Shown: positions 1-64,000 of the stretch, in pieces
How positions within the stretch are numbered: the first letter of the stretch is position 1
Layout: every line of letters begins with the position of its first letter
Source: Eucommia ulmoides
Lineage: Eukaryota > Streptophyta > Magnoliopsida > Garryales > Eucommiaceae
Direction of reading: 5' to 3'
NCBI GenBank assembly: GCA_016647705.1
Contig: CM028335.1
Coordinates: 25,398,905 to 25,462,904, forward strand
Length of the DNA: 64,000 bases
The notes under the pieces: model-generated
Told to the model about the DNA's origin: nothing
Database searches by the model: none
What the model saw: only the letters and a program-made list of their open reading frames with translations
Program-made: the position numbers and the translations under genes

Positions 1-492
1 TACAGTAACGGTTCAATCCTTACCGGGTAAAAGGATATTTTGAGTATTTGTGAGGTTTTAATTCTTTAGCCTAAGGTAAAAAAAGAATTAGATTATTCTA
101 GAGCCTGTAAAAAGTAGATATTATTCTTGAGCCTGAGAAAATGAATTTGTAAAGGTTGATTCTGAGCCTGTGAAAATAATCTTTTTGAGGGTTTGGTTCC
201 CACCTTTAAATGAATCTTGAGTTTAGTGGGTGTGACTCTCCGTGGAGTTCGGGGGACTGGATTAGCCAAGAGTAATTTGGTGAACCAGTATAAATTTCTG
301 ATGTGCTGTTATTTTTCATTATTTATTTTTGTTATTTGGTGTGCACCTAGTTGATATTATATTTTCGCTGTTATATAAAGATAAAAATTAATTTAGGATT
401 AAAATTAATTATTTGGATTATTGAAGTATTTTTTATATGATGATTTTTTGTCTATCCAATTCACCCCTCTTGGGTAGCTCACCAGGCCAACA
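1..492 (+). mobile_element. SIRE-like Ty1/copia LTR, 3' portion
   Basis: This stretch aligns by eye with the last ~500 bases of the LTRs that end at 29500 and 33804, including the stretch around the shared 'gtttggttcc' and the terminal 'aggccaaca'. No methionine-type primer site follows the end, so this is a 3' LTR or solo LTR of an element that continues left of the window. It is a non-coding fossil. Confidence 0.8.
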
Positions 493-1329
493 GAAAATAA
501 AGAAGATAAAGAAGAAAAATATGATTTTGTTTGAGAATTTTGTTCTAAAAAATTAAGAACAGAAATACAACAAGATAAACATTAACCAAACACCACATTA
601 CCTACTTGTGTATTGTTAAATACTGCTCTTACTAATTTCAATCAAACTCCTTGTCATTTGTGAAAGTCACAAGATCCTCAGTTAGAAGATTCAGACAACA
701 TATATAAAATGTCATTTTTATCCTTATTTTGTTCTTTATATTACAATAACATACTAAATATGAAAAACTTCAAATTTAACCAAAAAAGTTTAAAAAATGA
801 GAGGGAAAAAATGTTCTCTTTTTATTATCCAAACACACCACATTCCCTATCCTCTCCCCCCCCCCCCCCCCCCCCCAATTTTATATTTTATGTTTTTGTT
901 TTTTTTTTGTTTTTTTTTTTCTTATTTTAGTTTTTTATTTTAATTTTCTTAATCTTATTCGTTACTTGATATATTAAAACAAAACTAGAAACCAAAAGTT
1001 GAAAAAAGAAAACTAAGAACAAATAAAATCAAAAGAAAAATAGATAACAAAAACAGAATATCGAAGCAAACAAATCGGAAAAAAAAAAAAAAAAAAAAAA
1101 AGATAAAAACAAAAAACAAGTTTTTTAATTAATTTTGAATTGGTTTACTTTTAACTATTGTAAAATTATCTCTTTTAACTTATTTTGCAGGCATTATTTC
1201 CAACTAGATGTTCTAAATTACTTTTATCAAATGACAAAAAGATCTGATTAGTATTACTTGTTTTTTTTTTTGCAAAACACATGGGACTTATTGAATGTGA
1301 TTGAAATTAATCACTTGAGAAGATACGAG
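493..1329. other. Non-coding AT-rich spacer with homopolymers
   Basis: No gene was recognised. A 21-base poly-C run lies at about 856-876 and a poly-A run at about 1079-1101. The short open frame at 709-930 is made largely of these low-complexity tracts. Confidence 0.6.
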
Positions 1330-3010
1330 AATATGATTTTTATGAAAAAAATAGTCTAAACGGCCGACTATCTTTAAGATCACTCGATTGATTTATTGCG
1401 GAGAAAATTCTAACTTGGTCTCTTAAGTGAATCAGTCAACTGATTGTCGGCTTTATAAATTGAAGATTCAGTTCTCTAATTCGGTTCATTCCCCATTTCT
1501 CTTCAAGATTCGCCCCCCCACCCACCCCCCCCACCCCCCAAAAAAAAAAAAGGAAAAAACAACCCTTCACCTTCACTCAAAATCACCAAATCTCTTGATT
1601 TTTCTCTCTAAATAGCAAGATCTAAGTAGTTCGAAGTAATGTATGTTTTGAGCACAAGATTCGATTCCTTGAAGAATATCTAGAGTTCTGGAGATTTTCC
1701 TTCTTCTAGGTAAGATCTTACTTAAGTTCTTTGTTGCTCTTCATAGCTATTTTATTATTTCCTTGTTTTTCTCGCTTTAGATCTTATCTTGTGTCCATTT
1801 CATTTCGTATATCCTTTATTCTGAGTAAAAATGGTTCAAAAACATGAGGGTAAGAAAAAATGGGGTCACAGGTCTAAGGAAAAAGGAAAGAAGGCTAATA
1901 TGCCTAATTTCAAAAATTTTAAGTTCTTGAGCAAAGACATCCAAAAGAAATTTGAGCTTGTTCTTAACAAGTGTAGAGTCTTTTGTGGTAGACTCGTATA
2001 CTTTGAAGAGTTAGGTCTAAAGGTATTGATATTTTAACTAAATTCAAAGATTTGGGTTGATATGATTTTTTATCCGATAATAGATATTACTTTAGTCATT
2101 GGGTAAAAATGTTCTATAGTAGTTTCTATCGTATGAAGGAGGTTTTATTCCTATATGAATGGGGTAACTAATGATTTCTCTCTAGATGATCTCTCTAATC
2201 TTCTCGGTATTCCAAGAGGCACTGTTTTCCCACAAAATATTAGCAATTAAATTTTGAACAATTTTAATCTTGTTTGAGCCCGAGAAGAATGGAGAGTCAT
2301 TGATGCTAGGACTAGAAATCTTAGTCTTGTTCTTCGTATTTACCACTCGATCATTACCTACTCTCCTGCCCCCCCTTGGTGGTAGTCATGCCACGGTAAC
2401 TAATTTTGACATGTTCCTTAGCTACTCTATCATTAATGACACCAAAATAGACATTCTAACTCTCATTGCAAAACACATGAAATATCAACTTAATTTATCT
2501 TCTCGTGTTCTACCTTACGGTTATATCGTGAGTCGACTTCTCGAGAATTTTGGTGTTCCCCTTGATGATGATTTTGCAACCTGTCTCATTCGGAATAACT
2601 CTATTTTGAATTCCAATGCAATAATCTTGATGGGATACGAATTTGTTGAAGATCGATGGGTCTGAAGGAGAGGAGGAGGTGAAAAGAAGAAGAGTAGATA
2701 TGGGAGAGGCTGAAAATGCTAAATAAATAATAAGCTTTGAGGATCGGGTATGTCAGTGGCTCGATCACCTTCAAGTTCAATTTGACAATTTTCAACAGTA
2801 TACCAAGATTGTAGATGGGCGACTCGATGGACTAACCGCTCAGATAGGAAGGATGTCTAACTCGGTGGAGCAGATTCATGGAATACTGTAGAATTTTCAT
2901 CCATATTATCCAAATCCCGTTCTTAGTACCTCTGGTCCATCTGGAGCATACTGTCCTCCACCATCGTTGGTCCATCTGATCCCTCTAGTTCATATTATCT
3001 ATATCTTAGA
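1330..3010 (+). mobile_element. Fossil element with plant transposon-protein domain
   Basis: A coding remnant starts with a basic N-terminus at 1831 and continues as broken segments to about 3000. It resembles the putative plant transposon protein family (PF20167-like), which is commonly carried by retroelement-type plant repeats. Visible parts are a Lys-rich head (1831-1900), a stretch with 'LLGIPRG' near 2196-2220, a helical C-terminal block (2400-2640) and a possible coiled coil (2750-2890). Upstream, 1330-1830 looks like a leader or LTR-like region with a TATA-like 'tttataaatt' near 1452. The family assignment rests on memory of such proteins and is moderate. The element is broken in several places. 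Confidence 0.5.
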
Positions 3011-3876
3011 CTTGGTCCTTATTGAAGTTATTTTTTTTATTTAATATTTTAAAATTTGTAAAGGCAATTTCTTTTTATAATTAATAAGAATCAATTTATT
3101 GTTTCGAAAGATTGAGATGATTTTTGGGAAAAAATGTTGTGGGTATTTGAAATTGTGATTTAATAATAAAAAGGGATAATTAGTCAATAATTTAATTCAT
3201 AATTTATCGTATTTATTTTAAATTTGGTATGATTCTCTTAAGTCTGTTTTACCCTATGTTTCAGTGCAATGGTCAATGTTCCTTTCAATTAAGAACGCCA
3301 CCCTCTGCCGTTGCCTTTTGTTGGATCTTAGGTCTCTAGTTGCTGAAGTTTGACCACCGACCACCAAATTTTTTTGTTACATATAATTATTTTGGGGTGT
3401 ATTTTTCAATTACATGTGAATGTTTTTAATGTACTTTTTAATTTAGTTTTTAAATGTATTTTTTACATTTTAGTATATTTTTTAGTTATATTTTTAGTGT
3501 ATGTTTTAGTAGTTACATTCATATAATTTTCCAATGACCGACAACAGGAAAATTAATTGAATGTAACTTAAAAATGTACAGAAAGAATATTACTAAAAAA
3601 ATAGTTGAATCTAACTAAAAATAAATAAATCCGGTGACTGAAATTTTGATGATTGGGGACCGAAAGTGATTGGAATCCTACTTCGAGAATATGTTGACCA
3701 ACGGCGGTATGGCAATAGCTAACGATGCCAAACTGGAACATTACTATTTTCATGAACTCTAAAAGATAGGGCTAAAACTAAAATACTTATTTGGTTCGGA
3801 AATTTTTATTAATTTAGTTTCATTTTTAAGACTTTCCACCAATTATCCCTACAAAAATGTAGCTAAGGTAGCATTT
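3011..3876. other. AT-rich spacer, no gene seen
   Basis: No coding region or clear transposon terminus was recognised here. Repeated T-rich motifs resembling 'ttttagtgtattttt' occur at 3400-3520. Confidence 0.5.
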
Positions 3877-3893
3877 AATTACTTTTGGAAAAA

Positions 3894-5888
3894 GGGATAA
3901 AGACCTTTTTGGTCCCTGACAAATGGTTCGAGTGTTCAATTGGCCCCTAACTTTTGCAACTCGACACATTTGCCATTGACATTTCAAAATCGTTCCAAAT
4001 TGGCATTGAGTCGGGTTCTGTTAGTAAAATTTGGAAAAATTGGATGGAAAACGTCACGTGACAAGCACATGACGTTTAGGCAACGGTATATGCGTCATTT
4101 CATTTTTTTTTTTTAATTGAATAGGACCTATTTACATATTTTGTTTAAACTTAAGGGGTACAAAAATGTATTTTTCCTTTAATTTTTTTAGGTCTTCTTT
4201 CTCTGCACTACCGCCCCCAAACTCTACCACTCCACTGCTGCTCTCCCTCACTGTCGCTGCTCTTCCTCAGTACAAAATGTCTCCGCCACTGCTCTCCTTC
4301 ACCGCCGCCAACGCCTCCTTTTCTTCCCTCGCCAACGGCACCTCTGATCCCTCCGCCATGTCGGCGACGCATGCTCTGATCCTTTGTTCACCTGCGTCGT
4401 CTTCGTCTTCTTTGCCATCACCTGTGTCTTCTTCATCGTCGTCTTCTCCATCACGTTCGCCGTCTTTGTCTTCTTCTCTATTTCGATTTCAAAATCAATT
4501 CGATTTCGATTTCTTCTCTATTTCGGTTTCAATTTTGAAATCGAAACCCTGGTTCGTTCACCTGCGTCTTCTTTGGCTTATTCTCTATTTTGATTTCAAT
4601 TTCAAAATCGAAATCGAAACCCTGTTTGTCGGTAGGGATGTACTCGCACTGCTTTTGATTTGGTAAAATATTCCTTAATTGAATTGGTTGTTTGATTTAA
4701 TTTTAGTTTGGATTCAGCGTTCTGATTCGAATGGAAATGTATTTTTTTAAACATAAATTGTTTCAATATAATCTTATATCTCCATGATTGATCAGCGCCA
4801 AGTGCTTTTATTCTTTTTTTTTCTTTGATTGGCAAAATTCTGGATGTAATCAACGCCATTGAAGTACTTATATTAAAGTCTCATTCCATTTTGTTTTCAA
4901 ATGAATTCGAGAATTTTTAGACCTTGTTCAATCCATGTTGTGTTTGTGTTTTTTCAGTCGGAGAACCATCAACTAACTTGTATATTTATTCAATCAATAG
5001 TTTGCTCTATTGAAACTTGAAAGCCATTGAATTTTTGTTTCAATTAGTATATGTGTTATCCAAATTGATCTTCACTTTTTTGTTTTCCATGGTGTATATG
5101 ATTTAGAATCATTGGAGTTGATTGCATGTAATTCCGTATAAATTTGTTGATTTTGAGTAGAAATATGCACACCCATGTTCTTGAATTTTTTAGTAGAAAT
5201 ATGCGCACCCATACTCTTGTATTACAAGTTTTTTTTTTTTTTTTTTTTTTCGTGGAAAAATACTTCTAATAGTTGCTTTAATGGAAACCCATGTGTTCTA
5301 AGGTTTGGTTTTGGTGAAATTGTAGTGATTTTCCATTTATTGTTTTTGTTCCTAGTTTTCTTGGAATGTAAACATTAAGGCTTTGTTTGTTTAGTATTTT
5401 TGTTCTTAGATTTGTGTTTCAATATGGGAGCCAAAAAAAAAAAAAAAATATGCTTATGTTCTGCTCCCTGATTTTTAGCACAAAATTCTCAGAATAGAAT
5501 GAAAATTTCCCTTTTTTTTTCTTGAGTTTTTGAGATTGGAAACAAAAAATTGGGAACATAAACATTAGTTATTGTGTTTGTTTCAGTTCCTAAAAAATTT
5601 GGAAAATAAAAATTCTCTTTCTCTCAATTGAGAAGGAAAGGCATAAAATAGGGAAAAAAAATATTTTGACCCCTAAAAGTTTAGATGACTTTTTAAATTA
5701 ACCCATTGAATAAAAAGACCAAAATATCCTTAATAAAACGTTGACCGTTAGTTGACTTAACGGAATCTGCCTCAGGGGCCAATTTGAAACGATTTTGAAA
5801 TATCAATGGTAAATGTGTCGAGTTGCAAAAGTTAGGGGTCAATTGAACACCCAAGACATTTTTTAGGGTCCAAAAAGGTCTTTATCCC
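3894..5888. mobile_element. Non-autonomous Mutator-like element (MULE A)
   Basis: The termini are inverted repeats of about 135 bp starting 'gggataaagacctttttgg' at both ends, similar along the TIR at roughly 85-90% by eye. They are flanked by a 9-bp target duplication, TTGGAAAAA (3885-3893) and TTAGAAAAA (5889-5897), with one mismatch. Both features are diagnostic of MULEs. No MURA-like transposase is visible. The interior 4190-4660 is unusually GC- and Ser/Pro-codon-rich (open frame 4166-4666), which could be a captured gene fragment, but no protein was recognised. It sits inside the left terminus of MULE B. Confidence 0.8.
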
Positions 5889-5894
5889 TTAGAA

Positions 5895-6035
5895 AAATTA
5901 TTTTTTGGCCCCTCATGAATAGGGTCGGTGTTCAATTGGCCCCATTATTTAGTTTTGAACACATTTGGTCCCTCATTATTGAATTTGGGTTCAATTTGAC
6001 CCAAATTACAAATTTGTTAGTCAAAATTGATGATC
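5895..6035 (+). repeat. Left terminal inverted repeat of MULE B
   Basis: This pairs with 18560-18701 in inverse orientation over about 140 bases. The block around 'ttgaatttgggttcaatttg' is nearly identical in both. It is related to, but distinct from, the MULE A terminus. Confidence 0.75.
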
Positions 6036-7229
6036 AACTGTTATTGCAATGGTATTATGATAATTTTGCGTCCAAAATCAGTTCTATCTCTTTTCATCCT
6101 ATATGAGTTCATTACACTTTGCACCCGTATGTTCCATTTTACAACTTCTTAAAATTCATATTTTATTTTTATAATTACCAAGTAAATAAAATAAGACTTA
6201 AAATTTAGGATTTTTTGGTTACAAAATTAAATTTTTAGCCTGCAATTCACGCGCTATAATATTATTTCTAGAAGTCCAAAATTGTTGCCAAGACTCCGTA
6301 TATTATAAAAATAACTACAATTTTTTACATAAAAAATTATAATAATTTTCATGTATTAGAATAACTTTGAACTCTTCATCTAAAACTCATAAAATTTATA
6401 AACTCTAATTTATGATAAAAAAAAATTTTAAAAAAAATAAGATTATAAACCCCTTATAACCTACATCTAAAAACTTTCAAGGAGTAATATGTAACAACGA
6501 GAACTTAGAAAAAATTATAATTACATTTTTTTTTTCATTTTTTTCCCTATTTGTTTCCTCAATCTTTTCCCTAAAACAACTAAGACTAAAACAATATGTT
6601 TTAATTTTCTTTTAATTTTTCTCTCCATTTAGTTTTAAAACAAGGAAAATGAGGGAAATTAATCTTTTCTTAGATTTACCTTTTTCAAAACATTTTGGTT
6701 TAAATAAATAGGGAAAAAACAAGAAAAAGAAAATCTGGTCAGAAAAAATGTTATAATTTCCTTTCATTTTTTTTCCATATTTTTCTTCTTATTTTTTATG
6801 CCCATTTTTTCCCCATTTTTCCCAGTCCTGCCCTCGTCGTCCACCCTCCCTCTCTCCTCCTACTGTCCTTGACACCTTCTTCTCATCCCGTAGCAATGGA
6901 TTGTTCACAGCAGATCTGTTCAAATCTGAACTCTTAACGGCATATGGGTTCAAGAAATTGGACTGGTTTGGCATCTTAGATCAGCTCAACGGATTGTGGA
7001 TTGCCATTTCCGGCGACTCTTAGGCTCGTTTGGTAGTCCTTTCTCAATTGAATCTGGTTTTGGGGTTCGAAGCAATGGAATCATCCCGAGTTATGGCGTG
7101 TCTGCAAGGCTATGGTGGATGGCAAGAAGGAACATGGGAGCCACGGGTCTACAAGGCTATGGTTTTGGTTAGATAAAAAGGAAAAGGGGAGGAGAGGGAT
7201 GGATGGGTAGTCGTCGGTGATGTGGTGGT
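6036..7229. other. MULE B interior, gene-like but unidentified
   Basis: After about 700 bases of AT-rich DNA, 6790-7229 becomes less AT-rich and contains a 61-codon minus-strand frame (6789-6974). The sequence resumes across the copia insertion at 16575. No domain was recognised. It may be a captured host fragment or ordinary MULE filler. Confidence 0.35.
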
Positions 7230-7727
7230 TGTTAAGAGTTGGAGACTAAAATAATGGTATTACCATGGACTATCATCATTAATGAGTGATTAGCTAGTAT
7301 CATTAATGAAAGTGGTTAGCTAGTATTATTAATGAAAGAGGATGACTAGTATCATTAATGAGAGTAGTTGACGAGTATCATTAATGTAGTGGAATAATTA
7401 TTACCCTCATCAATGAGGTTGTTGGTTAGCCCCATTAATGAAATGGTTGTTTGTTGAACTCTTTCCCTATAAATAGAAAGTTGAGTGGTAATGGTGAGAT
7501 ATGCAAGTGTGTGTCAAGTGAAATGAAAAATAATAGTCTCACTTGTGTATTCTCCCTTATAAATCTCTTATTCTCTCAATATAGTAATTTCTTCTTATGA
7601 CATGGATTAGACTTAGGTCAAACCATGTTAAATTCTTGTGTCATTTATTTCTTTGCTAGTGAATCTTTGGTGTTCCTTGTTTTCAAATCATTGTTGTGTT
7701 GTTAGGAGTCGGTTTGATCCCCCAACA
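7230..7727 (+). repeat. 5' LTR of copia element
   Basis: It begins TGTTAAGAG and ends CCCAACA. A run of 'attaatga' repeats lies in its first 220 bases and a probable TATA element, 'cctataaatag', near 7468. The LTR is followed by the primer site. Confidence 0.9.
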
Positions 7728-9035
7728 ACTAGTATCAGAGCTTAGGCTCTGACTCTCTCAACATAACAATGGGCAATGGCAGGTTTGTGGTCGATAAATT
7801 TAATGGGGACAACTTCTCTCTTTGGAGGATGCAAATAGAAGATTATTTGTACCAATAGGACCAACTGCAGCCGATGTATGGAAAGACGAAAAAACCTAAA
7901 AATATGACAAAAAACGAGTGGAACGTTCTCGATTACAAGGCACTAGGAACGATTCGGTTTACACTGTCAAGTACAGTGTTAAGTAATGTAAAAAAGGGAA
8001 AGATGACAAACAAGTTATTCACTTTTTGAAGGTTTTTAAGGATGAAGATGGAAGAACATGATGATGTTTCGGAATACATCAGTCGTGTTCATGACATCTT
8101 TGATCAGTTGGAGACGGTGCAAATAACGGTTGTGGAAAAAATTAAAGCCCTTCTTCTTTCTTCTCTTCCTAATAGTTGGGACAACTTAGATGTATCAATC
8201 ACTAGTGGATCCGGTCATACTAAGTTGGTAGAGAAGGATGTCATTACTTCAATCATCAATGAGGAAACTCGAAGGAATGACTCAGGTCAGAGTTCTGAAA
8301 TAGTATTGAAGGTTAAAGAGAGAGGAAGAAAATTGACAAAAGGTGGCACCAACAGGAGTCATACCAAGTCCGCGAAGGGACAAGAAAAGTCAAAGACGAG
8401 GAGTGCAGAATGCTAGAGTTGTGGACAAAAGGGGCACTGGAAGAAAAATTGTCCAAATCCACCAAGAAGGCAAGAGTCAGATAGTAAGGAGACGGTTTGC
8501 CTATCCGACGGTGAATCTTCAGATGCACTCATACTCTCATTGGATACTCGCAATGATGTGTGGGTTATTGATTTTGGTGCGTTGTTTCATGCCACTTCAC
8601 GGAGAGACATATTGAACAACTATATCCCGGGAAACTTCGGTAGGGTATACTTGGGGGATGATAAACCTTGCAACATCACTGGTAAGGGAGAAGTTCAGAT
8701 CACCCAAGAAGATGGTTCTATTCTTAGGTTACAGGATGTTAGACTTGTTCCCAGTCTAACTCGCAACCTAATCTCCGTGGGATAAATGTCGGAGGCTGGG
8801 GTGATTACAACTTTTAACAACAAATCTTGGAAGATGTTAAAGGGCGTGATAGGTGAATTTTATCTATCTATTTCCAAATTGAATTTGGTAGTTTTCGAGT
8901 ATTATTATTATTTTTTATTTTATTATTATTTATTTTTGTTTAAAATAGGGGTTAGGAGCGAAAATAGTCGAAAAATGAGGAAAGCAGTGGAAAAACGATC
9001 AAGATGATCAAGTATTCAAAGCAGCAGTTTCACCG

Positions 9036-9153
9036 CTGCAGTGGTCAGCCTACCGCTGCAGAGGTGAAACAACAGAGAGTTCCCTAAGTTCTGATCACTT
9101 ACCGCTGCAGCAGTGATAAAATAGAAAGCCTACCGACATGCCTACCGCTGTAG
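9036..9153 (+). repeat. CTGCAG word cluster in solo LTR
   Basis: CTGCAG occurs at 9036, 9056 and 9105, with a near copy, CTGTAG, at 9148. Each is preceded by 'ACCG'. The first two start exactly 20 bp apart. The cluster lies at the LTR position where the related 36074 LTR carries CCTAGG words. Confidence 0.8.
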
Positions 9154-9947
9154 CAGTCAGCCTCTACCTATTTTAAATATTTTTCTAGATATTTCGTTTG
9201 TTCCCTTTTTGTTCCCATTCATTCCCACTGTTCTTAAAACACATAGGGAGTGTTTGAGTGTTCTAAAAAAGGCTCTCAACCAATCAAAGAGGAGGAGCTC
9301 AATTGGAGAAGAGGAAACAAGATCAAAGCGGTTATTACGGACGCCACCTTCAGATAACAGTTATTCTCCCTTATTTCTCTCTTTATTTTTAACTCGTTTT
9401 TGGTTGTTTGAACATGTATATATTATTTACCATTAAATATATGGTTATGTCCATGAGCTGAACACTGATTATCTATGGGATTGATGTAATTTATTAATAT
9501 ACGTCGTTTGTTTAATCTTTGTTTCGTTATCGGTTGCTCTTGCCTATTCAATTGTGTTTACTGTTCTTCTTGATTTATATGCTTGTTTAGATATATTGAG
9601 AAATTGAGGTTTGACACTCGGGAGAGGTAATATCGAATTCTGATTAGGGTTTAAACACAACGTGACGATCTAATGACCTAGGAGGGCGTTAGAAAGTATG
9701 CAATCCGTGAGGTTGGGGCGAGACTCATGTGACCAAGTGTCATAGAGACACTCGAGGGGGACTTCGGTATTGACGCGAAATCACATATTCGTTTACTGTA
9801 CACTTGGGAGAGGTAGTGAGTGAGTTTTCGATACCTAGATTGTTGGATAGATTTGAACACCATTAATGTAAACTAGATTGGATCAAATACGTATACGTAA
9901 ATGAAGTTAATCCCTAGATAATCTATTCCCATATAATATATTTAGTA

Positions 9948-12900
9948 CTAGCGTATAACCCGTGCCTAAAGGCACGGGTGTAAAAAATATTTAATAATGC
10001 GTATTACAAATGCAACAAAAATTTCTAAATACTTAATCCGTGACTCATCAAAAAATTGGGAACAAAATATAGAAATACTTATTGCTCCCGATTTACCTTC
10101 TTGCATTTTCTGGTGATGATCCCACTCCGATCAAACTCCCCTGCGTTCAAGTCAACCGATCTAATTACACAACCATTTGATGAAAAATAATACCAAACAA
10201 TCCTTCAATGTACCAATAACCTAATTAAAAAACAAATAGAAACAAAAACATACACACTAATCATTTCATACCCATTCGCATGATGATATACACACTGTGG
10301 TTTGCGAAGGGAGATAAAGAGGGAGTAAAAGATACAATGAATTGGAAGATACAATGAATTGGAAGATAAAGACGTTTGCGAAAAAAGAATGAGAGGATTT
10401 ACCTTTTTGCATTTTTTGGTGATGATCCCACTCCGATCAAACTCCCCTGCGTTCAAATCAATTGATCTAATTACACAACCATTTGATGAAAAATAATACC
10501 AAACAATCCTTCAATATACCAATAACCTAACTAAAAACCAAATAGAAACAGAGATATACACACTAATCATTTCATACCCATTCGCATGATGATATACATA
10601 CAGTAGAGTGAGTCAGGTTACAAAATATGGATTTGAGGGTTAAAAATTAAATCTGAGAGTGTTTCGAAATATGGGTGGTGGTGAGACATGCGATTCTGAT
10701 GAGTAAGAGCGAGAGAGATGCGAATTTGAGAACTGAAAGAAAAGTGTACCTGTAAGCTACAATTAATGGATGAAGAGGGCAAGACCAAGAGAGAGAGACC
10801 AACCTTAATTACCTTTGACGACTGCTGACCAAGAGAGAGACCAACCATAATTTATGTTCCCACCGACAATATTGCTCACTGAATCAAAATTATAACATTA
10901 TTCCTCACGCAAATCTGAAAATTTGGGAATTAGAATTTTCAGATTAAATCTGAAAATTTCTCCCAAAAGATGCCGCAGGAATTGAACACGGGCATGATGC
11001 CACAATTCCAACAGAACAACACAATTCAAACTCATATCATATCAATCCAACTATAAATTGCAAAGATTGTGGTTGAGATCAACACACATATGACAAAGTA
11101 CACTACTAATCATCAAATTGATTATCAGACGCAAACATAATTTAAAAATGAACAGAATTGGAACAAGAGCAGAAACAGAAACAGAAACAGGAACAGAACA
11201 GAAACAGAATAGGAACATAACAGAAAAATGAACAAGAACAGGAACAAAACAGAAACAGGAACGTAAACACTTGTTATCTCCTGCATTTAATACCACCCTG
11301 CAGTGGAATTACTTGGAAAGAAGTCAATACTCCCTATTAGTTCTGATGAGCAAGACGTGTCATTGGTTATCTAATTTTCAGATACATATATACAAAGAGG
11401 AGAGTACCTATGAAGCTTTGGGCGGCTGACGACCATCCAAATGCGACCATCGGCGAACTTCACCGTCCTCGCCAAACACCGACGACCACCTGTGCACCGT
11501 CGTCATTAAGGGTTTCGAAATAGAAAAACAGAGACAATCAAACCCAAAATCCAAAGAGAGAGGGAAAAATTACAGTGTCTAGATATGGGAACAGAAATTG
11601 GGAACAGAAACAGAGATATGGGAACAAAAAAAATATCTTCATGTTCGACTCCTAGATTTTCAGAAACTGGGAACATATGCGAATTCTTCCTAGATTTCTA
11701 TTTCAGTTCAAAGTGTTTTGGGAACATAAATAGTAATCTGGGAACAGAAACACTAAACAAATGCCACCTTCAGTACCATGACCAGTTAATAACAATGCAT
11801 CCTATTTGCAGGGATTAGTGGTCTCAGGGGTGATAATATTAGTTTCAATTCTAGCATACTTTGTTCTAGAGAAACTATAAATTGGCAGGTAAAAAATACA
11901 CAATATTATAAGCAAAAAGGAAGCAAAAGGCACATTTTTGTTCGGCGCTTTTGTTCTTGAAATCTGGGAACAGAAACAGAATTTTTGGGAACCAAAAATA
12001 TTTTTAGGTTGTTCTAAATGTTTTCTAGAATAGAAGCAAAAACAGAAACACTAAACAAACCAAAGAGTCCCATTATCAAACAGATGAAATTCCTGTTCCA
12101 AGTTTTCAGAGAACTGAAACACTAAACAAACGCCATCTAAATGAACATTAAACAAACGCCATCAAAGAGAAATGGATTTCACCATGAAAAGGAGTCTGAT
12201 AATTAGGAAACAACATTGCTTCAGCTCCAGGGGTCGCCGTCCAAGCATCAATTGGAGAATCTGAAATTGAAAAAGAAAAATCGCAAGAAAAATAAAAAAA
12301 AACAGTCGAAGAAAACCTAAATAGAGAACAGAGAATCAAATGAGATGAACAAAATTTAATTCAGAAAAAACCAAATCAAAATTGAAAGAAACGTACTCAA
12401 CAGATCAGCGAAGAGAGAAGAAGAAAGAAAACCTGGATTCAAACCACCGTTGTGTTTTGGAGGTGATGACGCCATTGAACCTTGAAGATGGAAAGAGTAG
12501 CGACGGGTGGTGAGGAATCAAAGCTACCTGGTTGGCGGCGAGTTTGATTGACGGGTGGAGAAGAGAGCATTGGTGATGGCGACGACGGCGGTGGTGATCG
12601 ATCGAAGGTTGAGCGAAGAGGACCGATCGATCGATTTCGGTTGGGAGCGTTGAGGATCTAGCGATGGCGATGGCGATGGTGAGGGCTAGAGAGACGGCGA
12701 GGGCACCGCAGTGCTCTAGAGAGAAGCGACGGCGACGGAGTGTGAGTGAGAAAGAGGATTGATAGAGAGAAGCGAGAACATGACAGTGAGAGAGAGAATG
12801 AGAGGGCACCGGTATCAGTTCCAAAAAAAGGAATCAAATAACCTTGTTTGATCTGGACCGTCGGATGTTAGATCAAGGGCCTTAAATGTTTCCCGCCCAA

Positions 12901-13019
12901 GAAAATACTGTAGCTACAGTAAGGCGTTTTCAAACTGAAATGATTTTTGATCTAACGGCTACGAATATCTAGAGACATCGGACGACTGTGAATGTAAATG
13001 AGCTGATTTATTATATAGA
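9948..13019 (-). mobile_element. Non-autonomous Helitron
   Basis: Read on the minus strand it begins TCTATATAATAAATC (at 13019) and ends with a perfect 8-bp hairpin, CCCGTGCC-TTTA-GGCACGGG, followed by TTATACG and CTAG (at 9948). It lies between a host A and a host T, the Helitron target rule. The neighbouring solo LTR continues cleanly across the site. No Rep/helicase was found. Possible captured gene pieces are the GC-rich stretches at about 11405-11520 and 12420-12830, but no protein was recognised. The interior also holds many 'ggaacagaaacag' simple repeats. Confidence 0.85.
10091..10606. repeat. Direct duplication inside the Helitron
   Basis: About 200 bases at 10091-10290 recur at 10397-10606, offset by about 306 bases. 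Both copies contain 'gatgatcccactccgatcaa'. A few substitutions separate the copies. Confidence 0.8.
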
Positions 13020-16000
13020 TTATAGTTTAATTAATTATTAATTTAGTATATTATTTATTAAAAACAAAACTTATTTTTTATCACCTAAATAAAGTTCGTT
13101 ATAATAATCGCGGTAATTAGCGACAATTTAATCCAATCCCTATGGATACGATAACTCTTCTCATTCACTATTCTATAAAACTTGACCCGTATACTTGCGG
13201 TAAAATTAGCGACATAATATCGCGCCTCCAGGGCGCAACAGTGCTTGCTCGAGGGAAGAAAGAAGGCACACTGTATATGACATCTGGTTCTCATGATGCT
13301 ATTATGGTTGTATCCTCAAAAACAGATACAGACATATAGCATCGTCGGCTTGGTCACATGAGTGAAAAGGGCATATAGATACTTGCTTCTAGAGGTAAGT
13401 TGAAGGGACTGAAAGATATAGCGATGGGTTTCAGTGAAGATTGCATGCTTGGCAAGCAGAGAAAGGTAAGCTTCACGAAAACCACCAAGACTTCAAAAAT
13501 TGAACGACTTGAGTTGGTCTACTTCGAATGTTTGGGGACCAGCGAAGGTTAGATCTCTTGGTGGCTTTGTCTACTTTGTGACGCTTATTGATGATGCAAT
13601 GAGGAAGCTTTGGGTTTATTTCATGAAACACAAAGATGAAGTATTTGATGTGTTCAAGAAGTGGAAAACCCTAGTTAAGAACGAGACAGTTTTGAAGTTG
13701 AAGTGTCTCAAATCAGATAACGAAGGAGAATACTGTGAGAAATAATTTGACAGATTTTGTGTTGAAAATGGCATTAGAAGGTTGAATATTATTCCAAAGA
13801 AGCCCATACAGGAATAGAGTTGCTTAGCGGATGAATAAGACTATTCTAGAGCGTACTAGGAGTATGAGAATTCACGCAGGATTGCCTAATGAGTTTTGGG
13901 CAGATGCGGTGAACACAACTGTCTACTTGATCAATTGAGGACCATCCGTATCATTTGATGGTGGGCTACCAGAAGAGGCATGGACAGGGAAAGAGGTAAG
14001 CCACTCTCATCTCAAGGTGGTTGGATATGATGCGTATGTTCACATTGAGGCCGAGAATAGGAGAAAACTTGATCCTAAGTCTTAGAGATGCACGTTTATT
14101 GGCTATGGATGAGACAATTATGGTTATAGACTTTGGGATTCTGAGAAGCACAAAGTTGTTAGGAGCATGGATGTTGTGTTTAATGAGTCTGTCATCTACA
14201 AGGACAGACTTGGAGGAGAAAATAAGATTGATGATGAACAAGATATAGTTGAGTTGGATGACTCAAGGTATGAGGAACAAGAAAGGCCATAAGTTGATCC
14301 AACAGATCAACTAGAGCCATCAACTATTCCCTTAAGAAGATCTACGCAAGAAGTCAAACCACCACAACAATATTCCCCTTCTTTTCATTATCAATTATTA
14401 ACAGATAATAGTGAACCATCTTGATATGAAGAGGTTGTGCAAGTGGAAACACATGACAAGTGAGAGCTTGCCATGAGAGACGAAAACTCCCTCTTGTCAA
14501 ATCAAACTTGGGAGTTAGTCAAACTTCCAATGGGAAAGAAAGTACTTCATAACAAATGGATTTATCGATTGAAGGAGGAGCACGATGGTACCAAGAGGTA
14601 AAAATACAAGATTGGTGATAAAGAGCTTTGAGTAGAAAACTGTCATTGATTACTTCGAGATCTTTTCTCCAGTGGTTAAACACATGACTATCCGGATTGT
14701 GTTAAATCTAGCCGCAGGGCATGATTACACCTAGAGCAGTTAAATGTGAAAACTACATTTCTTCATGGTGATCTTGAAGAAGATGTCTACATGCATCAAC
14801 TGCAGGGGTATGTAGTTGAGGCAAAAGAAGAATTGGTATGTAAGCCGAAGAAGAGCTTGTATGGATTGAAACAAGGTCTGAGACAGTAGTATAAGAAGTT
14901 TGATAGTTTCATGAAGAACAATGGCTTCCGTAAGTGCAATTCTGATCATTGTTGTTACTTCAAGGAAACAGAGACTTGTTATTTGATTATTTTTTTATAT
15001 ATGGATGACATGCTAGTTGCAGGACCTAGCATGAAAGAGATCTCTAGTCTTAAACGGAGACTGTCTGAGGAATTTGCAATGCAGGATCTTGGTGCGGCAA
15101 AACAGATCCTTGGGATGCGAATTCACAGGGACAGGAAGAAGAAGATCTTGAAATTGTTATAAGCGGAGTACGTGGACAAGGTACCCAGGAGATTCAATAT
15201 AGAAGATGCCAAATCAGTCGGTACACTTCTAGCTAGGCACTTCAGACTCTCCAAGGAACAATCACCAATAACAGAGGATAAATGTGAAGAGATGGCTAAA
15301 GTGCCATATGCTTCGGCCATCGGAAGCCTCACGTACCCCATGATTTGCACATGTCCAGACATTGCTCATGTAGTGGGAGTTGTGAGTAGATTTATGAGCA
15401 ATCCCAGAAAAGAGCATTGGAAGGCGGTCAAGTGGATCTTTCAGTAGCTTGTTGGTACCAAAGATTGGATATTGTGTTATGGGGGTGACAATGTTAACTT
15501 GCAAGGATATGTTGATTCGGATCTTGTGAGCAACATTGATAACAGGAGGAGTACCACAGGGTATGTCTTTACATTTGGTAGTGCTGCGATAAGTTGGATA
15601 TCTCGATTGCAAAAGGTGATGGCCATTTCAACAACTGAAGTGAAATATGTTGCAGCTACAGAAGCGTGCAAAGAGATGGTGTGGCTCAATCACTTGATGG
15701 AAGAGTTGGGACAACTACAAAAGGATCCTAAGTTGTATAGAGACAATCAAAGTACTATACACTTGGCGAAGAACTCTGTTTTCCATTCAAGGACAAAGCA
15801 CATCGACATCAAATTCCACTTCATTCGGTCTTTGTTGGAGGAAGGCTCAATTGTACTTGAGAAGATCCATACCCAAGAAAATCCTATGGATATGTTAAAG
15901 AAGACGGTGACAATTGACAAACTGAGGTTGTGTCTAACCTCAGTTGGCCTCGAACAGTAACTTCGAGGCACTGACCACGAGAGGATTTACTATGACAGAG

Positions 16001-16077
16001 AGAAGTTTCTTCGACAAGTTGGAGTTGGAGATGATAGATTTGCGGACAATCAAGTTTTAGCCTCAAAAGTGGGAGAT

Positions 16078-16574
16078 TGTTAAGAGTTGTAGACTAAAAC
16101 AATGGTATTACTATGGACTATCATCATTAATGAGTGGTTAGCTAGTATCATTAATGAAAGTGGCTAGCTAGTATTATTAATGAAAAAGGTTGGCTAGTAT
16201 CATTAATGAGAGTAGTTAACAAGTATCATTAATGTAGTGGAAGATTTTTCTCCCTCATTAATGAAGTTGTTGGCTAGCTCCATTAATGAAGTGGTTGGTT
16301 ATTGAACTCTTTCCCTATAAATAGAAGGTTGAGTGGTAGTGGTGAGATATGCAAGTGTGTGTCAAGTGAAGTGAGAAACAATAGTCTCACTTGTGTATTG
16401 TCCCTTGTAAATCTCTTATTTTCTAAATATAGTAATTTCTTCTTGTGGCGTGGATTAGACTTACGTCGAACTACGTTAAATTCTTGTATAATTTCTTTCT
16501 TTGCTAATGAATCTTTGGTGTTCCTTATTTTCAAATAATAGTTGTGTTGTTACGAGTCGGTTCGATCCCTAACA
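16078..16574 (+). repeat. 3' LTR of copia element
   Basis: It matches 7230-7727 nearly base for base, starting TGTTAAGAG and ending CCTAACA. It is preceded by a purine-rich tract and followed by the GTGGT target duplication. Confidence 0.9.
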
Positions 16575-16685
16575 GTGGTGACGGAAATGAATAGGGTAGC
16601 GGGGGTGGGTTGGGATGTAGAACAAGGGAACTGGGGTGGGTTAAGAAATAGAAGAGAAGAGAGAGAGAGAGAGAGGTGTTGTTGA

Positions 16686-18261
16686 TAGGGGTTGGCAATG
16701 GGCCGAGCCGGGCTAGCCTAACCCGAAAAACTTGAAGCCTGGATAGGTTTTGACTAGTCAACGGGCGGGGTCAGGCTAGGCTTATGATGGATTGGAGAAG
16801 ACTGAGCTTGCCCAATAGGCCCACACATCTTCGGATTCACAGACTCAGGCTTGAAGCTCATATATCAGGGGGTTTTTTTCAAATTATTCTTGGATTTCAA
16901 AATAATTAAATTGTCCTTTTTTTTTAACAAATGGTTAAACTGACCTTTTTTTTAACAAATGTTGTGGGGAGGGAAATTTGAACACTAGATCTCTAGTGAG
17001 AGAGAGAAACTTGATAATCATTAAATAACAAAGCCTTAGTTGTAGTTAATTATCTAATGAAAAAAAGAAAAAGTTATTTTTAATTCTCAAAATAATTTTA
17101 AGTTTTAAAATATGTTTCTCTTTAATTAAATTTATTTTAAACTTAAAATTTGTATTTTTTACTTTAAGAATTTATTATAATTTATACATTATTAACTTAA
17201 AAATAAATTAAATTACTTACCGAACCAAATTAATGTTGGACCTTTTCTTTTCACTTTGTTAAATTTATTTATAATTTAAAAAATTACATAGGTATTTTGT
17301 TCAAACTTTCAAACTTAACAAATGTAAATTGATAATTGAATAATGATATTTTTATTAATAGTAAAATAATTACATCACTATATTAAAATTCACTAGACAG
17401 TAATTAGTAAATGTTGGTGAGAAAATGCATTACTACATATATACATCCCAACCAGGTTGACGCGTGTGCCCATACACACATATATATATTATACACACAT
17501 TAGCATATGACTTGTGCCTAAAAGTACGGTGTAAAAAAAATTGAAGTTAATATTATTATTTTTAATTTAATTTCTATAAATTTAATGTTTCAATATTATA
17601 ACTAATTTAATGTCAATATATTACTTCCTATATTATTTTCTTTAATTTAATTTATATAAATTTTATATTTTAATATTATTACTAAATTTAATATCATATA
17701 TTATTTTTATAATTTTCGTAAATTTAATATCCATAATTTTCGTATATTGTATTTTCTCTTTTATATTATTTATTTAGTTTAATTTTTGTAAATTTAATAT
17801 TTTAGTATTATTATATTATATTATATATATATATATATATAATATTCTTTCTTCTCAATTATAAAATAAAAATATCCCCATTTTATTAGGTATAAGACAT
17901 AAAATATAAATACATATTTTATATTTATGTTATATTTTTATTTGATCTTGATTGTTGTTTGTCTCTTGAGATATCATAATGCTAAAAAATGTCTAGAGAG
18001 TTTATATCCGTCTTGTTATATTATATAGATATTTTAAATTCACGGGCTTTGAATTCGGTCTTCAGGCTTGAGCCTCAGGTAGCCCATATGTCGGGCTTCG
18101 GGCTCGGGCTTGCGGTCGGACTTCTCTAAAACATACAAAGCCCAAGCCCAATCGGAAGTTGTAAGGTCTTGGGCCGCGCGGGCCCAATTTTGGGCTCAGG
18201 GTGGGCAAAGCTCGGTGAGCTTCGGGTAGCCCATGGGCTTCAGACTTTTTGAAGACATCTA
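16686..18261. mobile_element. Non-autonomous hAT element
   Basis: A perfect 8-bp duplication GTTGTTGA flanks it (16678-16685 and 18262-18269), diagnostic of hAT elements. The left terminus TAGGGGTTGGCAATGGG is typical of the superfamily. The right terminus (reverse complement TAGATGTCTTC) matches weakly. Subterminal regions are rich in 'gggct' and 'cggg' words on both sides. No transposase was seen. A 530-bp Helitron lies within it. Confidence 0.75.
17500..18029 (-). mobile_element. Small non-autonomous Helitron
   Basis: The minus strand starts TCTATATAATATAAC (at 18029) and ends in CTAA (at 17500) after a degenerate hairpin related to the CCCGTGCC/GGCACGGG hairpin of the larger Helitron. 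It is flanked by A and T. It is extremely AT-rich and non-coding, with a (TA)n run at about 17817-17840. The assignment rests on both termini and the target rule. Confidence 0.65.
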
Positions 18262-18281
18262 GTTGTTGATGAGAGAAAGAG

Positions 18282-18400
18282 AGAAAGAGAGATGAGAGGT
18301 GATGGCAGTGGCGGTGGTTGTAGTGGAGATGAGAGAAGAGAGGTGATGGCAATGGCGGTGGTTATAGTAGAGATGAGAGAAGAGAGGTGATGGCAGTGAC
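18282..18400. repeat. Short tandem repeat, ~55-bp unit
   Basis: Two and a half units carry 'gatgagag' and 'aggtgatggca' followed by 'ggcggtggtt'. It is MULE B interior and apparently non-coding. Confidence 0.7.
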
Positions 18401-18559
18401 TGTTAAGTTTGCCAGAGTTGCAAAAGGTGAAATGTGTAGGAAGAAAATATATTTTCACTCCTAAAACTTTGAATAACTTTATAAATAGACTCCATTAAAT
18501 TAGTTGGAACAAAATGATGAAATTACTCTTATTATTTATTTTTAAAGCAAAATGACCAA

Positions 18560-18701
18560 AAAAAAAAAAAGTTCATCCGCGAACTTTGACTAATAGAATT
18601 GTAATTTGGGTCAAATTGAATCCAAATTCAATAATGAGAGATCAAATGCGTTCAATAAGTGGGGACCAATTAAACACCATGGCCAAGAAGTCATTTTTCC
18701 T
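18560..18701 (-). repeat. Right terminal inverted repeat of MULE B
   Basis: This is the reverse complement of the 5895-6035 terminus. Its inner flank (about 18450-18550, 'cctaaaactttgaataac') also resembles MULE A's right subterminal region (about 5672-5700), so the two MULEs are related. Confidence 0.7.
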
Positions 18702-18926
18702 TGCCTTTTTTTTTTTTATTTTTTTTCTTTGGTACTCGGTTCTCTAATCTTTTGGACAAATTTCTCAAATAAAAACATGCTGTTCTTCATTCTATTATTA
18801 CGTTGTCTTCCAATTTTTCAGTTAAACATTAGAAAAAAAACAGAACCGCTAACGAATGACCACCTAAAAAGCCCAGTCCACAACATAGTTAACTTCCGAC
18901 ACACTTCCAATAGCACAAATATACCT

Positions 18927-19250
18927 CTACTTAGTGAACCCAATTGGCAAAACGCCAAGGCCTCTAGGAAGCTGATTCTTCCCATGTGATGTGAGATTTG
19001 GCTGCATAGTTGACTCAAAAACTCCCTCATTATAGTGAATAACATGATACAACTCCCTGAAAACAGGATCAAACAATACATTAGATACTGATATTACAAT
19101 AACATTTATTGAAATGAAGAGTTTCAAACCATAATTCACATTATAAAGTCAAACCAAGTACCTGTGGAAGCCGAAACTCGATAGAGCAGAGTTCAGTGGT
19201 CTCTCGATGACATTCTAAAACATGCCTCTTTTTAACATGGTGGACTAAAT
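18927..19250 (-). pseudogene. Possible 3' exons of an unidentified host gene
   Basis: On the minus strand an open stretch ending 'EFRLPQ' stops at a CAG|GT donor (19161/19162). An acceptor ending GGGAG at 19053 leads into a 41-codon frame starting LYHVIHYNEG and ending PIGFTK with a stop at 18927-18929. The two pieces join in phase across an intron of about 109 bp. The composition looks like real coding sequence. I do not recognise the protein, and no upstream gene body is clear, so it may be a remnant. An alternative reading is chance open frames. Confidence 0.25.
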
Positions 19251-19270
19251 CAGAAACTCAGTCTCTCAAG

Positions 19271-19347
19271 TACTGTTTGGCAGTGTCGAATTGGAAATAG
19301 AAATGAACATTATCCAAAATGACAATTCCATACTACCAAACACTGCC
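19271..19347. mobile_element. Very short MITE-like foldback
   Basis: The ends 'tactgtttggcagtgtcgaa' and, reverse-complemented, 'gcagtgtttggtagtatgga' form an imperfect inverted repeat of about 25 bp around a short centre. No transposase is present. The superfamily is undecided (hAT or Harbinger). Confidence 0.5.
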
Positions 19348-22300
19348 TAAGAGAAGGACCCGACATAAGAAGCTAAGGACAAAATGATTAAAACCCTTAG
19401 GAACTTCAGTCATGGCTGTGGAGGTTGGCTGGGCCTCTCGACGCAGAAGAAATACTACTGCGATATATGCTCCATGTGATCTGTTTTTTGTGGCCTGTTG
19501 GTTAAACTCATCAGTACTCTGCTCTGTATTGGTCACTAAGAGAAACATATTTACTCCTGCTTGAACCTATTCGATTATAGCATTATAAATTTATAATACG
19601 GGGAAAAACAGCTAAAAACGAAGCATATACCAACGGAGTTCCTCTCTAGGCTATAATTCATGGATATTGACAATGAGCAAGAGATCTAAGAAATTCAAGA
19701 CAGTGAATGACGAATATTCATTCAACATGACTTGGATTTAGGAACCATTTGGTAATCTTTTTTTTTCTTTTTCTTTTTAAAATAAATACTCTATAAAATA
19801 AAAAATGTTAATTTATCAAAAAAGTACTTTTACCTAAACAAAAAAAAAACAAAAACTTAATGTGTTTCCGTTATGTTAGTGTTATCCGGATAAAAAGAAA
19901 AATTTAATCGAAAAAAATTTCTCAGTAGATCTCTTAAAATACAAATTCAAAAAAACGAAAACGGGTTTGTTTTTACTTTTCAAATAATGTACTTAAAATC
20001 ATGCTTTACCTTTTTATTTACCATAAAAAAACTTATAAAGAGCAGAATAAAAGCTACTTCAGAGGTTAACTTGATTTTATACCTTTTTCATCCAATGCAA
20101 CAAGATTTAGTAAAACAAGAGACAACCCAAGTGATAACATATCAACATGTGATGATTTTCAGGAAACAAATATGTGAAATTCCTTTAGTTCGACAATGAA
20201 AATCAATGAACATTATTGCACATGCAAAATTAGAATGATAAAAAATGTCCATGGATATCAGCTACGAAACTTATATGGCAATTGGACCTTAAAATTGGAA
20301 AAATTGAGTAGTTAAAAAACAAAGAAGATGCATTACAGCTGAAGTTCACTATTATAATGTTCAAAAGGACGGAATTAAAATCTTGATATTGAAATTGGAT
20401 ATGAAGGCACATATATTTCTAGACTTTTGAAAGTGTTTATTTCTAATTCCAATACCAAAACTACAATTCGTTCAACCAAACACAACATAAGAATAGTTTA
20501 TATCTGTTATGAAGGACCACCAAAATAAAGTATTGGTTTTTAATTTACAAATGCTTATCAATCAACTAAAAATTACTTAAAGAAGCATTAATCAAAGTTC
20601 AAACTCATATCTTTCAAAATGAGGTTTTTAGTTGAATTCGACTCCTAATAAATGTTACAAAAAACTATATGTTGAATTTCACTACCCTTGAAGTTCAAAA
20701 TATGTTGAATAGAACGAAAAAAACAAAGTTTTTTTTTTTTTTTTTTCAAAGTGCTATTCAACATATCTATGTTTATCTATATTTGGTGGTTGGGCATGTA
20801 TGCTCAGTATTGGTTTATTATCCCAAGAGTTAAATTTGTTAACTTCACTGAACCATAAAAGGAAATCAGGGTATTTTTCCTTCGAATCAGGTAACCGTTT
20901 CTCATCTGCATAAACATTTTTGTCCTCTAACTTATCGAGTATTTATATGTGAACAAATGAATGTAATTGATCGAATCAATCTCTAATCTATGAAATAGGC
21001 ATGGGGAACCCAAATCATATATTACTCTCTAATTCTCGATTTTATCTTCTTCCATCGTAGTCAAAGAAATTTGTGTTGTCTGAATGTAAAGACTATCAAC
21101 GTGCATAGAGCATTTCGTCATTATGAAAAGATGGTTATTTAATTTTAGTTTAACAATTTTTCGTTTCATTCTTTGTTATTTCTAATTTAGCGACTGATAT
21201 CCCTAAACTGAGTCTTCTAACATCTTCTCCCTCTCTCTTCTTTGTTTTCTTTTTTAATCAATGAAAAAACCAGGGCATACAGACCCTTGCATGGAAACAA
21301 TAGCTTGTTTGGCTCATTCTTATATGTTTGAGAGACAATGGTGCAAATTTTCTCGATCTTAATACTTTAGGGATAACAGCGACAAATTTAAGAGATCTTT
21401 TTGTTTTGGGGCAAAAAAAAAAAAAAAAAAGAACGAATATTGAATAATCATGTCAAGTATAATACTAATTTGGATAATCTTAAATAACTACAATCACTTA
21501 ATAAAATATAATGAAAATTGGAAAAGAAAATAAACCTAGTATTAATAGATCCAACATATAAGGAAACATGAACTTAAACCCCTTAGCCCCTCGACCACCA
21601 CTATCTAGGGATGTCAATCCAACCCAGCTCCATGGTGCTCTGACCATATCCGAACCAAGAGTGATAGGTTTCCACCATTTATAGATAGGACAGCACAAGT
21701 CAAAGAAAAAGTAATCCGCATTGGATTCGGAGCAGTTCGGGTTATTACATTATACATGCCCCGCTAACTTGCCGTGGGTATTTTTTTTTTTCTTTTTAGT
21801 GTTGGGTATTGCCACTGTGATAGTGTAATCAACAACAATTAACAAAGATCGCAAAATTTTATATGACAAACTCTTGATAGAGGTAAAAACATCGTGCAAT
21901 CTCAGTTGCATTCTTCTTCTCGGACAAATTGATGAAAATTATTTGGCATGTATTGTTTTCATCAAGTTTAATCATTTGATATGAAATCCATGTTTTTATT
22001 GTTGAATATATATTCGCAGAGAGAAAATGAGAATGATCAGGTGAACCAATAAGGAAAATCCCCATCTGTTCATAATTAATGCCAGCTTAACTTAAACAAA
22101 AATATGCTACTTCTCTTATTGAAAAGTACTTCAAGGGATGTATAAAGAGTTAAGTTCAATTCTCATCACCTAAAAACATCACTAGAAAGGGGATAAAAGC
22201 ATACACACTAGTAATCACGGGTCCTAGAAATTTCTAACTAGAACGATTCGGGTCAACTTTCTTCCCTCTAATGATCAAAATACGAATATCAACCCTTCTA

Positions 22301-22657
22301 CACTTAAAAAAAACACCAAATTACGAGTCAAATTCAAGAGTATTGAACCATCAAAGGTGATGTGTTATCAGCTGAGTTTTTTTTAAGGCATTTCGTCGAA
22401 CAGTTTCAATGCGTTTCACTTTGGGATTTTCCAAAGGAGACGAAGAGAATTCATGAAAGACTTTTTACCCAATCGGTAAACGAAAGAAACAGTTCACGCA
22501 TCAATTGCAACGAGAGAGAAATTATTAGACAAAATTATAAGACAGTTATTCCAGAATAGAGTGGAGGTACGTAACAATCAAATTATATTTCCACTGCCGC
22601 CGGAGAAGATGAGACCGACGAGCAAAACACGATCCGAGGAAGGCAGAAGGAAACTAA
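19348..22657. other. Low-copy spacer with weak gene-like patches
   Basis: 19360-19560 read on the minus strand is open and gene-like ('QAGVNMFLLVTN') but unrecognised. It and the sequence to about 19740 recur in degenerate form at about 43000-43400. 19740-21500 is AT-rich with poly-T at about 20730. 21605-21800 starts 'tagggatgtcaatcc', a hAT-like terminus without a visible partner. 22340-22657 is a moderately GC-rich stretch that continues after the Harbinger insertion at 23755, so it was one sequence before insertion. Confidence 0.4.
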
Positions 22658-23751
22658 GGCCCCGTTTGGTTAGTGTTTCAATTCCAACCCAACCCAACCT
22701 AAAAATTCTGAGATTGATTTTCAGAAACGAGTTTGGCAACACAAAATTCAACCCAATCCAAACAAAAAAATGAGAATTGATTATCAAAATCCTAAGGAAA
22801 TGAGAAACAAAAAAAATTTATTTTTTTTGATTTGTTAATGAGACCTACTCTTCTAACTTCATCCCTCGCATTTTTCTTTTCTTTTCTTTTATCATTTTTG
22901 TTGTTTAATGAGCCCACATCCTCGCAATCGTTTTCGCTGTCGGTGAGTCCACCTCCTCGCAATCCCACGCAATTGTCGATGCCGTCCACCTCCTTACAAT
23001 CGTCTTCACCGTCGCCATTGTCTTCGCCGTCGCCATCGTCATCGCCTCCATTGGTTCCTCGCCTCTCACCATCACGAATCGTTCATCGCACCCCGCCAAT
23101 CTTCACCACTGCTCGTCAATCTGTAATCGCAATCGATTTTGTTGCTCATCGATCTGTAATTGCAATCGATTTTGCAATTGGCATGAATCGATTAACTAAA
23201 TCGATTGGGCAGCTAGGGTTCGTGAACAAAATCGATTTCGTTGCTCGTCAACGAAATTGATTTTATTCAGGAATTCGATTTTGTTCAATGATTTCGATTT
23301 CGTTACTTGGTTTAGGGTTTCGATTTCGTTCTGAATTTTGATTTCGATTTTGATCTATGAATTGATTTTGATTTTGATTTTGATTTGTGAATTGATTTAG
23401 GGTTTTGATTTTGGTCCGTGAATTGATTTTGATTTTGATTTGGTTGAATTTGATAAAATCAATTCTATGATTGGTTCTTGATTTGGAGACTTTGACTTTC
23501 TAATTGGGGGTTTGGTTGAATTTGATCAAATCAATTCTAGTGTTGGTTCTTAATTTGGGGATTTTTGGCTGAAACACCTAAAATCAATTCTAGAATAATA
23601 TTATTACCAAACGCGATTCTGTTCTCAATACAAAAAAAAAAATTGTCGTTACCAAATGTAATTTTGTTCTCAGTAGGAAATAAAATTCTCAACCCAACCC
23701 AATCCATCCCAGTTGGGTTGAGAAAAGTGGAAATACTAACCAAACGCCACC
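22658..23751. mobile_element. Non-autonomous PIF/Harbinger-like element
   Basis: The termini GGCCCCGTTTGGTTAGTGTT (left) and, reverse-complemented, GGTGGCGTTTGGTTAGTATT (right) are inverted repeats. They are flanked by the 3-bp duplication TAA (22655-22657 and 23752-23754), as expected for Harbinger. No DDE transposase is visible. The interior has a Ser/Pro-rich open frame (22832-23260) and many 'gattttgattt' words, so it is either captured low-complexity exon DNA or element filler. Confidence 0.7.
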
Positions 23752-23754
23752 TAA

Positions 23755-24104
23755 TCTTCTATGTATCGTTTCAATTTAATCGGATGTCCCCGAACGAACA
23801 AACAGTTGAGCTGGAGTTACATAATGTGGTGCAAGGTTTTGAAGAAGAGCGATGTGGAACTTTGAACAGTAACAATGATATTTGCTTATTTGTCTCCTAA
23901 ATAGGCTAATATTAATTGAATATTTTATATTTTATATAGGGGTAATTGGCCAAAATTCCTATAATTAGACACAATAATCTATTTTAAATTTTAAATTTTA
24001 TTTGAGGCATAATCGTATCTTTTTCTTTTAAAATATATTTTAATCTTCTGTGTTTCTTTAAAAATATGTTTTAGCGTAACACTCTTTCTAAGAGTATATG
24101 TAAA
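23755..24104. other. Spacer, no gene seen
   Basis: The first 150 bases continue the low-copy sequence interrupted by the Harbinger-like element. The rest is AT-rich with no recognised feature. Confidence 0.4.
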
Positions 24105-26035
24105 TGAAAAGGTGACAGATCCATTTACTAAGACTTTAACTTTCCATTGGTTGGCTGGATGAAGTATTTAATGCATTACGACATTGACTACAATACTAGT
24201 GGGAGATTATTGGAGATAAACCCTACAAACAATTCTAGATGGGGTTGTTTCTAGTATTAATCTCAAGTAAATACTAAAAATCTATTAATGTTATTATTTT
24301 ATTATATCAATGACGTTGTAGACGTTGAATATTGAGTAAAATGTCCTACTATTTAATGTGATTTGATAGGAGAAGACCGAAGGTATTTGATAGCTCGATA
24401 TTCTAAATCGTTACTGGTTGTATTGGATTGTTGAAAAAGCCTTCAACAATCTAAGCCAACTGGATATGATGTTCTTTCTTTAAAAATGATCAGTCTCAAT
24501 CCATCAGTATGAGATACAGGAACATCTACGATGGGACTTACTAAGTGGTAGTAAGGGACTGAACTTCATCATTATTGATATCCTACATGGTAGTTTTGCT
24601 CGAGTTAAAATAGGATATCTCAGGTATGATGTATTCCGTGAACTTTTGTACTTCATGTACTGTATTTTACATGTATAAGTTACTTTATTTTGATAATACT
24701 GAACATTGTTTTCTATCCATAGGACTTAAAAGGTATTCATTAGGTATAGTGGATATGCATGGTAATACACGAGTATAAAAGATGGGATCTATCACATTCA
24801 ATAAAAGGGACGTGACCCATATGATTCGGTTTAATATAACTCATACAAACCTCTATCCAAAACGGGGTGATGATTGGAATAAGATTCCAATCAAATATCA
24901 CAAGAAATTATATTACCAATCAAATATATTGATTGGACTATGGATTTTCGAATTAATTATATCATGTTGGTCTTTTTAGATATCTAAGATCGAAAGATTT
25001 ATCATTCTTACAAAAGGGACGTGATCCATGTGATTGGGTTTAATATAATTTACCTAATACACCCAAGTTTGTGGTCAGACCAGTGTGATGATTGGTATGA
25101 AATTCCAATTAGGTATTTCAAAGAATTATATTATCAATCAAATACATATGATTGAACTAGGGATTTTTTACTTAACCATATTCTGTTAGTCCTTTTTGTA
25201 CATCTATAGAGAGATCGTGGAATACATATATCACAACTGAGGAAGTTCACTTGGTTAAATTCCTTCCAACTGGATATGATTGCGATATGAGAGAAGACTT
25301 CACTCATAACTAGATAAAATTCCTTAAGGAAAAATCATATTTTCTAGAAGAGCAAAATTAGAATTGTTTAAACTTTTATTGGTTAATCGATAAGTAAATT
25401 AATTAATTTCACCATTCATTTTGGTATGAACCTAAGGGGTCACACACAAATAGGAAGGGAAAGAAGGGGTTTGAAATTTTGAACCCTAGATTGCACTTAT
25501 AAGGAGGGACGACCAATTTGGTAGCCTATAACACAGATAGATTCAACCAGAACACTTTGTTCATCCTCTTCATCTCTGTTTCTCTCAGCTCCTATGTCTA
25601 TGAGATCTAATTTTCCTGTCTGCACTTCTGATTTGAATTGTGTTATCCCCTATATTCAAATCGGAACTGTTCTAAAGTCTTGGGATTAGATTCATTCTTA
25701 GAAATTCTAAGAACACTTTTTTCTATGAGATTTCTTGTGTGGATACTATTAAAGATAAGACATGTATGTCACTTTTAAGATAATCGACCTCATGTAGTTG
25801 TTATCATTCGTGTTTAGAATATGTTGGAAGAGCCTTTCAGATCACGCCTCAGAAATTACCAGTTTTGAGATTGAAGCACTGGTAGATGTCTATTTGAAGT
25901 GTGTTGAATATTACCTATTTGTTTTCTTGTTTAATGTTAATCGACTAGATCTGAGTAAATTGGGTATTAAATTATATTTAATTTCTTTATATTTCGATTT
26001 GTAGATCTGATAAGTTTTAATATTTGATCCATTCA
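24105..26035 (+). mobile_element. Copia 3' remnant: RNase H tail, purine tract and LTR
   Basis: A short RNase H C-terminal remnant ('DPFTKTLT', about 24117-24140) is followed by the purine tract 'agtgggaga' and an LTR starting near 24208 (TATTGGAGATAAACCC). A related LTR start occurs at 59315. The LTR is about 1.8 kb. Its right end is not sharply defined and abuts LINE sequence. The rest of the element is missing; it is a fossil. Confidence 0.6.
24781..25200 (+). repeat. ~205-bp tandem duplication within the LTR
   Basis: Two imperfect copies, about 24781-24988 and 24989-25200, each carry 'aaaagggacgtga', 'ggtttaatata' and 'gtgatgattgg' or a close variant. They differ at roughly a fifth of positions, so the duplication is older than this insertion or the LTR has aged. 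Confidence 0.65.
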
Positions 26036-26059
26036 ATTAACTAAAAAGATGTTTGTAAT

Positions 26060-27115
26060 TGTAAGAGTTTAGGAGGGAGGCACATCAGGGAGGCTGAAAC
26101 TAACCATGAAGCTCTTTTAATAAAGTTGGGCTGGAAAATTGCCCCAAACGACCAATGCCTTAGGGATGAAGTCTTTAAAAACAAATATGATCTCGACTCG
26201 CACCCAAACTCTTTGAAATCTAAAAAATAAAGGTCACATGTATGGAGAGGAAATTTTAAATCCAAAAATTTCTTAATTAAAAGCCTAAAAAAGGTAGCTG
26301 GAAAGGAGTATTTATTTGTCTCTAGACTGATTGGTGGTGAGGTGACGACTCTCTTGGTAATTATTTGATGCAGGATAATCCTGACTCATGAGTTGCGAAC
26401 ATAATATATTATTTAGGTAGCTGGTTCCTTTTCCTAATCATACACATTATGTCCAACGACCAAGTCAAAATTCGAAAGAGGATGAGATAACTTTGTTCCC
26501 CGAAATATCTGGTAAATTTTCGACCTCCTTTGCATATGCTCTCTCAAATAATTATGATTCTAACAGCATAATTGTGGAATGGGATTGGATCTGAAAACTC
26601 AAAATACCATGGAACCTAAAATTCTTTGTTTGGACCATATTCCCTTTTTTTTTTTTTTTTGACAAACAATCTAATGGCCAAATGTTTCAATGATGTCTCG
26701 GCTATATGCCAAAGATACTGGGGACCTCAAGAGTTCTTGGACCACATCTTGAGGAAATGCCCTAAGGCTTCAGCAGTATAGTCACATTTCCTCGAATAGG
26801 TAAATTTGATAAGGGACTTTTACATGGATGTTCTTGACTGGATCAGGAAAAACTTAAAAGGGAGTTCTTTTATTTTTTGTAAATTCTACTACTTTATTGC
26901 AATCATTTTGGAATTTAGAAGGACAGGAACAAACAAGTGATCGAAGGCATTAAAAACTCCCCATATGGTAATTCTTGTAACCCTATCAAACTAAATGGCG
27001 TCTTCCCTCCACAGGTTTCTACAAACTGAACACTGACAGGAATGCAAGAGGAAATCTGGAAAAACAAGGAATAGGAGACCTACTCCGAGATTACCAAGGA
27101 GTTTGGATTATTAGT
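26060..27115 (+). mobile_element. LINE (non-LTR) ORF2 3' remnant
   Basis: Broken frames show the conserved plant LINE C-terminus. 'ALLIKLGWKIA' (about 26106-26138) matches the region after the reverse transcriptase. A zinc-binding zf-RVT-type stretch follows (about 26550-26770), then the start of an RNase H domain, 'FYKLNTD..ARGN' (about 27020-27060), with 'GIGDLLRDYQGVWI' just after it. Stops and frame changes are frequent, no reverse transcriptase core or poly-A tail is present, and it is truncated at both ends. The adjacent 27120-27200 begins 'taggggtggtcatagg', which could be a hAT end. Confidence 0.6.
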
Positions 27116-27359
27116 TAGTAGGGGTGGTCATAGGCTCGGAAGATACCTAACCTGCCCATACCATTAGCTATTTTTTAAGGTTTGAGTTTGATGTTTATGC
27201 CAATGAGCAAGGCTACCGCCCCAATGAGAGAACGTCATGTGTCAGGGCATGTGCCCCAATCGGCATCAACAAATACCTTGATTTGGATCATAGATTTGGC
27301 AAGAAAGAAAAGGCCTTGTCCTGGAGCTTTCTTCAAATATTGAAGGATGCAAAGAGTTG

Positions 27360-29500
27360 TGTTGATCCTAAGATTTTGATGAACAATTAAGTATTGATGT
27401 TTTGGTGGAACTAATGTTTTAATTGAGTATTTCAGTGATTTAAAGTTTCAATGATGAAGTTGAAGATATTGAAGATAAAATTAAATGAATCCTAAATGAT
27501 AAACTTGAAGATACTGAAGATCAAATTAAATGGATGTTAAATGATGAAGTTGAAGATTTAAGAGTTTGAAGAAATTAGGAAAAACAACCCAGGTAAATTT
27601 CAACTCTTAATATCCCATTTAGGAACACATACGGCACAAAATGTTTTTATTATTTATGTGTATTTTGATAAGATGAATTTATTTGCTCATATGTGTATTT
27701 GAAAAGAAATATTTATAAATGGTTAAAATGGAATTTGAAAAAGTTAGTGGAGCTAATTGAGAAAAGAAATTAGTTAAAGGGGCAAAAAAATATAAAAGAG
27801 AAAGAGTTTAAAATGTGATCAGAGAATAGATGTAGAAGGTAGCAGTCGACTGAGGAGTCGACCGTCTAATGGTGGTTGAACTCTCTGAATTGACGAGTCG
27901 ACTGACAAGTCGACCGGTGAGATTAAATGAAACTCTCTGAATCAAAAAGTCGACCGAGCGGTCGACCGATGAACTGCATTAGCTACATCCTGAATCTCCG
28001 AGTCGATTGGGCAGTCGACTGGTGGCTCTGTTTCAAGATCATGTGGATTCTGAAATCATATCTAAAAGTAGCCCTTTTTTGTTAGGATTTGAGAGAGATT
28101 TAAGGGATTTGGTGATATTTAAGATATGGTTCATATATTAATTAAATCCTATTGATTTGGTACATTAAATATTAATGTTTATCAATTTGGTATTTGAAAT
28201 AGTTTATATTCTTATTAATTGAGATTGAGAAATATTTTGGGGATTTAATTGAGAGATTTGAAAGTTGTTTTTAATTGAAATTGAACCTAAACGAATTCCT
28301 TATGATATAAGAGGTCTATAAGAGTATTTTATTGTCATGAAACTTGTAAACTAACCGTTAGGAGGCTGATTACATGTGCCTTTATATGGACCTGCGAATT
28401 TCATTAATCATTAAGCAAAAAAAGAGAAAAATCATATCATATTATATTGAGAGCTTTTATAAGAGTTATCCATCTGAAATATTGTGAGCTTTTTTGAGAG
28501 ACGATCTTGAAGATCAACTGCTATTAATTTGTACTGCTACTGGATCTTAAGTTATATTGTTTTATCTATTCTTTCTGTGGATTCCGGGTGAGATCTTTCC
28601 ATTTATATTCTTTCACTGCATTATTTGATTATTATTTGGAAATTGATCTTAGAAATTATTTCTGATTTTTGAAGAAAATATTTTTATAAATAATTTCTTA
28701 AATCTGATTACGTACTCCAATTTGTTACCCATATCTTGTTAAAATCATATTTCTGTATCTCACGTTTTTCTATCACTAATTGGGATATTAATTGAGTTAT
28801 TATTTATCTGGGGTGGTAGAAGCTCATGAGTGAGATTTACTTCTTATCAATTTGTGTATTGGTGAGTTGTGACGGATTAAATATCATTGAGGATATTTAA
28901 TCAAAGGTAGCCAGGTTTCAGTCTCTTCTTGTAAAGAGATTGAGGTAGTGATTCTTCCTAGATAAAAATTGTGTTGTAAGTGAATTGTAAAGGTTTCATC
29001 ATTACCTATGAAAAGGATACTTGGAGTGTTATGTGAGATTTTGATTCTTGAGCAGTAGTGATAAAAAGAATTAGGTTAATCTTTAGCTTGTAAAAAAATA
29101 GGTTATTCTTGAGCCTGGAAAAAGTAGAGGTTATTCCTTAACCTTAGAAAATGAAATTGTAAAGGTTGATTCTGAGCTTGTAAAAGAATTGGTGTACGGG
29201 TTTGGTTCTTACCTTTAAAGGGATCTTGATAATTAGTGGGTGCGAATCTCCGTGGGGCTCTATGGACTAGATTAGCTAAGAGTAGTTTGGTGAACCAGGA
29301 TATATCTTGGTGTGCTGCATTATTACTTTGTTATTTTTGTTGTTTGGGTATACACCTAGTTAATTGATTTGTTCCGCTGTGATATAAAGATAATAATTAA
29401 TTTAGGTATAAAATTAATTATTTGATTTATTAAATTTTATTCTGATTATTTTTTAATTACCCAATTCACCTCCCCTCTTGGGTATTATACTGGGCCAACA
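27360..29500 (+). repeat. 5' LTR of SIRE gag-only element
   Basis: It is 2141 bp, starts TGTTGATCC and ends GGGCCAACA. It includes the GTCGAC array (27845-28019) and a TATA-like 'ctttatatgg' near 28379. It matches LTRs ending at 492 and at 33804 and the minus-strand LTRs at 51516-53658 and 56809-58953. Confidence 0.9.
27845..28019 (+). repeat. Array of paired GTCGAC words, 12-bp spacing
   Basis: GTCGAC starts at 27845/27857, 27897/27909 and 27949/27961; a fourth pair is GTCGAT/GTCGAC at 28002/28014. Within every pair the starts are exactly 12 bp apart, and pairs recur every 52-53 bp. The LTRs at 53032-53216 and about 58277-58520 carry the same 12-bp pairs. It lies upstream of the probable TATA element, in the U3 part of the LTR. 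Confidence 0.9.
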
Positions 29501-32078
29501 ATTGGTATCGGAGCTAGTTTAGCTCGTTAGGCTTAACATCCTAGCTAAACCGGTCACGTGCGCACACTATGGATGATGTATTCTGTGTATCGTCTTTTGA
29601 TAGTGGTAATTGCGTATATGATAATGTGGTTCATGATTCTTGTGATTTTAGTGGTAGCGATGGAGATGATGATAATGAAAATATCCATATTGTTATGAAA
29701 AAATTACTTTATTTCACACTACGTTTTGCTAAAGAGAGCTTGAGTTGAAAAAGAAAAATCGCTTCTTTTGAAAATAGTGGAAAATTTGTTCAAAAATCTA
29801 AAATACATTTGAATGATTATTGTAGTTTAAAAGAGTTTTCGGAAGTTGTTTTTGAAATTAATAATTTGCTCTCTAAAGTGGATTATCTTAAAAATGAAAA
29901 TAAAGTTTTAAAAAATAAATTTGATATGATTTCCAAGCAAAAGTTAGATTTTGTTTTTAAAATCGATTTATTCAAGAAAATTTTTGAAAAATCAAAATCC
30001 GACCTTAAGTCTATTTCGAGAGATTCTGAAAATGATTTTTCTAAACAAAGTGGATATACTTCATCGTCTCATCTTTCATCATAGACCAGTGATGGTTATG
30101 TTTCTATTGTTAGAAATTATTTACGTTTTACATCTCGTGCTTTTTATGATAAATCAGATTTGAGATGTTATTATTGTAATAGAGTTGGACATTTTAAAGT
30201 ATCATGTCCGTTTCGGAACCCTAAGTTTATGTCTAATAAGGACGGATCCAAAATGAAATGAATACTGAAGAAAATTGTTGAAATGTCTTGTGCAGAATTA
30301 CAAAATGTCGGAAGTGGACCTAAAGGAATAGTTAAAGAGTTTATATCAAATCCAAATCCACAAGCGACATGTGCAAAGCGAAAAGATGCACTAAAGACAC
30401 GAGGTGAAGTTGTAAAGAAACCACAAGAGATATGTGCTAAGAGAAAAGCTGTACTAAAGCCAATATGGGATAGCACAAGAAAACTACAAGTGATCCGTGC
30501 AAAAGGAATCTTAAATAAATCAAATGGAAAAGATCAAAGGAAGAAAGGATATAAACAATCCAAGAAGAATTGCGCACCTAAATCAATTATGAGCTCAAAT
30601 GAGGTAAAAAGTAAAAGTCACCTCAAAAAATAGAAAAGGTATTCCTAACCCTCCGCATTTTAAATTTATTAAATTTGTTAAAGAGGGAGAGTCTCGACTT
30701 ACCAAATAGGTAAGTTGTGATGGTTTCTAAGACCTATTTTCAATAATGTGTTTACTTGTTGTCTTAGAAACATTATTTGGTGATTATGACAATCACATTT
30801 AGTTAAGGGGTATTAACATGTCTTTATATGCTTATATCAAATAGTAATCATGTGTTAATTTTAAAGCATGTTATGTGATTTAGAAAATTAATTGAGTTAA
30901 GTTTTTTTATTAATCTTGATTTATTAAAATGCATGATATTTTATACTGAGATAAATTGAATGACTTAATTTGATCATGATAATATTTGTATGGTTAATAT
31001 GAAAGCATGAGATTTTTTTTTTGACACCATATATGTGATTATTTGAATATTCATGGTGTATCAATCTGTGCTTAATGTTTTAAATTGATACTTTGTGCAT
31101 ATGGATATATTTAGAGATATTAAATATCTAGCTTTAATGTATGATAATATGTTCTTATGTTGCATGTCTACTGATTTATAAATGATTATTATTATTCTAA
31201 AAGAGAAATGAGATTTTATGAGAGAAATATGCATTTATCCGTATTCATGCATGCACTAGATTTAGGATTGATAAAATGCTTGAGTAATGCTTCCTATCTT
31301 AGTGTGCTAAAGAACATATGTTTTGTTTTTATAGAGGGAAGACATTGTTTTGGTATCATGAGTAAGGCATATGGAGTTAATTGATAATTATATGATTACA
31401 TGCTATATTGTTGAAAGATTTTAATTGCCTCTCCTAAGCATGAATTGACTTGTTTATAATTATATATGGGAAGAAGTGTTTATAAGAGGAGTAATATTAT
31501 GTCATACTTATATTGAAACACGTGTTTTGTTGAAAAGTTAAAAGAGTAAATATGTTTGTGAAAAATTAATATCATACTATATTGCTTAAATATAATGATT
31601 ATTCACCTATGCGTGAATATTATTCATTTACAATTTGATAGAGGAAGATTGCATGCTCAGAAAGATATTTTTGGTGTGGATCGTGTTGGATTGAGTAGAC
31701 TTGATATTTATCTATAAAAATGATCCACATAGTATTGATGTATTATGCTTAAAAGATTAATTTAGTTAAATAAGTTAAAAGTTGATCCAATGAGCTTTTT
31801 ATGATGCTTGCCCAAAGTGAGTTACATGTGTGTTCCCCTCCTACGTAAATTTATTTTTGAAGATGACAAATGGGGAGAATTTGTTGATATTTTATTAAGG
31901 AAGAGTTTTATTAATGAATTTATTATGCTTTATTGATTATGCTTTATAATATCTTTATACTTATGTTTAAATGAGTTAAAGAACCCGTCCTCAAATTCAG
32001 AGAGAGTGTGGTTATATTTTATTTTGAAGAAAATATCAAAGTTAATTGTCATCATAAAAAAAAAAAAAAAAAAGAGAT

Positions 32079-33804
32079 TGTTGATCCTAAGATTTTGATG
32101 AACAATTAAGTATTGATATTTTGGTGGAACTAATATTTTAATTAAGTGTTTCAGTGATTTAAAGTTCCAGTGATAAAGTTGAAGATATTGAAGATCAAAT
32201 TAAATGGATCCTAAATAATGAACTTGAAGATACTGAAGATCAAATTAAATGGATGCTAAATGATGAAGTTGAAGATTCAAGAGTTTGAAGAAATTAGAAA
32301 AAACAACCTAGGTAAATTTCAACTCTTAATATCCCATTTAGGAACACACACGATACAAAATGTTTTTATTATTTATGTGTGTTTTGATAAAATGAATTTA
32401 TTTGTTCCTATGTGTATTTGAAAAAAAAAATTATAAATGGTTAAAATGGAATTTGAGAAAGTTAGTGGAGCTAATTGAGAAAAGAAATTAGTTAAAGGGG
32501 CAAAAATGTAAAAGAGAAAGAGTTTAAAATGTGATCAGAGAATAGATGCAGAAGGTAGCAGTCGACTGAGGAGTCGACTGTCCAATGATGGCTGAACTCT
32601 CTGAATCGACGAGTCGACTAACAAGTCGACCGGTGAGATTAAATGAAACTCTCTGAATCAAGAAGTTGACCGAGTGGTTGACTGATGAACTGCATTGGCT
32701 ACATCCTGAATCTCTGAGTCGACTGGTGGATTTGTTTTAGGATTATGTGGATTCCGAAATCATATCTAAAAGTAGCCATTTTTTGTTAGGATTTGAGAGA
32801 GATTTAAGGGATTTGGTGATATTTAAGATATGGTTCATATATTACTTAAATCCTATTGATTTGGTACATTAAATATTAATGTTTATCAATTTGGTATTTG
32901 AAATAGTTTCTATTCTTATTAATTGAGGTTGAGAAATACTTTGGGGATTGAATTGAGATATTTGAAAGTTATTTTTAAGTGAAATTGAACATAAATAATT
33001 TCTTAAATCTGATTACGTGCTCTAATTTGCTTCCCATATCTTGTTAAAATCAGATTTCTGTATCTCATGTTTTTCTATCACTAGTTGGAATATTAATTGA
33101 GCTATTATTTATCCAGGGTAGTAGAAGCTTCTAAGTGGATTTACTTCTTATCAATTTGTGTATTGGTGAGTTGTGACGGATTAAATATCATTGGGGATAT
33201 TTAATCAAGGGTAACCAAGTTACAGTCTCTTCCTGTAAAGAGATTGAGGTATTGATTCTTCCTAGATAAGAATTGTGTTGTGAGTGAATTGTAAAGGTTC
33301 CATCCTTACTTATGAAAAAAATACTTTGAGTATTGTGTGAGGTTTTGATTCTTGAGCCGTAATGATAAAAAGAATTAAGTTAATCTTTAGCCTGTGAAAA
33401 TATAGGTTATTCTTGAGCTTGGAAAAAATAGAGATTATTCCTTAGCCTTAGAAAAGAAAATTGTAAAGGTTGATTCTGAGCCTATAAAATAATCAGTGTA
33501 CAGGTTTGGTTCCTACCTTTAAAGGGATCTTGAGAATTAGTGGGTACGAATCTCCGTAAGGCTCGGAGGACTAGACTAGTCAAGAGTAGCTTGGTGAACC
33601 AGGATATATCTTGATGTGCTGCATTATTACTTTGTTATTTTTGTTGTTTGGGCATACACATAATTAATTGATTTATTCCGCTGTGATATAAAGATAATAA
33701 TTAATTTAGGTATAAAATTAATTATTTGATTTATTGAATTTTATTCTGATTATTTTTTAATTACTCAATTCACCCCTCTTCTTCGGTATTCTACTAGGCC
33801 AACA
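32079..33804 (+). repeat. 3' LTR of SIRE gag-only element
   Basis: It is about 1726 bp, starts TGTTGATCC and ends GGCCAACA. It aligns with 27360-29500 but is shorter and retains a degraded version of the GTCGAC array near 32560-32720. Confidence 0.9.
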
Positions 33805-35111
33805 AGTTGCTTGAAGATGTGGAGTACATTGAGCAACCAAGTATTGATTAAGACGATTAACCAAGTAACTAAGATCGGGTCTGGTGATGGTAAGATAGAG
33901 TAACTTGCCAATCTATCATTTGTAGCTAGTAGGATGAGTAAATAAATTACCATCAGAAACCTGAGGTTTGCTTCCATAGGAACAAAAATAGGTTTACACC
34001 CCAAATAACTTGCATCTAAATGCAACTCCAAGGCATATTTGCGTTGGCAAACGGAGAATCCTACCGCAAAATGTACTACCTCGAGACCCAAAAAAATACT
34101 TGAAAGGGCCTAAATTTTTCATCTTGAAGCACTTACCAAGGGTTGACGTAAGAGTCTCCATGGTTGTTGAATCATTAATAACAATAATAAGATCGTCAAC
34201 ATAGACCCAAAGTGCCAAAAACGAATGACCAACAGTTTTGTTAAACAAGGAATGATCACAAGCAGATTGAGTAAAGCCTTCGGAGAGCAAAACAATGGAG
34301 AACTTATGGAACCATTGTCTGGAAGTTTGTCGTAATTCGTATATAGATTTGTGAAGTTTACAAACGGTATTTGGAGGTGAAGTCTCCCCCTGTCGATGAG
34401 AGTAACCCAGGGGTAATATGATATAGATTTCTTCAACGAGATCATCATGGAGGAATGCATTGGTGACGTCCAGTTGGGTAAGAGACCACCTCGAAACAGC
34501 AGCTAAGGAGAGTAAAACTTTGACAGTAACCAGTTTGTGTCAAGAATGTTAATGCCCTTTTGTTGTGTAAACCCCTTGGCCACGAGACGTGTCTTATAAC
34601 ATTCAACAGTATCATCCGCAAGAAATTTGGTCTTGTTGACCCATTTACAACCCACCAATTGTTTTCCAGGAGGTAATGAAACAATGGACCATGTTCCATT
34701 GCTTTCTAAAGCACGCATTCCATGTTCATGACATCAAGCCAAACCTATTGCTTAATGGCATCAGAAAAAAAAATTAGGTTTAATGTGTGAAGAAATGGAT
34801 AATATAAAATGGCGATAGGGGTGAGAAAGCCTATGATAACTAAGAGAAGAAGACAATGGATATGGAGTGGAAGTAGAGAAAGTGACCATGGAAGCAGTAG
34901 AATGATGAGTGGTAAGACAGCAGTGATAATCTAATAAGTGGGATGGTCACTTGATAACACGATAAGAACGAGAAGGAATATTGGAAAGTGGAGATGAGGA
35001 TGACGAATTAGGAGAAGCAATAGGAATCACGGCAGGAGAAGTAGGAAGGTCAAGGCCAGGAAGAAGAGAAATAGGAAGAACACGATCGTGGAAGAAGTCA
35101 TGAAGAACAGA

Positions 35112-36041
35112 TTATGACTGTGAATTAGAAAATGGAAAAATGGTTTCATAAAAGTGCACATTTCGAGAAATGTAGACCGTATTGCTCTCTAAGTCAAAGA
35201 GTTTGTATCCTTTATAACTGAAAAGATAGCCAATGAATACAAAAATTCGGGCACGAGGAAAAAACTTGGTACGATGACTAGGAAGAGTGGAACCAGAACA
35301 TAGGTAATCAAAGCTACGTGAATGGGCATAAGTAGGCTTTGTACCATGTAACAGTTCAAACTGAGTTTTGTTTGCCAATAGGGGAGATGGTGTGCGATTA
35401 ATAAAATAAACGACGGTGAGAATAGAATCACTCCAATAGCAAAGAGGGACACAAGATTGAAAAAGGAGTGCTCGAGCTACATTAAGGATATGTTGGTGTT
35501 TTTGCTCAACAACGGAATTTTGTTCTGGTGTGTCAACACAAGAATGATAAGGAAGAATGCCTTTAGAGTGAAAATTTTTTGTGAAGGCCAATTCAGGGGC
35601 ATTATCGAAGAGAACTGATTTTATGGATTTGGTATATTGAGTTTGGATGAGAGTGTAAAAGTCAGGGAAAATAGTAAGAACATCAGATCTGGCCCGTAAA
35701 AGATAAACCCAAGTAGCTCGAGTGTAATCATCAACAATGGTGAGAAATGATTTGTGTCCAGCGATGGTGGCAACATGAAAGGGTCCCCAAATGTCAATAT
35801 GTATTAAATCGAAAAGTTGGGCAGACATGTGATTATGAGAAATAAATGGGAGACGTTTTTGCTTAGCCATATGATAGATGCGACAATGGGAAGAAAAATG
35901 AGACAAAGAATTGGAAAGTTGTAATTCATGATGAAGCATTTGAACTTTTACATGAGATGGATGTCCAAGGAGGAAATGCCAGATATCACATTTAGACATT
36001 ACAGAACAAGAAAAAACTGAATTACAAAGTGGAACTCCCAA
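35112..36041 (-). pseudogene. Integrase region of the old copia
   Basis: This is one open frame of 309 codons with a GAG-pre-integrase-like start ('WHFLLGHPSHVKVQ') and a core reading 'IDIWGPF', then 'FLTIVDDYTRATWVYLL', typical of copia integrases. It is part of the fossil at 27120-42850 and is cut off from its protease by the nested 36074-41019 element. Confidence 0.8.
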
Positions 36042-36073
36042 TTCGAAAAAATAAAGATTGTTGCGGCGTCTAC

Positions 36074-37612
36074 TGATAGGTGTAAATTACCTACATATTT
36101 TCAATCCGAATTTATTAGTTTCCTAGTACGTTTATAGTTATTTTTATGTGTTTTTAATTAGTTTTTCTCTTTTTTTATTAAATCAGGTGTGTGGGAAAAA
36201 AAGATAGGAAACTGAAGCGAAAACGATAAGATCAAACCAAAGCGGTTCGAAGTTACGGTGGATAAACAAGCTCGGAGGCTAAAAGATTAAACAGGCCCAC
36301 CGCCTAGGCGTCCAGACCACCGCCTAGGCAGTGAAGAATCTGAGAAAAGAGAAAAATATTACTAACGGACGACTGCCTAGGCGAAGATTCCTTCGCCTAG
36401 GCAAAAATCCAGCAGAAGAAGAAGATGGGCTACTGACAGCCGCTCGTCTACGCGAAGTTTTCTTCGCCTAGGAGAAAATCCAACAGAATGTTCTCCCAGT
36501 CCACCGCCTACTTCACTGCCTAGGTGATCGACCGAACTTCCTTAAATTCGCTTAGGCAAAGTTTTCTTCGCCTAGGCGAATTTCCCCTGCGCAGTCTTGA
36601 GATATTTTTAGGATATTTTGGCTATAAATACTCCCTCTCCTCCCCCTTCTCCGGTCTCTCTCTTGCTCTCTTGCATTTTTTAGCCCTTTAGGCTATATCT
36701 AAGGGTATATTTAGGGATTTTGGAGGGAGAGCTCTCAACCCGAGGTGGAGGATCAACGAGGAAGCGATTAATCGACGTTTCTAACGGTAAATCTTCGGAT
36801 ATCGGCTAAGTCGCTTGTTTTCCCTCTCTGTTTTATTTATTTTGGTAATTGTTGAGCATGTTTAGATCATTCTACATTGTATAAACGGTTAGGGCCATGA
36901 GTTAAACATGGATTGTAATAGGGATTAACGTATTATTTATGAAAATGTAGTTTTGGTTGAATTTGTGTTTCGTTCTTGGTTGTTCCTCGTATGTTGATTG
37001 TGTTGCCGTATTTTCTATGATTATATGCTAGTTTAGATATATTGAGAATATGAGGTTTGACACTTGGGAGAGGTAACCCCGGATTCGGATTAGGGTTAAC
37101 ACAACACGACAATTTAACGACCCAGGAGGACGTTAGAAAGTGTGCAATCGATGACGTTGGGGAGAGACTCACGTGACCTAGAGTCGTTAAGATGTTGAGG
37201 GGGACTTCGGCGTTGACATGAAGTCATGTATTCCCCTGTCTTACACTCGGAAGAGGTGGCGAGGGAGTTTACGAACCGAGATTGTCGAATACGCTGAACG
37301 CCGTTAGTGTTAACTAAAACGAAATTAGACGCATTTAAGTAAAAAGTTAATCCCTAGGCAATCTACTCCCCTAAACAATCTCAAATTAGTATTTATAGTA
37401 TAGTTAACTTAATTAGTATCTTAGTTTAGTATTAGTAATTAATTAAAATCCATTTTTAGCGCCTAGATAAAATTAGGTTATGACAATCGCGATACTCGAT
37501 AGTAATCTCAACCAATCCCTGTGGATACGATACCCGACCAAAAGGTCCACTATACTAAAACTTGATCTGTACACTTGCGGTGAAAGTAGCAGCGCATTAT
37601 TTGCGGCCACCA
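36074..37612 (+). repeat. Left LTR (plus orientation) of inverted-LTR element
   Basis: It is 1539 bp, starts TGATAGGTG and ends GGCCACCA. A TATA box, 'ggctataaatac', lies near 36620-36631, after the CCTAGG array. Similarity to the right LTR continues about 8 bases past the LTR end ('agtttttg'), up to the start of the primer site. Confidence 0.85.
36303..36576 (+). repeat. Array of paired CCTAGG words, 20-bp spacing
   Basis: CCTAGG or a near copy starts at 36303/36323, 36376/36396, 36447/36467 and 36551/36571, always 20 bp apart. One further pair, 36507/36519, is 12 bp apart. Most words are flanked as CGCCTAGGCG. The array lies just upstream of the TATA box. The inverted right LTR carries the counterpart at about 40560-40800. 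Confidence 0.85.
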
Positions 37613-38242
37613 AGTTTTTGAAATACCCCCAAACTCAGAATTTGGCTAGTCCTCGAGCCAAACACCCACACAATACGAAAAATTATACAAACTAATTACG
37701 AAATTAAAAACTATAAACGAAAAACATGAAAAACAAAAATGTGTAAGTTTTCATTATCATCTACTGGCCGAAAGATTTTTCCCTCATCGGCCTCCAATCC
37801 TATCAAGTTCAAGCATAAATCACACCATATGATGTTCTAGAATTTTAATGTTCAAAAATAGTTAGCTTCATTCTAGATCCTATTTAAGTGTGTGTGTGAT
37901 TAAACTCAAATATACTACTATCCATTGATTAGATGTGATTATCCCTAAATAAAGATCATGACTAGAACCTTTAAGGTATAGGAAATCCATACGCCTGACC
38001 TGGGATCTATTCTCCACTAATGTAGGCTCGGAGGTTCATGAAGATCAGTAGGGCTTGGTTTGATTTTTGGAAAATGGCCAAGGGTATTTTGGAATAGAAA
38101 ATAGGTTAACGTCATCAACTTAACGTTACCCGAGGCACATCGCTTGGCACACTCACACTCGAAACCCCATAGTTATAATTGAAACAACCCCGAACATACG
38201 TTTAAGAACGTCGTACTCACTTTTCATGTCAAAAAGAACTGA

Positions 38243-38315
<73 letters not shown>

Positions 38316-39517
38316 TAACACACCCCCAAACTCATTCGAATTTCTACAATTTTAGGAGTGTGCAAAAATGATTAAGTAACACACCCCAAAACGTATTCGA
38401 ATTCTTACAACTTTAGGAATGTGCAAAAATATATGAACGACAAAGGACAAGTGAGTATTCGAATACCGAACCAATTAGAATTTCGGCCTAAACCCAACCG
38501 CTCACATCAAGTAGCGAAATGCTAACTTGATTCACTCAAATTGTGTCTTTAGTTTAGCGATAAAGGTTTGGAAAAAGATCAATCAGCTAGGGTATTTGTT
38601 AAGTATTCAGAATTGAAATGGCTTTTAGGCTTTGACAGGGTAACGAAGGGTAATGATTTATTAGGGTAATCTTAAAAGGCTCAAGCGATCAAATAAATGC
38701 CTAAATCATATCTTCTAAACAACCTCACCTAGGATTTCGCCTCGAATTTCTCCCAAATCAAGTTCTAGAATCCCTATTGTTATGAAATTGATTGACGGAT
38801 AATCGGTTTTAAATCACTAAGATAGTGCTATATTGAGTTTACGTGCTCGTGTATTTAGGGTCTACAATAAATTTTACTAAGACGATACATTAAGCACACA
38901 GAACACACATGATTACACTCGACCTCAGAACAATCAGGGGACAGAGTCATCATCGGATAAAGGCCTAGATGACGTCAAAACGTAGCACAAAATAGCATCT
39001 AAACTAAACAAACTAATCCTAAACAAGCATGCAAACGTATAAAAACAGTAAAACATGCTAAAAAAAACATATACACATACTAAAACATACTACACATCAC
39101 CACAAACTCAACACCAGTAATGTCCAAAACAAGCCGTCATCGATCCCAATGACAGTATATAGCATGATATTGAAAACGAGGGTTTAGAACACATACCTAG
39201 GAGGCGAGAGGATCTCGCCTCCGACTCAAATTGACGGAGATGTATCTAACTTATTTGTGACCCTGGGTTACCTCCTAAGAAGTACTTGGTTTAATGTCCT
39301 AGGCTCGACACATGCCCTCAAGACTGGCGAGATTTTCAATGATCGAACCGCAGGAGTACCTGTCGATCTAACATCTTCAAGCATCCTGTAGGAAAACAAA
39401 AACAAAACTACAAACGAAAATTATGTACAAAAGAAATGCCTAGATTAAAATCGAGTTATTTACTCCCAATATCGATAGCAATCAACAAGACAATCCCCGG
39501 CAACGGTGCCAAAAACT
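37613..39517 (-). other. Non-coding internal region of the inverted-LTR element
   Basis: No gag or pol was found. A (ATT)n run of about 74 bases lies at 38242-38315. Two direct repeats near 38320-38370 and 38382-38432 contain 'cgaatt' and 'ttaggaatgtgcaaaaat' or a close variant. The primer site is 39494-39511 and the purine tract 37621-37636. Confidence 0.7.
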
Positions 39518-41019
39518 TGGTGGCCGCAAATAATGTGCTGCCACTTTCACCGCAAGCGTATGGATCAAGTTTTAGTATAGTGGACCTTTTGGTCAGGTAT
39601 CGTATCCACAGAGATTGGTTGAGATTACTATCGAGTATCACGATTGTCATAACCTAATTTTATCTAGGCACTAAAAATGGATTTTAATTAATTACTAATA
39701 CTAAACTAAAATACTAATTAAGTTAACTATACTATAAATACTAATTTGAGATTGTTTAGGGGAGTAGATTGCCTAAGGATTAACTTTATTTACTTAAATG
39801 AGTCTAATTTTGTTTTAGTTAACATTAACAGCGTTCGGCATATTCGACAATCTCGGTTTGTAAACTCCCTCGCCACCTCTTCCGAGTGTAAGACGGGGGA
39901 ATACGTGACTTCGTGTCAACACCGAAGTCCCCCTCAACGTCTTAACGACTCTAGGTCACGTGAGTCTCGCCCCAACGTTATCGATTGCACACTTTCTAAC
40001 GCCCTCCTGGGTCGTTAGATTGTCGTGTTGTGTTAACCCTAGTCCGAATCCGGGGTTACCTCTCCCAAGTGTCAAACCCCGTATTCTCAATATATCTAAA
40101 CTAGCATATAATCATAGAAAATACGGCAACACAATCAACATACGAGGAACAACCAAGAACGAAACACAAATTCAACCAAAACTACATTTTCATAAATAAT
40201 ACGTTAATCCCTATTATAATCCATGTTTAACTCATGGCCCTAACCGTTTATACAATGTAGAATGAGCGGAACATGCTCAACAATTACCAAAATGAAGAAA
40301 ACAAATAGGGAAAACAAGCGACTTAGCCGATATCCAAAGATTTGCCGCTAGAAACGTCGATTGATTGCTTCCTTGTTGATCCTCCACATCGAGTTGAGAG
40401 CTCTCCCTCCAAAATCCCTAAATATACCCTTAGATATGGCCTAAGGGGCTAAAAAATGCAAGAGAGAAAGAAAGAGACCAAAGAAGGGGGAGGAGAGGAG
40501 GTATTTATGGCCAAAATATCCTAAAAATATCTAAAAATATCTCAAGACTGCGCAGGGGAAATCCTCCTAGGCGAAGAAAACTTTGCCTAGGCGAATTTAA
40601 GGCAGTTCAGCTAATCGCCTAGGCGGTGGACTGGGAGAACATTCTGTTGGATTTTCGCTTAGGCGAGCGGTTGTCAGTAGCCCATCTTTGTCTTCTGCTA
40701 GATTTCCACCTAGGCGAAAGAATCTCCACCTAGGCGGTCGTCCGTCAGTAACATTTTTCTCTTTTCTCAGGCGGTGGTCTGGACGCCTAGGCGGTGGGCA
40801 TGTTTAATCTTTTAACCTCCGAGCTTGTTTATCCACCGTAACTTCGAACCGCTTTGGTTCGATCTCATCGTTTTCGCTCCAGTTTCCTATCTTTTTGCCC
40901 CACACACCTGATTTAATACAAAAAGAGAAAAACTAATTAAAACACATAAAAATAACTATAAACGTACTCGAAAACTAACAAATTCGGATTGGAAATATGT
41001 AGGTAATTTACACCTATCA
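39518..41019 (-). repeat. Right LTR (minus orientation) of inverted-LTR element
   Basis: This is 1502 bp on the minus strand, starting TGATAGGTG at 41019 and ending CCACCA at 39518. It is the functionally placed 5' LTR because a primer site follows it. Confidence 0.85.
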
Positions 41020-42636
41020 TCTACCTTCCCAGTTGTCAAGACTCGAGTAAGGTCTTGAATTACACATGCAGAAGAAGAAAACACCGCAAGAATGACTAAG
41101 AGTAAGAGCACTTACACTAAGATTAAAAGAAAACATGGGAACAAATAGAATAAGGAATTGGATAAGGGCACAGTACCAATGCGAGTGATAGCAACATTCT
41201 GACCATTAGAAAGTGTAACAGTGGTGTTGTGAATCATTTTGGAATGAGAAAACAGAGAGATAGAGCAACAAACGTGATGTGTTGCACCAGTGTCGATAAC
41301 CCAAGTATGTGGAGGAACCGAATGATGGGAAAGGAAAATTTTAGTAAAGGGGTTACCATTAACATGTGAAATCGAAGGTTCCATGGCCGATTAGGACTCA
41401 GATGTGGAGATTCCATGAGTATGGAGCTGCGAGCTGAGGTATGAAATCAGTTGTTGAACCTGATTTGGTGAAAATTGCTCAGAGAGGGTAGATAACGTCG
41501 TAGCAGTAGCAGTAGTGGGTAGATATTTGGTCAAACAATAGTGTTCTGCTGTGGATTGAAGAGAATTCTGATAGGTTGTGATTTGGGCTTTAGACTTGGG
41601 CTTGTACCTAGGGGGATACCCATGCAATTTGTAGTAGTGGTCCACTGAGTGACCACTCAACCCATAATGAGAACATTGTGGCTTCATTCACCGACATCGA
41701 AATGGAGAAGAAGAGATCACCACTATAGGAGCAATTAGAGTTGGGAGGAGAGAAGGTTGAGAAGTCGTGACACCAAAAGCGAGAGAATCATGCGGTGCAG
41801 AAGAACCAGCACTAAGAGATCGTTGTCGCTCTTCCTGAACAATGAGATTGAACACCTTCGTAACATAAGGCAGAGGATTGAGCTTTAGGATTTGACCGTG
41901 CATACCAGCATAAGATTCGTTGAGACCCATTAGGAATTGCATAACATATTTGTGTTGTTGATGATCGGTCCACAATTTCATACCACCACTTTGCCAAAGA
42001 GGAACAGGTTGGAAATTCTTAAGCTTATACCAAAGGGTTTTCAGCCAAGTGATATAGGTATTGATGTCGAGAGATCTGTGAGAAAGACCATGAAGTTGTT
42101 GTTTGATCTGGAAGATGTATGGAGCATTGCTCTGACAAAATTGTTTATGGAGATCTGACTAGACAGCGTGAGCACTATCGAGGTAGAGAAGACTATCGGT
42201 GATTTCTTCAGAGACAACATTAAGAAGCCAAGAGGTGACCATACTATTGCAACAAGACCAGATTCTAGTGGAGGGATTATCCGAAGAAGGTTGCCGAAGA
42301 GTGTCGTCCACAAAACCGAGCTTGTTCTTGGCATTGAGGGCCATCAACATCGCACGATTCCAGGTATTGTAATTAAGGCCAGTAAGTACATGAGAAACTA
42401 GGGCTAAACCAGGATGATCCCCATTGTGTAGAAAAAATGGATTGTGAATATTATCCATTGAAAAGGAATCCGGTTGAGATTGAGTAGTGGTTGAAGAAGA
42501 AAGAGGGGTAAGGGATTGGAAACGATTGTTAGTAGTGGTTGACTGTTGATTACCACTACCACGAGCCATGGTGGTTCAGCTATAAAGCTGCTATGTGCAG
42601 CAGAGTAATGAGAAAAGAAAATTCTTCTAATAACAT

Positions 42637-42850
42637 ATTAGAGATTGAGAATAAAGAATGATAGAATGAAAGATATTATTTTCATTGATCTTCAAAGTAG
42701 TACTGATACAATATATATAGCCACATGGATTGAACTAACTAATCACAACAACCAAGCATAAGAAATCACAACAAACTAACAATAGAAGGAATAGAAGGTT
42801 CTATAGGGAATATTCCTAAAGTCTAATACTTATTCATTTTATCTTTCACA
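42637..42850 (-). repeat. Short 5' LTR of the old copia
   Basis: On the minus strand it starts TGTGAAAGAT, has a TATA-like 'tatatatattg' and ends in 'tctctaata', just before a degenerate primer site. Its length of about 214 bp is within the range of short copia LTRs. The exact right boundary is by analogy. Confidence 0.55.
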
Positions 42851-43519
42851 CCAAAGGGAAGATAACATCACCATAAGCCGTTGGATGTCCCCAGTCACGT
42901 ATACTACATATACAAAACAAAAACTACTTTTAAAAGCACTTTTAAAATATTCAATAATTGTTATCGAGAACAAAACCAAACAAGCCCTTAAAACGAATGT
43001 GATCTCCTTTTTCGCACTATTAATTAAACTCGTTACCTGCGCAGCATTGGTCAATAAGAGAAGTAACAACTAAAAATATCGATGCCTGCTTCAACTCGGA
43101 CACCAATTTAATTTATCAGTATGCTGCAAGAACTTGTTCATATATATAGAATTGTTAATATATATGATGTTCACATATACAACACTACGATTATATATAT
43201 TTCTATGTGCACAAACAGATTCAAAGTGAGATAACGTTTCCCTTCCTCGTAGGTAGTGTTTGGAAGTACGGAATTTGAAATAACAGCCATTCATTTCTAG
43301 TTCCAATTCTAAGGTCCCAATTCCAAGCAACCAAAGGCTATTAAAAATGAGCAAGTAATCTAAGACATTCAAGAAAGTGAATGATGAATGTTCATTCAAA
43401 CTACCAAATTTGAAGTTGGAAGCCACTTCTTGTTGGCTAGTTTGATCATTAGCCAAAAAATAAATAATAAATAAATAAAAAAAAAAAAAAAAAAACCTGA
43501 TTACACCATACATTTGGAA
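42851..43519. other. Spacer with degenerate duplicate of the 19.5-kb region
   Basis: About 43020-43110 resembles 19500-19570 and about 43340-43400 resembles 19672-19732 (both with 'gaatgttcattcaa' or a near match), same orientation. A MITE-like 'gtagtgtttgg' foldback sits at about 43255-43330. A poly-A run precedes 43498. No intact gene. Confidence 0.4.
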
Positions 43520-44888
43520 ACCAAAACTCTAAGATGGCGCTTGGTGGCATGGAATTGAAGCCTTGGAATTGGAATTAAAAATAAACGCAAGTAAATTTTC
43601 AATTTTTCACACGGGTTCATCTCTAATTCCAATTCCAAGACTTCAATTCCATGAAACAAAAATAAATATGTGGACAACAAAAATTGAAGGCCATTGCAGA
43701 TGCCTTGGAAATAAGGAAGAAGACAAAAATTTAGGTAAAATTTGTTGCAGATGCCATGCATTTCGTTTTTAATCATTCTATTTTTTAAGTTTTGAGAAAT
43801 GTTTATCATTAAAAGAGACTAGCAAAGGTTACAGAAGATTGTGACAGAGAGCATATCACAACTATATCTAGCCCTTCTCTAGGAAATAAAAAACAACCAA
43901 CCAAAGAATACAGAATGTAATCGTGAGCAAGCTACAACTAGGGAGGGAATGGCTCGGCTGGACAAGAACCAAAACCAAAACTCTAAGATGGCGCTTGGTG
44001 GCACGGAATTGAAGCCTTGGAATTGGAATTAAAAATAAACGCAAGTAAATTTTCAATTTTTCACACGGGTTCATCTCTAATTCCAATTCCAAGACTTCAA
44101 TTCCATGAAACAAAAATAAATATGTGGACAACAAAAATTGAAGGCCATTGCAGATGCCTTGGAAATAAGGAAGAAGACAAAAATTTAGGTAAAATTTGTT
44201 GCAGATGCCATGCATTTCGTTTTTAATCATTCTATTTTTTAAGTTTTGAGAAATGTTTATCATTAAAAGAGACTAGCAAAGGTTACAGAAGATTGTGACA
44301 GAGAGCATATCACAACTATATCTAGCCCTTCTCTAGGAAATAAAAAACAACCAACCAAAGAATACAGAATGTAATCGTGAGCAAGCTACAACTAGGGAGG
44401 GAATGGCTCGGCTGGACAAGAACCAAAACCAAAACTCTAAGATGGCGCTTGGTGGCACGGAATTGAAGCCTTGGAATTGGAATTAAAAATAAACGCAAGT
44501 AAATTTTCAATTTTTCACACGGGTTCATCTCTAATTCCAATTCCAAGACTTCAATTCCATGAAACAAAAATAAATATGTGGACAACAAAAATTAAAGGCC
44601 ATTGCAGATGCCTTGGAAATAAGGAAGAAGACAAAAATTTAGGTAAAATTTGTTGCAGATGCCATGCATTTCGTTTTTAATCATTCTATTTTTTAAGTTT
44701 TGAGAAATGTTTATCATTAAAAGAGACTAGCAAAGGTTACAGAAGATTGTGACAGAAAGCATATCACAACTATATCTAGCCCTTCTCTAGGAAATAAAAA
44801 ACAACCAACCAAAGAATACAGAATGTAATCGTGAGCAAGCTACAACTAGGGAGGGAATGGCTCGGCTGGACAAGAACCAAAACCAAAA
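43520..44888. repeat. Threefold tandem repeat, 454-bp unit
   Basis: Three nearly identical units start at 43527, 43981 and 44435 at 'ctctaagatggcg', a constant 454-bp period, with only a few substitutions among copies. Each unit holds an inverted repeat: 'ggaattgaagccttggaatt' pairs with 'aattccaagacttcaattcc' about 50 bp away (43551-43650, 44005-44104, 44459-44558). The open frames here (for example 43563-43772) simply repeat per unit and look non-coding. Expansion is recent. Confidence 0.9.
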
Positions 44889-45240
44889 CCGTTCAGGAAA
44901 CTGCAAACATGAGACCACACAACCACCTCCGATTTTTGTTATGTCATTCTTTTTTCAACCTGAACCGCACGTTTTTTGTATAAAATTGAAGCCAACCCGT
45001 GAGCCCGTTTATAGGTCATTTAGTTTTAATATTTCACTATTTAACCCCTAGTTCTTTTGGGTAGTTCATGAAAAAAGAACTATTTCATCTCCATCCATTA
45101 TGTCTGTATCATATTTCAATGCATGATAACCTAATTCATTCAAATTGCTTGTTAGTCATTAAAAGGATTAAGGCAGCTTTTGAAACAAGGTAGAAGCATA
45201 CACCCACAAAATCTAAAACAACAAACTACATGTGAAATAT
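44889..45240. other. Spacer, nothing recognised
   Basis: This is the flank of the tandem array. No coding or repeat signal was recognised. Confidence 0.4.
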
Positions 45241-45697
45241 GAGCATCTCCAACATTAATTAGGCCAAATTTATTCTGTCATTTATCAAATATTGCCATGA
45301 ATAGTACTTTAGCACATCTAATTCAAAGTGAGTGCTCCAACATATGAGGCAAAATCGATTATCATTTTTTTAAAAGTATTTTTATATTAAAATTAAAAAT
45401 AAAAATTAACTTAGAATTAACAGTAGTTTTTAAATATATTTTTATATTAAAATTAAAAATTAAATTTAAATTTAAAATATTTAATATTATGTATTTTTTT
45501 ATGTTGTTTGATTTTTTTAACTTAAATTAAATTATGACAATAATTTAAATTTAAAATAAAATTAAAATTCCAAAATAATCCAAGATTAATTTAACCCTAA
45601 TTCACAGATAATAGCCAAGTTGTTTGAGCTTATTTTGACATAAAAAATGCCAAAATTTGAGATGAAATAGAGGAGGACCGAGGTGCTAGAGTTGCTC
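45241..45697. mobile_element. MITE-like element with GAGCA...CTC termini
   Basis: The left end 'gagcatctccaaca' pairs with the right end, reverse complement 'gagcaactctagca'. The interior is AT-rich and non-coding. A target duplication was not resolved, so the superfamily is uncertain. Confidence 0.45.
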
Positions 45698-47113
45698 TAA
45701 AAAATTGTTATTATTGATAGACCAATTGAGAACCAGCCACCCCAAACTCTAAATTTGGTGTTGAACAATACAATGTTATTTCGTTTTCATTTTTCCAATT
45801 TATGGTCTGGCATGATATGTTTGTTTATCAATTCTTTAAACCATTACCTCTAAAACATAGAAGAAAAAAATAGAAAAAAAAAAAAAAAAAAAAGGGAATT
45901 AAAGAACATAAAAAATTAAAATATATTTATCTTCTATTTTTTAAATATTTTTCATACTAAGTCATCATACGTTTCTTCTCATATTATTACAACAGCTTTT
46001 TATAAAAAAAAATATACCGAAGAAAGTGCATTTCAAAATTATGTTTTCAAATTAAATTATTAATTTTTATGTTGATTTTGTAATTTCAAAATTATTTCTA
46101 AATAAAAACATTGTAAAAAATAAATTATATCTACTTTCTAGATAAAATAAATTTTTATTATAAAATTTTCTATATAATATAGTTAAATTAAGACCCGATC
46201 AAACTCACCTAGAAAAATCATGTTTCAAAATTCTTTGGAAAACGAATTGTCATCTTTTAAAAAAATTAACAACTAATCACTTCTTTAAAAATTTGATTTA
46301 TTAAAAATAAACAAAATTCAACATTAAACACCATCAGGTACAATATCATTTTCTAACACTTTATAATAATATTAGTTAAAAAAAATACAAATACAAAAAC
46401 AAAAAAATATATGAAATAAATAGCCTAATTATATTAACATTAATTTACTAGAATGATTTTTTAATTACATTATAAACACAAAAGTTAAGTTCTAGTGAAA
46501 ATAGATTACAATTATTGATTTGTTTGTTTTGAATGAAAGAGTAGCATGCGTATATATTAAATCTGGAGAGTTAAATGCATATTATTTTTTAATAATAAAA
46601 TTTTCAAAAGTTGACTATGAATTTGAGTAATGAAATAATGTATGAAAATAAAAGAAATCACATATTATTTGTTTGTTGTAATCGAGTGTAGGAGACAATA
46701 CAATATTTCAAAATTATTTAAAGAGAGCGATTTGATCAAACGTTGGCCTCCTACTTAACATCTCTATTTTTAAAATAAAATATTTTTACTCTTAATTTTT
46801 TATATTATTTTTTATAAAATAGGCTATGAAAATTTATTTGAAATCGGGAGGTCATTGGTTTTTGAAGAAAATAAAAGGATGGAAACATTTTGCACTACTT
46901 AAAAATTCATAATTTTGGAAAAAAAGATTTTGTGGTTAAAAGTTGTGTTTAAATCAATTAATTTACATTGTCGCTTCTATTAATTAATATCCATCAATTT
47001 TTTTAATATAATATTACGAAAATGATTTTGTATTATTTTTAAAAATAAATTCGAGCGAAAGACGAACTCAGATCCCAAAATTCAAATAAAAGTAAGATAG
47101 AAAAATCAAAACG

Positions 47114-47156
<43 letters not shown>

Positions 47157-47164
47157 CAGTAAAA
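45698..47164. other. Very AT-rich spacer with (TA)n microsatellite
   Basis: No gene was seen. A (TA)n tract runs from about 47116 to 47154, and a poly-A tract lies near 45870-45893. Confidence 0.55.
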
Positions 47165-48639
47165 ATGGACTTACAGAAAAAAGAAAAAAAAAAAGAAAAA
47201 CTAAATGAAAAACTCATATCTAGACAAACTCACCAAGATCGGACATTTGAGAAGGTTAGGGCTGAGAAAGTATTGTGGTTGCAGCGCATGAGATCAATAA
47301 CTATGCTGGCTCTAGGATTTTCCGCCGTCGTCACTGACACGACTCGACGGAGTTTCCGATGACTTTAGAGAAAGAAATAGGAAAAATTATCGGGTCATGG
47401 GTCAACAGTTCAACTGTTAGGCGAACCATGGTTAAATCGTGATATCATAATTACATCATTAAAAAATTAATACACCCCCCCCCCCTCCCCCACATATAGA
47501 TATATATATGTAAAAATATCAAAAAATACAGAACAAAAAAGAAAAATACATACATTTCTATAGATAGTATCCATATCTATAATCTGTAACATTATGAGAG
47601 AGAGAATTTATGTGGGTGGTAATTTCGTGATTTTGTTTTCAATTTTGTCCCTTCTTTAACGTTATGATGGAAATTTTGTAATTGATTTTCAATTCTTGTT
47701 CTCTTTGGTCATTAACAGTGTGAATGGTAATTTCCTAAACTTGATATTGCTCATGTTATTCTTGAGAGGAGGAATCGGCCAAATTTAATCGAAGGAGAGA
47801 AAGATATATTGGGGATGATTTCAATCAATGTTCTTCCAAAATTAGATCGGTCCTCTTATGTAGTAGCGGGATTTATTCTCAGCTTGTAGCCAATGTTCTT
47901 TGCCACTAAAGCTATGTCGCTCGTCGCGAAGCCTTAGAAGGGAAGGTGAAATCTGGAGCTCGTCATCTCATCCACAGTGTCGTACGATCGATCGATGGTG
48001 GTGATCTCGGCGAAGAGCAGTTGTTGACGACATCGATCCAGGCGATTTCGAGGAAGATGGTGGCGACGACATCGAACCCATCATGTTTTTTGGGAACAAA
48101 AATGAAAGAACAGGAACACTACACAAACAACAAGCAAAGAACAAATTCATAAGCGATTATCTCTCTCCCTCTCCGATCTCGCCGTTGTTGATCTCACTAT
48201 TCCAGATCTGGACGACGGTGGTCGGATTTAAAGGCAGTGAAGGTCGTTGCCGATCTCGCCGCTCATTGCTCCTGATCTCACTACCGATATCGTTGTCATC
48301 GTCGTCGCTGCCGATCTCACTGTCATCGTCGATCTCGATGCGGAGGACCAGATATGGTTCGAAATGACTAGATCTAGCTAGCGATAGTCGAATTTGAAGG
48401 CGATGAAGATCGACGACAGTAGGCTCTGGATAGCAATTTCGGTGATCGTGATTTCGTTGAACATTTCAGCAAAGATGGTGGCGACGACGATGGTGGTAGT
48501 GGCGGTGAAGATCGGTGACGGTCGATTTTGGATGGTAATTTCGGTGATGGTGATATCCGTGATGGCAATTTTGGCGAGACAGCGACAACGGTGGTAGCGG
48601 CGGGGAACTCCAAAGCAGCAGGTCGATCATGTGGAGTGC
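47165..48639. other. Unassigned patch, partly GC-rich
   Basis: 47235-47360 is gene-like: read on the minus strand it is open and ends at a GTGAGT donor-like site near 47234, but no protein was recognised. 47940-48600 is GC-rich with repeated 'gatctcac', 'cgacgac' and 'ggtgatggt' words, similar in style to the interiors of the MULE, Harbinger and Helitron elements here. It runs directly into the truncated SIRE RNase H at about 48640. Confidence 0.3.
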
Positions 48640-50333
48640 AAAGAGAAATCGTGAGAGAGTAATCTAGGTCAGTTGTCCCCTTTAAGTATTGAAAAATTCG
48701 CTTAATAGCAGTCAAGTGCGATTCTTCAAGACAAGAATAAAATCTAGCACAAAGACAAACATTATACATAATGTCAAGTCTACTAGCAGTTAAATATAAC
48801 AGACTACCAATCATACCTCGATACATTTTTTCATTAACACTTTTGCCCGTATCATCTTTGTCTATCTTTGTAGCCGTTGCCATGGGAGTTTTTTACTCTT
48901 TAGCACCTTCCAAGCCATATTTTTTTAAAAACTCCTTGGTGTACTTAGTTTGATTTATAAATATTTCTTCTTTGGTTTACTTAATTTGCAATCCAAGAAA
49001 TAAATTCAACTCTCCCATCATACTCATTTCAAATTCAACTTGTATTATCTTAGCATATTCTTGGCAAAGATCCTCATTAGTAGATCCAAAAATAATATCA
49101 TCAACATACACTTATACTAATAGGATATCAGAATCAGTTTGCTTCACAAACAGTATTATATCACAAATTCCCCTTCGAAAATCGTTTTCGATCAAATATC
49201 GGCTAAGTTTCTCATACCAAGCTCTAAGAGCTTGTTTGAGCCCATACAAAACCTTGCGAAGTTTAAATACGTGATCGAAAAATTTATCACTTTCAAATCT
49301 CGGGGGTTGTTCCACATAAACTTCTTCTGATGATGATGACAATTAACTTTGATATTTTCTTCAAAACAAAAATATAACCACACTTCTCCTGAATCCGAGG
49401 ATAGGCTTTATAACTCATTTAAGCATCATAATGAATATTTCAAAAAATATAATCAGTAAAGCACGAAAAATAAAAATAAAAAAATACTCCCCCTTAATAA
49501 AACATCATCTAATTTCTCCCCATTTGTCATCTTCAAAAACAAAATTTAGGGAGGGGGGAACACAAATGAACATTACTCTAGACAATCATATAATATACTT
49601 GAAAGAGTAAGCCTAAATGAATTAAATCCAAATATATATAATTCTTTTAAAAACACATTGAATCAACTCATAACTTTAACTTTAAGAATCAAAACTCATT
49701 TTAACAAATCAACTTTTAGGCATAAAACATCAACACTATGTGGATCATCATTATAGATAAATATCAAGTTTATTCAATTTATCAAAATTCACACCAAAAA
49801 CATCATTCTTAACATTCAATCTATCACTATATAAGTGTAAACAAACTAATTCATTTTAAGAAAAAAAATATAATCTTTGAAGCACTAAGACATGAAATAT
49901 CTCTCAATAAATAACATGCATATTAAAAATGTTATCTCGTAACATGCTCAATCCCTTACACAGTAATAATCATTTAAAAATTCAGAGGATATGAGACATA
50001 TAAGAATGACCTATTATCATGTATATAGCCAGATACTTAATTCATATAAATATATCCAAGTAAGCATATAATCATGGTCTTGAACAATTCAACTCAAATA
50101 AATCATTCTTTATCTTTTAATTCACCTCAAACAACATGCATTTTAATAAATCAAAATTAATAAAAACTTAGTTCAATTAATCTTCTAAATCACATAACAT
50201 GCTTTAACATTAACACATGATTACTACTCAATATAAGCACATTATAAAAATATGTGATTACATTTTAACTAAATGTGATTTTCATACCTATTTGGCAAGT
50301 TCGGCACCTCCCTCTTTAACAAATTAAATGAAT

Positions 50334-51446
50334 TTAATGCGGAGGATTAGGAGTACCTTTTTTCTCTTTCGGGACAACTTTACTTTTTATCTCATTTGAG
50401 CTCATAATTGATTTGGGTGCGCAATTCTTCTTAGCTTGTTCGTATCCTCTCTTCCTTTGATTTTTTCCATTTGATTTATTGATGATTCCCTTTGCACGTA
50501 TCGCTTGTGGCTTCTTGGTGATATCCCATCTTGGATTTTGTACAACTTTTCTCTTTGCACATTTTTCTTGTGGCTTCTTTGTAACTTCACCTCTTGTCTT
50601 TGGTGCATCTTTTTGCTTTGCACATGTCGCTTGTGAATCTTTGATGACTTCCTGTTTTAGCTTTGATATAAACTCTTTAATTATTTCTTCAGGTCCACTT
50701 CCGACATTTTGTAATTCTGCACAAGACATTTCAATAATTTTATTCAGTATCCATTTCATTTTGGATTCGTTTTTGTTAGATATAATTTTAGGGTTCCAAA
50801 ACGGACATAATACTTTAAAATGCCCAATCCTATTACAATAAAAACATCTCAAATCCAACTTATCATAGAAAGTACGAGATGTAAAATAAGAATAATTTCT
50901 AACAATAGCCACATAATTATCACTGGATTGTGATGAAGGATGAGACGATGAAACATATCCACTTGGCCTAGAAAAATCATTTTCAAAATATCTCGAAATA
51001 GACTTAAGGTCGAATTTTGATTCTTCAAAATTTTTCTTAAGTAAATCAATTTTTGAATCAAGATCTGACCTTTACTTATAAATCATGTCAAGAGTATTTT
51101 TTAAAACTTGTTTTCATTTTCAAGAGAATCCACTTTAGAGAGTAAATTATTAATTTAAAAAATAACGTCCGAAAACTCTTTTGAATCATAATAATCATCT
51201 AAATGCACTTTAGATTTTTGAACATTTTTTCTACTATTTTCAAAAGAATCAATTTTTTTTTTTTTTTAAACTCAAACTCTCTTTAGCAAAAAGTAGTGTG
51301 AAAGAAAGTAATTTTTCCATAACAATATGGATATTTTCATTACCATCATCTCCATCACTACCACACGAATCACAAGAATCATAAACCACATTGTCATATA
51401 AGGATCTATCATCATCAAGAGAAGATACACAAAAAATATTATTCAT
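50334..51446 (-). pseudogene. Gag-like remnant of nested element
   Basis: An acidic N-terminal segment (51446-51249), a coiled-coil-rich middle, one CCHC knuckle, 'CFYCNRIGHFKVLC' (about 50807-50848), and a Lys-rich tail with a unit of about 20 residues ('KKPQ..CAKRK') repeated two to three times. The corresponding part of the plus-strand copy is 29569-30640. It is retroelement gag by the knuckle and its position; broken. Confidence 0.65.
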
Positions 51447-51515
51447 GGTGTGTGCACGTGACCGGTTTAGCTAGGATGTTAAGCCTAACGAGCTAAAACT
51501 AACTCTGATGTCAAT

Positions 51516-53658
51516 TGCTGGCCTAGTAGAATACCCAAGAGGGGGGTGAATTGGATAATTAAAAAATATCAGAGAAAAAATAATACTTCAAAAATCAAAC
51601 AATTAATTTTATCCTAAAATTAATTATTATCTTTATAGCAGCGGATAAGTGTAATAAGCTCTAGGTGCACACCCAAAGAACACAAGATAAAATAAAAAAA
51701 ATAAACAATAAAGTACATACCAATATATCTTGGTTCACCAACCTACTCTTGGCTAATCTAGTCCTCCGAGCTCCACAGAGATTTGCACCCACTAAACTCA
51801 AGATCTTTTTAAAGGTAGGAACCAAACCCTCACAAAAATTATTTTCGCAAGCTCAGAATCAACCTTTACAAAAAAAAATTCTAGACTCAGGAATAACCTC
51901 TACTTTTTGCAGACTCAAGAATAACCTAATTCTATTATAGGGAGAATCACAACCTATTTTTTTTTATACCTTAGGCTCAAGAACCAAAACCTCACAAAAA
52001 TGCTCTAATTACTATTTTTCCAGGTAAGGATGGAACTTTTACAAATCACTCACAATCAATTTTATCTAGGAAGACTTACTACCTCAATCTCTTTATAGGA
52101 AGAGACTGAAAATCGGCTACCATTTGATTAAATACCCCCAATAGTATTTCATCCGTCATACTACTCACCAATACAAATTGATAAGCAGATTATCTCACTC
52201 GGAGCTTCTACCATCTCAGATAAATTAAAATTCGATTAATATCTCAAATCTAGTGATAGAAAAATGTGAGATTGAAAATCTGATTTTAAACAAAAGATGG
52301 GTAGCAAATAATTGAGCACGTAATCAAATTCAAGAAATTGTTTATAAAATATTTTCTTCAATAAAAATCAAAAATAATTTCTAAAGATCAATTTCTAAAA
52401 AATTAAATAAGCAATGCACAATAGAAAATAATTGGAAAGATCTCACCCGGAATCTATAGAAAAAATAAATAGAGCGATGATACTTCAGGTCCGGTAGCAA
52501 CAAAGATTACTAGCAATGATTCTCAAGATCGTCTCTTAGAATAACTCTCACAAAATCTCAGAAAGATAACTCTTAGAATAACACAATATGATCTTATCTC
52601 TTTAAGCTCACTTCTCTTGATTCTATGTTTCACTGCTCTTAGATATAAGAAAAATGCAGGTCCATATATATAGGAAATAATCAGCTCTTTAACGGCTAGT
52701 TCTCATGTGTCATGGAAATTAAATGTTCTCTTAGACCCCATATATCATTATGACCTCATATTGGTTCAATTCACTAAATTATAGCTTTCAACACTTTCAA
52801 TTAAGTCCCCCAAATATTTCTCAATCTTAATTAGAATAGAATAGAAACAATTTCATGTACCAAATTGAGAAATATTAAAACTTAATGAACCAACTTAATA
52901 GGATTTAAATAATAGATTAAACATATCTTAAATATCATTAAATCCCCTTAAATCTTTCTCAAATCTCAACAAAAAACAGCTACTTTTAGATATAATTTCG
53001 AAATCCACAGTTTCCTGAAACAACACCTTTAGTCGACCGGTCAGTCGATTTCCCAATTCAGGATGTAGCCAAGCCAACGCTGTTGCATTCATCGGTCGAC
53101 CTACCTGTCGACTTAGAGATATAAAGAGTTCATCTTCTCTCGGCCGATTGACCTACCTGTCGACTCAGAGATATAGAGAGTTCATGCTGCTTGGTCTGGT
53201 CGACTCATCAGTCGACTTATGTTTGCTGGATCTCTTTTCTGAACTCATTTTTAACTTTTTCTCTTTTTTACGTTTTTTGCCCCTTTAACCATTTTCTCTT
53301 CTAAATTAGCTCCAATAACTTCTTAAATTTCATTTTAGACAATTACAAATATTTCTTTTAAAACACATAGGAGCAAATAATTTCATCTTATCAAAACACA
53401 CATAAACAATAATTTGTTTTGTGCCGTGTATGTGTTCCTAATTGAGATATTAAGAGTTGAAATTTACCTAAGTTGTTTTCCCTAATTTCTTCAAACTCTT
53501 AATTCTTCATCATCTTTGACATCATCATTTAGCGTCCATTTATAAATTTGTCATTCCATCTTTATCACAGAAACTTAATTAACTGAAGCATTTGAACAAA
53601 CCATTAGTTCCATCAAAATATTAACACTTAATTGTTCATCAAAATCTTAGGATCAACA
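51516..53658 (-). repeat. 5' LTR of nested gag-only element
   Basis: It is 2143 bp. The minus strand starts TGTTGATCC and ends GGCCAGCA. The GTCGAC array (plus coordinates) starts at 53032/53044, 53095/53107, 53147/53159 (degenerate first word) and 53199/53211, all at 12-bp spacing. Confidence 0.85.
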
Positions 53659-56600
53659 CATCAGTTAACGCCTCATCCATATTTTTAGACTCAATTTGAG
53701 ATAAGAAAGAAAGATTAATTATATACCTAAGAGAAGAACGAGTACTTATACCTCTTTCGAAATTACCAATGATTTCTTTTACTGAATGTCCTGGTACTGT
53801 CTTTTTAGCTCATGGTAAAGTCGAATCATTCTCCTTAGGTTCCTCCTCTTGTTGAGACTCCTTAGGTATATTATCACCTTGGTTTTGATTATTTTTGAAA
53901 TACCTGCATCATCATCATCATCCAAAACCTTTCATGACAAGAATGGATCAGCTTCCTCAAAAACAACATGCATAGTTTCTTCTACTACTAACGTACGTTT
54001 ATTATAAACTCTATAAGTCTTACTGTTAGTAGCATATCCAAGGAAAATTCCATAATCTAATTTAGCATCAAATTTACCAAGATTATTCTTGTCATTCAAA
54101 ATAAAACACTTACATCCAAATACTTTAAAATAGGAAATATTAGGAGTCTTACCATTCCTTATTTCATATAGGATTTTGTTAAACTCTCTACGAATCGATA
54201 CCCGATTCACCACGTGGCAAGCTGTACTTACTGTTTCGTCCTAGAAGTAGGTTGGTAAGTAATTTTCATCAAGCATTGTTCTGGCCATCTCTTGAAGTGT
54301 CATGTTCTTCCTTTCCACTACACCATTTTGTTGTAGTGATCTTGGTGCAGAAAAGTTATGAGCATAACCATGCTCGTCACAGTAACTTACCACATCATCA
54401 TTCTTAAACTCTCTTCCTCTATCACTTCGAATGTTAATAATGGAACATTATTTCTCATTTTGAACACTTTTACAAAATTTAGCAAGAACAGAAGCAACCT
54501 CACTTTTCTTAGCAAGAAAAAATACCCAGGTAAGTCTGGAATAATCATCAACTATAACAAACATATAAAACTTACCACCAAAACTAGCAACAGAGTTAGG
54601 CCCAAACAAATCAAGATGCAATAATTCAAGACATCTAGACATGGATATGTGTATATTTTTCTTAAATGATGATCTAACCTACTTGCCTAATTAACATGCA
54701 TCACATACTTTATCTTTCATAAATTTTAAATCAGGTAGGCCACATACAAGACTCTTCTTAGATAAATTAGAGATTAACTCCATAATAGCATGCCCAAGTT
54801 TTCTATGTCATAACCAACTATTCTCAGATAAAGAATTCAAACAAAATAAATTTTGAGAATTAAAATCATCAAATGAGTAAGTATAAACATTCTCAAAACG
54901 TGATACAACTAACAAGATACTACTATCATGACTATTCTTAATAAAACACCTATCATGATTCAATATAACATTATAGCCCTTGTCACATAGTTGACTAATA
55001 CTAAACAAATTGTGTTTAAGTCTATTAACTAGTAACACATCTTTAATAATAGTAGTATCATTACCGATATTACCTATACCGATAATTTTACCCTTTGCGT
55101 TGTCTCCGAAAGTCACATGACCTCCATTTTTAGGTGTCAAAGATGTAAATTTTCATTTGTCTCCTGTCATGTATCGAGAATAACCACTATCTAGGAACCA
55201 TTTGTCCTTACTTATTGAAGCTTTTAGAATAACTTGAAAAGAGCACCTCAAAAAGTTCCTAAGTGGTACCCAGCCTAAGTGGGTCCGATCTTGTTAGTCG
55301 GGATAATTTTAGTTCCTTTTAGAACCCAAACTTGTTTACAGTTAGATATTTTTTACGAATAGTATGCCTCACAACATTACATTTAAAACATCTAACACGA
55401 TCCTTGGTTTCAGAAAAGAATTTGTGAAAACGTTTTTATCTGAAATCCAATACCAACTTTATTAAAAACTCCACGTGAACTTCCCAAAAACATTTTCAAG
55501 TTATTTTCACCGCCGATGAATTTGAGAACAATTGATTGCAAATCCATCAGGTTGGATTTCAATTCATTGTTTTCAGATTTGTTGTCCATCACTTACTTGT
55601 TTAATGTATTAAATGTATTTTGAAGGGTATTTATTTTAGAACACTGGTTTTTATAATCATAATAAAGTTATTGATAAATATCAAATAATTCATCAAAATC
55701 TAAAGGACAAGAACTTAAACATTTAGTTACCTCACTACCAATGGCCATTAATGCAAACATGGACATATCTTCATTATCTGATTTTTTCGAGCTACTTGAA
55801 TTAGTATCCTCCCAAGTAGCCTTCATGGATTTCTTCTTACTCTTCTTTGTTTTCTTTTTTTTTTTCTTCGGTTCGGGACAATCATTTTGAAAGTGATTGG
55901 TCTTGTGATAGTTGTAACATTCCACTTTAGTTATGTTGAGGTTTCTTCTCCCATGGAATATGCGTTGAGTCATTCTTCTAAAATTCTTTGTGAGAAGCGC
56001 CACATCTTTCTCTTGCTCACTGTCAAGACTTTCATTATCATTGTCATCCTCTTATTCAATTTTCTGAGCTTTTAGCTCCAAGGATTTCGTCTTACTATTT
56101 TCGATGTCATCCTTATATCCTTTAATCACCGCTTCATGAGTCATCAAGTTGCCTATTAGATCATCAATTTCGTATTTGCCAAGATCATTGGCTTCCTCAA
56201 TTGTCGTCACTTTTTACTCTCATATTTTTGTTAAAGATCTTAGGATCTTTTGAACTCTATCCTCCATAGAGTATGGCTTTCCAAGTTGACTCAAGTTATT
56301 GCAAATGTTGTTGAAGCAAATATACATCTCATGAATTGATTTAGTTTCTTCCATTATGAATAACTCAAATTTTCTTATAAGAGCGTTAATTTTCGATTGC
56401 TTCACTTGACTTGTCCCTTTGTGGGTAACTTGAAGCTTATCCCACATCTCATTTGCAGATTTACGACCTGAAACTTTAGAATATTCATTAGCATCTAAAG
56501 AGCAAAATAGAATGTTAATAACCTAAGAGTTTATAGAGAGTTTTTGCTTATCAGAAGCAGTTCGTTGTTCTTTCTTCTTCTTGACTCCATTTTTCATTGG

Positions 56601-56808
56601 AATAAACAGACCATCCTCGATTGTTAGCCACATATCGTAATTTGTAGCCTGAAGAAGGCTATCATTTTGTCTTTCCAGAACGAATAACTTTCACATGCAA
56701 ACAAAGATGGTCGGTGCATAGACTGTCTCTCAGCTAGTGTGCCTATTATGTGCGCCATGTGATCTTTGTTAGCTAAGTTTGTCGAGCTAAACCAACTCTG
56801 ATACTAAT

Positions 56809-58953
56809 TGTTGGCCTAGTGAAATATCCAAGAAGGGGAGTGAATTGGCTAAATTAAAAAATATCATAGAAAACAATACTTTAATAACTCAAAGAATTAA
56901 TTTTAATCCTAAATTAATTATTATCTTTATATCACAGCGGAAATATAAAATCAACTAGGTGCATACCAAACAAAAATAAAAATGTAAAGATAGTAGCACA
57001 CCAGAAATTTATACTGGTTCACCAAGTTACTCTTGGCTAATTCAGTCATCTGAGCCCCACGGAGAGTCACACCTACTAAACTCAAGATCCCTTTAAAGGT
57101 AGGAACCAAACTTTCACAAAGATTCTTTTACAGGCTTAGAATTAACTTTTACAAATTTATTTTTACAAGCTTAGGAATAACCTCTACTTTTTACAAGCTC
57201 AAGAATAACCTAATTCTTTTTAACACAAAGGCTAAAGAATCAAAATCTCACAAACTCTCCAAATATCCTTGTACCCGGTAAGGATTGAACCGTTATAAAT
57301 TTCTTACAAGACAAATCAATTCAGGAAGAATTACTACCTCAATCTCTTTAAAAGAAGAGACTAAAACCAGCTACCCTTAGATTAAATACTCCCAACAGTA
57401 TTTAATCCACCACTCAACTTACCAATTAAAAATTAACAAATGATTTTTCTCACTCGGAGTTTCTACCACCTCAGATAAATTAAAACTCGATTAATATACC
57501 AAAACTAGTGATAGAAAAGTGAGATATTAAAAATCTAATTTCAAACAAAAATGGGTAACACGTAATTGATCACATAATCAGATTACTTCAAGAAATTGTT
57601 TAAAAAATATTTTTCAATAAAAAATCAGAAAACAATTTCTAAAGATCAAATTCCAAAAAATAATCAAGCAATACTAAATAGAAAGTAATTTGGAAAGATC
57701 TCACCCGAAATTCACCGAAAGAATAATTATAGCAATGTTACTTTAGATTCGGTAGTAACAATGATTCATAGCAAATAATTCTCAAGAATGACTCTTAGAA
57801 AAGCTCTCACATTTCTCAATATGATTTCTTTTCGAAAAGCTCAGTATAATCACTTGATCTCTCTTAATCTCTCTTACTGATATGAAAAATGAAGGTCTAA
57901 ATAAATGGGATTAAAATAAGCTCTCTAACGGCTAGTTCCCATTTGTTATGACACTTAATTACTCTTATAGACCCCTTATATCATTAAGACTCCATTCAGA
58001 TTCAAATCACTTAATTATAACTTTTAAACTTCTCAATTAAGTCTCCCAAATATTTCTTAATCACAATTAAATAGAATAGAAACAATTATATGTATCAAAT
58101 TGAGAAATATTCAAACTTAATGAACCAAATCAATAAGGATATCATAATATGTGTTGCATATCTCAAATAATATTAAATCCCTGAAATCTCTCATGAATCT
58201 TAACCAAAAAATGACTAGTAACGGCTACTTTCAGAATAAAATCCAAAATTTCAAAATATCATGAAACAGTCTCATAAGTCGACTGATCAAGATTACCTGT
58301 CGACCGATCGATTCAGGATGTAGCCAAGCCAAGAATGCTATGCCCATCGGTCGACCTATCTGTCGACTTAGAGACTCAAAGAGTTCCGTTTCTTATCACA
58401 GGTCGACCACCCTATCGATTTATAGATACAGAGAGTTCATATTTAAACTTAGGTCGACCTACCTGTTGACCGAGAGATACAGAATGTTTTCCTTCTTTGT
58501 TCCAGTCGACTTACCTGTCGACTTATGGATGCCTAAATCTCTTCTAAATTCATTCTCATTGACGTTTTCGCCCCTTTAACCATTTTTGTTTCTTGGTTAG
58601 CTCTACTAAATACTTAAATTCAATTTTAATCAATTATAAATATTTCTTTTTCAATTACACATAGAAGCAAATAATTTAGCTAATTAGAATCCTATTAAAA
58701 ACACACATGTTTATAAAAATTATTTAAAAATCTTTTTGTGTCGTGTGTGATCCTAATTGGGATATTAAGAGTTTAAAATTTAACCTGAATTGTTTTTCCT
58801 AGGTTCTTCAAATTCTCCAGCCTCTTAGTCCTTCATCATCTTTATCATCAAGTGTTCATCATTTGGAACTAATTAACTGAAACACTTAATCAAACCATTA
58901 GTTCCATAAAAAATATCAACTTTTAATTGTTCATCAAAATCTTAAGATCAACA
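56809..58953 (-). repeat. 5' LTR of the outer SIRE element
   Basis: It is 2145 bp. The minus strand starts TGTTGATC and ends GGCCAACA. GTCGAC pairs with exactly 12-bp spacing occur at about 58350-58520. Confidence 0.85.
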
Positions 58954-59314
58954 GTTTTTTTATCTTAAACTTTTTTTTTTCAGTTAAAAAAAATGATAAA
59001 CTCTTAATAATATAGTTCACAACTATATCATGGGTATGAGATTGAATTCATGACATTACTATAGAAATAGTTCTTAGATAATGTTGGATGATGTGGCCTC
59101 TCAGGTTGTCTGTGTTGACGTGTTTGGTGATGTGTCAAAGGTGAGATGACATGATAATGAAGTGGACTACCATGTGGTACTTGACGTGGACCTATTCAGG
59201 CATGTAGATGTGCTCAGAAGAGAGGTTGCAAATTGTGGTAGTAACTAGTACGGGAGGCAAACTGTGTGCCATTGGAGTTAAGGTTTGTGGCATTAACTTT
59301 TGTTGAGATACTAG
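58954..59314. other. Spacer, nothing recognised
   Basis: No coding or repeat signal apart from a possible purine tract just before 59315. Confidence 0.4.
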
Positions 59315-59430
59315 TGTTGGGGATAAATCCATATAGATAATCCTACACGGACTTCTTTCTAAAAATAATCTCAAGTAATTAAATAATAAAAAATAACAAA
59401 CTTGGTATTTCACATACCAACCTAGTATTT
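59315..59430 (+). repeat. Fragment of the 24.2-kb copia LTR family
   Basis: It starts TGTTGGGGATAAATCC and shares 'aatctcaagtaa' with the LTR that begins near 24208. Similarity fades after about 100 bases. Confidence 0.5.
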
Positions 59431-59792
59431 TACATATCACCATGTATGTATTATATAGCTGTAATTATTCCTTGGATATTCAATTAAAATGTCTTAGTTT
59501 TTCAATGAGATAAAAAATTATTGATATCATAAATATACATGTAACTTTAATTATACATAACTATTTTAATAATATGATTTTTATACATATTTTACAAATA
59601 TAATTTTGTTATATAATATATAGAGAGAGGAAAGAATTTTGAAATTCATACAATTACAAATAAAAAATGAAATTGAAGTGAAATAAATGAGGAATTTAAA
59701 AAATAGCAAATTCTCCATTGGAAGGATTTAAAAATAACGTGTTTTGAAGGAATTTGTAAATCTCTTTTATTCTACTATTTTTCAAATGAATG
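59431..59792. other. AT-rich spacer
   Basis: No feature recognised. Confidence 0.4.
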
Positions 59793-61684
59793 TGTTTGGC
59801 CCTAGATAATGGATAATTTAACATTGATGTTATACAGAATTAATGTGTTTATTGAGTGATTTTAAATTAGAGTTTCGTTTGATCAAATGAGAAAAATATT
59901 AAATTGTAAAAAATATTGATCTTTGAAGATTTGCAAAGACGATGTTTACGAAAGATTCAAGATGGTTGCAAGTGAAAAAGTTGAAGGATTTTCAGAGCAT
60001 TGAAGATGTTTTGTATTTTTTGGGTAAAATAATTCAATACTTTTATGCCCTTAATGCAACCCGATTAGGAGTACGCACGACACTTAAAAATTGATTGTAT
60101 TATGTGTGTTATTGTTAGAAGTGATAAATTCGAGATCCTAAATATATTTTCATAAAGTGCTAAATTGAGAAAATATTTTTAAAGCATAAAAAGAGAAGTT
60201 TTTGGTCGCAATGTTTGAGTGACGAAAATGATTGGTCGACTAACAAAAATAGTAGCTTGAAAATAAATATAAGAAGAGCTATTAGCCAAAACGGTCGACC
60301 ACTGAGAGTTTTGGTTGACCGACGAATGGCGAAAATGGTCAGAAATTAGACCGTTTGCAAGGGGCCTGTTGATTGACTGGGGGTCCGGTCAACCGACGGT
60401 CGCAGATTCAGTTTAGTTTGACTGTTTCGATTTTTGAGATTTTCAACTCAAATCCTATGGGTTTGAACTTTAGAAAATTTGATTTTAAGGGGATTTGAGT
60501 ATATTTCAAATGTCAATCATATATTTTGAAGATCCTATTAATTGGTTTTTATATTAATTGATTCTATGAGTTTAATTGGTAAAAGTGCTTTCCATATGTA
60601 AGGATTTTGAATTAAAGAAGTTTTGGGAACTAAAGTGAGGTTGTCAAAGAGTGTTTTTAAACCAAATACATATGTTTTGGAAGAGTATTTTATATGGGGT
60701 CTTAAAGTTCCATAGATGGTCTTATATTTAAAAAAAAAAAAAAAAAAACGGTTATAGACATAGTTTGAAATCTATATAATTAGACTTGCGTTTTTCAATT
60801 AAATAAATCAAGAACAAAGAGTTTAAATCAACAATTGCTTAAACGAGAGAGTTATTCTACTGAAATATTTTTGAGAAAGTGATTTTGAAAGTGTTCTTGA
60901 TTAAAGCGTGAAAATATTTTTGCCACTGGTTTGCGATCTATATCTTGTTTTAAGTGTTTTCAAAGGAATCCCGGTGAGATCGTTCTTAACTTTGTTTTAC
61001 GTGTTCAATATTTGATTTAATTGCTATATATATGTGTGTGTGTGTGTGTGTTTATTTGAGCTCATAGTAGCATTTGTGCGAAAAACTATTTTCTAGTTTA
61101 AAAATCTTGAATATTTTGTGAAACAGGTTTTTCATGATAAAATCATTTCTTTTTGTTTAAATTGAAATATCTTGTGGAACAATTTTATTTAAGAATTTGA
61201 TATAAATATATAGGGTGCTTAAATTGATTAAAATCAAATTGTTTTCTCACGTAGTTCTATCACGTAGCGTTGGGACATTAATTGAGTATAGATTGTATTG
61301 AGTTAGTAGAAACTCATGTGGGTAGAAACTTTTTTTTTTTTTTTATTGGTGAATGTGAGTAGATTAGATACATATGGGTCGGTAACTAATTAGGGTAGAT
61401 AGTTTGATTTTTAGCCTGTGAAAATAATTAAATTTGATTCTTCTTGTAATTGAATTAGGTTAATCTTTAATTTGGTAAAATGATATGGTTTTTCCTGAGC
61501 CTGTAAAAAGGGAAAAGTGTAAAAAATTGATTATGAGTCTGTGCAAAGAATTAGGTTAGTCTTCAGTCTGTAAAAAAAAAATTGTAAGGGTTTGGTTCCT
61601 ACCTAGAAAATGAATAAAGGATTAGTGGAATGCGAAAGCCCCGTGGAGCTCAGGGGAGTGAACGTAGGTAAGAGTAGCTTATCG
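59793..61684 (+). repeat. Diverged SIRE-type LTR, truncated at its 3' end
   Basis: It aligns block by block with the 27360-29500 LTR: a similar start (TGTTTGGCCCTAG), a central GTCGAC-word region (60236-60393) and the 'gtttggttcctacct' block near 61590. The last ~150 bases are missing. It runs straight into the chimeric gene fragment. It is more divergent than the other SIRE LTRs, so older or another subfamily. Confidence 0.65.
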
Positions 61685-61912
61685 AACAACACCGCCAAAT
61701 CGAATATCAACACTGCTGAATTGAATATCAACACCGCCGAAGAACATCACGAAAACGAACACAGCCGAATAACACCACGAAAACGAACAACACCGCCAAA
61801 TCGAACAAAAAGCCAAAAAAAAAAAAAAAAAACATATTTTAGCTTTATGTATTTGATTCATTACTCTCATATTCAATCATTCATTTGTTTAACGTTTCTT
61901 TCTCTCTCTAAA

Positions 61913-62428
61913 ATGGGTGGGCGCACTGTTTGTATTACAGGCATGGATGAAACTGTGAACGCACTTGTACCTGCGCCACTTCACGACGGCGATATCCCGT
62001 TGTTGGCATCCTATAACGACCGCATCTGCCACTTACTTGACGCCGTCGACAAGCTCCGCCACCTCAAGGTCATGCAACAAGGCATTCAACTACCCACCAT
62101 AGTCGTCGTCGGCGACCAATCCTCCGGCAAGTCCAGCGTCCTGGAGTCCCTCGCCGGAATAAGTCTCCCCCGCGGCCAAGGCATTTGCACCAGGGTACCC
62201 CTCATCATGAGACTCCAGCACCACCCCAATCTCGTGCCGGAGATCCACCTGGAGTATCACCGGAAGACGGTCCCCACCGACGAAAATCACATCATGGAAG
62301 CAATCAAGTCCGCCACCGACGAGATTGCCGGCAATGGCAAGGGCATATCGAACACTCCTTTAACTTTGGTCGTTAGAAAAAAAGGCGTCCCTGACCTTAC
62401 AATGTTGGATCTCTGGTCCTCACGTTAA
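61913..62428 (+). pseudogene. Truncated dynamin-related protein 4 (DRP4C-like) fragment
   Basis: From the ATG at 61913 it encodes 171 residues. Dynamins are large GTPases that remodel membranes; plant DRP4 proteins are the Mx-like branch. After a short unusual N-terminus, residues from about 28 match the DRP4 GTPase start: G1 P-loop GDQSSGKSS (67-75), then 'SLPRGQGICTR' with the G2 threonine at about 93. The G3 motif should read DLPG but changes to DLW at 166-168 and stops four codons later (62426-62428). The family is around 600-700 residues, so only the N-terminal quarter is present and no functional GTPase can be made. The open frame continues upstream to 61610 into the LTR, but that part has no similarity. 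GC-rich codon use contrasts with the AT-rich surroundings. It is probably a duplicated or captured fragment rather than a native gene. Confidence 0.85.
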
Positions 62429-62449
62429 ATTAACGTTAACGTGGGTGTT

Positions 62450-62557
62450 TTACGCGATCGACCACCGACCTCTTCGGAGTTCGGAGACCCCATCGACGCC
62501 CACCCACTCTGGTTCAAGCCTTCTTCCTTCCTCAACCAGGGTTTCGACTCCAAATCA
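62450..62557 (+). pseudogene. COG2 N-terminal fragment
   Basis: About 36 residues, including 'FGDPIDAHPLWFKPSSFL' and then 'QGFDSKS', match the conserved N-terminus of plant Conserved Oligomeric Golgi complex subunit 2, a tethering factor for retrograde Golgi traffic. The native protein continues into a helical region of several hundred residues; here similarity ends at about 62557 and unrelated sequence follows. It begins only some 35 bases after the DRP4-like match ends, so two unrelated genes are joined. The match is from memory of COG2 sequences and is good over this short span. Confidence 0.7.
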
Positions 62558-62760
62558 AAGATGGGTGCTCTAGTTCTCTCGACCACTGCACCTCTCACCA
62601 AATCGAAGCTCTATCATCTAATAGGGAGAAATCTTAGAGAGATAGGGGATCTTTCACGTGATTTTAGGTTGAGAGAGAGAGAGAGTTCAGAGCCAGAGAG
62701 AGAGAATATAGGGGAATAGTTGTTCAGGGCTATATATGTCTTTTTATCTTTTATTTTGTC
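62558..62760 (+). other. Unidentified third piece of the chimera
   Basis: The frame stays open to 62719 ('MGALVLSTTAPL') but no family was recognised. A run of 'gagagagaga' lies near 62675. It may be a third captured piece, an intron, or flanking DNA. Confidence 0.3.
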
Positions 62761-64000
62761 TGCCAGAAGGACTAAAAGTTTAATTAAATGTACTAGAGGT
62801 CTTTTTCCTACATGATCTCTTAAATCAGGATTAAATAATAAAAACCTCTAAAAAAAAATAGAACATAAACAAAAAAAAAAAAAAAAAAAAAAAAAAAGGA
62901 ATCAGAAAAAAATGGACTGTAAATTTCTCTCGCTTTCACCAACTTGTTCTCTATTTTTTGTGCATTGGAGAGAAAACTATTGAGATTATTAAAGAAGACA
63001 TGAGTCTGTTCAAGAGGACATAGGTGAATCACGGGCTAGCGCAAGTTAAAAAATTCTGAGAAACAGGTTGGTAAATACATAAGACATCCTTGAACCTTCT
63101 TCTTGCTCGGGCCATTTCCAATTGAGGTGTCTTTTTAAAGAATTTGTACCATAACAATTGAGGTGCAAGATGAAACTTTTCAATCTCGAGTAAGTCTTTT
63201 CATATATAAATTACTCTGAAAAATTTCAAAAATTTGATGTGATATTCTAACACCGACCCTCACGTGCAACCCCGCCTTATACGTAATACGATGAAACAGC
63301 AGAAACAACAAGAGAAATATTCAAGTAATCGAGGACAAACAAAAGAGACTTCCTAGACCTAATTTTGATACCATGTTAGGAGGTTTCAACTTAAAATCAT
63401 ATGTTGTCAAGTAGAACAACTCCTTTTATATGTGTATTTTGAAAAGTCAACTTGAAATTTTAACAGAAACAATACATCCTCATTGCATAAAATGTATGGT
63501 GTATCACATAAGAAGATAGAATACACCAATGTCTTGCCAAAAATCAAGCATCATCCTTATATGGTTCCAATGAGATGAAACTTATGTTGAAATACCCTAA
63601 ATAACTGCATCATGTGCGTGCTCGAGTGGTCTAACTGTTTTAGTTGCTATGTGTAGACACGGCTCATTTTCTTTATTTTCTTGTAGGCCTTTTGTTTTCA
63701 CTAACCAAGTGGATGGGGAGCTTGTTGCGGTTGAACCAACAATGACACACAACACAAGCAGTGACAGAAAATAAAATCCAATCAAATCTACATATTTTAA
63801 CTCTTCATTTTTATCCTATTTAAATCACAAGAAATTAAGATAATTTGATTACATTAACAAATACATATAATGTGTGCCACATTTATTATTCACTTTTTTT
63901 TTTTTTTTTTTTTTTTATACCCACACTTACACAAGGTGTAAGACTAATCTCATTTGCGGTGCGTGGTTATCTCTCCCAATAAGTATTTTTCTGCAGGTTT
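62761..64000. other. Spacer with possible minus-strand copia primer site
   Basis: Long poly-A (about 62871-62897) and poly-T (about 63893-63916) runs. At about 63369-63378 the minus strand reads 'cctaacatggtatcaaaatt', like an LTR end followed by a methionine-type primer site, suggesting a short LTR at about 63378-63590. No second LTR or coding part was seen, so this is weak. Confidence 0.3.

Follow-up and report, generated by a model that had tools for sequence, protein, structure and literature searches.

A 4.9-kb LTR retrotransposon at positions 36074–41019 of the 64,000-nucleotide stretch of Eucommia ulmoides DNA analysed here (the window) carries two LTRs that face each other. It was likely inserted as one cDNA with two U3 ends, in which plus-strand strong-stop DNA ending in a copied tRNA remnant had been extended onto the 3′ end of the polypurine tract (PPT). 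The bases at the joint make an origin of the flipped LTR within the cDNA, before insertion, well supported, and at twelve further loci of the same genome a PPT likewise leads into an inverted LTR, with a remnant of spacer and primer site between the two in eleven. The parts of the window element and of the element that it interrupts are as follows.

33994–36073, minus strand: host copia element, downstream half, with gag_pre-integrase, integrase and RT pieces (Pfam)
36069–36073, unstranded: left target-site duplication TCTAC (direct reading)
36074–37612, plus strand: inverted LTR, U3 outward at 36074, U5 end GGCCACCA inward (inverted-repeat alignment with the right LTR)
37613–37618, plus strand: U5-side spacer AGTTTT, which travelled with the inverted LTR (an identical hexamer separates the right LTR from the primer site)
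37619–37621, plus strand: TG, the first two primer-site bases (complement of tRNA 3′ CA), and an extra A (the extra base varies at other loci)
37622–37634, minus strand: PPT GTTTGGGGGTATT, stopping at its last base before U3 (ordinary copies have GGGGGTATT followed directly by TGATAGG)
37622–39493, minus strand: internal region, 1.9 kb, without recognised coding domain
38245–38317, unstranded: (ATT)n microsatellite within the internal region (direct reading)
39494–39511, minus strand: primer binding site TGGCACCGTTGCCGGGGA, presumably of tRNA-Asp type (direct reading)
39512–39517, minus strand: spacer AGTTTT separating the 5′ LTR from the primer site (alignment of the arms)
39518–41019, minus strand: 5′ LTR, U3 outward at 41019 (inverted-repeat alignment)
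41020–41024, unstranded: right target-site duplication TCTAC (direct reading)
41025–42575, minus strand: host copia element, upstream half, gag (Pfam Retrotran_gag_3 at 42159–42575)

Inverted-repeat alignment identified 36074–37612 (+) and 41019–39518 (−) as one LTR in opposite orientations, with 93.9% identity across an alignment of 1,490 bases. Each outer end is a U3 end, TGATAGG, and TCTAC on either flank forms a perfect 5-bp target-site duplication, as the initial annotation had it; its observation that the primer site lies beside one LTR only also holds, TGGCACCGTTGCCGGGGA (39494–39511, − strand) adjoining the right LTR alone. We take TGGCACCGTTGCCGGGGA to fit the 3′ end of tRNA-Asp. The match between the arms continues 8 nt beyond the LTR, through AGTTTT and the TG with which the primer site opens; this extension had been read as pointing at the primer junction, and it fits the joints that recur elsewhere. 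The PPT (GGGGGTATT, − strand, 37622–37630) had been correctly placed behind the inverted LTR, but it does not abut that LTR directly as claimed: it meets the intervening spacer/primer-site remnant, with one extra base in between. An assembly error is an unlikely source of the structure, since the arms show 91 differences among the 1,490 positions and further loci have the same structure.

On an empty-site view, the element was inserted into an older copia element and split it into two halves; in the downstream half, SH3_retrovirus and RVT_2 exceeded the curated Pfam cut-offs and rve and gag_pre-integrs fell below them. Independent support for the limits of the LTR comes from a related solo LTR at 8847–13230 of the window and from the PPT–U3 border of ordinary copies. 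The solo LTR, like both arms, has TG…CA ends, and it is flanked by the duplication GGGCG. The U3 end lies at the PPT border in 27 of 28 fetched relatives (26 by script test and L014, with a changed base, by eye; L021 differs), and a gapped PPT–U3 pattern occurs at 804 places genome-wide, with all but eight of the matches listed reading GGGGGTATTTGATAGG. Searching for the joint of U5, spacer and primer site as a 26-base pattern with at most three mismatches gave 11,602 genome matches. LTR-pair dating yielded 91.1% identity for the ordinary pair L018/L071, the only one used; no pair was extracted for L012/L072 or L031/L073.

The primer site follows the 5′ LTR, the PPT lies at the other end of the interior and the target-site duplication falls within 4–6 bp, as in LTR retrotransposons; the direct LTR orientation that also characterizes such elements is absent. 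Since the LTRs are inverted and ordinary relatives exist in the genome, we regard the window element as having arisen aberrantly from an LTR element. In the 10 of 20 listed interior frames that were scanned, no coding domain was recognised, the sole match (CASP_dom, E 0.22) falling below the curated cut-off, and no tyrosine recombinase domain was present. With such an interior the lineage cannot be placed by RT; the element probably belongs on the Tat/Athila side of Ty3/gypsy. It shares with the Ty3/gypsy OTA group (Ogre/Tat/Athila) the TG…CA LTR ends (seen in the window's solo LTR), the 5-bp duplication, the PPT beside U3 in ordinary copies and, presumably, a primer site of tRNA-Asp type, but differs in its lack of coding domains and its one inverted LTR. 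Non-chromoviruses are described as using tRNA-Asp, among others, as primer (PMC6317226). Mutually inverted LTRs are also a feature of DIRS-1-type tyrosine-recombinase retrotransposons, which are described as thought to integrate circular intermediates through that recombinase (PMC5633606). The window element differs from these in having target duplications, a primer site, a PPT and ordinary direct-LTR relatives, and the last three features led us to reject its identity as a TIR DNA transposon. Long LTRs and an interior without recognised coding domains are shared with LARDs, non-autonomous elements whose interiors lack coding domains, but ordinary LARDs have direct LTRs.

Searching the genome, as the initial annotation had envisaged, recovered both ordinary copies and the same palindromic arrangement at the twelve further loci. 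Of the 13 joints read, 12 contain spacer and tRNA-matching bases (window, L041, L042, L056, L057, L058, L059, L060, L062, L064, L068 and L074, with L058 and L074 judged on a short stretch); at L065 the PPT is joined to the inverted LTR with neither, and this copy may have formed by another route. Six elements could be traced to both outer ends, and five of these have matching and mutually different 5-bp duplications (TCTAC, ATAGT, AATTG, GTCAT and TTTAT), that of L059 counting as matching only if the terminal base of its right LTR is read as changed; the flanks of L062 are mismatched over 5 bp (TGCCC/GCCAC). The right outer end of L056 and both outer ends of L060 were looked for and not found, and the inverted arm of L058 was not seen in the 9.9 kb fetched.

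The joint is nearly constant. The PPT, mostly as GGGGGTATT, runs to about the last base before U3, and the U5-side spacer (AAAACT) follows, preceded by 1–7 nt matching what we take to be the tRNA 3′ end (CA, CCA, GGCGCCA). GGCGCCA is retained in L074, CCA in L041, L056 and L058, a single A in L068, and CA after one or more other bases in the window element, L042, L057, L059, L060, L062 and L064; these bases could equally have been copied from primer-site DNA instead of tRNA. On the other side, the PPT extends to the last base before U3 in 12 of 13 loci and ends one base short in L074. L042 and L068 have 1–3 additional bases past the PPT, which may be U3 or untemplated, and at two places from a pattern search, judged by the pattern alone, the PPT is short by 1–2 bases.

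In the mechanism that we propose, PPT RNA would prime plus-strand strong-stop DNA (U3-R-U5-spacer) more than once in a particle, as in Ty3. A copy made once RNase H had trimmed the primer tRNA would include just 1–7 tRNA bases, not enough for normal plus-strand transfer. Synthesis from the 3′ end of this copy would continue on the 3′ end of the PPT, in many cases after gaining one base; the same RNase H would leave that PPT end at the PPT/U3 border. The extended strand would copy the remainder of the element and a second strong-stop strand would provide the ordinary 5′ LTR, giving U3-R-U5-primer site-interior-PPT-(spacer-U5-R-U3 inverted), both U3 ends of which integrase would insert with the usual 5-bp duplication. 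Working from the joints of integrated copies alone, we infer in what order these steps occur and that the joint was made by a jumping polymerase and not by ligation; jumping onto PPT RNA would require either that a long RNA survives or that a second transfer, to plus-strand DNA, takes place. The initial annotation had likewise proposed a two-U3 cDNA made by aberrant reverse transcription and then integrated, which the joint bases, the recurrence with different duplications and the unlike LTRs of L057 support. For Ty3, priming from the PPT more than once, cleavage of the tRNA at the junction or close to it, and plus-strand strong-stop DNA that goes no further are all described (PMC5371799). In the PPT-recycling model for Ty3 and Ty1, as set out in that source, strands dead-end or are transferred, whereas here one appears to have become permanent, in inverted orientation, in integrated copies.

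End joining by the host ahead of integration, in which a double-stranded LTR fragment would be ligated through its U5 end to a cDNA that stops at the PPT and the resulting two-U3 molecule would then be integrated, is an unlikely source of these elements. It would accommodate the variable fillers, one to several bases long, and the slight trimming seen at joints (L074, and the 1–2 bases at the two places seen by pattern alone), as well as the LTRs of L057, which appears to unite LTRs of two subfamilies: 563 gap columns separate them, the ts/tv count is 91/96, and the 5′ arm ranks its partner 30th, and the inverted arm ranks its partner 7th, of 37 LTRs. However, the PPT/U3 side is constant to about one base across 13 loci, and we know of no double-stranded cDNA end at that border; this constancy points to an RNase H cut or plus-strand nick there.

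Judged from sequence relationships, the event has arisen repeatedly and independently, since flipped-LTR elements fall in several subfamilies and the nearest relatives of two of them lack the joint. Apart from L062 itself, 39 relatives of its joint region were scored (90–92% identical; matches start at query bases 23–32, with the joint at 29), and the joint occurs in none of these; 38 of 39 scored relatives of the window element likewise lack it. A self-propagating palindromic lineage, in which the flipped form is copied as such, is very improbable on these relatives of L062. Several copies do exist, and in a tree of 33 internal regions five of seven palindromic copies cluster (support 100/100), the ordinary relatives of these five being absent from the tree. 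The window and L042 elements stand apart from that cluster, each next to an ordinary copy (support moderate, 86/97 and 99/57), the joints differ among loci, and flipped-form RNA would offer no direct 3′ R for minus-strand transfer. Ordinary L021 and L030 were left out of the tree by the extraction pattern, and divergent palindromic L058 and L060 by choice.

That an ordinary element had its 3′ LTR inverted after insertion, a route already disfavoured in the initial annotation, is hardly credible. Such an inversion would give a joint of PPT and inverted LTR without spacer, such as that of L065, but an integrated 3′ LTR is followed by genomic flank and not by the spacer and tRNA-matching bases held at 12 of 13 joints, which excludes a simple later inversion. 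Five elements moreover retain matching duplications at two U3 ends, and the LTRs of L057 resemble different subfamilies. Nor did two pattern searches of unequal stringency find a clear inverted 5′ LTR: a single match, L069, looks like a nested insertion, its inverted U3 end being followed by the bases of a normal U5 end, and the second control gave 34 matches, all with 2–3 mismatches and mostly ordinary U5 ends by matched letters alone. Autointegration, which is known for retroviruses and uses processed ends, is scarcely tenable: a processed U5 end joined by integrase into the element's own PPT, the product being inserted later, would explain the direct joint of L065, but integrase joins after the terminal CA and would thus lose the spacer and tRNA-like bases retained at 12 of 13 loci, and its target would not fall at the PPT border every time. 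Shoemaker reportedly described retroviral autointegration and inverted circles in 1980. In products of this kind, too, inverted segments arise in unintegrated cDNA, but autointegration starts from processed ends, whereas unprocessed bases are kept at the joints here.

Annotation of LTR elements takes it for granted that both LTRs are direct, and a recurrent two-U3 class would be missed or misread by tools and by LTR dating that depend on this. The joints offer sequence-level snapshots of strand ends inside particles, which normally leave no trace; because they record strand ends, PPT recycling and the extent of primer tRNA trimming in plant elements can be asked about from genome sequence. The inserted copies indicate that integrase is able to use two U3 ends in vivo. 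More tentatively, and at a little below an even chance, two-U3 flipped-LTR cDNAs may arise regularly as by-products when elements are reverse-transcribed in this plant lineage, with joints that would be fossils of individual plus-strand strong-stop ends in which the primer tRNA was trimmed to 1–7 nt while the PPT was recut, that is, PPT recycling as in Ty3, with integrase accepting both U3 ends in vivo. If so, inserted copies with inverted arms of around 1.5 kb could serve as natural sources of hairpin RNA against a family of thousands of copies.

A pattern search for the joint gave 17 matches, ten of them resembling palindromic joints, and the reversed-pattern control gave three. Wider context was read for seven of the ten (window, L042, L056, L058, L064, L068 and L074); the other three (C4:44124978, C10:43959795 and C10:48272046) are judged by matched letters alone, as are the remaining seven matches, which look unrelated. 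Two pattern matches, L053 and L055, were dropped because the PPT context was absent. At L043, which is excluded from the count, a full inverted LTR flanked by the non-matching TGTAG and ATTAG is joined without spacer to a PPT-like motif resembling one inside the interior.

The element at 36074–41019 of the window (C11:25398905–25462904 of a 947-Mb genome) consists of one LTR in two facing copies with a 1.9-kb interior between them. Its right LTR is the 5′ LTR, because a spacer and primer site come after it. At the opposite end of the interior lies the polypurine tract (PPT) GTTTGGGGGTATT, which is followed by T, CA and AAAACT and then by the LTR reversed, where U3 would be.

36074–41019, element with opposite-facing LTRs, TGATAGG at both outer ends, TCTAC at both flanks
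39518–41019, minus strand, right LTR, then 6-base spacer AGTTTT and primer site TGGCACCGTTGCCGGGGA
8847–13230, solo LTR of a related subfamily, starting TGATAGG and ending CGCCTCCA, GGGCG on both sides

The initial annotation's description of opposite-facing LTRs with a perfect target duplication is thus borne out. The host of the insertion is a degenerate copia element, whose halves are rejoined by 240 bases per flank and a single TCTAC; the rejoined halves show a frame change, which we attribute to decay of the host. Among the 10 of 20 listed reading frames scanned in the interior of the window element, the sole domain match fell below the curated cut-off. A 454-base unit lies in tandem at 43518–44889 (3 copies, 99% matches), close to the gag-bearing half of the copia host.

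The solo LTR is split by a nested insertion of roughly 3 kb (about 9941–13020), and its ends and GGGCG duplication record one normal U3–U5 integration in the wider family. Normal copies were also found among sequences retrieved as related to the window joint region (L012–L040, loci elsewhere in the genome, minus L016): the U3 end lies directly at the PPT border in 27 of 28, of which 26 passed a script test and L014, with a changed base, was added by eye. L021 alone has other sequence there. Genome-wide, a gapped PPT–U3 pattern matched 804 places (reversed control, 0), and the ordinary U5–spacer–primer-site joint gave 11,602 matches with up to 3 mismatches allowed, split exactly 5,801 per strand, an equality whose cause is not explained.

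The palindromic arrangement, in which the PPT runs into an inverted LTR, recurs at 12 loci besides the window. A 32-base pattern across the joint matched the window and one other place, a DNA query across the joint yielded a third locus (L016/L042), and a 24-base pattern, allowed up to 3 mismatches, matched 10 places (control, 0), 2 of which were dropped because PPT context was absent; gapped patterns added L064, L065, L068 and L074. In total, reading the sequence showed PPT context together with an inverted LTR end at 13 loci, window included; 3 more candidate places, identified on matched letters alone, stand outside this set. An inverted repeat is present within 8 of the 13 loci (window, L041, L042, L056, L057, L059, L060 and L062), resting at L057 and L060 on matches of <300 bases. 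The inverted LTR was identified through similarity to other LTRs at L064, L065 and L068, and through a short stretch only at L058 and L074.

Joints of the palindromic copies in PPT sense, with target duplications
Window: TATT-T-CA; duplication TCTAC
L041: TATT-C-CA; duplication ATAGT
L042: TATT-TT-CA; duplication AATTG
L056: TATT-C-CA
L057 (C5:31391086): TATT-A-CA; duplication GTCAT, perfect
L058: GTT-C-CA; PPT GGGGGTGTT
L059: TATT-T-CA; PPT GGGGATATT; duplication TTTAT, only if the right LTR's terminal base is taken as changed
L060: TATT-A-CA
L062: TATT-T-CA
L064: TATT-GA-CA
L068: TATT-TGA-A
L074: TAT-GGCGC-CA
L065 (C6:29123435): LTR directly after TATT, without spacer or tRNA-like bases

At all loci except L065 (12 of 13), the joint bases are followed by AAAACT or AAAATT and then inverted U5; L065 may represent an event of another class. 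Proportions of the joint forms are biased, as the search patterns favour certain forms. Every tRNA ends in CCA, and the GGCGCCA of L074 matches the primer site of L042, as the complement of its first seven bases. Of the 11 joints that keep CA, four (L041, L056, L058 and L074) have C before it and 7 have another base, which suggests that a base was added, as opposed to a single sequence having decayed.

Spacer and primer-site bases retained in the joint make it very likely that the flipped-LTR structure arose before integration, in agreement with the two-U3 molecule proposed by the initial annotation. An in-place flip of an integrated 3′ LTR is excluded because genomic flank, not spacer and primer-site bases, adjoins such an LTR, and autointegration was rejected because it would join after the CA of the LTR, losing the spacer. 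For six elements both outer ends could be placed; all have U3-type ends on both sides (the right end of L059, GGATTGG, is two bases off TGATAGG), and five of the six carry matching 5-bp duplications, all different. At L062 the 5-bp duplication fails (TGCCC versus GCCAC; over 4 bp, GCCC versus GCCA).

In ordinary elements both LTRs derive from the same strands. The L057 pair aligned over only 1,208 bases (84.5% identity; 563 gap columns; ts/tv 91/96); the pairs of the window, L041, L042, L059 and L062 have 22–94 gap columns and ts/tv of 2.6–4.7. In global alignments against 37 other LTR sequences, the partner ranked 30th for the L057 5′ arm and 7th for the inverted arm. Judged from these alignments, the 5′ arm makes a strong case for unlike subfamilies and the inverted arm a weaker one, since its partner ranks 7th and its own subfamily lies outside the 37-LTR sample. 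L057 appears to derive from two templates, a further argument for a pre-integration origin; with unlike LTRs yet one perfect GTCAT, it may record the mixing of templates within a single particle.

In Ty3, the PPT primes repeatedly, second plus-strand strong-stop DNA terminates at the U5 end and dead-end strands accumulate (PMC5371799). The start of the joints here is where Ty3-like dead-end strands would stop, and a recut PPT end would be the point where the joints resume; the strong-stop 3′ end would be extended onto the PPT 3′ end, with a second strong-stop strand completing the product. Given a pre-integration origin, this polymerase route is the probable one; the main rival is ligation of the same ends, strong-stop 3′ and PPT 3′, by host repair. 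Among other systems, DIRS-1 has LTRs that are inverted by design (PMC5633606), and a locust intron holds a single inverted LTR (PMC8786324). No paper listed in open-access literature searches describes the present arrangement, judged by title and opening of the abstract; related cases may exist in older retroviral papers available only by subscription.

Comparison with relatives supports independent origins of the joint. Around the L062 joint region, 39 other relatives were scored (90–92% identity) and none carries it, their matches beginning at query bases 23–32, with the joint at 29. The window element gives the same picture for 38 of 39 scored relatives, the exception being L042. In a tree of 33 internal regions, the window element and the L042 element are set apart and each neighbours an ordinary copy; five other palindromic copies cluster with full support, as expected because ordinary copies were picked by similarity to the window. 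Taken alone, this tree counts three changes, only two of them forced, and its bootstrap had not settled. Dating the arms against each other gave K2P divergences of 0.064 to 0.142 (window, L042, L041, L062 and L059), which indicate events of different ages if arms start identical; L057 suggests that they need not. The one ordinary pair measured, the neighbours L018/L071, stands at 91.1%.

An inverted 5′ LTR, the mirror case, was sought twice, at a stringency not matched to the main search, with no clear example. At L069 (C15:26869934) an inverted U3 end abuts the terminal bases of U5 and a primer site, which looks like a nested insertion near an LTR end. At L043 (C13:34749002) a full inverted LTR and a PPT-like motif meet with no spacer between them; the motif resembles a second one in the window element interior (minus sense, about 38314–38334). 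The flanks of L043 do not match (TGTAG versus ATTAG), and the locus may hold either a nested LTR or a joint formed at a PPT-like site within the interior.

Elsewhere in the window, 27351–33805, 50129–53660, 56783–58980 and 6–492 belong to one repeated family in both orientations (about 72–92% identity). A 245-aa frame in one copy (50334–51071) has a zinc-knuckle-like stretch and gave no Pfam match at E 0.001. The start of a dynamin-family gene (Dynamin_N) lies at 61607–62428.
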